Assembly: GCA_025055035.1 (NCBI GenBank)
Contig: JANWZB010000017.1
Location: 1 to 34,439 of the forward strand
Reading direction: 5' to 3'
Origin: Candidatus Kapaibacterium sp.
Lineage (GTDB): Bacteria > Bacteroidota > Ignavibacteria > Kapaibacteriales > UBA4661
DNA length: 34,439 nucleotides
The notes beneath the pieces were generated by a model. The model was given only the letters and a program-made list of their open reading frames with translations, was not told the DNA's origin and did not search any database. Each line of letters opens with the position of its first letter. Within the stretch, counting starts at the first letter, position 1. Shown here in pieces: positions 1 to 34,439 of this stretch. The position numbers and the translations under genes were made by a program.

Positions 1-70
1 AATTCGTGAAAAGTTTCTACTTTCGCAAATTCCCTCCATACGGTGATTCGCTTGACACACATCAAATAGC

Positions 71-96
71 ACAGCTCGCCTCTTTCAGCGAGCTGT
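71..96. terminator. Perfect 9-bp hairpin, possible bidirectional terminator
   Basis: ACAGCTCGC (71-79) and GCGAGCTGT (88-96) are exact inverse complements around an 8-nt loop. The hairpin lies 47 nt beyond the stop of the minus-strand beta-barrel gene, where a terminator of the protease/barrel transcript would be expected. Neither flank has a clean T run: the minus side reads GCTATTTGAT and the plus side is only moderately T-rich. It may equally serve a plus-strand gene to the left of the window. Termination is inferred; only the hairpin is seen. Confidence 0.5.
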
Positions 97-142
97 ACCT
101 ACCATTTGTCTTCTTGTACTAGAACGGTTTCTTCTTTCTCGC

Positions 143-949
143 TTACAGTTTATATCGCACTGCCAGCCCTGGGCGCAACGAATGTACTCTCCATTCTATA
201 TCTTTGACTACAGGCATCAAACTGTACGAGAGAAACGCTTCTGGCTGCACAATCAAGCGCTCTGTAATCGGAATTGCATAGCTTAGTCCAAGAATCGGAG
301 CTATTGTGAATGTTACAGCCTCTGGCAAGTCCCCTGTGCGTGGATTTCGCGTGCGTATTGGTACTGTACCACTGAAGAAACTGCCATCGCTCGGCTCGAT
401 GAGCGTTTCCACTTGGTAATACTTTGCCGACAAAATAAATCCCAAACGAACACCGAGATGTACCGATAAACCCTCCCAGAGAGTATAACTTACCATTGGC
501 TCAACGCCAAGAATTTGTATTGAATCACTGAGAGAATACTCGCTAATAGCATTGGCAAATGTTCCATCGCTACGACCGACACGATAGCTAGCGCGCGTTG
601 TTAGGCGAACGTCCTGTGTTGCATAATGCACACGAATGCCAACGCTCAGACGTTCATCAAGAGCATATTCCGCCACAAGACCAAACGCTGGATTCCATGC
701 AGTTGTAGGAGAAAATGCTCCGGGTTCGTTCGACCCGCCCGTACGAGGTGTAAAAATCGGAATAGTTGGTAGTTCCAAAAAATTTACATTGTGCATATCC
801 ATACTGTACGTGCCATACAACCCAAGCGAAAGACGACGTGGCCGTCCACCTTGTGCCTCAGCATATTCCGACATTATCATTATTATCAACAGCGCGAGGC
901 ATGCACAGCGCAAGAGCATATACATGATTTTGCTAGTGTTACACATCAT
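143..949 (-). CDS. Outer-membrane beta-barrel protein
   Basis: This 268-residue protein begins with a hydrophobic Sec signal peptide of about 32 residues ending near SEYAEAQ. The mature part has alternating hydrophobic and polar strands of the small porin/OMP beta-barrel type, for example SLGLYGTYSMD, NPAFGLVAEYAL, SVGIRVHYATQ and LSVHLGVRLGFIL, and it ends in a strand-like segment LRPGLAVRYKL. Size and strand pattern fit the generic outer-membrane-protein barrel families of Bacteroidota; the cargo or ligand cannot be read from the sequence. It starts 62 nt after the stop of the subtilisin-like protease on the same strand, so the two are probably cotranscribed. Two adjacent ATG codons mark the start and no Shine-Dalgarno site is evident. 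Barrel identity is fairly sure, the function unknown. Confidence 0.75.
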   Translation of the reverse strand: MMCNTSKIMYMLLRCACLALLIIMIMSEYAEAQGGRPRRLSLGLYGTYSMDMHNVNFLELPTIPIFTPRTGGSNEPGAFSPTTAWNPAFGLVAEYALDERLSVGIRVHYATQDVRLTTRASYRVGRSDGTFANAISEYSLSDSIQILGVEPMVSYTLWEGLSVHLGVRLGFILSAKYYQVETLIEPSDGSFFSGTVPIRTRNPRTGDLPEAVTFTIAPILGLSYAIPITERLIVQPEAFLSYSLMPVVKDIEWRVHSLRPGLAVRYKL

Positions 950-1011
950 AGTTGTATTCGAAAAAAGGGAAAATACATTTGTTCCGCAACAAGAAGTACT
1001 TGTGTTGCCCG

Positions 1012-4000
1012 TTATCGTTCCACATACAGCGTGTGTACCGCTTTGCTAGTTGCCGAATGTAGCATTAGCACATACGTACCGCGAGGCAAATGCTGCGTTG
1101 AAACACGCACCGTGTGTTCACCCGCTGCCAGCATTCCAAGATGCTCTTCGTACACAGACTTACCAGCAACATCATACAGAGTAAGCGTAACGTCAGCTTC
1201 ATCCAGCACCTGATAGTGCACAATTACCTCACTAGAAGCGGGGTTCGGACTAGCTTTAACGAGCACAAGCGATGCACGGGGTGAATGGAACAAGTTGGGG
1301 AAACCACCTGCACGGTTAAGATTTGCTACAGAAAATAATCCCGAAGGCTGCACCAAGACAAGGTCGCCAAACTGTGGATCAGCACTGCGTATAGTGTTCT
1401 GCACTGTTATCGTTGAATTTGTTGCGTTGCCAACTGCAGCACGGAAAGCAGGCGTAATGACCGTATCAGTTGCAGAACCGGGGGGAATAGCGAATGTAAT
1501 TGTCCGCACCCCACTTGCCACACTTGTTCCACCTGACAGCGTTGTGAGGTTCAGCGGTTCCAAAAGAGACGCATTATGGGTAATGGTCGCGATAAGCAAG
1601 CGCCCCTGTGGAATACGATGACGATTCCTAAGAACAATCGGAACTCGCACCTCAGCGCCGGGCGGCGCAGAATATTCTGCACTAGATTTTCCAGAAGGTA
1701 TTTGCAAGAATGCTTGCGGAGCACCAGTAATACTCAGTCTGCCCGAAGCTGTACGAATCGTTGCATTAGTTGCGAACGCGTCTTCTATGCGTAGAACTGT
1801 TGTGGTATCATTTCCTAGCACAGCACGATAGCGTAATCGTGTTAGAACTGTGTCGGTAGCATTTGGTCGCAGTGTAAGGCGCACAAGGCGCTGACTGTCG
1901 AACACCGTGCCTGCTGAAAGAGAATCTAATGGCTGAAGTATTGAAGCATTCATGCGCACATTTGCATAGATAGTTGTATTCGCTGGTAGAGCACGACCAT
2001 TGCGCAGCACAATAGGAATGACAACCTCGTCGCCAAGCTGAGCCACAGCATCGAGCGTAGCAATCGTTGCACGGGCAACAGAATCTGCTGCTGTACCCCG
2101 CAGCTCTACTGTCATCACAGGGAACTCGCCGTTATTTCGCACAACAAGACGTGCTTCTTTTACCCCTAGCGACGTAGGTGCAAAAAATACTGTTGCTGTA
2201 GAACTTTGGGCAGTGGCAATAGTTGTACCGTTTGGGATTCCTCGTGCGAAACGGAACTGAGTAGCATCTCGCCCTTCTATAGTAACACTGGATAGCGTTA
2301 CTGTATGCCGCCCAAGATTGCGAATAGCAATAGGAATTGTTGCCGACGTTGCATTCGGAGCTGTTGTTGCAAAAACTTGTGTTGATACAGGCACAGCAAT
2401 ACGACGCAGTGCCCCACCGCTACCAATGAGTTGTACAGTCTCCACACCCGGTGCTTGATTATGAAATACTGTCATTGTCCCCATACGTACACCTACATCA
2501 CGCGGTTGAAAAGTTACTGTGAGGGTAAGACTTTGGTCAGGATTAAGACGAATCGGGAATGCTGTGTTCACACTAAACTCACTGCCATGTAGTCCACCAA
2601 AGCTAATTGTTGAAATAGTCATTGTTGCTGTGCTACTGTTACGCAGGGTGATACGTTGCGTTCCCGTTGTATGCAGTAACACCAAGCCAAAGTTAAATGT
2701 ATAGGGAATAGGTGCAGAATTAATCACATCACTGGTCGTTCGAGGTGTTACCTGAATTGCACGCGGAACGCCACCAACACTACCACAGCGCAAGCGCGCT
2801 GGTTCAGCACGGTCGCTAAAGAGCATCAAATCTACGAGCTTTTCTCCTGCCTCAATCGGCGAGTAGGCAATTGACAGAGTTTGCGATGTACCGGGTTGTA
2901 CGGTAAACGGTAAAGGAGTAAGCAGGCGAAACTCACGGCTCTGAACAGTATTGAGCGTTGCTTGGGTGAACGTTGCACCCGTTACTGTAACGGGTTCTGT
3001 CCCCATATTTCTCACAGAAACTAGATTGACTATTCGTGTGTTCCCAATAGGCACAAGATTAAGCGGCGGCAGCGCACCAGTCAGTGTAAAAGGCGGTAGT
3101 CGGTCGAACCGGCTAAAGAAGCCCGTTGTACCTGTTAAGTCTGTTCCTAGTTCATTGAAAAATCGCAGAAGTTGATTTGGCGACTGTGCGCCACCAAACA
3201 GTGGCATGAGCGCAGCAACGCCATCGTACGTAATACGCAGTGTTGCCTCGCGGAAGCGATTCACGCTTGGCGAAAACGCTATACGCACCGCTGTTGTTGA
3301 ATTCGGAGGAATGACTATCGGAACTTGATTGAGTACACGAAACTCGCCACTTGTTGCATCAACAACTGGGATAATATCAAGACCAGTAATTGTTAGTGGA
3401 TTGGCGCTAATATTCGCCATAGTGATTGTTCGTATTTGGGTTGTGCCGATAGTTGTCGGTATACTCGACACTGTAACATTGCCAATGCGGTTAATTGTAT
3501 TAAAGTTTACTCCTGTTGTGAGTGGTGGGTCTGTCATAAGTACACCGCCAGAACGAGTACGTGCACGAAGCTCCACAGAGCGGCGAAATGGCGTTACACG
3601 CGGAATATTGGCAGAGGCAAAATCACTTGGCGTATAGACATAGACAAGACCCGAAGGCGGTGCAACATCGGGAAATAAATCACACCGATCCGTTGCTGCC
3701 GAAGCCTGAACAGACGTTAGCCACGTATGCTGCTGAGCAAAGTTCACAAGACGGCTATTGAAATCTGCAGGAGTGCGCCCACGTAAACCAACCTGACCGC
3801 GAATGAGGAATCCATCGCGTGTGAAGCTCATTTTATCATATGCAAACTCAATGCGATTTGAACCTTCGTACAGTCGAATCTGGAAGTTCAAATCTGCATC
3901 TGGTGAGGCACCTGTTGCAGAAACAATCGATGCACGCTTCCATTGAACAATAAAAACACGATTAGGCGCAGTTCCCTGTGTAGCATAGCGGATTGTACCG

Positions 4001-6621
4001 TCAGGTAGCATGTATAAATCTAGTGTAAACGCCGAGATTACACCATCTGCCCCGTACGTAGCGTCGGCTATTGGGCTTGTAACAAACGCAGTTTCCAGAA
4101 TAGAGGAACGAGCAGGGTTAAAAACAAGAAATCCATTGGAAACAATCCGCACCCTTGTGTACAGATTAGTACCGAATTGGAAAGGGAAAGGCAAATCAAC
4201 ATCAAACTCTCCATCGTCGAGATTTGCACCCCCAGCAGCAAACGGAAAGTTATTTTCCGTAATCTCTGTGTACGTCTCTTGACGCTGACTAAACCGATAC
4301 CCATTTGCGATAGGATTGCCTGCACCAGCAGTTGGGACAACACCATCGGACATACCAAGAACAGTAAATGTCGCTGTACGTTCGCCACTGGCATTGGTTG
4401 ACGGAGTGAAGCGAATCTGCCGTGTTGTAGAGGCTCCCGGCTCAAGAGCAACATCAAATAGTGGCGTAACAAGACGGAACTCTGATGCATGAGCCCCCGT
4501 AAATTCTGGTGTTGCCGAGGTTACGCGAATTGTCTGGTTACCAATATTGCTGATACGCAACGTTGCTGTTGTTGGAACAGGTGTCGTTCCAAAATCTATG
4601 ACCGACGACATCACGAGCTGCGGTGTAGCGCTGCTTGCTGGTAGTTGGAAGGGTATCGTTAAAAGCTCATAGTTTACGTACGAGCCAGAGCGATATGTTA
4701 CAATGAATTCACCAATATCAAGAGCACCACCTGCACTCAGCGCTGTAGGCTGCAGCTGCACTGTAAACTCAACATCCTTACGCTGCCCTGTTACCAATGT
4801 ACCAATACTTGCGGTAGATTGTAGGGCAACAATATTCGAATCAATTGGTGTTAGCGTGATGCTCACATCAGCAGCGTCAGAAAGAACGTTCTGCACAGAA
4901 AGAATGAGGCGTTTTGGCTCAAAGCTAGTTATCAAGCCATTCACTGCATCAATGCTATTGCCTACTCCTATAATGCCGGGCATTGTCTCGCCTGAACCAT
5001 TCAGTGTGCGGTTTATATGCAGAGCACGAAAAGCATTGATTCTTCCAAAGTAGTTAAACGGTCGTGCAGTTGCTCCCGGTACCAGAACGTTATCCGATGT
5101 TCCGCGAATTTGCTGAATAACTTGGGTCGAAGTCCATTCAGGGTGTATATGACGCACAAGCGCTGCAATTCCAGCAGCAAGGGGCGATGCCATCGAAGTG
5201 CCTCCATAGAACTCGTATCTATTGTTGACAAGAGTGCTGAGAATATTGTCTCCGGGAGCAAATACCGACGTTTTAACCCCGAAGTTTGAGAATCCCGCTG
5301 GGGTATCATTTTCATCTGTAGCACCAACCGACATCACATTGTCCAGCGACGCAGGCATAAATATATCGTCCATGAGTGATGCAGAATTTCCTGCAGCTGC
5401 TACGACGAGCGTACCCATGCGGGTTGCAGTATTGACAATGTCTTGAGCTACTTGACTAAATCCCGATGAACTGCCCCATGAGCAATTGACTATCTTTGCA
5501 CCCATTTGCGCTGCATACAGAATTCCTTCATATCCCAGAAGCACACTGCGAGCATTAGCGAAGTCTTCTGTTGCATTTTTGATAGGCAAGATACGACAGC
5601 GGTACCCTGAGCCTAGACCACCAATTCCATTGTCGGGTGTTGCACCAGCAATACCAGCAACGTGCGATCCATGATTAAGACCATCTTCTGTATCAAGGTC
5701 TCGCGATGGTCGGGGGCGTGGATCATTATCTGGACGATAAATGGAGGCAGCCCGGTCGGCAGCGGTAACATTCCCAATAAAATCCCAACCACGCCAATCA
5801 TCAACCTTGCCATTATTATCATCATCAACACCATTGGTACGGCGATCGCGCCCTAGTGCATCAGTACCTGATTCACCGGGATTTATCCAGATATTGTCCT
5901 TAATATCTTCATGCTCAATGTCTACACCACTATCACAAATAGCAATAACTATTGTCGAATCACCTCGTGTAATTCCCCATGCTCGCTGTGCCTCAATCCG
6001 CGCCCAATGATACTGCCGGATAAAGAATGGGTCATTGGGTGTAACGCGCTCTTGTAGCAATTGATGAATATAGATTGGCTCGGCATATTCTACCTCAGGG
6101 TTCTGAGACAGCTCATAACAGAGACGCTGAATATCAACATAAGGGTCGAAGCGTACAGCGTATATTCTTCCTACCCCATACTCATCGGAGGCAAGTAACG
6201 CACCGCTATTATGAGGCACAGATACTGGTCGAATCTCTCGAATCACTACACCCTCTAAGCTGCTCATCAGCACGGAGGACTGAAATACCGTTGTTCCCTT
6301 GCCAAGCACGAAGCGCTGGCGAGTCTTAATGTATAAAGCTCCCTTTTCATATGTACCTTCCCTAAGGGGCACGATGCGGGGAGCTTTTGCAAGGCTATAT
6401 AAGCCATTCCCAAGAGGCTTACCTTGAATCAGGCGACGCAGTCGGCTTTCGAGGACTACATTATCACGCGAAAACATTGCACTTACTTGACTCTTCAGCA
6501 AAGCATGTTGCGCGTATATAGTATCTACGTGTGATAACTGTACTCCAATAGCTATCAGCAAGAGTATAAAGCTGCTATGTAGAAGATACGTGGGCATAAT
6601 ACTGCGAAGAAAATGGCTCAT
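1012..6621 (-). CDS. Secreted subtilisin-family (S8) protease with ASH repeats and T9SS sorting domain
   Basis: This 1869-residue exported serine protease has a signal peptide at residues 1-38 and a prodomain-like region to about 190. The S8 catalytic domain spans about 200-535. The catalytic set is complete: Asp230 in CDSG, His317 in HGSHVAG, oxyanion Asn412 in AAGN and Ser476 in GTSMASP. An Asp/Asn-rich insert at 264-275 (NGVDDDNNGKVD) resembles a calcium-binding loop common in bacterial subtilases. C-terminal to it are an ASH-like (choice-of-anchor D type) repeat near 670-750, a nidogen-like segment near 765-1000, four more ASH-like repeats (1040-1505) and two cohesin-like repeats of about 125 residues (1510-1770). 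The last ~85 residues (PNPASSEVIVHYQV... to the end) form a T9SS type A sorting domain, implying surface attachment or release through T9SS. The ATG is preceded by AAAGGG at 7-nt spacing. The substrate is unknown. Confidence 0.93.
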   Translation of the reverse strand: MSHFLRSIMPTYLLHSSFILLLIAIGVQLSHVDTIYAQHALLKSQVSAMFSRDNVVLESRLRRLIQGKPLGNGLYSLAKAPRIVPLREGTYEKGALYIKTRQRFVLGKGTTVFQSSVLMSSLEGVVIREIRPVSVPHNSGALLASDEYGVGRIYAVRFDPYVDIQRLCYELSQNPEVEYAEPIYIHQLLQERVTPNDPFFIRQYHWARIEAQRAWGITRGDSTIVIAICDSGVDIEHEDIKDNIWINPGESGTDALGRDRRTNGVDDDNNGKVDDWRGWDFIGNVTAADRAASIYRPDNDPRPRPSRDLDTEDGLNHGSHVAGIAGATPDNGIGGLGSGYRCRILPIKNATEDFANARSVLLGYEGILYAAQMGAKIVNCSWGSSSGFSQVAQDIVNTATRMGTLVVAAAGNSASLMDDIFMPASLDNVMSVGATDENDTPAGFSNFGVKTSVFAPGDNILSTLVNNRYEFYGGTSMASPLAAGIAALVRHIHPEWTSTQVIQQIRGTSDNVLVPGATARPFNYFGRINAFRALHINRTLNGSGETMPGIIGVGNSIDAVNGLITSFEPKRLILSVQNVLSDAADVSITLTPIDSNIVALQSTASIGTLVTGQRKDVEFTVQLQPTALSAGGALDIGEFIVTYRSGSYVNYELLTIPFQLPASSATPQLVMSSVIDFGTTPVPTTATLRISNIGNQTIRVTSATPEFTGAHASEFRLVTPLFDVALEPGASTTRQIRFTPSTNASGERTATFTVLGMSDGVVPTAGAGNPIANGYRFSQRQETYTEITENNFPFAAGGANLDDGEFDVDLPFPFQFGTNLYTRVRIVSNGFLVFNPARSSILETAFVTSPIADATYGADGVISAFTLDLYMLPDGTIRYATQGTAPNRVFIVQWKRASIVSATGASPDADLNFQIRLYEGSNRIEFAYDKMSFTRDGFLIRGQVGLRGRTPADFNSRLVNFAQQHTWLTSVQASAATDRCDLFPDVAPPSGLVYVYTPSDFASANIPRVTPFRRSVELRARTRSGGVLMTDPPLTTGVNFNTINRIGNVTVSSIPTTIGTTQIRTITMANISANPLTITGLDIIPVVDATSGEFRVLNQVPIVIPPNSTTAVRIAFSPSVNRFREATLRITYDGVAALMPLFGGAQSPNQLLRFFNELGTDLTGTTGFFSRFDRLPPFTLTGALPPLNLVPIGNTRIVNLVSVRNMGTEPVTVTGATFTQATLNTVQSREFRLLTPLPFTVQPGTSQTLSIAYSPIEAGEKLVDLMLFSDRAEPARLRCGSVGGVPRAIQVTPRTTSDVINSAPIPYTFNFGLVLLHTTGTQRITLRNSSTATMTISTISFGGLHGSEFSVNTAFPIRLNPDQSLTLTVTFQPRDVGVRMGTMTVFHNQAPGVETVQLIGSGGALRRIAVPVSTQVFATTAPNATSATIPIAIRNLGRHTVTLSSVTIEGRDATQFRFARGIPNGTTIATAQSSTATVFFAPTSLGVKEARLVVRNNGEFPVMTVELRGTAADSVARATIATLDAVAQLGDEVVIPIVLRNGRALPANTTIYANVRMNASILQPLDSLSAGTVFDSQRLVRLTLRPNATDTVLTRLRYRAVLGNDTTTVLRIEDAFATNATIRTASGRLSITGAPQAFLQIPSGKSSAEYSAPPGAEVRVPIVLRNRHRIPQGRLLIATITHNASLLEPLNLTTLSGGTSVASGVRTITFAIPPGSATDTVITPAFRAAVGNATNSTITVQNTIRSADPQFGDLVLVQPSGLFSVANLNRAGGFPNLFHSPRASLVLVKASPNPASSEVIVHYQVLDEADVTLTLYDVAGKSVYEEHLGMLAAGEHTVRVSTQHLPRGTYVLMLHSATSKAVHTLYVER

Positions 6622-7021
6622 GGATTAACCCTTTGAATTAAGAAAAGCATGAAGAATCTGGTGGAGAGACTATAACAACAAAGAAGACCAAGCGCTACAT
6701 GGGAATAACACGCAGTAATGAGCTTCATTGCTATCAAGCAATGCTCATAATACTGCGCAACAATAACCAAGGCATTGAAACTAGAGATTTTTTTTGTGAA
6801 AAACAAACTGAAAGCATAATATACGCAATATCACGCTTGCCTTTTTCTATTCCTTGCCAAACTTCCTTATTGATAGGAAACAACAGATTGTGTATTTTGA
6901 GCGCAGCTTGTAAGTTTCAGTGTATTGTGTGTGCATAGACGTAGTCCACATTCCTTATGCCCACTATTTCTTGCATGCTGAACTTCAAAGACTTTGATTA
7001 TTTCTCGGAGACCACCCTACC
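6622..7021. other. 400-bp divergent intergenic region
   Basis: This A+T-rich region separates the minus-strand protease gene from the plus-strand glmM operon and must hold both promoters. An AAAGGG Shine-Dalgarno site for the protease is at 6629-6634. A hairpin is at 6718-6748, listed separately. A weak sigma70-like pair on the plus strand (TTGTGA, 17 nt, TAATAT, about 6795-6825) could drive glmM, but the Bacteroidota-type -7 element TAnnTTTG is not evident. GGAG lies about 12 nt before the glmM ATG. No convincing gene was found here. Confidence 0.5.
6718..6748. promoter_or_regulatory. Interrupted 12-bp hairpin / operator-like inverted repeat
   Basis: ATGAG plus CATTGCT pair with AGCAATG plus CTCAT around a 4-nt ATCA loop, with a 3-nt bulge on the left arm. 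The element sits about 97 nt upstream of the protease start and 275 nt upstream of glmM, in the divergent promoter region. It could be an operator or a 5'-UTR hairpin. There is no adjacent T run, so termination is unlikely. Only the symmetry is seen; the function is inference. Confidence 0.3.
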
Positions 7022-8425
7022 ATGCCTCTTATACGCTCTATATCTGGAGTACGCGCCACACTAGGAGATGCACTCACACCATTTATCGTTGCTGAATACA
7101 CTGCTGCATTTGCGTCATATCTTCCACCAGGTATTATCGTTGTTGGGCGGGACGGTCGTCCATCGGGAGAATGGATTGAAAAAATTGTCTGTGCTACTCT
7201 TGCTGCATCAGGGCGTGAAGTGCTAGAGCTTGGTATTGTTCCCACGCCAACAGTTCAATTGTTTGCCGAACACCAAGCAATGGCTGGTGGAATCTCTATA
7301 TCTGCTTCTCATAATCCCGTGGAATGGAATGGTCTGAAGTTTCTCAATAATAAGGGAATGTTTCTTAGCGCCGAAGAAAACGCTCAATTTTGGCAATGTC
7401 TTGATGAGCGCCAATTCGCTTTCGTACCTAACCAACACGGCGAAAGCATGACGACGCATCAAAACCCAGCAGCACACCATACAGAATCTATTATGCTCCT
7501 TCCACTATTTTCCAATTCAGGAAATGTGGAACTTATTCGGAATGCACACTTTCGCGTTGTTGTTGATGCTGTGAATGCTGCAGGCTCGCATTTTATTCCT
7601 TACATTCTCAAAGCATTTGGCTGCGAGGTTATTCCTCTCTATTGCGATGGAACAGGTATATTCCCTCACACACCTGAGCCCATTCCTGAACATCTTGGCG
7701 ACCTCTCGAAAGCCGTTGTAGAGCATCACGCAGACTTTGGGATTGCTGTAGATCCTGACGCCGATCGCCTTGTTCTCGTCGATGAACGCGGTCGTGTTGT
7801 GTTCGAAGAAAATACTGTCGTTCTAGCAACCCTTGCTGTTCTACGCAATAAACAGTATTTTGGCGAGCAAGCATATGCACCTGTTGTCGTGAATATGTCC
7901 ACAACGCAGGCAGTAGAGGACATTGCAGCCCATTATGGCGTGAAAGTTATACGCACTGCTGTGGGAGAAATTAACGTTGTGCAGGGAATGTTAGAGCATG
8001 GCTCGATCATTGGCGGCGAGGGCAGTGGCGGGGTCATTCTACCCACATGTCATGCTGGGCGTGACTCGCTAGTAGGAACGGCTCTTATACTACTGCTCTT
8101 GGCACAAGTCAAACAAGAACGCCCAAACATGACCCTTTCCAGCATTGTTAGCGCTCTGCCACGATACTGTATGATTAAGCACAAGCAGCCTTTTCATGGT
8201 GATGTACAGAGTATTGCTACAAGTATTCTCAAGCGTTATCCTGACGCTATTGCTAATACTGAAGATGGTCTACGGCTGAGCTTTGCTGACGGATGGATAC
8301 ACCTGCGCACCTCGAATACCGAACCAATCATCCGTCTTATTGTTGAAGCAAAAACTCAAGCAGAAGCAGAGCGCCTTGCAAGTACGTGCCTTGCTGTGAT
8401 ACGTGACAATACCTTCTATCACTAA
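7022..8425 (+). CDS. glmM: Phosphoglucosamine mutase
   Basis: This 467-residue alpha-D-phosphohexomutase probably converts glucosamine-6-phosphate to glucosamine-1-phosphate for UDP-GlcNAc, the precursor of peptidoglycan and lipopolysaccharide. The four family signatures are present in order. The phosphoserine loop SASHNP has its catalytic Ser at 96. The Mg-binding DPDADR has Asp244, Asp246 and Asp248. The sugar-recognition loop GEGSGG is at 332-337, and the phosphate-binding RTSNTEP at 429-435. The N-terminal LIRSISGVRATLG and the overall length match the GlmM form common in Bacteroidota, although phosphomannomutase or phosphoglucomutase activity cannot be excluded from motifs alone. It is first in a plus-strand operon; cdsA starts 15 nt after its stop. 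The ATG follows GGAG with about 12-nt spacing. Confidence 0.9.
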   Translation: MPLIRSISGVRATLGDALTPFIVAEYTAAFASYLPPGIIVVGRDGRPSGEWIEKIVCATLAASGREVLELGIVPTPTVQLFAEHQAMAGGISISASHNPVEWNGLKFLNNKGMFLSAEENAQFWQCLDERQFAFVPNQHGESMTTHQNPAAHHTESIMLLPLFSNSGNVELIRNAHFRVVVDAVNAAGSHFIPYILKAFGCEVIPLYCDGTGIFPHTPEPIPEHLGDLSKAVVEHHADFGIAVDPDADRLVLVDERGRVVFEENTVVLATLAVLRNKQYFGEQAYAPVVVNMSTTQAVEDIAAHYGVKVIRTAVGEINVVQGMLEHGSIIGGEGSGGVILPTCHAGRDSLVGTALILLLLAQVKQERPNMTLSSIVSALPRYCMIKHKQPFHGDVQSIATSILKRYPDAIANTEDGLRLSFADGWIHLRTSNTEPIIRLIVEAKTQAEAERLASTCLAVIRDNTFYH

Positions 8426-8440
8426 ATCTTTAGGCTTTCT

Positions 8441-9352
8441 GTGAGCAATACTGCTACTCGAATCATTGTCGCACTTATTGCAGCACCGATTATTATTGGT
8501 CTTGTCATTGCAGGACATTGGTGGTTTTGGGGATTTGTTCAACTGCTAGCATTGTTATCGCTTAAAGAACTCTACGACTTAGGTACAAACACTTCAGCTT
8601 TGCCACAATATTGGACTGGATATGCGGGAAGCCTGCTCATAGGTCTATACTTTATGCTTGCTGATACCGCTCCACAAGCATTTGCACAGCTTTTGTTTCC
8701 TGCTCTTGTTCTATCATTTGTACTTGGGGTACTCATCATTGAGCTTCTGCGCAACAAACCACATCCTCTGTGGAATGCAGCCATTACCATTTTTGGCGTT
8801 ATGTACATAGGTACGTGTGTTACAAGTCTTGTAGGACTCCGCATGGCATTTACAGGCAGAATGCTTAGTGCACCTGTTCTGCAGCCCTTCCTTTCGAACT
8901 CTAGTCTTGAAGAACGCTTACACATTGGCAATGTATGGGGGACGTGGCTTGTGTTTGTAACATTTCTAAGCATCTGGACATGTGATTCTCTTGCCTTTTT
9001 CGCTGGCAAGGCATTTGGCAATCATAAGCTGTTTCCACGTGTTAGTCCCAATAAATCATGGGAAGGAGCAATTGTTGGATTTCTTGGTGCATCAATTCTA
9101 TTTCTTGTTTTATCGCGCTACTTGCTACCCTTTCTACCACCTCTCCATGCTGTTGTGCTCGGTGGTATTGTAGGAGCTATCGGACAGCTTGGCGATCTTG
9201 TTGAGTCTCTCTTTAAACGCGACGCTGGCGTCAAAGATAGCTCAAACATTATTCCGGGGCATGGGGGTGTTTACGATCGCTTCGATGCAGCGATGTTCGT
9301 TGCTCCTGTCGTGTATTTGTACATTCACTTTTTCTTACTGTTTGCTCGATGA
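8441..9352 (+). CDS. cdsA: Phosphatidate cytidylyltransferase (CDP-diacylglycerol synthase)
   Basis: This 303-residue polytopic inner-membrane enzyme makes CDP-diacylglycerol from CTP and phosphatidic acid, the branch point of phospholipid synthesis. Several hydrophobic helices precede the conserved cytoplasmic segment DSLAFFAGKAFG (182-193) and SPNKSWEG (202-209). The full CdsA signature is at 256-282: SLFKRDAGVKD, then PGHGGVYDRFD. The start is GTG, 15 nt after the glmM stop, with no clear Shine-Dalgarno site. The last codons overlap the next gene as ATGA, so CdsA and the acyltransferase are translationally coupled. That pairing is logical, since PlsC-type enzymes make the CdsA substrate. 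Confidence 0.94.
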   Translation: MSNTATRIIVALIAAPIIIGLVIAGHWWFWGFVQLLALLSLKELYDLGTNTSALPQYWTGYAGSLLIGLYFMLADTAPQAFAQLLFPALVLSFVLGVLIIELLRNKPHPLWNAAITIFGVMYIGTCVTSLVGLRMAFTGRMLSAPVLQPFLSNSSLEERLHIGNVWGTWLVFVTFLSIWTCDSLAFFAGKAFGNHKLFPRVSPNKSWEGAIVGFLGASILFLVLSRYLLPFLPPLHAVVLGGIVGAIGQLGDLVESLFKRDAGVKDSSNIIPGHGGVYDRFDAAMFVAPVVYLYIHFFLLFAR

Positions 9353-10011
9353 TCGTTGCTCGACATCAGTGCTGGGCACACATACTCTTTCGCCCATATC
9401 TTCGTTCACTTATTCGACGACGCTTTCATGCTCTTCATTTGCTCGATGCTATCCCATTCATACCTGAATCACTTCCTATCCTTCTTCTCCCCAATCATTC
9501 ATCATGGTGGGATGGATTCATTCCCTATCTACTGAATGACATATGCTGGCAGCGCGAATACTACATCATGATGCTCGAACATCGCCTGCGAGAGTTCTGG
9601 TTTTTCCGCTTCCTTGGGGCTTTTTCCATTAACCAACAATCTCCCAAAGACATCCTTCAAGCTTTAGACTATGCAGCTCATCTGTTGTCAGGAAAGCGCC
9701 TTGTTGTCCTGTTCCCGCAGGGCAAGCTCTTACCTTCCAGAAAACGCCCTCTTGGCTACCATCGAGGCGTAGAACGCATACTACAGCGCTGCATTACATC
9801 TGAACGTTCTGTAGCAATCCTTCCTTTGGCAATGCGATATGAATTTCTAGGCGATGAAAAGCCCCATATTTTCTTGCTCTTTGGTAGCCCTATTGTTCTT
9901 CCTGAGAGTGCTCCACCAACAGCGCATGAACTTGAGTATATCGAAATTCTTCTGCTTAGTAATCTCGAAGACCGCATTGCTCACGGCGAACAAGGAACTA
10001 TTGTGTTCTGA
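9349..10011 (+). CDS. PlsC-like lysophospholipid/glycerol acyltransferase family protein
   Basis: This 220-residue member of the LPLAT superfamily has the catalytic HX4D motif as NHSSWWD (His50, Asp55) and block III as FPQGK (122-126), where FPEG is the usual form. Block II, normally ending in an Arg, reads GAFSINQ here, so glycerol-phosphate binding may differ from canonical PlsC. It may acylate lysophosphatidic acid, or another lipid acceptor such as a carotenoid or aminolipid. The start ATG overlaps the cdsA stop by 4 nt (ATGA), which indicates tight coupling. No strong signal peptide is present; cytoplasmic-face membrane association is expected for the family. Superfamily assignment is secure, the exact acceptor is not. 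Confidence 0.8.
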   Translation: MIVARHQCWAHILFRPYLRSLIRRRFHALHLLDAIPFIPESLPILLLPNHSSWWDGFIPYLLNDICWQREYYIMMLEHRLREFWFFRFLGAFSINQQSPKDILQALDYAAHLLSGKRLVVLFPQGKLLPSRKRPLGYHRGVERILQRCITSERSVAILPLAMRYEFLGDEKPHIFLLFGSPIVLPESAPPTAHELEYIEILLLSNLEDRIAHGEQGTIVF

Positions 10012-10072
10012 TGTGTTGTAGTGTGTTGATACTTGCTATGCAGGTAATGCATACTTCTCACAAAAAACCAAA

Positions 10073-10103
10073 GCCTCGATACAGCTTTTACCTGTATCGA
10101 GGC
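10073..10103 (-). terminator. Strong hairpin terminator of the giant surface-protein gene
   Basis: GCCTCGATACAG (10073-10084) and CTGTATCGAGGC (10092-10103) form a perfect 12-bp stem with a 7-nt loop. On the minus strand the stem is followed by TTTGGTTTTTTG, a typical U-rich tail, 63 nt past the stop of the giant gene. It lies between convergent genes and may also stop readthrough from the glmM-cdsA operon, although the plus-side tail is poor in T. Confidence 0.85.
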
Positions 10104-10165
10104 TCGATGAATCTCTTAACCTTTCACTTCTCACGCGCTATACGCGAGAAGAGATTATCAGCACA

Positions 10166-13100
10166 CTATCGTTTGAGCAGCTTTTCTGTGTAGCGTCGTT
10201 CTCCATCGGTGAGTTCGATAATATACACACCTGACGGAAGAGCACTTACATCAAGCTGCTGCGTGAATACACCTGCCCCTACAGCCTGTGTAAAGAGGAC
10301 TAGCGTTCTACCAAGCACATCGGTTATGCGTACATGCAACTGTGCTGGTTTTGGCAGATGTGCTTCAAAGCCTACTATACCATCTACCGGATTCGGATAT
10401 ACACGGGCTACCATTGCTTCAAGGTTAATGACCTCACGCACGCTCACTTGATATGCATCAAAGAGCGTAAAGTTTGTACCGTCTGTGTTTGTTACACGAA
10501 TGCGCGGGTCGCTGAGGAAGAATCCTGCTGGAGCAACAGCAATAATTTGGTTATCCGTTATACTAATGATTCTCAGCGGCACACCACCCACTGTTACCGT
10601 TGCACCGGGACGGAAGTTCGAGCCAGTGATTGTAAAGGTAACATCGAATGGATAGGAGGGGCGTAGCGTACGGGGTGATACGCTTGTGATAATTGGACAG
10701 ACCATACAGCGCACTTCGATTGTTCCTGGCGGCATTGCACGCTGCCCATCTGGATTGATAACATCAATCGTTGCATTCCCTTCTTGGTTATTGACATTAG
10801 CAGGCACAAAGGCAATGACTTGTGTTGCTGTTACAGAAATAACCTGTAATGCTCTACCATTAAAGAGTACTTGGAAGCCCGGCAATGGCTGCCCTTGTGG
10901 ACCCGGAGTAAAGTTCCGTCCATTAATCGTAATAAAGAACGGTGTCGCCGTGGCATTTGTTACTGACGGGAATACCGATGTAACAACTGGCGCATTCGGC
11001 TGCCCAATCGTAAATGTTGCTGTCGAGGACAAACCGTCCGGGTTCGACAACGTTACAGGAAACACACCTGTACGATTCAACGATGCAGGAACTTGAACAA
11101 TGACCTGGGTATCAGAAGTTGAGATGATTGTCAAGTTCGAGTTGTTAAATGTTACAGTCAATCCTGCACGGAACCCGGAACCGTTGATTGCAAGCCAGAA
11201 TGGGAAAACCGATGCAGCTGTTACGCTCTGACCTGGCATTGTGCCACTTGCTGTAACAACACTCGTAATTGTTGGTGGTGGATAGCCCACTGTAAACAGT
11301 ACCGCATTCGACAACCCGCCAGGGTTGGTAATACGAATTGGGAATGATCCAAGAGTTGTTAGCAGACTTGCAGGAATCACTGCAACAATCTGCGTTGTCG
11401 AGCGTGCAGGGTTTGACAACACTTGTAGCGGAATATTGTTGAACGTCACCTCTGCATTCAGGAAGAAGCCTGAACCTGTAATAGTAATCGTTACAGCACT
11501 CGAGCCAACAATAGCACGAGGTGGCGATATACGCTCAATGAATGGTCTTCCTGCATCGTTGATTCTAATTGTTCCCTGGACTTGCTGACCATCGGAATTC
11601 CGTACTACGATGTTGAGCGTTGCACCAACTTGGTTCAGCGATGCCGGGATAAGAACTTGTAATTGTGTCGGGCTTGCAGATACTACAGTCAGCGGTGTAC
11701 CATTCGCTGTTACTGTTGTTCCTGCAAGACCGAAAAAGTTTGTACCAGCAATTGTCGCAACAAAGCCAACACCTGTTGCAGTCGTTACACTCGGTGTAAT
11801 ACTAGTCAGTGTTGGAGCAGGACTTTGGATAAGCTGGAATGGAAAGCTCGTGTATTGACCATCAGCATTTACCACTATAATAAAGCGCTGACCGGGCATG
11901 TTATTAAATGTACCTGAAATAGTAGCTCGAATCTCCGTTGGCGTTACAGTTTGTACTGCGATACGCAGTGCTGGACTAATCGCCTGCGGAGCGTTCACAA
12001 TTGAAAAATAGACACCTGATATATCGCCTGTTCCCGGCATCAAATTGATGTTGAAGTTCGAGCCATTGATAACAATCGGTACATCTCTTCCGTTTGCAAT
12101 AGCACTACCTGGCGTTACTCCGCTAATAATAGGTGGAAGATTATACTGGAACAGCTGTGTGGACGTTACCGTACCATTCAGTGTCGCAATAGTAATTGGT
12201 GCCAGACGTGGTGTTGTCGCCGTGCCAGTAATCCGAACGAATAACTGTGTCCCTGATGGATTTACCGAATCTGCAACAGCAGTCAATCCGGCAACATTCA
12301 CCGAAATAATATTTGAGAGTGAACCAAAGTTTGTACCATTGATTCTGATAACTGTTCCTGTTCCGCCTTGTGTTGGAGTAAAGGAGCTAATTGTTGGTGG
12401 TGTACCGATCGTGAACGGAGTTGCGGATGTTCCCGAACCTGCAGGATACGACATACCCGCTGGACGTGACACAGTGATTGGACCAGTTATAGCACCAGCA
12501 GGCACAACTGCCTGAATTACTCCATCGTTTACTACAGTAAAGCTCGTAGCAGGTACGCCACCAAACGTAACACTATTAACTCCTGTAAAGTTGAACCCAG
12601 CAATTGTGACAACTGTTCCCGGACCACCAAATCCCGGTGAGAAGTTTGTAATAGTTGGGAAAAGTGCCCCTGCTGATAGCGTTACAATCACCGATGTTGA
12701 CTGAATTGGCCCCATGCCCGCTGTTGTCGAGACAACAAGCTGTACTTGCGTTGTTGGACTACTTGGATTTGTCCATGTTACTATCACATTATTCAGCGTG
12801 ATGCCACTCTGGTTTACAAATACACCAGAGAATCCACCACTGACAGTAAAGGTTTGTCCAGGAATTACAGGCTGTGCAGATAAACCTACCGAAATATTTG
12901 AAAGCGATGGTGATGGTACACCAAAAGCATCAAACAATCCAAGATTGATATTGAATGGTACACCGTTGTTAATGGTTAAATTTCCACCGTTTACTCCTTG
13001 CGTCCCTGTCGAAGAAATTTGGCTCATCGCCAGTGCAACTGGAACGCTTGCTCCTGTCGTGAGCGTTATCGTTGCTTCTGTAAAGCTAATACCGCTAAAG

Positions 13101-16100
13101 ATCAACGGTGGATTGCTTGGTGTCAGACGAATTGTTACCTGTATAGGACCGGGAACTGTTGGATTTATCCAGTTGAGCCGTGCACCTTCCAAGCGTGCCT
13201 GACGAGCGCCAAAAATGAGTGGAACAGCTGTATTACCACTGAGGGTTACTGTTTCCGTACCCGGCACAACATTAACAATAGACAGAGTCATTGGATTACC
13301 ACCACCAAGCGCTAGCACAGAAGCAGCATTAAAGAAGCCGAAATCAATGTTAAATGGACGACCGCTCGGAATTGTAAGATTGCCACCATTGATCCCCGCT
13401 GACCCAATAGCTGGGCTTGTATGCCCAGAAATACCAACATTCGGGTTAAACGATGTGTGTGTCGCAATTGAGCCTGTTGTCGCTACCCATATTTGTGCTG
13501 TTGTGGAGAGCAGAGTTGTCTGACCACTGACCACACTGAGTGTCAAAATAGCAGGTTTCACAGCTGGTGCATTATCATTATGAATAATGCGCGGAAAGAG
13601 CGAGCCTGTGCCATCTGACGTAATAGTCGTCGCCGTCGTCCCATCAATGCTAAACACGTCTGTCGGATTTACAGGGGCAATCGAAAGCTGTACCTGTGTT
13701 GGATTTATTGAAGGACGAATAACCGCACCATAGTCTGCAAACGAGGCAAAGTTCACACGTATCACGCTGTTTGACATTATTGGATTGCTCATTGTAAACG
13801 CACCATTGTTAATGCCTTGATTCGATAGCGCGGGATCGAGGATATCGCCAGAATTCACCGAATACCCAAGCTTTGAAGCACCCGGCACTGGGAAAACTGT
13901 ACCGGTCGTGCTAATTGTTACCGTTACTGTTGTCGAGGCAAGCACAGGCGAACCGGGCTCACCACCAGAAAGCACACGTAATCGCACAAGTGCTTTCGTT
14001 ATTGCAGGACCATTACCAGGCGGATTCGTCCAATTAAAGATAGGTCGCACACTGCCCGTAGCTACTCCAGCATTAAGTGTTGCTGTTGTTGGTGCTTGCG
14101 GTGTACTGGGCGTTGCAACAAAGTTTGCACTGGGCATTGTAAGGCCTGGAATAGGTTCTATCGTCGTTTCAAATACCGTTGTCGCCGTTGTCGGCGCTAA
14201 AAAGTTAGAGTTGGAATACAAGCCAAAATTGATTGGAAATGAAATACCGCCCGTGATATTAAACTGACCAAGCCCACCGCCATTAAACCCTAGTGTTCCT
14301 GTACTCGCATTTTGCACTTGCGAATAGGCAATTGTGGAAGGACGCAGTGGCGGTGCAAGCACTGTTACAACAAGCGATGCCGATGTTAGCGTGCCAGTCG
14401 GCTCGTACAAGCGCAGAATTGCTGTCGTGCTTGCTGCATTTCCCGGATTCAACCAATCAAACACAATCGAAGACATTGTACTGCTTACGGGTCTTCCAAG
14501 CGCTGGGTCAAGCGTTGTGCTAACTGTTCCTGAGGTATTGAATACTGCTGTTTGACCCGGCGCAGAGATTAACTGCCCGAATACTGTAAACGACGCTACA
14601 ACGGGCGACAGCTGGTTGAGACCGTTGAATGCACTAAAGTGTATTGGGAATGGTGTTCCACTAGTGATGGTCAGATTAGGCGTACCAAAGCTTGTCGGTG
14701 GAGTAGGGTTAAAGCCATTATTACCAGTTGGCGACGTATTGCTTGCAGCCAGAATAATTGCTGACGGCGGGTTGAGAACCACAAACGGCGTATTGCTGTA
14801 CGAGGTAATAGGATTGACGCTTGTTGCACTGTAGTAAGTACCAATCCCTATCATACTTGCTCCACCAAGCGCAGCATTTAGTAGGTTGTCATATCCTGTG
14901 CCGTTCCACCGCGCTGGAAAGCCATTTGCTCGTACAAATCCCGGCGATTCATGGCTTACTTCCCATGTGTATATCATCTTATCGCCTGTACTTGTACCGC
15001 TATTTTTGTTCACTGTCCACTGCACATTCACACGCTGTGGATATGTTGTTGACTGGTGTGTGATAGTGTGCGACGCATTCACTGAATAGAAATCCGATGC
15101 TGCGCTACCATTGTAGATGGCAACAGGAGCATACAGCAATGCTGTACCGAGTGTGTTCGTGGTTCCTACAGGGAAACTTCGCCATGCCCCTGCTGCAATC
15201 GGCATAATCAAACGCGACCCGGCCGCCGTTTCAATAAAGTTATTGTCTGCTACTGGCGTGTGTGTTGCATTTGTGGCATTTACTGTGAATTGTACATTCG
15301 GTTCGAGGCGGATGTTCCCACCTCCTGTACCCGGCCCCCAGTTCGTACTATTCAAAGTAAGTGTTCCGTTGACTACTGTTGATGTAGTAATCACTACTAG
15401 TGGGTTGGTAACCGGGAAGGTAGAATTGACAGTCATATTATTGAGCTGATTCGCCATGCTGTTCATACGTACAACGGAGCGGCGTGGCGACGTAAACGTC
15501 AGATTCGAGGATGCAGAGCCACTAAGTACCCCCGAACCCGAGCGAATAAACCCACCAACGGTATTATTTCCTGTAAAGCTTAGTGAGTTCCCATTCATCT
15601 GCAAGTTTGCTGTGCCATCGAGAAATAAACGTCCTGCATCGGTAATTGCTGTTGCAGCTTCAAAGGTTGCGCTCGTACCTGAAGCGAGCGTTACCGTTGC
15701 TCCTGTTATTGTTAAGCAGCCAATAAACGGTGCACCACCACTTGCATCAAATCGTAAGGTTGCTGGTGTTGAATTGTTGTACTCAATACATCCATCGCTA
15801 GCCATACCCATACCAACACGGAACATACCAAGTGGTGATGGAGAGTTGAGCGGTGCATTCATCGTGAAGCGAACGCCTGCTGTATGCAAATCAATACCAC
15901 CATTGAGCAACTGAATCGAAGCGCCCGATAGTGTCTTGTTTGCATCAATTTGCACGAGGTTGTCGTTAATACCTGGAAGCGTTGGATCTCCGTTTGAGAA
16001 TCCCTTTTGGACAATTAACGTACCGTTGAAGAGATGTGGAAATTCAATTGGCGACGTGCTCACTGTGCGCTGACCACCATAGCGCAACGTTGAGGTCGGA

Positions 16101-19100
16101 GCGAGATATTCTACGGGATTGCCCGTTACTGCGCCCAAACCAACACAAATCAAATCCAGTGTACATGTCGTTCCAACTGCAAGCGCACCAGCATTATTGA
16201 GCGAAGGAAATGGCATCACTGTTTCTCCTGCAAGGCGCAAGCGTCCATTGACAAGAACACGACTACCTGCACCAATACTCGCTGCATTAACATCTCGGTA
16301 CAGTGTTAGGGTATCCGTTGAAGCGATAATCAAGCCAAAGCTATTATCTGCGCTCACAATATTCAGCCCATTAGCCGCCACTAGTGTTAAATTGCGTCCA
16401 GAGCTTAGGGTTACTCGCGGTGGCGCTTGCCCCATAGTCAGTGTTTGTCCAATAGTTAAGCGTCCTAGATAACGCTCCAATTCATTATCACTTGCAAAGC
16501 GCAACGTCGAGGGTCCTTGCCCGTTAATAATTAGCTCCGACGGAGTCATTGCGCCATCATTACTACCAACAAATGTCCCGTTTGGAGCAACTGCTGAAAC
16601 AACGGAAACTTGGCTTGTCGGCGCAGGACCGGCGATGAGCGTCATGTTAGGACCAATGATGAAACGACCAGACTGCACTGTAATGTTGTTGCGCACTGTT
16701 ACTGATACCCCCCCCATTGTACTGATAATAAAGTCTCTGTTTGCACCCGTACGGTTGATAAGTAAGCTTGCGGGAAGCGTCACGGGAGATGGTGCTCCCC
16801 ATTCGTTTGTCGCTGCTGGGGTTGTTGTTACAGCTGTGGAGAGAGCATCAGCATATGCTAATATTGCTGGAGTAGAGGGACTCAAGGCAGTATACGGTGC
16901 AGGTGTGTTGTATAGCAGTGTTGTCATCATGCCTTTGGTGAACGTTCCGCCCGCCATTTGTAGCGTTCCAGCACTTGCAACCACGAACTCTGCTGTATTC
17001 ATATTGACAGTGTGATTCAATGTAGAGCCAGGATTGATGCGGAGCGTCCCAAACACAATGCCACGCTCATGGTTTCCTGCAACAGTTGGAGCGATGGAGA
17101 GGTTTGTACCACCCAGCGTCAACGTTGAACCTGTTGCGATATGTAGCGATTCGCCAAAGAATACGTCTTTGTCTGCCATCACCATTGTTTGCCGCAAGTT
17201 CAGTGTTGTCGGCTGAGCAAATGTCGGCGAAGCACCACCCATAACGGTTAAGCGCTGAATCGACGCTGGAATATTTGTGGAAATAACCGGTGCATCAATA
17301 GAACGGTCGAAGATTGCCCAGTCGTTTATTCCGGGGGGTGCTGCGCTACCAGGTGTTCCATTCGAGGAAGATGCCCAGTTCAGCGTGTTCCCCCAATCCG
17401 TATTGTTGCCACCTACCCAGTAAATCGGAAATAGAGCATTCGAGACAATAAATATTGTGTTGGAGAGACTACCATTGAACGTCGCTTGCAGTGTACGTGG
17501 AGGACCGATAACGGGAAGCATTGTTGGTAGCACGTTTGCATAGGATGCTCCCGTCCAGCGGCGAATTGTTGTAAGCGAAGGGTCAGCTGTCAGCGAAGTA
17601 TTGAAGGGTACAGGCTCATCTGCCGTATTCCATTGCAGTGTTAGAGGTCCGTTGTATGATGGGGTGCCTTTGCTTATGGTCCATTGTGCATTCACACTAC
17701 GCGTTGTCAGATTCGAGGGAATGCTCGGAACGTTCACAATCGCTGTTGTTACGCTCACAATATATGTCTCGTTTGGCGTAGGATTGTTGATAGTTATCGG
17801 CAAATAGCGTGCAGGTCCTGCACCAGTATTTACACCGACTGGGAATGTGTAAGCAGCAACACCCATATTTTGAATAATCAAGCGCCCACCTTGCGAAGCA
17901 TCAATAAAGTTACCCATTGTATTAGGAGCACCACCAGCAATCACAGCATTGCTCAATGTTAAGTCTGCCCCGGGACCAAGCTGTAAGACTGCATTCCCAT
18001 TCAACGTCAGTGCTGGCGCGCTTGTAACGCTCAGTGGTGTGCGCAGCGACACTAAGTAGTCTGTTACACCTGCAGCAGCAGGCTGTACGTAGAGATTCGC
18101 GAGAACCTGACCACCGGAAGCCATGCGCAGATATGAGCGCGCTTGGGGTGACTCAAAAATGATTTGCGAGCCAGTATCGCCGCTAATAGCACCTGTATTC
18201 GTTACCGGAATATGCCCACCTTGACCAACACCTGCACCGTAACCATTCATTCCTCGAAAAATCAATGTTGCAGCATTGCACACAAGATTTCCAGTGTTAC
18301 TGAGCACCAACTGACCGTTATTGTTTGGTGCTCCCATCATATCATATGCTGCGGTATAGGTTGAGCCATCGATGATTACTTGACCGCTTAGGGTTAGGTT
18401 GCCTGTGTTTGTTACACCAAAATGGTTGAACACAACAAAGGTGCTGCTTGTGGTACGAACAGATGTAGGAACAGTACCGTTATACAAAAACGCTGAAGCT
18501 GATGCCGCATTCGACCCGGCAATATAGCCGCCTGTGCCTAGCGTTACTGTACCATTCAGTATCATTCTGTTCCCGTTCATACCAATACCACCCGAAACAA
18601 GGTTCAGATTACCATTCATGGTAACACTATTATTTAGCAGAACCATGTTCAAGTCAAGCGTCGGCGTTCCTATGCGGTTTACTGTTATGGAGCCGTTCAT
18701 TGTGGTTGGTATCTCTTGGGGCGTGGTAGGACGCGCAGCAAATGTCATAAAATCAGCATCCTGATAGTCGGCAACAGATGTCGCATCAGTATAAAAAGTA
18801 TTGCCCGAACCTGGTGTAATTTGCTGAGCACTACCCCAAAACTGAATGCGGCCACCTGATCCAATAACCAGACCTGACGATGTACCTGTACCAGAAACAT
18901 TCGTGTTGTTGAGCGTTGAGCCTGTAGAGATAATGAGCGTACCATTGACAATCAGCCGTGCTGTTGTAAAGTTTCCAATGTGGCTCACAGAGTTGTTTCG
19001 AAGAGTTACTCGCCGACCAGCACTAATTGTAACTCGTCCCCCTTGATTCAATCCTGCTGTAGCACCAGCATCAGCAACTTCGAGACCGCTCATTGCACTG

Positions 19101-20323
19101 CCAAAAATTTGCATATCCGAGTTAATGCTTACGTTCAGCGTAGCTACTCTATTGCGTAGCCGCGTAAGCATTGCCGGACCTGTGAAGGCAAGCTCGGAAG
19201 TGGTCGCTCCAACGGGGTTCATGGTATTCAGTTCTTCATAGATAAGCTCGATAGGCATCGCTGGATTGTTCACTGTTGTGATCGTTCCACCAGCAATCAT
19301 ACGGCTCGCGGCCATTGTTACCACTGTTCCCGGTGGTATAGAAAGTACGGAAACAACGTTTTCAACAGTGAGTGTACCATGCAAATTATAATTCGCAGGA
19401 GTCAGTTGCGTTACAGCAGAGACGCTACGACGCACAACAAGGTTACCAAGCATCATAGCAACCTCATTTGTTCCTGGCATTGGCACTGTTTGTGTTACAT
19501 TATCTGGTCTGTCATAGACAAGCGAACCACGTGCTCCAGAGAGAGCATATTGAATGGGACCATTATACGTGCCACCTGACATGCGTAGCGCACCACCATC
19601 TTCTACGCTAAAGTTCTGAGCAACGGCATTTTGGATAGCTCCAAACGTTCCAGGAAACCCTGTGGCAGCAACAGAGATACTCCCAAAAATACGGGCAGCC
19701 ACGGGAGCACTACCAGCATTTGCACTGATAGCAAGTGTTATATTGCTTCCAACAACTAGCGTCGAATTTGGTGCAACAATTAGTGGAGCATTGATTGCAT
19801 CACCCATAATGCCATTCAAGCTCAGCGTTGATGCCGCCGCATCGCTCAGTGTAACAATGACATTCGACTGTACAACAACACGCCCAACTTGGAACATTGC
19901 ACCACCAAAGCTGATAGTTGGATTCCCCGACAAGTTGTCGAAAATAGCAACGTCCGTAATACCGGGAACACCAGCACCACCAGCACCACCAGAGGTTGTG
20001 CTCCACAGAGCAGGATTATTCCACGCGCCACTTCCAACGCGAAAGAACGTTGCTGCATTCGTCATACCGACAAGTGTGCATACCATAAGCAGAGAAATCC
20101 ACACATGGGTCATACGAGCTGTTGCCCGTGTTGCTTTAAGGATAGAACGAAAAATGCGCTGCAGCATAGATATATTCTGCTGCATCGCCTCTAAGACCTC
20201 CAATGAAGCACGAGCATGCACCGCCGAGTTTAACGCGCTGCCTCGCTCTGCCTCATCGAATGCACACAGTGCAACGCCCCGTACAGGTGTGCGCTGCCGA
20301 GTAGCAGAGTGTAGAGAGTTCAT
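10166..20323 (-). CDS. Giant T9SS-secreted surface protein with duplicated beta modules, ~140-aa repeats and IPT/TIG domains
   Basis: This protein of about 3385 residues is probably a cell-surface adhesin or matrix protein. The start chosen is the ATG at 20323, which has GGAG 6 nt upstream; a TTG four codons earlier is less likely. The first hydrophobic Sec segment (ISLLMVCTLVGMTNA) begins only about 75 residues in, after an Arg-rich n-region. Two similar modules follow, about 870 residues each, opening with FFRVGSGAWNN and YWVGGNNTDWGN and closing with an RSVNAQWT / QRVNVQWT domain; between these are repetitive Gly/Asn/Thr-rich beta-helix-like strands. Next come five ~140-residue repeats with an NGGNLTI-type core and about eight IPT/TIG domains. 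The last ~80 residues (YPNPVDG... SALPSGVYIIEL... EKLLKR) are a T9SS type A sorting domain. The ligand is unknown; no enzymatic motif was seen. Confidence 0.92.
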   Translation of the reverse strand: MNSLHSATRQRTPVRGVALCAFDEAERGSALNSAVHARASLEVLEAMQQNISMLQRIFRSILKATRATARMTHVWISLLMVCTLVGMTNAATFFRVGSGAWNNPALWSTTSGGAGGAGVPGITDVAIFDNLSGNPTISFGGAMFQVGRVVVQSNVIVTLSDAAASTLSLNGIMGDAINAPLIVAPNSTLVVGSNITLAISANAGSAPVAARIFGSISVAATGFPGTFGAIQNAVAQNFSVEDGGALRMSGGTYNGPIQYALSGARGSLVYDRPDNVTQTVPMPGTNEVAMMLGNLVVRRSVSAVTQLTPANYNLHGTLTVENVVSVLSIPPGTVVTMAASRMIAGGTITTVNNPAMPIELIYEELNTMNPVGATTSELAFTGPAMLTRLRNRVATLNVSINSDMQIFGSAMSGLEVADAGATAGLNQGGRVTISAGRRVTLRNNSVSHIGNFTTARLIVNGTLIISTGSTLNNTNVSGTGTSSGLVIGSGGRIQFWGSAQQITPGSGNTFYTDATSVADYQDADFMTFAARPTTPQEIPTTMNGSITVNRIGTPTLDLNMVLLNNSVTMNGNLNLVSGGIGMNGNRMILNGTVTLGTGGYIAGSNAASASAFLYNGTVPTSVRTTSSTFVVFNHFGVTNTGNLTLSGQVIIDGSTYTAAYDMMGAPNNNGQLVLSNTGNLVCNAATLIFRGMNGYGAGVGQGGHIPVTNTGAISGDTGSQIIFESPQARSYLRMASGGQVLANLYVQPAAAGVTDYLVSLRTPLSVTSAPALTLNGNAVLQLGPGADLTLSNAVIAGGAPNTMGNFIDASQGGRLIIQNMGVAAYTFPVGVNTGAGPARYLPITINNPTPNETYIVSVTTAIVNVPSIPSNLTTRSVNAQWTISKGTPSYNGPLTLQWNTADEPVPFNTSLTADPSLTTIRRWTGASYANVLPTMLPVIGPPRTLQATFNGSLSNTIFIVSNALFPIYWVGGNNTDWGNTLNWASSSNGTPGSAAPPGINDWAIFDRSIDAPVISTNIPASIQRLTVMGGASPTFAQPTTLNLRQTMVMADKDVFFGESLHIATGSTLTLGGTNLSIAPTVAGNHERGIVFGTLRINPGSTLNHTVNMNTAEFVVASAGTLQMAGGTFTKGMMTTLLYNTPAPYTALSPSTPAILAYADALSTAVTTTPAATNEWGAPSPVTLPASLLINRTGANRDFIISTMGGVSVTVRNNITVQSGRFIIGPNMTLIAGPAPTSQVSVVSAVAPNGTFVGSNDGAMTPSELIINGQGPSTLRFASDNELERYLGRLTIGQTLTMGQAPPRVTLSSGRNLTLVAANGLNIVSADNSFGLIIASTDTLTLYRDVNAASIGAGSRVLVNGRLRLAGETVMPFPSLNNAGALAVGTTCTLDLICVGLGAVTGNPVEYLAPTSTLRYGGQRTVSTSPIEFPHLFNGTLIVQKGFSNGDPTLPGINDNLVQIDANKTLSGASIQLLNGGIDLHTAGVRFTMNAPLNSPSPLGMFRVGMGMASDGCIEYNNSTPATLRFDASGGAPFIGCLTITGATVTLASGTSATFEAATAITDAGRLFLDGTANLQMNGNSLSFTGNNTVGGFIRSGSGVLSGSASSNLTFTSPRRSVVRMNSMANQLNNMTVNSTFPVTNPLVVITTSTVVNGTLTLNSTNWGPGTGGGNIRLEPNVQFTVNATNATHTPVADNNFIETAAGSRLIMPIAAGAWRSFPVGTTNTLGTALLYAPVAIYNGSAASDFYSVNASHTITHQSTTYPQRVNVQWTVNKNSGTSTGDKMIYTWEVSHESPGFVRANGFPARWNGTGYDNLLNAALGGASMIGIGTYYSATSVNPITSYSNTPFVVLNPPSAIILAASNTSPTGNNGFNPTPPTSFGTPNLTITSGTPFPIHFSAFNGLNQLSPVVASFTVFGQLISAPGQTAVFNTSGTVSTTLDPALGRPVSSTMSSIVFDWLNPGNAASTTAILRLYEPTGTLTSASLVVTVLAPPLRPSTIAYSQVQNASTGTLGFNGGGLGQFNITGGISFPINFGLYSNSNFLAPTTATTVFETTIEPIPGLTMPSANFVATPSTPQAPTTATLNAGVATGSVRPIFNWTNPPGNGPAITKALVRLRVLSGGEPGSPVLASTTVTVTISTTGTVFPVPGASKLGYSVNSGDILDPALSNQGINNGAFTMSNPIMSNSVIRVNFASFADYGAVIRPSINPTQVQLSIAPVNPTDVFSIDGTTATTITSDGTGSLFPRIIHNDNAPAVKPAILTLSVVSGQTTLLSTTAQIWVATTGSIATHTSFNPNVGISGHTSPAIGSAGINGGNLTIPSGRPFNIDFGFFNAASVLALGGGNPMTLSIVNVVPGTETVTLSGNTAVPLIFGARQARLEGARLNWINPTVPGPIQVTIRLTPSNPPLIFSGISFTEATITLTTGASVPVALAMSQISSTGTQGVNGGNLTINNGVPFNINLGLFDAFGVPSPSLSNISVGLSAQPVIPGQTFTVSGGFSGVFVNQSGITLNNVIVTWTNPSSPTTQVQLVVSTTAGMGPIQSTSVIVTLSAGALFPTITNFSPGFGGPGTVVTIAGFNFTGVNSVTFGGVPATSFTVVNDGVIQAVVPAGAITGPITVSRPAGMSYPAGSGTSATPFTIGTPPTISSFTPTQGGTGTVIRINGTNFGSLSNIISVNVAGLTAVADSVNPSGTQLFVRITGTATTPRLAPITIATLNGTVTSTQLFQYNLPPIISGVTPGSAIANGRDVPIVINGSNFNINLMPGTGDISGVYFSIVNAPQAISPALRIAVQTVTPTEIRATISGTFNNMPGQRFIIVVNADGQYTSFPFQLIQSPAPTLTSITPSVTTATGVGFVATIAGTNFFGLAGTTVTANGTPLTVVSASPTQLQVLIPASLNQVGATLNIVVRNSDGQQVQGTIRINDAGRPFIERISPPRAIVGSSAVTITITGSGFFLNAEVTFNNIPLQVLSNPARSTTQIVAVIPASLLTTLGSFPIRITNPGGLSNAVLFTVGYPPPTITSVVTASGTMPGQSVTAASVFPFWLAINGSGFRAGLTVTFNNSNLTIISTSDTQVIVQVPASLNRTGVFPVTLSNPDGLSSTATFTIGQPNAPVVTSVFPSVTNATATPFFITINGRNFTPGPQGQPLPGFQVLFNGRALQVISVTATQVIAFVPANVNNQEGNATIDVINPDGQRAMPPGTIEVRCMVCPIITSVSPRTLRPSYPFDVTFTITGSNFRPGATVTVGGVPLRIISITDNQIIAVAPAGFFLSDPRIRVTNTDGTNFTLFDAYQVSVREVINLEAMVARVYPNPVDGIVGFEAHLPKPAQLHVRITDVLGRTLVLFTQAVGAGVFTQQLDVSALPSGVYIIELTDGERRYTEKLLKR
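10450..12660 (-). repeat. About eight tandem IPT/TIG domain repeats (protein level)
   Basis: Each unit is about 85-100 residues and opens with a P-x-I-x-S-x-x-P motif followed by an I-x-G-x-N/G-F strand, for example PTITNFSPGFGGPGT... IAGFNF, PTISSFTPTQGG... INGTNF, FIERISPPRAIVG... ITGSGF and PIITSVSPRTLRP... ITGSNF. A conserved QVIVQVPASL / QIIAVAPAGF segment closes many units. These are immunoglobulin-like TIG folds, frequent in bacterial surface proteins. They form the stalk directly before the sorting domain. Confidence 0.85.
12660..14770 (-). repeat. Five ~140-residue repeats with an NGG-LTI-PF-I core (protein level)
   Basis: Five units start near 14770, 14340, 13880, 13455 and 13045, with a spacing of roughly 395-460 nt. 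The core is visible in each: a short Ser/Thr lead, then G-x-N-G-G, an LTI-type strand, PF-x-I-x-F and a G-x-F or A-F turn. Examples are GINGGNLTIPSGRPFNIDFGFF, split here as GINGGNLTI and GRPFNIDFGFF, and GVNGGNLTI with GVPFNINLGLF. I do not recognise a named family for this unit. Unit length is approximate. Confidence 0.7.
14775..20050 (-). repeat. Tandem duplication of a ~2.6-kb beta-rich module (protein level)
   Basis: Module A (about 20050 to 17430) and module B (about 17429 to 14775) have the same order of parts. Each has a W-containing opening (VGSGAWNNPALW; WVGGNNTDWGNTLNW) ending in PGI-x-D-x-AIFD, then many short N-G-x-L-x-x-x-T beta strands. Each closes with a domain starting at YLPITINN or YAPVAIYN, passing through VNAQWT or VNVQWT, and ending in a W-x-G-x-x-Y-x-N-x-L motif. 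Lengths are nearly equal (about 2620 and 2655 nt). The opening resembles the YWVGG-type motif known from T9SS-secreted Bacteroidota proteins. Confidence 0.7.
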
Positions 20324-20329
20324 ACTATT

Positions 20330-20333
20330 CTCC
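20330..20333 (-). promoter_or_regulatory. Shine-Dalgarno site deciding the giant-gene start
   Basis: On the minus strand GGAG is followed by 6 nt and ATG at 20323-20321. This favours that ATG over the in-frame TTG at 20335, which overlaps the GGAG itself. Confidence 0.7.
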
Positions 20334-20562
20334 AAAAAATGTAGGTTGTGAATGAAAAAGAGGGTTATGAATGTTATATAATGCGATGTTGCTGCAGACT
20401 GCAGACTGTTTGTCGTGTACTACTTCACCGAAATGTATATTTTGGAATATGCTAGTGAATAGGAAGCAAGTACGCCTAGGGAAATAAGCAAAAGATATGC
20501 CAAAGGAATATATTTATTGGGCAAACCATAACGATTTGCGCATTACTCTACGTATAAGAAAC

Positions 20563-20595
20563 TTGAGCCAAGCAGATATTTCCTGCTTGGCTCAA
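20563..20595 (-). terminator. Perfect 13-bp hairpin, probable terminator of the 89-residue gene
   Basis: TTGAGCCAAGCAG (20563-20575) and CTGCTTGGCTCAA (20583-20595) pair perfectly around a 7-nt loop. On the minus strand it is followed by GTTTCTTATACG, a modest T-rich tail, and it lies 111 nt past the stop of the 89-residue gene. It also separates that gene from the giant-gene promoter region. Confidence 0.7.
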
Positions 20596-20664
20596 CTATG
20601 GCATTAGTGATACGTATGTACTGCTTTTGATGTTCTTTACTGCAAAGTCTGCTAAGAATGCCTT

Positions 20665-20698
20665 GTTGTTAACTTCTGAGGGTTGTTAACTTCTGAGG
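20665..20698. repeat. Exact 17-bp tandem duplication
   Basis: GTTGTTAACTTCTGAGG occurs twice head-to-tail (20665-20681 and 20682-20698) without mismatch, ending 8 nt before the stop codon of the minus-strand 89-residue gene. Each copy holds the palindrome GTTAAC. A recent slippage duplication or a pair of protein-binding sites are both possible. Confidence 0.9.
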
Positions 20699-20706
20699 AT
20701 AGAGAC

Positions 20707-20976
20707 CTACTGAGCATCGAATGGAAGCAGCTCTGGATGAGCTGCAAGTAGAGCATTAATCTCTTGCAAGAGCTTTTGAATAGATTGGATACGCTCTGGC
20801 GCAAGGAGCATCGCATAGCGGCGTACCATGCTTAGTGCTAATGCACCTGTTGTTAAGTCTGTTCGGGAAAGCCGCTCGCGGCGATGGATCTTTGCTAGGA
20901 TTCCCCGAATTTCGTATTCAAGCCATTCTCCTGCGCGGCTTGTGGGCTTGTATGGTGATGATATGTAAGCTATCAT
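20707..20976 (-). CDS. Hypothetical protein of 89 residues
   Basis: I do not recognise a family. The protein is soluble, has no signal peptide or Cys, and is predicted largely helical, with an amphipathic C-terminal helix (ERIQSIQKLLQEINALL). The N-terminal part is basic (KIHRRERLSR). On the minus strand the ATG is preceded by AGGTAGGTG at close spacing, a good Shine-Dalgarno site by the standard of this window. A perfect hairpin terminator follows, so it looks like a real monocistronic gene. A small DNA- or protein-binding role would fit the charge pattern but is only a guess. Confidence 0.65.
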   Translation of the reverse strand: MIAYISSPYKPTSRAGEWLEYEIRGILAKIHRRERLSRTDLTTGALALSMVRRYAMLLAPERIQSIQKLLQEINALLAAHPELLPFDAQ

Positions 20977-21052
20977 AGTGACACCTACCTATAAGTGGCA
21001 ATCTTATTGTGATACAAAGTGAGTTAAACACAGTACTGAAGGAGACCTACCA

Positions 21053-21262
21053 ATGGGGCTGCCAATACACTCATCAAATAATAACACACGATCTACATTC
21101 TTTGTTACAAATTTACAACACTTTCACAAAGTGTGTAAGTGTCACGAAGTAACAATTCCGTCTGACCAAAAGTCATGTTGGTTATACGTCTGGCATAATT
21201 TTAGCTACTTTCCTACTACCTACTATACCGACCTTTCAGGTGTTAGCGTTGTATCATACTGA
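21053..21262 (+). CDS. Doubtful small ORF (69 codons) with a strong Shine-Dalgarno site
   Basis: The only support is AAGGAG 8 nt before the ATG, an unusually good ribosome site in this window, and an uninterrupted 69-codon frame. The product is rich in His, Tyr, Ser and Cys and shows no signal peptide, membrane helix or known motif. It ends just before the lipoprotein-like NlpC/P60 gene and could be a leader ORF or a chance frame. It may also mark the true upstream start of the peptidase gene if a frameshift lies between them. Confidence 0.2.
   Translation: MGLPIHSSNNNTRSTFFVTNLQHFHKVCKCHEVTIPSDQKSCWLYVWHNFSYFPTTYYTDLSGVSVVSY
21118..21134. promoter_or_regulatory. Perfect palindrome upstream of the NlpC/P60 gene
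   Basis: ACACTTT and AAAGTGT are exact inverse complements separated by CAC. The site is in an A+T-rich stretch about 145 nt upstream of the peptidase start. Size and spacing resemble a dimeric repressor operator, though a small hairpin is also possible. Confidence 0.3.
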
Positions 21263-21265
21263 TAC
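21251..21265. promoter_or_regulatory. Perfect palindrome just upstream of the peptidase start
   Basis: GTATCA and TGATAC flank TAC, ending 11 nt before the GTG candidate start of the NlpC/P60 gene. It could be an operator or a small hairpin affecting initiation. No promoter element was convincingly identified next to it. Confidence 0.3.
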
Positions 21266-21276
21266 CCACTGCAATT

Positions 21277-21996
21277 GTGGTTCTCATACTTTGTCTCACT
21301 TTGGTTGCATCATCTGCCATGCATTTATACATCACACAGCGAATAATTCTCTGGTGTATATCTCTATGGCATTCACTGTACGTGCACTGTTTAACATATT
21401 TTCTCATAGCGTTAATAGTTGCTTCGATAGTTGCTTCCTGCCATACTAGCATTCGTTTTAGCTCGCAGAATCCCACACAACCTGTCGCTGCACGTAGCAC
21501 TACACCGAGCACTGCTCCAATGAATGGCAAAAGTCGTGCCAACATACCGTTATCTCGTTCTACAAAAGCACAGCGTTCGTACTACCATGAACATTCAGCA
21601 TATACACCGAAGGAAACAAAACTGCTCGAAAGTGCTGAGCGCTGGCTGGGCACGCCGTATCGGTATGGAAGTAGCTCACGAACAGGAACGGATTGTTCAG
21701 GCTTCGTTATGCGTGTTTATGAAGAGCAGGGTATTAGCCTTCCCCGCAGCACCAAAGATCAATTCTTGGTTGGTCGAGCAGTACACCCTCAGGAGTTACG
21801 TATTGGCGACCTTGTCTTCTTTAATACAACTGGTGCTGGAGTGTCGCACGTAGGAATCTACATAGGTAACGATACACTCATCCATGCATCGAGCAAAAGC
21901 GGTGTTACAAAGCAATCCCTCTCTGAACCCTACCTCGCACAAACGTATATTGGCGCACGGAGAGTGTTCAATGATCTGCAACAGTATGGGCCTTAG
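21277..21996 (+). CDS. NlpC/P60 (C40) family cysteine peptidase, probable lipoprotein
   Basis: The C-terminal ~125 residues (115-235 of 239) form an NlpC/P60 domain, a peptidoglycan gamma-D-glutamyl-diamino acid endopeptidase fold. Cys140 is in the DCSGF motif, His191 in GVSHVGIYIG and a third polar His203 in LIHASSKSG. A hydrophobic stretch ending VASC (Cys55) is a good lipobox, so the mature protein may be a lipoprotein with a Ser/Thr-rich linker before the catalytic domain. The start is uncertain: GTG at 21277 is given, but ATG at 21319 or GTG at 21382 would place the signal peptide closer to normal length, and none has a Shine-Dalgarno site. A second hydrophobic stretch lies further upstream. 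Its stop overlaps that of the convergent kinase by 4 nt. Confidence 0.88.
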   Translation: MVLILCLTLVASSAMHLYITQRIILWCISLWHSLYVHCLTYFLIALIVASIVASCHTSIRFSSQNPTQPVAARSTTPSTAPMNGKSRANIPLSRSTKAQRSYYHEHSAYTPKETKLLESAERWLGTPYRYGSSSRTGTDCSGFVMRVYEEQGISLPRSTKDQFLVGRAVHPQELRIGDLVFFNTTGAGVSHVGIYIGNDTLIHASSKSGVTKQSLSEPYLAQTYIGARRVFNDLQQYGP

Positions 21997-24900
21997 ATAG
22001 GAACATTTGTTGTAGTTTCACTTTGGTCTTGCTTGTTAGCAGTACTGGTGTTTACAGGCAATTCCACATAAAATGTTGCTCCGCGCCCAAGTTCTGACTC
22101 ACACCACACATGTCCGTTGAGCGCTTCAACTATACGCTTGACAATGTTTAGTCCTAGACCAGTGCTATGCTCTCCACCAGTCGGACGCGCCGATAAGCGC
22201 GCGAATTTCCCAAAAAGTTTTGCTTTGTCTTCATCGCTCAAACCGGGACCTTCGTCTTGCACTGCAATGCGAGACTTGTCACTCAAAGAATCTACGCGTA
22301 CAATGACCCTTGTCCCAAACGGTGAGTATTTAATAGCATTGGAAATGAGGTTGTCACAAACCTCTGCAAGCAATGTTGCGTCGGAACATAACTCTATGTG
22401 TTCCTTCTGTGCAACGAACGTTAGCACAATATTCTTCGCAGCCGCGCGTTCGATATAATCATTCGTTATCTTGCGCACAATATCCACAAGATTGAGCTGT
22501 ACTGGCTGAATGTTCAGCATGCCCGATTCAATTGCATTGATGTCAAGAAGATTTGTAATGATATTCATCATGCGATTGACTAATTCCACAATTGAATCAA
22601 GCTTATCGAGTACATCACGTTTCGAGAGCTGGTCGTAGTAACGCTGCAGCATAGAGACTGTCATACGGATTGCTGCAAGAGGATTTTTAAGATCGTGTGC
22701 AGCAATCCCCAAAAACTCATTCTTTTCTTGATTCAACGCGTGCAACTGAGCATTGCGTTCCTGCAGTTCGGTGTTCGCAAGCTCTATTTCTCGGGCTTGC
22801 TCTGCCAAGATATTCTGCTGACGCTGAATTTCTTCATTGGCTTGCAAAAGAACAAAGTTTTTCTCATTAAGTTCACTGTTAGCCAGCTCTATCTCTCGGG
22901 CTTGCTGGTCTAGTATTTCCAGCTGGCGCTTAATTTCTCGATTTTGCCGTTCAATTTCCTCAGCGTGCTCCTCAAGCTGGCGCGTTCTCTGGCGCACTAT
23001 ACCTTCCAGCATTGCCGCTCGCACTCGCAAACGCTGTGTCCGCCATTGCACGAGCAATACTCCTAAACCCACTGCACCGATTCCACATAACCCACCAAAC
23101 CACCAGGTTTGATAGAAGAATGCTCCAATTTCTAGGGTTAGCGTATCACCTTCCTCATTCCACACACCATCATTGTTGCATGCTTTGACGCGAAATACAT
23201 ATGTTCCCGGTGGTAGATTCGTGTAGAATGCGTTTCTTTGTCCTCCTGCATCTATCCAGTCGTCATCAATACCCTCAAGCTTATACTTGAACTGCACACG
23301 CTCTGGGGCAGCAAAGCATATCGCCGTATAGCGAATTTCTAAGCGTTGCGTTCCAGCAGGGCAGTACACTGCGCGCTGGGTGTTTATCCATATACCTTGA
23401 CTCGTATCACAATGAACACTTTGGCAATACACTGGTGGTGGTACGGTATTACGAAAGTACTGTTCAGGACGAATAATCACAATTCCCTTCAACATTGGTA
23501 TCCACAACTCCCCTGTACGGGTTACATGTGCAAAGCTCGGAACGGTGCACGTATTTGTTTGCAATCCATCGGAACGTGTGTACAGGCGGCAGCTCAGCTT
23601 TGTACCAGACTGCGCACACTCTAGCAAAGCAGACTTTGGTACACTAATAATTCCACGTTGGCATGTCATCCAGACCGTTCCAAGTGTATCTTCAAGAATA
23701 TGGAAGATGTTCTCTTCTGGCAAGCCATCTTTTGTAGTAAATACACTTGGCTTACCATTTTTTACCATCGTGATACCACCATTGCATGGAATCCAAATTT
23801 CATCACCTCGTGGTGATTCACTAGCCTGGAATGCATCATTACTCGGAAGTCCTGAGCCAGCATAGAAATGAGTCTTTATATGATGCGACGGGTCAATCAT
23901 TAGCACTCCACCGCCATTCGTGCTAATCCACATTCTCCCAGCACGATCCTGCATGATACCCAAAATACTATTTGATGGTAAATCTCCACGTTGGGTAGTC
24001 ATAGATGTGTAGCGACCGTTCTTGAAAAGGCTGATACCTCTCACTGTACCAATCCACAATGTACTATCGCGGGCAACGCACAAGCTGCGGATTTGATCAT
24101 CCACAAGACCGTCGCGTGTTGTATACGTTGTCAGACGACCGGAAGGAGCAACTTTGTGCAATGCTCCATATGTCCCTATCCAAACATTTCCCACACTATC
24201 TTGTACAAGTGTTCGTGCCAACGATGAGACTAAGCCATTATTCATTGTATATGTCGTTGCTCCTTGCCGTGTAACATGCTGCACACCACGATATGTTGCT
24301 ATCCACATAGCTTCTTTGCTATCCTGCAGAAGTGCATACACAACAGGATACATAAGTCCATGGCTTACTGCTATAGCGCCAAAGAAACTACGGCGCAGGC
24401 GGTTAAGTCCACCGTAATATGTGCCAACCCAGATATTTCCTTCAGTATCTACCTCAAGCGAACGGATAGAATCATCGGTCAGACCATTGCTCGATGTCAA
24501 GCGGAAACACTGTGGTGTAGATGTTGATTTCGTCCAGAGCAGAAGTCCTTCCTCTGTACCGATCCACAAGTTACCAGAACTATCCTCTACAAAATCGTGA
24601 ATTGGTATCGGCGCAGCAGCAAGTAGAGCAGTATCTCGCACAATACGACCATCGGCAAAGCGGCATACTCCCTTACGCGTACCAATCCATATCGTTCCTG
24701 AGCGGTCTTCATATACGCACTCCACGCTAATATGTGGCAGCCCATGAGATGTATCGAACGTTCGCGCAACAGCTGCCTGAGAACGCGAAGCCCAGTAGAA
24801 AAGACCTCGGCGTGTCGCCTGCCAGAAGCTTCCCTTCCTATCGATCAGAATATCCTGTGATATTTCTGGAGTAGCAACGCTGTATAGAGTATCTCGATAT

Positions 24901-25496
24901 ACGGAAAAATCCTTTGTGTAGGGATTTTCTTTCAGAGCATATACCCCATTGTTCGCCACGCAATATACCGTTCCATAGTCTGGGCTCGACGCGACACGAT
25001 TTTCTGTCCATCCCCGAATCATCTTGTCGCGGAATCCATAGGCTGAATCGACACGATGTATCACACCATCATTGCGTAACACAGCAATCCCCCCTTCTTG
25101 AGCACCAAACCACAGATGACCGCGTTTGTCTTCCCAAAGCGTTGTAATTACATTCGTGCTTAGTTGCGGAGTTACTGAACGATGAAACCATCGCCGGGTT
25201 ATACCATCAAACCGCACAACACCGTTAAATGAGGCGAACCACAAATATCCATCGCGAGTTTGCTTCAAGTCAAGAATCGCATTGTGCGGTAAGCCATTAT
25301 CTGTTGTCCATGCGTCAATAACAATATGTCGCAATGGCGAGTTACCATACACGTATTCTACTAATGCACGGCTGCTATAGCGTTTTCCATCATCAGCAAT
25401 GAGCTCTGTGTCAACAATATTATCAGCAATAACCAGGAATACCAATATGCCAAGTATTCGAAGAACAGTATGTGTGCAGTGTAAAGGATATATCAT
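21993..25496 (-). CDS. Propeller-sensor histidine kinase (Reg_prop / Y_Y_Y / HisKA / HATPase)
   Basis: This two-component sensor is about 1167 residues counted from the ATG at 25496; a TTG start 19 codons upstream is possible. After a signal peptide (MIYPLHCTHTVLRILGILVFLV) come roughly a dozen repeats of the form GL-x-x-x-x-I-x-x-L-x-x-D-x-x-G-x-x-W-I-G-T, building periplasmic beta-propellers (about 60-690). A Y_Y_Y domain follows (715-790; YKLEGIDDDW, NLPPGTYVFRVKA). A single TM (about 795-815) and a long coiled coil with two near-identical AREIELANxEL segments lead to HisKA with the phospho-His934 (AAHDLKNPLAAIRM). The HATPase has an N box DNLISNAIKYSP, a G1 DEGPGLS and a G2 STGLGLNIV. There is no receiver or AraC-type output domain, unlike the hybrid kinases of Bacteroides, so a separate response regulator is needed; none is in this window. 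Confidence 0.93.
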   Translation of the reverse strand: MIYPLHCTHTVLRILGILVFLVIADNIVDTELIADDGKRYSSRALVEYVYGNSPLRHIVIDAWTTDNGLPHNAILDLKQTRDGYLWFASFNGVVRFDGITRRWFHRSVTPQLSTNVITTLWEDKRGHLWFGAQEGGIAVLRNDGVIHRVDSAYGFRDKMIRGWTENRVASSPDYGTVYCVANNGVYALKENPYTKDFSVYRDTLYSVATPEISQDILIDRKGSFWQATRRGLFYWASRSQAAVARTFDTSHGLPHISVECVYEDRSGTIWIGTRKGVCRFADGRIVRDTALLAAAPIPIHDFVEDSSGNLWIGTEEGLLLWTKSTSTPQCFRLTSSNGLTDDSIRSLEVDTEGNIWVGTYYGGLNRLRRSFFGAIAVSHGLMYPVVYALLQDSKEAMWIATYRGVQHVTRQGATTYTMNNGLVSSLARTLVQDSVGNVWIGTYGALHKVAPSGRLTTYTTRDGLVDDQIRSLCVARDSTLWIGTVRGISLFKNGRYTSMTTQRGDLPSNSILGIMQDRAGRMWISTNGGGVLMIDPSHHIKTHFYAGSGLPSNDAFQASESPRGDEIWIPCNGGITMVKNGKPSVFTTKDGLPEENIFHILEDTLGTVWMTCQRGIISVPKSALLECAQSGTKLSCRLYTRSDGLQTNTCTVPSFAHVTRTGELWIPMLKGIVIIRPEQYFRNTVPPPVYCQSVHCDTSQGIWINTQRAVYCPAGTQRLEIRYTAICFAAPERVQFKYKLEGIDDDWIDAGGQRNAFYTNLPPGTYVFRVKACNNDGVWNEEGDTLTLEIGAFFYQTWWFGGLCGIGAVGLGVLLVQWRTQRLRVRAAMLEGIVRQRTRQLEEHAEEIERQNREIKRQLEILDQQAREIELANSELNEKNFVLLQANEEIQRQQNILAEQAREIELANTELQERNAQLHALNQEKNEFLGIAAHDLKNPLAAIRMTVSMLQRYYDQLSKRDVLDKLDSIVELVNRMMNIITNLLDINAIESGMLNIQPVQLNLVDIVRKITNDYIERAAAKNIVLTFVAQKEHIELCSDATLLAEVCDNLISNAIKYSPFGTRVIVRVDSLSDKSRIAVQDEGPGLSDEDKAKLFGKFARLSARPTGGEHSTGLGLNIVKRIVEALNGHVWCESELGRGATFYVELPVNTSTANKQDQSETTTNVPI

Positions 25497-25718
25497 ATAG
25501 TCGCTGGGCAGAAACGCTACAGAAGGGGGATGCAATGCAACCGAATATAGCAAAAAGGCTTATTGTACACACATTCTGTTTTTGGCAAGTTTTTAGTATC
25601 TTGCTTACCTTGCATCTCTTTCAGTAAAAGTTCTGTTTTGACACTCTACGCTGTTCCTTTCTCTCAGGTAACTTGAATAACAGGCATTACTACGCTCACT
25701 TCTTCTGTAGCCAGCATT

Positions 25719-26366
25719 ATGTCCGTCAGAGTTATTACGAGCATTCTTTTGGGAATTATCGCTGTAATGCTTGCAACAAGCCTCTATGCGCTCTGGTACA
25801 TCTCGCGTCTCACAGACGATATGATAGAAACAACAAAAGTCATCCTTCCGATTGTATACCATGCTTCCGACATGAACACAAATGTGTCAGATTATCGCAT
25901 TCGAGAGTGGCGACACTGCATCGCTACAAATCCTGATAGCCTACGCATCGAAGAGCAATTTGCAGAGCAAGAAATTAGTAATGCATCCATTCACCTACAG
26001 GAACTTCGAGCACTTGTTCCACCGACAGCACCTGAGAATACATTGCTTTTCGATGTAGAGATACTCTTTACGCGATATCTTCAGCGGAGTTCGGTGTTTT
26101 TTGCGCTCTCACGGCAACAACACAGCAAGCAGCGTGCAATAAGCATGATGTACGGAGAGCTACGCCAAGAATACGATGAACTTAGCCAAGCTCTTGCTGC
26201 GCTTGTTCAAGCATCGGTCAAATCAGCACAAGAACGCTTGGCATGGTACGAGCAAACAATTCGCACAACACGCCTTATTCTAATTACAGTTATTGCTAGC
26301 GCTAGCCTTGTCAGCATGATTATTGGTATCGTGATTGTTCGCTCACTGTACCGCACGCAACGTTAG
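25719..26366 (+). CDS. Standalone four-helix-bundle (4HB_MCP-like) membrane sensor without output domain
   Basis: This 215-residue protein has an N-terminal TM (about 5-27), a periplasmic helical region of about 155 residues, and a second TM (about 185-207; ILITVIASASLVSMIIGIVIV), followed by only about 8 residues (RSLYRTQR). That is the topology of a chemoreceptor or kinase 4HB ligand-binding domain, but the protein stops exactly where a HAMP domain would begin. I translated the other frames downstream and saw no HAMP or signalling domain, so a simple frameshift does not explain it. It is divergent from the propeller kinase and upstream, on the same strand, of a complete methyl-accepting protein; it could act as a partner subunit. 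Start at the ATG; no clear Shine-Dalgarno site. Confidence 0.7.
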   Translation: MSVRVITSILLGIIAVMLATSLYALWYISRLTDDMIETTKVILPIVYHASDMNTNVSDYRIREWRHCIATNPDSLRIEEQFAEQEISNASIHLQELRALVPPTAPENTLLFDVEILFTRYLQRSSVFFALSRQQHSKQRAISMMYGELRQEYDELSQALAALVQASVKSAQERLAWYEQTIRTTRLILITVIASASLVSMIIGIVIVRSLYRTQR

Positions 26367-26509
26367 AATTAGTTCTCTAACATTCAGAAAGCCTACCACT
26401 ACAAGGACACCTCTAACTTCAAATACCATATGCTTTACCCTTGGCAATAGAAAACTCTTGTGTAACTCAACGCAAACTCCTAGTCATTTCTAGCACACAT
26501 AGCACGTGT

Positions 26510-27377
26510 ATGCCCACCACACAACGCCATCGTGCCGTAATATTCAGCGATATAGGAAGCACGTCCAATAAATTCCTATGGACACTCAGCATCCTCACTA
26601 TTCCAGGTCGTGAGCATTTCCTACAGCAGCTTCTTTCCTCGCTGAATCAGCAAAAGTTTCATAGCAATGCGCTTATTACAGTTGTGTACAATACAATAGA
26701 CATGTTCCATCAAGTAATGAGCACAGAATTGGGCAGTCAATTCGCGATGCTTCGCCTGTTCTTCCTGTGGAGGTTTATTTCAATCAATGTGATACAAGTA
26801 TTGTGGGTGGACGAAACTTCCAGCTCAATCTTTGTAAAACATCGCTGATTGCATTTATTGATGATGATGTTACTCTGCATGGTTACGTCTTTGCAGGCAT
26901 TCTCAATGTCCTTCGCAGTCTACCAATTGCTGCTGTTGGCGTGCCTTCGTTTATTGGTCAAACTGACGTACTATCAAACCACGGGCTAGTACTCCTTCTG
27001 TGGTAATTAACGGCATACGATATATGCCAATACAAGGCATGATGGTAGCAACATACCGAAAACTTCTTGTCGATACTGGTGGGTTTAATATACGGCGCCG
27101 ATACTGGGGTGAATGGACAGAGCTTAGTCTACGTCTTTGGCGTCTCGGCTTCCCAACAGGATATGTTACGCAGCATGGATTTCTGCGCCATTGGGAAGAT
27201 GCCCCTGATTCTCCGACGCGGTCACTTGCAGGGCGCGAACTCCATGTACTCTGGGGTCTTATTTGCACTGCTCTAGAATACAATGCTGTGGATAGCAACG
27301 AGGCTACAGAAGTATTTTGGCAGCTTGTTGAGAAGCGCTATCTTACGTATTCCTTTGGTTCGAACTTAAGTGCGTAG
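26510..27377 (+). pseudogene. Family 2 glycosyltransferase, broken by two single-base frameshifts
   Basis: Three consecutive frames together give one coherent ~289-residue GT2 (GT-A fold) protein. The first frame carries LSILTIPGREHFLQQLLSSL and ITVVYN, the second AFIDDDVTLHG with the metal-binding DxD, and the third GGFNIRRRYWGEWTELSLRLWRLG, an acceptor/E-D region. Both junctions require one extra base. Adding a G to the GGG at 26731-26733 gives STELGQSIRDASPVLP. Adding an A to the AAA at 26976-26978 gives TDVLSKPRASTPSVV. The repaired reading is smooth, which suggests consensus errors in homopolymers rather than an old pseudogene, but real inactivation cannot be excluded. The start ATG is inferred. 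Predicted role: transfer of a sugar to a cell-envelope acceptor; no substrate can be assigned. Confidence 0.75.
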
Positions 27378-27405
27378 AATCTTCTACTAAAGTGTTCTCT
27401 CGCTC

Positions 27406-27663
27406 ATGCCACAGCTTTCTGCTGAGTGGTCGTCTATCACGCAATTTCAATCCCTAGTTGCCCATCATCCATTTCAATTTATGCCATTTCACAAGTTCAC
27501 CGAAGAAGAAGTATCGACCGTTGTGCGTCAAGTACAACATCGGCTTGCTTCTTACCGCAGTGATATCCAAGATGCTACTATGGAATCACATGATACTCTA
27601 TCCTTTCTGCAAAAGCTACGGGGCTCCGTGCATAGCATACTACAACGTTACAAACATCATTAA
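27406..27663 (+). CDS. Small unknown protein of 85 residues
   Basis: This short frame begins 28 nt after the glycosyltransferase stop and ends 288 nt before the chemoreceptor start. It is helical and charged (TEEEVSTVVRQVQHRLASYRSD; FLQKLRGSVHSILQRYK, each quoted in part) with no signal peptide or known motif. The Lys/Arg-rich end resembles the tails of some GT2 enzymes, so it might be a detached C-terminal piece of the preceding gene; an in-frame stop at 27388 argues against direct fusion. No Shine-Dalgarno site is evident. Confidence 0.4.
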   Translation: MPQLSAEWSSITQFQSLVAHHPFQFMPFHKFTEEEVSTVVRQVQHRLASYRSDIQDATMESHDTLSFLQKLRGSVHSILQRYKHH

Positions 27664-27937
27664 TACAGACATTTGTCAATTTCTATTGTAATACTACTGC
27701 ACAGTAGTGCACTTGCTCTACATATCCATTATGATCCTGCTGTCAGACTCGATAGAATAGCAGACATTTGCAGCAGAACTCCTCACGCTGTTTCTCCTAT
27801 AGTCTACGCTCGGTTTTTCATCGCAGCTGCATTCAATAAATATTTATTTGAAACGTTTAGCCACATAGCACGTATTATTGCACATCGTCATTTCGGGCGG
27901 TTCTCCTATATCTTACATTTTACATTCAATTTCATTG

Positions 27938-27943
27938 AAAGGG
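27938..27943 (+). promoter_or_regulatory. Shine-Dalgarno site of the chemoreceptor
   Basis: AAAGGG lies 8 nt before the ATG at 27952. It fixes the start at [10 protein letters not shown], where a Lys-rich n-region leads into TM1. The frame stays open for 93 further codons upstream, but those codons are not protein-like. Confidence 0.7.
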
Positions 27944-27951
27944 CTGAACGT

Positions 27952-29994
27952 ATGAAAAAATTCTTGGCAACGTTGAAGTTTCGCACAAAAATCGCTCTGG
28001 GATTTGGAATAGTTATTAGTCTGCTCTGTTGTATTTCGCTTACTAGCTATATTGGACTACGGCAAGTTAAAACAAGTTTTGATGAGGTGCATCGTAGGCA
28101 GTCTATTATTGCGTACGAACACTTGCTTGTAAAGCTCATCGTTGATATTGAAACAAGCTACCGTGGATATCTTCTTAGTGGATATGAAGAGTATCTTGCT
28201 CCGTATCACAATGGCATACAAGAATTTGATAAGATCGCTTTACAGCTTCAGGCGCTTATACAAGACCCTACGCAGATAGAACGACTTTCTGCGATACAAG
28301 AGCGAAAGAAGGCTCTTGTACAAGAATATATGGAACCACGTATACAGATGCGCCGGGAGGTTGAACAAGGCAAACGTTCTATCCAAGAACTTCTTGATAT
28401 GTTCAAAGTTGGACAGACAAAAGCTCTCATGGATACTATTCGGAGTATAGCAGCAGATATGGCTCTTCTCCAAGAGCAAAAGCAACAACAAAGCATTGAA
28501 CGTGCAGAGGCAACTGAAAGGTTCGCAAGCTACGCTATAGGAATTGCTTCCGTTGGGGCTATAGTTCTGAGTCTGTTGTTCGGTACAGCCGTGATACATT
28601 CTATCGTATATCCTATGCAAGTTTTACGGAAAGCTGCTGAGAACGTTGCTCAAGGAAACTATACAGAGCGTGTTTCACTGGAAACTAAGGATGAAGCAGC
28701 AGTTGTTGCTGAAGCATTCAACACGATGGTAGAAAGTATTCACACAAGCCGGGCAGCGTTAGAAGCAGAAAAAGCAAGTGTTGAACGCAAAGTAGAGGAA
28801 GCTGTTCGTGAGTCTGAAGCCAAGAAGCGTTATCTCGAACACAGTGTAAATACTATTCTGCAATCTATGCGCAAGTTTGCTGAAGGAGATTTAACCGTGC
28901 AGGTATCCACGCCATCCTCCCATAATGATGATGATATTGGGCGGCTCTTTTCGGGATTTAATTACGCCGTCACGACCATTCATCACCTTATGCAGCAGGT
29001 ACAACAAGCCGTTATGACTACCGCAAGTGCTTCAACACAGATTAGCAGCTCTACACTTCAGCTGTCTTCTGCATCCGAAGAACAATCCCACCAAGCGCAG
29101 GAAGTCTCAGTAGCAGTTGAAGAAATGGCACATACTATCACTGAAAATGCTTCCAATGCTCTACGTACATCGGAGGCAACACAAGCAAATGTTGCTTCTG
29201 CGCAGCAAGGTGGGAAGGTTGTACAGGGCATGATAGAAATGATTTTGCGTATCAGCCATACTATGGAGAAATCGGTTGCAACTGTCGAACAACTCGGTGC
29301 TTCGAGTACAGAGATCGGAGAGATTATTTCTGTCATTGATGAAATCGCCGACCAAACAAACCTTCTTGCCCTCAATGCTGCTATCGAAGCTGCACGCGCT
29401 GGCGAGCAAGGTCGTGGCTTTGCAGTTGTTGCTGACGAGGTACGTAAACTTGCCGAGCGCACAACGCAAGCAACAAAACAAATCGCGGCAACAATCAAGC
29501 GTATTCAACATGACACAGCTCAAGTGGTCAGTGTTATGAATGCTGGAAACAACGAAGTTGCCGAAGCTATCGCTATGGCAAACCAAGCAAGTGAGGCACT
29601 GGAAGAAATTCTACAAAGCTCACAAAGTGTTGTTAGTATGGTGATGCAAATTGCTCATGCTAGTGAAGAACAAGCTAGTACAAGTGCCGATATGGCACGT
29701 AGCATAGCCGGCATCTCCGCTGTTGCCAGCGAGTCAGCAAAGAGCATTGCACAAATTGCTGCCACTGCTGAAAGCCTTAACCGTCTTACCGAGCACCTTC
29801 AAGCTCTTATGCAGCGCTTCACATTCCATCAAACTAATTCCCAATTGAATGCGTCGCATACACAAACTACCCTCCACCACCTCGATACTAAGAAAGAATA
29901 TCCAAACAGCAGACAGAGGTACACTGCGCAGATGCTTTCGTTCTCAACTAGCTCCAACAAGTATTCAGCTTCTCATCTTCTCGGAACGTCGTAG
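27952..29994 (+). CDS. Methyl-accepting chemotaxis protein with CHASE3 sensor domain
   Basis: This 680-residue transmembrane chemoreceptor has TM1 at about 13-34 and a periplasmic CHASE3 domain at about 38-180 ([19 protein letters not shown] is its hallmark). TM2 (191-214) leads to HAMP (about 215-268), a helical linker, and a second HAMP-like segment with [10 protein letters not shown] near 320. The cytoplasmic MA signalling domain follows, with a conserved hairpin tip ([22 protein letters not shown], from about 463, quoted in two parts: [12 protein letters not shown] and [10 protein letters not shown]). The tip binds CheA/CheW. A poorly conserved Ser/His/Thr-rich tail follows, with no CheR-tethering NWETF motif. 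No che genes are in the window, so it probably signals to an array encoded elsewhere. A strong terminator lies just downstream. Confidence 0.93.
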
Positions 29995-30031
29995 AAGCTT
30001 TTCATCCTAAGTTCCCTCATACCTCATACTC

Positions 30032-30088
30032 ACGCTTGCTCTTGGTTCTTCATACTAAATATTTATTACCAAGAGCAGGCGTTTTTTT
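30032..30088 (+). terminator. Rho-independent terminator after the chemoreceptor gene
   Basis: ACGCTTGCTCTTGGT (30032-30046) pairs with ACCAAGAGCAGGCGT (30068-30082) over 15 bp, with one G-U pair, around a 21-nt loop, followed by seven T (30082-30088). This is the clearest intrinsic terminator in the window and separates the chemoreceptor from the channel cluster. Confidence 0.92.
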
Positions 30089-30150
30089 ATATTCGGGGCG
30101 TCTTGTGGTTTCGAGCTTTAGTAGATATATTTTTCTTTAAATTGCACCAT

Positions 30151-31002
30151 ATGCACACTCTCAAGCATCGCATCTATGCCATCGTGTCGGTTTCTGAACA
30201 AAAAGGCGACGTAAGCTGGCTGTTTGACGTATTCATCATTACACTGATCTTTCTGAACACTCTAGCGATGATTCTGGAGTCTATACCTTCTCTACATGCT
30301 AGCTTCTCTCAAGCTTTTCACCTTTTCGATACTATATCCGTAGCTATATTTTCGATAGAGTATCTTGCGCGTGTTTGGACGGCAAACATTCAGCCAGAAT
30401 TTTCCAGACCTGTGCTTGGGAATATTCGCTACGCTCTTACTCCGCTTGCAATTGTCGATCTTGTAGCAATACTTCCATTCTATCTACCGTTTCTCGGTGT
30501 CGATCTACGTAGCTTACGCATTCTGCGTATCTTCCGTGTTTTCCGTGTATTCAAGATCGCTCGGTATGTACGCGCTCTGAACCTTATTTCCGCAGTGCTA
30601 CGCAAAAAACGCGAGGAGCTAGTCCTCTCACTTGCGTTTACATTTTTTCTGCTACTTATTACATCATCGCTCGTATACTACGTCGAAAATGAAGCACAGC
30701 CTGACAAGTTTGCTAGTATCCCCGAAACAATGTGGTGGGGTATTGCCACACTTACAACAGTTGGTTATGGTGATATGTATCCTATCACCGGACTGGGGAA
30801 GTTTCTTGGAGGAATCATTGCTATTTTGAGTGTAGGAATTTTTGCTCTCCCAGCTGGCATTTTGGCGTCAGGATTTTCAGAAGTACTCTCCCTGCATAAG
30901 CATTATCACACCTCGCACACTTCACACAACACTACAGCTCTTACTTGCCCTCATTGTGGCAAGGTAGTATCTGTAGAACTGCGCTCAGCCCCTATGTCAT
31001 AA
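30151..31002 (+). CDS. Voltage-gated potassium channel-like ion transporter
   Basis: This 283-residue six-helix channel subunit is counted from the ATG at 30151; a TTG 16 codons upstream is less likely because it sits close to the terminator. S1-S3 are at about 22-115. S4 (119-141) carries a regular Arg/Lys ladder (RSLRILRIFRVFRVFKIARYVR, residues 120-141, quoted as RSLRILRIF and RVFKIARYVR). S5 is at 158-178, the pore helix and filter TTVGYGD at 202-208, and S6 at 217-244. The intact TVGYGD predicts K+ selectivity and the S4 charges predict voltage sensing. The short C-terminal tail is unusual: a His cluster (His249, 251, 253, 256, 259) followed by CPHCG at 266-270, a possible metal site. 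It lies upstream of the slipin gene on the same strand. Confidence 0.92.
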   Translation: MHTLKHRIYAIVSVSEQKGDVSWLFDVFIITLIFLNTLAMILESIPSLHASFSQAFHLFDTISVAIFSIEYLARVWTANIQPEFSRPVLGNIRYALTPLAIVDLVAILPFYLPFLGVDLRSLRILRIFRVFRVFKIARYVRALNLISAVLRKKREELVLSLAFTFFLLLITSSLVYYVENEAQPDKFASIPETMWWGIATLTTVGYGDMYPITGLGKFLGGIIAILSVGIFALPAGILASGFSEVLSLHKHYHTSHTSHNTTALTCPHCGKVVSVELRSAPMS

Positions 31003-31230
31003 ACTACAGCATCATTGCACTTCAACAGACAGATAGAGCAATATACTCCTACATAGCATATTCCTTGATACACTTATTCCCGTATCTACATGTCTCTCCT
31101 CTTCTTCATTGTTGCAATCGTGAACGAGTCCGTGATAGCATGAATGCATTATACTAGAATATATCAGTACACGAGCATAAACCCTGTGTTTAGGGGCATG
31201 ATTATATACTTGGTTTCATCATTGTACAGA

Positions 31231-31236
31231 AGGAGG
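31231..31236 (+). promoter_or_regulatory. Consensus Shine-Dalgarno site of the slipin gene
   Basis: AGGAGG lies 5 nt before the ATG at 31242. It is the closest match to the consensus in the window and suggests strong translation of the slipin relative to its channel neighbours. Confidence 0.8.
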
Positions 31237-31241
31237 TTTCT

Positions 31242-32099
31242 ATGGAAATGCCCATCGTTTCTCTCGTTGTGGGTTTTGTTGTAGTATTTTTTCTTGGCAT
31301 TAGAATTATCCGCCCGACTGAGCGAGGACTAATCGAGCGTCTAGGGCGATATCGTGCGTTTGCTGAACCCGGATTTCACTGGATTATTCCCATCATTGAC
31401 CGTATGTATAAGGTCAATACAACAGAACAAATGGTTGATGCCGAGCCACAAGAAATTATCACCAATGATAATCTTAATGCTCGCGTTGATGCTGTTGTCT
31501 ATTTTCGTGTCCTGCCGAACGAGGAAAGCGTAAAGCGTTCGCAGTATAACGTTGACAACTATCGTCTTCAGGTTGTGAGTCTAGCTCGAACTACTCTGCG
31601 CAATATTATTGGAACACTCACCCTTAAATCTGCCAATAGCGAGCGTGGGAAAATTAACGCCGAATTGCATCATACACTATCTCAGGAAACTGCTGATTGG
31701 GGCATTCAAATTATTCGTACTGAACTGAAGGAAATCGATCCACCGAAAGATGTCCAAGAAACAATGAACAAAGTAGTAAAAGCAGAAAACGAAAAAATTG
31801 CTGCAATCGACTATGCAACAGCAGCAGAAACAGCAGCAGATGGAGCAAAACGTGCAAAAATTAAAGAAGCAGAGGGTATCAAACAGTCCAAAATTTTGGA
31901 AGCCGAAGGGACAGCCGAAGCAATCCGGCTTGTCAACGAAGCTGCTAATAAATATTTTACTGGCAATGCACAACTTCTTAAAAAGCTCGAAGTAACCGAG
32001 GCTTCACTGAAGAATAATTCCAAGATTGTTGTTCCAACCGGTACAGAGCTTGTCAATGTGGTTGGCGATATGGCAGGCGTTATGCCGTTCCACAAATAA
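31242..32099 (+). CDS. Slipin/stomatin-type SPFH (band 7) membrane protein
   Basis: This 285-residue protein has one N-terminal membrane segment (about 4-22) and the SPFH domain directly after it. GIRIIRPTERGLIERLGRY and EPGFHWIIPIIDRMYKV mark the domain start, and the core continues through AVVYFRVLPNEESV and LRNIIGTLTL to about 180. An Ala/Glu/Lys-rich coiled coil follows (KAENEKIAAIDYA, KIKEAEGIKQSKILEAEGTAEA), then a short tail. Family members oligomerise into ring- or cage-like scaffolds in specific membrane domains. Prokaryotic slipins often pair with an NfeD protein; none is seen here. Instead the gene is flanked on both sides by channel genes, which suggests a scaffold or regulator of these channels. 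That is inference from context and from eukaryotic stomatins. Confidence 0.92.
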   Translation: MEMPIVSLVVGFVVVFFLGIRIIRPTERGLIERLGRYRAFAEPGFHWIIPIIDRMYKVNTTEQMVDAEPQEIITNDNLNARVDAVVYFRVLPNEESVKRSQYNVDNYRLQVVSLARTTLRNIIGTLTLKSANSERGKINAELHHTLSQETADWGIQIIRTELKEIDPPKDVQETMNKVVKAENEKIAAIDYATAAETAADGAKRAKIKEAEGIKQSKILEAEGTAEAIRLVNEAANKYFTGNAQLLKKLEVTEASLKNNSKIVVPTGTELVNVVGDMAGVMPFHK

Positions 32100-32184
32100 T
32101 TCAGTCGGAGTATTGCATATAATACATCCTCACAGGTAAGGTTATTGTGTGAATTTCCTAATTGCTTTCGCATGTCCCAATCGA

Positions 32185-32283
32185 GAAGGAGCAGAACATC
32201 GAAACGCTGCCTTGTAGTATTCCTACACGCGTAGCCATATGTAGTTACTGAGATTCTCCACCATGAGCATGTTCTGCTCCTTC
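32185..32283. repeat. 15-bp inverted repeat enclosing 69 nt, possible structured RNA
   Basis: GAAGGAGCAGAACAT (32185-32199) and ATGTTCTGCTCCTTC (32269-32283) are exact inverse complements. The 69 nt between them contain a smaller hairpin (TGTAG-TATTC-CTACA, 32213-32227) and a CATATG palindrome. The right arm is followed by a pyrimidine-rich stretch (CTTCTTGTTGCTC) rather than a T run. It fills most of the 272-nt gap between the slipin and the second channel. It could be a terminator-like 3'-UTR structure, a small RNA or a tiny mobile repeat; no target-site duplication was seen. Confidence 0.6.
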
Positions 32284-32371
32284 CTTCTTGTTGCTCACAA
32301 CGTGTGCTTGGCGCAGCCTGCTTTAATAGTATGTAATTTCCTGAGTTACTATATGCTTCGTGAGATAGGCT

Positions 32372-34009
32372 ATGAATCTTCGACACAGCATTGCTACAAT
32401 TTTTGACTTATCACCTGACAAAGACCGTCTGAGCAAAACTATTAACCGCAGCATTTACGCTCTCATCGTTCTGAGCACGGTCATTGTGATTGTAGAAACT
32501 ATACCGGCATTCAAACTCCAATATCTACCATACCTGTACGCATGTGAAATAGTGATTACTATCGTTTTCTGCGCGGAACTAGTCTTGCGTTGCGCAGTTC
32601 TCGATATCCTTGTCCGCAAGCATACATCGGCGTGGGAACGATTCCTCTTATTTGCTTACTTCATTATCGATTTTGCCGCGGTAATCCCTCCTATAGTCTT
32701 TCTGCTCTCTCCTGACAATATCCATCATGACTACTTTCTAACATTGCGGCTCTTAAGAATCTTTAAGGCATTTCGCCATGATCATTCTATTGAACTCATT
32801 TTGAAAGCTGTCATTAACAAGCGTACCGAACTTCTTCATTCAGCGATTCTCGTTTTTACTTTCACAGTGTTTCTCTCGGTACTTCTGTACGAAATTGAAA
32901 ATGACTTTGAATTTGGAGGAGGTTCGCATACAACACCATTTACCGACATTTTCACAACGCTAGCGTGGGCTTTCTCTATGTTTGTGAATGATGCTATCGG
33001 ATATCAAGAAGCAGGATTATTACCTACTACCCCTATAGGGCGCTTCATAGCGTGGATTATTGGATTTTTAAATATCGGCATTGTTATTATTCCAACGGGC
33101 ATTATTGCTTCAGGGTTCCTCGAAGTGCTCGAAGAAAACAAAATCGAATCGCAATATCTTTTACTCAAACAGGCATTTCGCAAAAAATATAATGCTACTT
33201 TAGGGATCGAAATCTTCGAACGACCTCGCACACTGCTTACACTGCAAAATGCTTTGTTTATCGAGGAAGCAAACTTCTACAAAATACTTGAAAGTAAGCA
33301 AGGCTTTCGCATTCGCGCTGTCTATTCAGCAGACGATGAAAAGTATAATGATACTAACATCATCGAACACTACGCATACCAAGACATTACTCTTTACGGT
33401 GCAATGATACGCCGCACAAGCGCAGAAATCTTGATTCTTACACCTAACAGCGCAGCAGAAGAAAATATTGGGTATTTTTCGTATTGTATCGCAGAACTTT
33501 TACATGCTCACTATATATCCAATGAACGCTACCAGATCAATGCACTCCACCGCGAATTTGATATATGCTTCAAGACAAGTCCTCTTCTGGATACTGACAT
33601 TAACATCGATATGCTTATACAACCTACTACGCCAAGGTCCTCGTCGTTATCTCACAGACAAGATCGGCTTCAGCCGCAGCAAGCCCTTCAGGCATTCAAG
33701 TGCGATATTCAGCAGATACTCCTCGATGACCCTTCTTTACGCACTATTCTTGTTTTTGAGTCGGAACACGACATGACAGAACACTTCGACATTACTACAG
33801 TAGACAAATACTCACGGGAATTACCGGCGCTCCTACGATACTGCATACGCTTGCGCACCATACGCACTGTGCAAACATATCTTGTGAGAATTAGCAACGC
33901 AACATTGTCGCATTACGACTACTATGTGTATATTCGTGAAGCAGCACAAGCCTTGCACACAGTATTGACAGCACCGGCAGTTTCTCACACTCGGTTTCGA
34001 CCATTATGA
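32372..34009 (+). CDS. Channel-fold ion transporter with replaced selectivity filter and unknown C-terminal domain
   Basis: This 545-residue protein has an N-terminal half that aligns with the six-helix channel two genes upstream: S1 (28-45, ETIPAF like ESIPSL), S2 (55-75), S3 (92-112), a weak S4 (123-136; LTLRLLRIFKAFRHDH) with few positive charges, S5 (154-174) and S6 (222-250; IIPTGIIASGFLEVL like ALPAGILASGFSEVL). The pore segment at 198-220 reads AWAFSMFVNDAIGYQEAGLL where the K+ channel has TTVGYGD, so the K+ filter is absent and ion choice is unknown. The soluble C-terminal ~280 residues match no family I recognise. The frame is continuous. The start ATG is weakly supported. Its stop overlaps the next gene as ATGA. 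Confidence 0.82.
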   Translation: MNLRHSIATIFDLSPDKDRLSKTINRSIYALIVLSTVIVIVETIPAFKLQYLPYLYACEIVITIVFCAELVLRCAVLDILVRKHTSAWERFLLFAYFIIDFAAVIPPIVFLLSPDNIHHDYFLTLRLLRIFKAFRHDHSIELILKAVINKRTELLHSAILVFTFTVFLSVLLYEIENDFEFGGGSHTTPFTDIFTTLAWAFSMFVNDAIGYQEAGLLPTTPIGRFIAWIIGFLNIGIVIIPTGIIASGFLEVLEENKIESQYLLLKQAFRKKYNATLGIEIFERPRTLLTLQNALFIEEANFYKILESKQGFRIRAVYSADDEKYNDTNIIEHYAYQDITLYGAMIRRTSAEILILTPNSAAEENIGYFSYCIAELLHAHYISNERYQINALHREFDICFKTSPLLDTDINIDMLIQPTTPRSSSLSHRQDRLQPQQALQAFKCDIQQILLDDPSLRTILVFESEHDMTEHFDITTVDKYSRELPALLRYCIRLRTIRTVQTYLVRISNATLSHYDYYVYIREAAQALHTVLTAPAVSHTRFRPL

Positions 34010-34439
34010 CTGTTCTCCACATTGTTGTTGCATCGCTTGCAGCAGTTGTTTTTTTCATGCATGGTCTGCAGGGCTTTAGCCAAGAAATACAAAACGTTGG
34101 TGGTAAGCAGTTACAGCTATGGCTTGAACGCTTCACAGCAAGCAAGTTTCGAGGCTTTATTATTGGTGCATGTACTACAGCGATTGTTCAGTCTAGTAGC
34201 GCAATAACGTCTCTTACAGTTACACTTGTTAGCAGCAGAACACTAAGCTTTTGGAATACCTGGGAGTTATTCTTGGAGCGGATGTTGGTATCACCGCTAC
34301 CGCGTGGTTAGTATCTCTACAACTCATGAACATCGGTCCTTGGTGTATTGTCTCACCTCGGTGTAAATCGAGGTTCAACCAGCACAGAGCACTACTCGCA
34401 AGTATAGGCATATCAGCAGCAGCTCGCCGCGCCGCACTG
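34006..34439 (+). pseudogene. Na/Pi-cotransporter family protein, partial at window end and frameshifted
   Basis: The first ~85 residues show the Na/Pi-cotransporter (NptA/PF02690-type) pattern: a TM segment with FFMHGLQGFSQ, then GACTTAIVQSSSAITSLTVTLV with the QSSSA motif. The frame then shifts near 34258-34260. The continuation LGVILGADVGITATAWLVSLQL, the second family motif, is read one base earlier. One extra C in AATACCTGGG would restore NTLGVILGADVG. After about 34340 the reading no longer looks like a transporter helix, and the sequence ends in a GC-rich stretch, so the extreme end may be unreliable. The ATG overlaps the channel stop codon, implying coupled translation. The family couples Na+ and phosphate uptake; here it may be a true pseudogene or a consensus error. 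Confidence 0.7.

Follow-up and report, generated by a model that had tools for sequence, protein, structure and literature searches.

The window is a stretch of 34,439 nucleotides from Candidatus Kapaibacterium sp., contig C88 (GenBank JANWZB010000017.1) of the source genome G000, which measures 3.16 Mb and is 99.5% complete. Its minus strand carries a giant gene with the following features:

10166..20323, minus strand: whole giant gene, 3,385 aa plus stop, a single intact frame
20114..20323, minus strand: N-terminal extension (residues 1-70), conserved, precedes the signal core
20054..20113, minus strand: hydrophobic signal-peptide core ending ...MTNA (residues 71-90), by eye
17423..20044, minus strand: head module A (residues 94-967), 874 aa, predicted beta-helix plus a smaller C-terminal domain
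14771..17422, minus strand: head module B (residues 968 to about 1851), about 885 aa, a homologue of A at about 30% identity
14345..14767, minus strand: repeat R1 (residues 1853-1993), by pairwise alignment
13886..14344, minus strand: repeat R2 (residues 1994-2146), by pairwise alignment
13463..13885, minus strand: repeat R3 (residues 2147-2287), by pairwise alignment
13040..13462, minus strand: repeat R4 (residues 2288-2428), by pairwise alignment
12656..13039, minus strand: repeat R5 (residues 2429-2555), predicted Ig-like fold
10433..12655, minus strand: TIG stalk, about eight domains (Pfam TIG, NCBIfam CoaZ_rpt_PGGG, NF058597)
10178..10402, minus strand: Por_Secre_tail, type IX secretion sorting domain, by profile match

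The minus-strand translation is free of stops from 20419 down to the stop codon at 10166-10168. Translation probably starts from the ATG at 20323, which has GGAG seven to ten bases ahead of it (20330-20333); the list of open reading frames gives a TTG at 20335 as an alternative. From N to C terminus, the protein consists of the extension, the signal core, modules A and B, R1-R5, about eight TIG domains, and the Por_Secre_tail. This architecture is established by computation. All parts of the module order proposed in the earlier sequence-only reading (A, B, five repeats, TIG stalk, T9SS tail) were recovered, and its limits of 12660-20050 agree within a few codons with where A starts (20044) and R5 ends (12656-12664). 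That the protein forms a long fibre showing its N-terminal modules may be fairly proposed from the domain order alone.

Several other genes of the window were recorded. At 1012-6621, on the minus strand, lies another giant with a T9SS tail, a subtilase of 1,869 aa that has ASH/HYDIN-like Ig domains. At higher coordinates than the giant gene lie a 1,186-aa sensor kinase (21993-25553, minus strand; Reg_prop propeller, Y_Y_Y, HisKA, HATPase), a short 4HB_MCP protein (25719-26366, plus strand), and a CHASE3/HAMP chemoreceptor (27673-29994, plus strand).

The secretion tail is strongly matched. Por_Secre_tail scores 51.1 bits (cut-off 27), the top of 52 such matches in the genome, and the NCBIfam type IX sorting model TIGR04183 scores 47.1 bits (cut-off 23). 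The stalk matches Pfam TIG in eight stretches (151.8 bits, cut-off 20.9, E 5.2e-45) and NF058597 in eight stretches, so that the TIG stalk and T9SS tail are borne out by both databases. The genome also encodes the SprA/Sov T9SS translocon (706.8 bits against a cut-off of 200). From the tail and SprA, the giant protein is probably exported and anchored by Sec and T9SS. The N-terminal extension gives one clear match per genome in all eight genomes of the genus (G000-G007), each at the start of the giant gene, and every other match in these genomes has an E of 0.057 or worse. Across seven distant pairs, the extension has 34-70% protein identity and 25-65% fourfold-site identity, the latter on only 19-38 sites. 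A hydrophobic core followed by a small-residue site was judged by eye in eight aligned sequences. Large autotransporters have extended signal peptides, and the extension (about 70 conserved residues; 20114-20323, minus strand) is like them in layout.

Modules A and B align locally over nearly their whole length with a score of 501; across 500 shuffles, the scores averaged 90 and peaked at 147. The duplicated module of about 870 residues noticed earlier is thus homology far beyond shuffle scores. Module A was modelled from its own sequence and 15 relatives, and the beta-helix prediction covers A only. The model (pLDDT 86.3, pTM 0.76) has a long run of short strands and then a small C-terminal domain at about model residues 745-874, judged by eye. 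Compared by VIA-align, it comes closest to EspP and pertactin, both at Z 14.3 (391 residues at 4.2 A for EspP, 374 residues at 4.5 A for pertactin), and the earlier suggestion of beta-helix modules therefore holds for A as a predicted structure. The model has the fold of an autotransporter-type beta-helix passenger, and this applies to the fold only. Foldseek gave no match with E below 0.001, the first being the Ag43-type 4kh3 (E 7.9e-3). By VIA-align, the Ag43 structure 7kob reaches Z 12.2 over 310 residues at 4.8 A, and 4kh3 and 7koh align at 12.8 and 14.6 A rmsd. Beta-helix lyases and phage depolymerases or tailspikes lie at Z 9 to 14. Since tailspikes and lyases score nearly as high as the passengers, the fold of A is supported but not a function.

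Sequence searches placed neither the head nor the repeat in a known family above chance. Neither a C-terminal autotransporter beta-barrel nor RTX repeats were among the four Pfam families matched by the whole protein (E up to 10), and no known toxin family was found in the whole protein in Pfam or NCBIfam. A search of the PDB returned no sequence relative of the head, only one chance match (E 0.33). A mobile or viral origin was considered and rejected, as a search with A of 50,697 phage and 72,556 plasmid records yielded nothing at E 1e-5.

The five repeats are recognisable at the protein level. Nine of ten repeat pairs are significant, with at most 4 of 500 shuffles reaching the score; R1-R3 is the exception (91 of 500). 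A DNA-level repeat search of the window did not detect R1-R5. The array had been described as five NGGNLTI/PFNI repeats, of which the number stands, but the exact NGGNLTI motif occurs only in R4 and R5, and R2 carries NGGGLG. The repeat of about 140 residues was also said to be unnamed, and in profile searches it stays so: the five repeats had only chance matches in Pfam (E 0.08-0.32), and the three of them searched against NCBIfam had no match.

A structure was predicted for R5 from its sequence and 36 relatives, an alignment that took in 37 of 41 repeats and omitted three of G009 (a genome from another genus) and the first of G004. A repeat-pair alignment was not used for folding, its second half being poorly aligned. 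The R5 model (pLDDT 87.9, pTM 0.78) is a predicted Ig-like beta-sandwich. Its best VIA-align matches are GH2 C-terminal domains (Z 9.3, 97 residues, 2.4 A), followed by the transcription factor-DNA complex 5d39 (9.2), RUNT (8.6), a fimbrial chaperone (8.4), STAT1 (8.4), and InvE (8.3), and these Ig-like matches are tied within about one Z unit. Foldseek places STAT2 first (E 6.6e-4). The earlier idea that the repeat may be an undescribed fold does not agree with this prediction. As modelled for R5, the repeat is an undescribed sequence family with a known type of fold.

In a tree of 45 repeats, R1-R5 cluster by position within the genus, each under a starred branch. This grouping rules out a recent expansion of the repeats within the genus. 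Repeats 1, 3, and 5 of G009 join R1, R3, and R5 under starred branches. Its repeat 2 joins R2 without a star, and its repeat 4 falls on a long branch beside the R3 group, not R4. The ordered array is therefore clear for the genus and partly older, as the G009 repeats fit the positional groups in part. The sole change in repeat number in the genus is a sixth repeat in G004, which belongs to the R1 group on a long branch.

The giant gene is whole in seven of the eight genus genomes compared; in G002 it is in pieces, with the extension, A, and part of B (657 residues) on one contig end. Named relatives of the gene all come from MAGs of Candidatus Kapaibacterium or Ignavibacteria. A profile built from the five repeats has matches in 16 of 61 relatives (all eight of the genus, one other of the family, and seven of the order), and a 37-repeat profile matches 3 of 296 genomes across the phylum, all three within the genus. 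Viral contigs yielded no relatives of the repeat with the R5 alignment. The repeat also occurs in other giant frames, in about one to five copies each. One such frame in the source genome (L019, G000:C226:2-11296), of 3,765 codons and open at the contig end, has two repeats at residues 3003-3263 and, by eye, an LRR-like stretch after them. Another, of 15,437 codons in a genome of the same order (G016:C58 83475-106895), has three weak matches (E 3e-4 to 1e-2).

Full-length A+B was found at a single locus in six of the seven genus genomes searched (G000, G001, and G003-G006; G007 was left out of this search), B of G002 being cut by the contig end. Silent head cassettes were considered and rejected, the other matches in G000-G006 being partial (up to about 270 of 896 positions; E 1e-14 or worse) in a search limited by MAG gaps. 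In the window, CdsA-like cytidylyltransferase and phosphoglucomutase-type genes (7022-9352) adjoin the giant gene. Judged by eye from frame starts, the same two genes stand beside it in loci L022, L023, and L025 (taken as G006, G007, and G001), and neither was seen next to it in L024, L026, and L028 (taken as G003, G004, and G005); L027 was taken as G009. From these neighbour differences, the locus seems to have moved.

Within the genus, the head and the stalk of the giant protein have incongruent histories, which is established by computation. The trees omit G002, which was kept in the identity table with A whole and 657 residues of B. G009, whose contig ends shortly after R5, was included in the trees and is outside the table. 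G004 and G005 are 98% identical in rpoB and 78% in the stalk, compared with 40% in A and 32% in B. The reverse holds for G005 and G007 (rpoB 88%, stalk 50%, A 74%, B 69%). The stalk of G000, the window's genome, groups with G007 and its head with G001 and G006. The latter two are alike in A (83-84%) and stalk (85%) and less so in B (59%), which indicates that a portion of a head can move by itself. Between G002 and G003, rpoB is 99.8% identical and the shared head is 95% (A) and 91% (B) identical. One main head type is found in G000, G001, and G006, and the other in G002, G003, G005, and G007.

Identities of rpoB and stalk correlate strongly across six genomes without G000 (r 0.97; 4 of 720 permutations as high), as do those of A and B (r 0.89; 3 of 720). 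The head follows neither of the other two markers, with r 0.19 for rpoB and A (174 of 720), -0.05 for rpoB and B (334 of 720), 0.30 for stalk and A, and 0.01 for stalk and B. G000 was left out of the main permutation test because its rpoB frame is doubtful; when it is included, r for rpoB and stalk falls to 0.52 (12 of 5,040 permutations). That frame (L030, G000:C13:519-2096) is short, at 775 aa, and its first part aligns badly.

Tree topology tests separate the same parts. AU p-values, which are optimistic because the clades were picked after viewing the identity tables, reject G004+G005 in A (7.2e-54) and B (2.3e-47) and G000+G007 in A (1.5e-5) and B (4.6e-7); for the stalk, they reject G005+G007 (1.6e-40), G003+G005+G007 (3.7e-5), and G000+G001+G006 (2.1e-5); and for rpoB, they reject G005+G007 (1.8e-100) and G003+G005+G007 (1.3e-3) but neither G000+G001+G006 (0.10) nor G000+G007 (0.13). 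The rpoB tree has G004+G005 at 100/100 and does not support G000+G007, the stalk grouping of the window. G004 is a long branch in the A tree, and G005+G007 in the B tree is at only 94/95, unstarred.

The positions of the breaks are best seen in G004 and G005. These sequences are near-identical across the signal core as far as ...LNMAQA, after which they switch abruptly, so the N-terminal limit of exchange in this pair lies at the signal-peptide cleavage site. Mature heads of one type open with either ATFFRVG or ATFFRIG, and those of the other with either QATYFWVG or QQTFFWVG; the G004 head opens with ATYYYIG. On the C-terminal side, the change falls around a PP.AII.AA motif at the start of R1, near the B/R1 border.

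Fourfold sites show the same partition. In the two close pairs, the extension is unusually conserved at these sites (77% in G004/G005 and 79% in G001/G006), and identity is 33% and 37% in the head, near the level of saturated pairs, 47% and 48% in the repeats, and 61% and 55% in the TIG stalk and tail. Head and stalk differ in both (Fisher p 6e-12 for G004/G005 and 5e-9 for G001/G006). No such difference is seen in G003/G007 (p 0.96) or G005/G007 (p 0.76), the latter having 39% in the head, 41% in the repeats, and 39% in the TIG stalk and tail. As most pairs are near saturation, fourfold sites can neither date the G005/G007 head nor distinguish transfer from long-kept alleles. Exchange tracts that extend past the head would be compatible with the rise in fourfold identity seen along the stalk, but this rise is weak (rho 0.09 in G001/G006) and has a similar slope (rho 0.10) in G003/G007, the pair with no head-stalk difference.

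The incongruence could reflect old polymorphism, with two or three head lineages that predate the genus, are kept by balancing selection, and are sampled one per species with little recent transfer. In keeping with this, the G009 head joins the G003/G005/G007 type in the A and B trees (in which G009 was set as the drawing outgroup), and heads of the same type are near fourfold saturation even in A of G001/G006 (36%, at 83-84% protein identity). However, the G005 head is nearer to those of G007 and G003 than its stalk is to theirs, by +24/+19 points (A/B minus stalk) for G007 and +14/+15 for G003. Same-type pairs without G005 give +4/+7 (G000/G001), +7/-6 (G000/G006), -1/-26 (G001/G006), and +7/+8 (G003/G007). 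The closeness of the G005 head points to exchange after the split, and we regard long-kept alleles as a possible but rather doubtful account. Recombination between head and stalk is needed either way. Chimeric metagenome contigs might also mimic head exchange, as giant genes with many repeats are known to be prone to misassembly and the named genomes are MAGs. Such an artefact is highly improbable, given that seven genomes (the window and six loci) keep a single open frame over both borders, the six named records bear different isolate names, and the two main head types recur in three and four assemblies. We infer that exchange, rather than long-kept alleles, lies behind all cases.

What the head does is a separate matter. 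Ag43-type proteins among the fold matches of A, and the tendency of A and B types to travel together, are consistent with a self-recognition adhesin in which heads clasp one another between sister cells and head types define aggregation partners. This is unlikely, as pertactin, EspP, tailspikes, and lyases score equally or higher, 4kh3 and 7koh align only at the large rmsd values given above, fold shows no function, and no surface for such contacts was found. The lyases, depolymerases, and tailspikes in the same lists would suit a secreted polysaccharide-degrading lyase or hydrolase whose types correspond to substrate specificities. A degradative head is very unlikely, though, since 16 head modules have no Pfam enzyme family at E 0.1 or better, no PDB sequence relative was found, and autotransporter passenger helices score as well.

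Exchange and display are best combined in a T9SS-displayed giant adhesin with a stalk inherited by the species and an exchangeable A+B head that sets binding specificity, and we consider this account probable. Adhesion and a ligand are suggested by the architecture only. The protein's extended signal peptide would direct it to Sec, and the type IX secretion system would then complete its export. The eight TIG and five Ig-like domains would act as a rod that holds the head away from the cell, and A and B at the far tip would bind an external target, for which a glycan or protein carried by another cell or particle is most likely. The stalk would pass down with the species while the head is replaced through exchange between species, limited by the signal-peptide cleavage site and a point near the B/R1 border and sometimes involving only part of the head. 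A change of partner would favour swapping the head alone. On this adhesin model, the head probably binds a ligand and its type would set the specificity.

A bolder proposal, which we hold only tentatively, is that A+B (1,760 residues) is a polymorphic recognition unit, with discrete types under diversifying selection that are exchanged across species with an N-terminal limit at the cleavage site and choose the partner of each Kapabacteria lineage, either a cyanobacterial host or, head to head, a sister cell. The T9SS/TIG/Ig-like rod would then be a standard holder. A member of the genus, Clear-D13, is described as assembled from a Dolichospermum enrichment culture (PMC7714850), which makes a cyanobacterial surface a reasonable first candidate partner.

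Little is known of the attachment of uncultured Kapabacteria to algae, to cyanobacteria, or to one another. Among the literature matches listed, in which subscription journals were mostly outside the scope, there was no earlier report of the giant protein and no described adhesin or means of attachment for Kapabacteria. Because the head is the part exchanged, it is the part likely to carry specificity, and the two main head types together with the G004 head provide a shortlist for binding work. The gene also offers a modular display system found in nature, one whose N-terminal border is clean.

Antigen 43 is an autotransporter that is not known to have a separate TIG or Ig-like stalk. By the A model, the head shares its beta-helix fold (PDB 7kob, 7koh), but Pfam and PDB searches of the head found no sequence relationship. 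Fap2 is likewise a long rod with a membrane-distal beta-helix tip, which in Fap2 binds ligands; however, Fap2 is an autotransporter (PMC12397386), whereas the giant protein has no matched autotransporter barrel. RTX adhesins such as AhLap (PMC12077191) share part of the logic but use type I secretion, in contrast to the T9SS tail and the lack of a Pfam RTX match here. CdiA is also a surface protein with an interchangeable region that sets partner specificity, a specificity that here would follow from the model. It differs in delivering a C-terminal toxin and in having a central variable binding region (PMC5371414), where the present protein has TIG domains and a T9SS tail.

Among the matches listed, the nearest published case found is that of the surface proteins Giant1-4 of Apilactobacillus kunkeei, where Giant1-5 measure 3,000-8,000 aa (PMC12863079). 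Giant1-4 carry a beta-solenoid at the N-terminal end of a long rod of repeats, and both exchange of beta-solenoid sequence between two genera and intragenic recombination are reported (PMC12863079). Exchanged tips on giant surface proteins are therefore already known in kind. The A. kunkeei proteins belong to lactic acid bacteria, have alpha-helical rods in Giant1-3, and are encoded in a multi-gene cluster (PMC12863079), unlike the single gene described here, with its TIG/Ig-like rod and T9SS tail. What sets the present case apart is the T9SS/TIG/Ig-like form, in which the N-terminal border of the exchanged head lies at the signal-peptide cleavage site.
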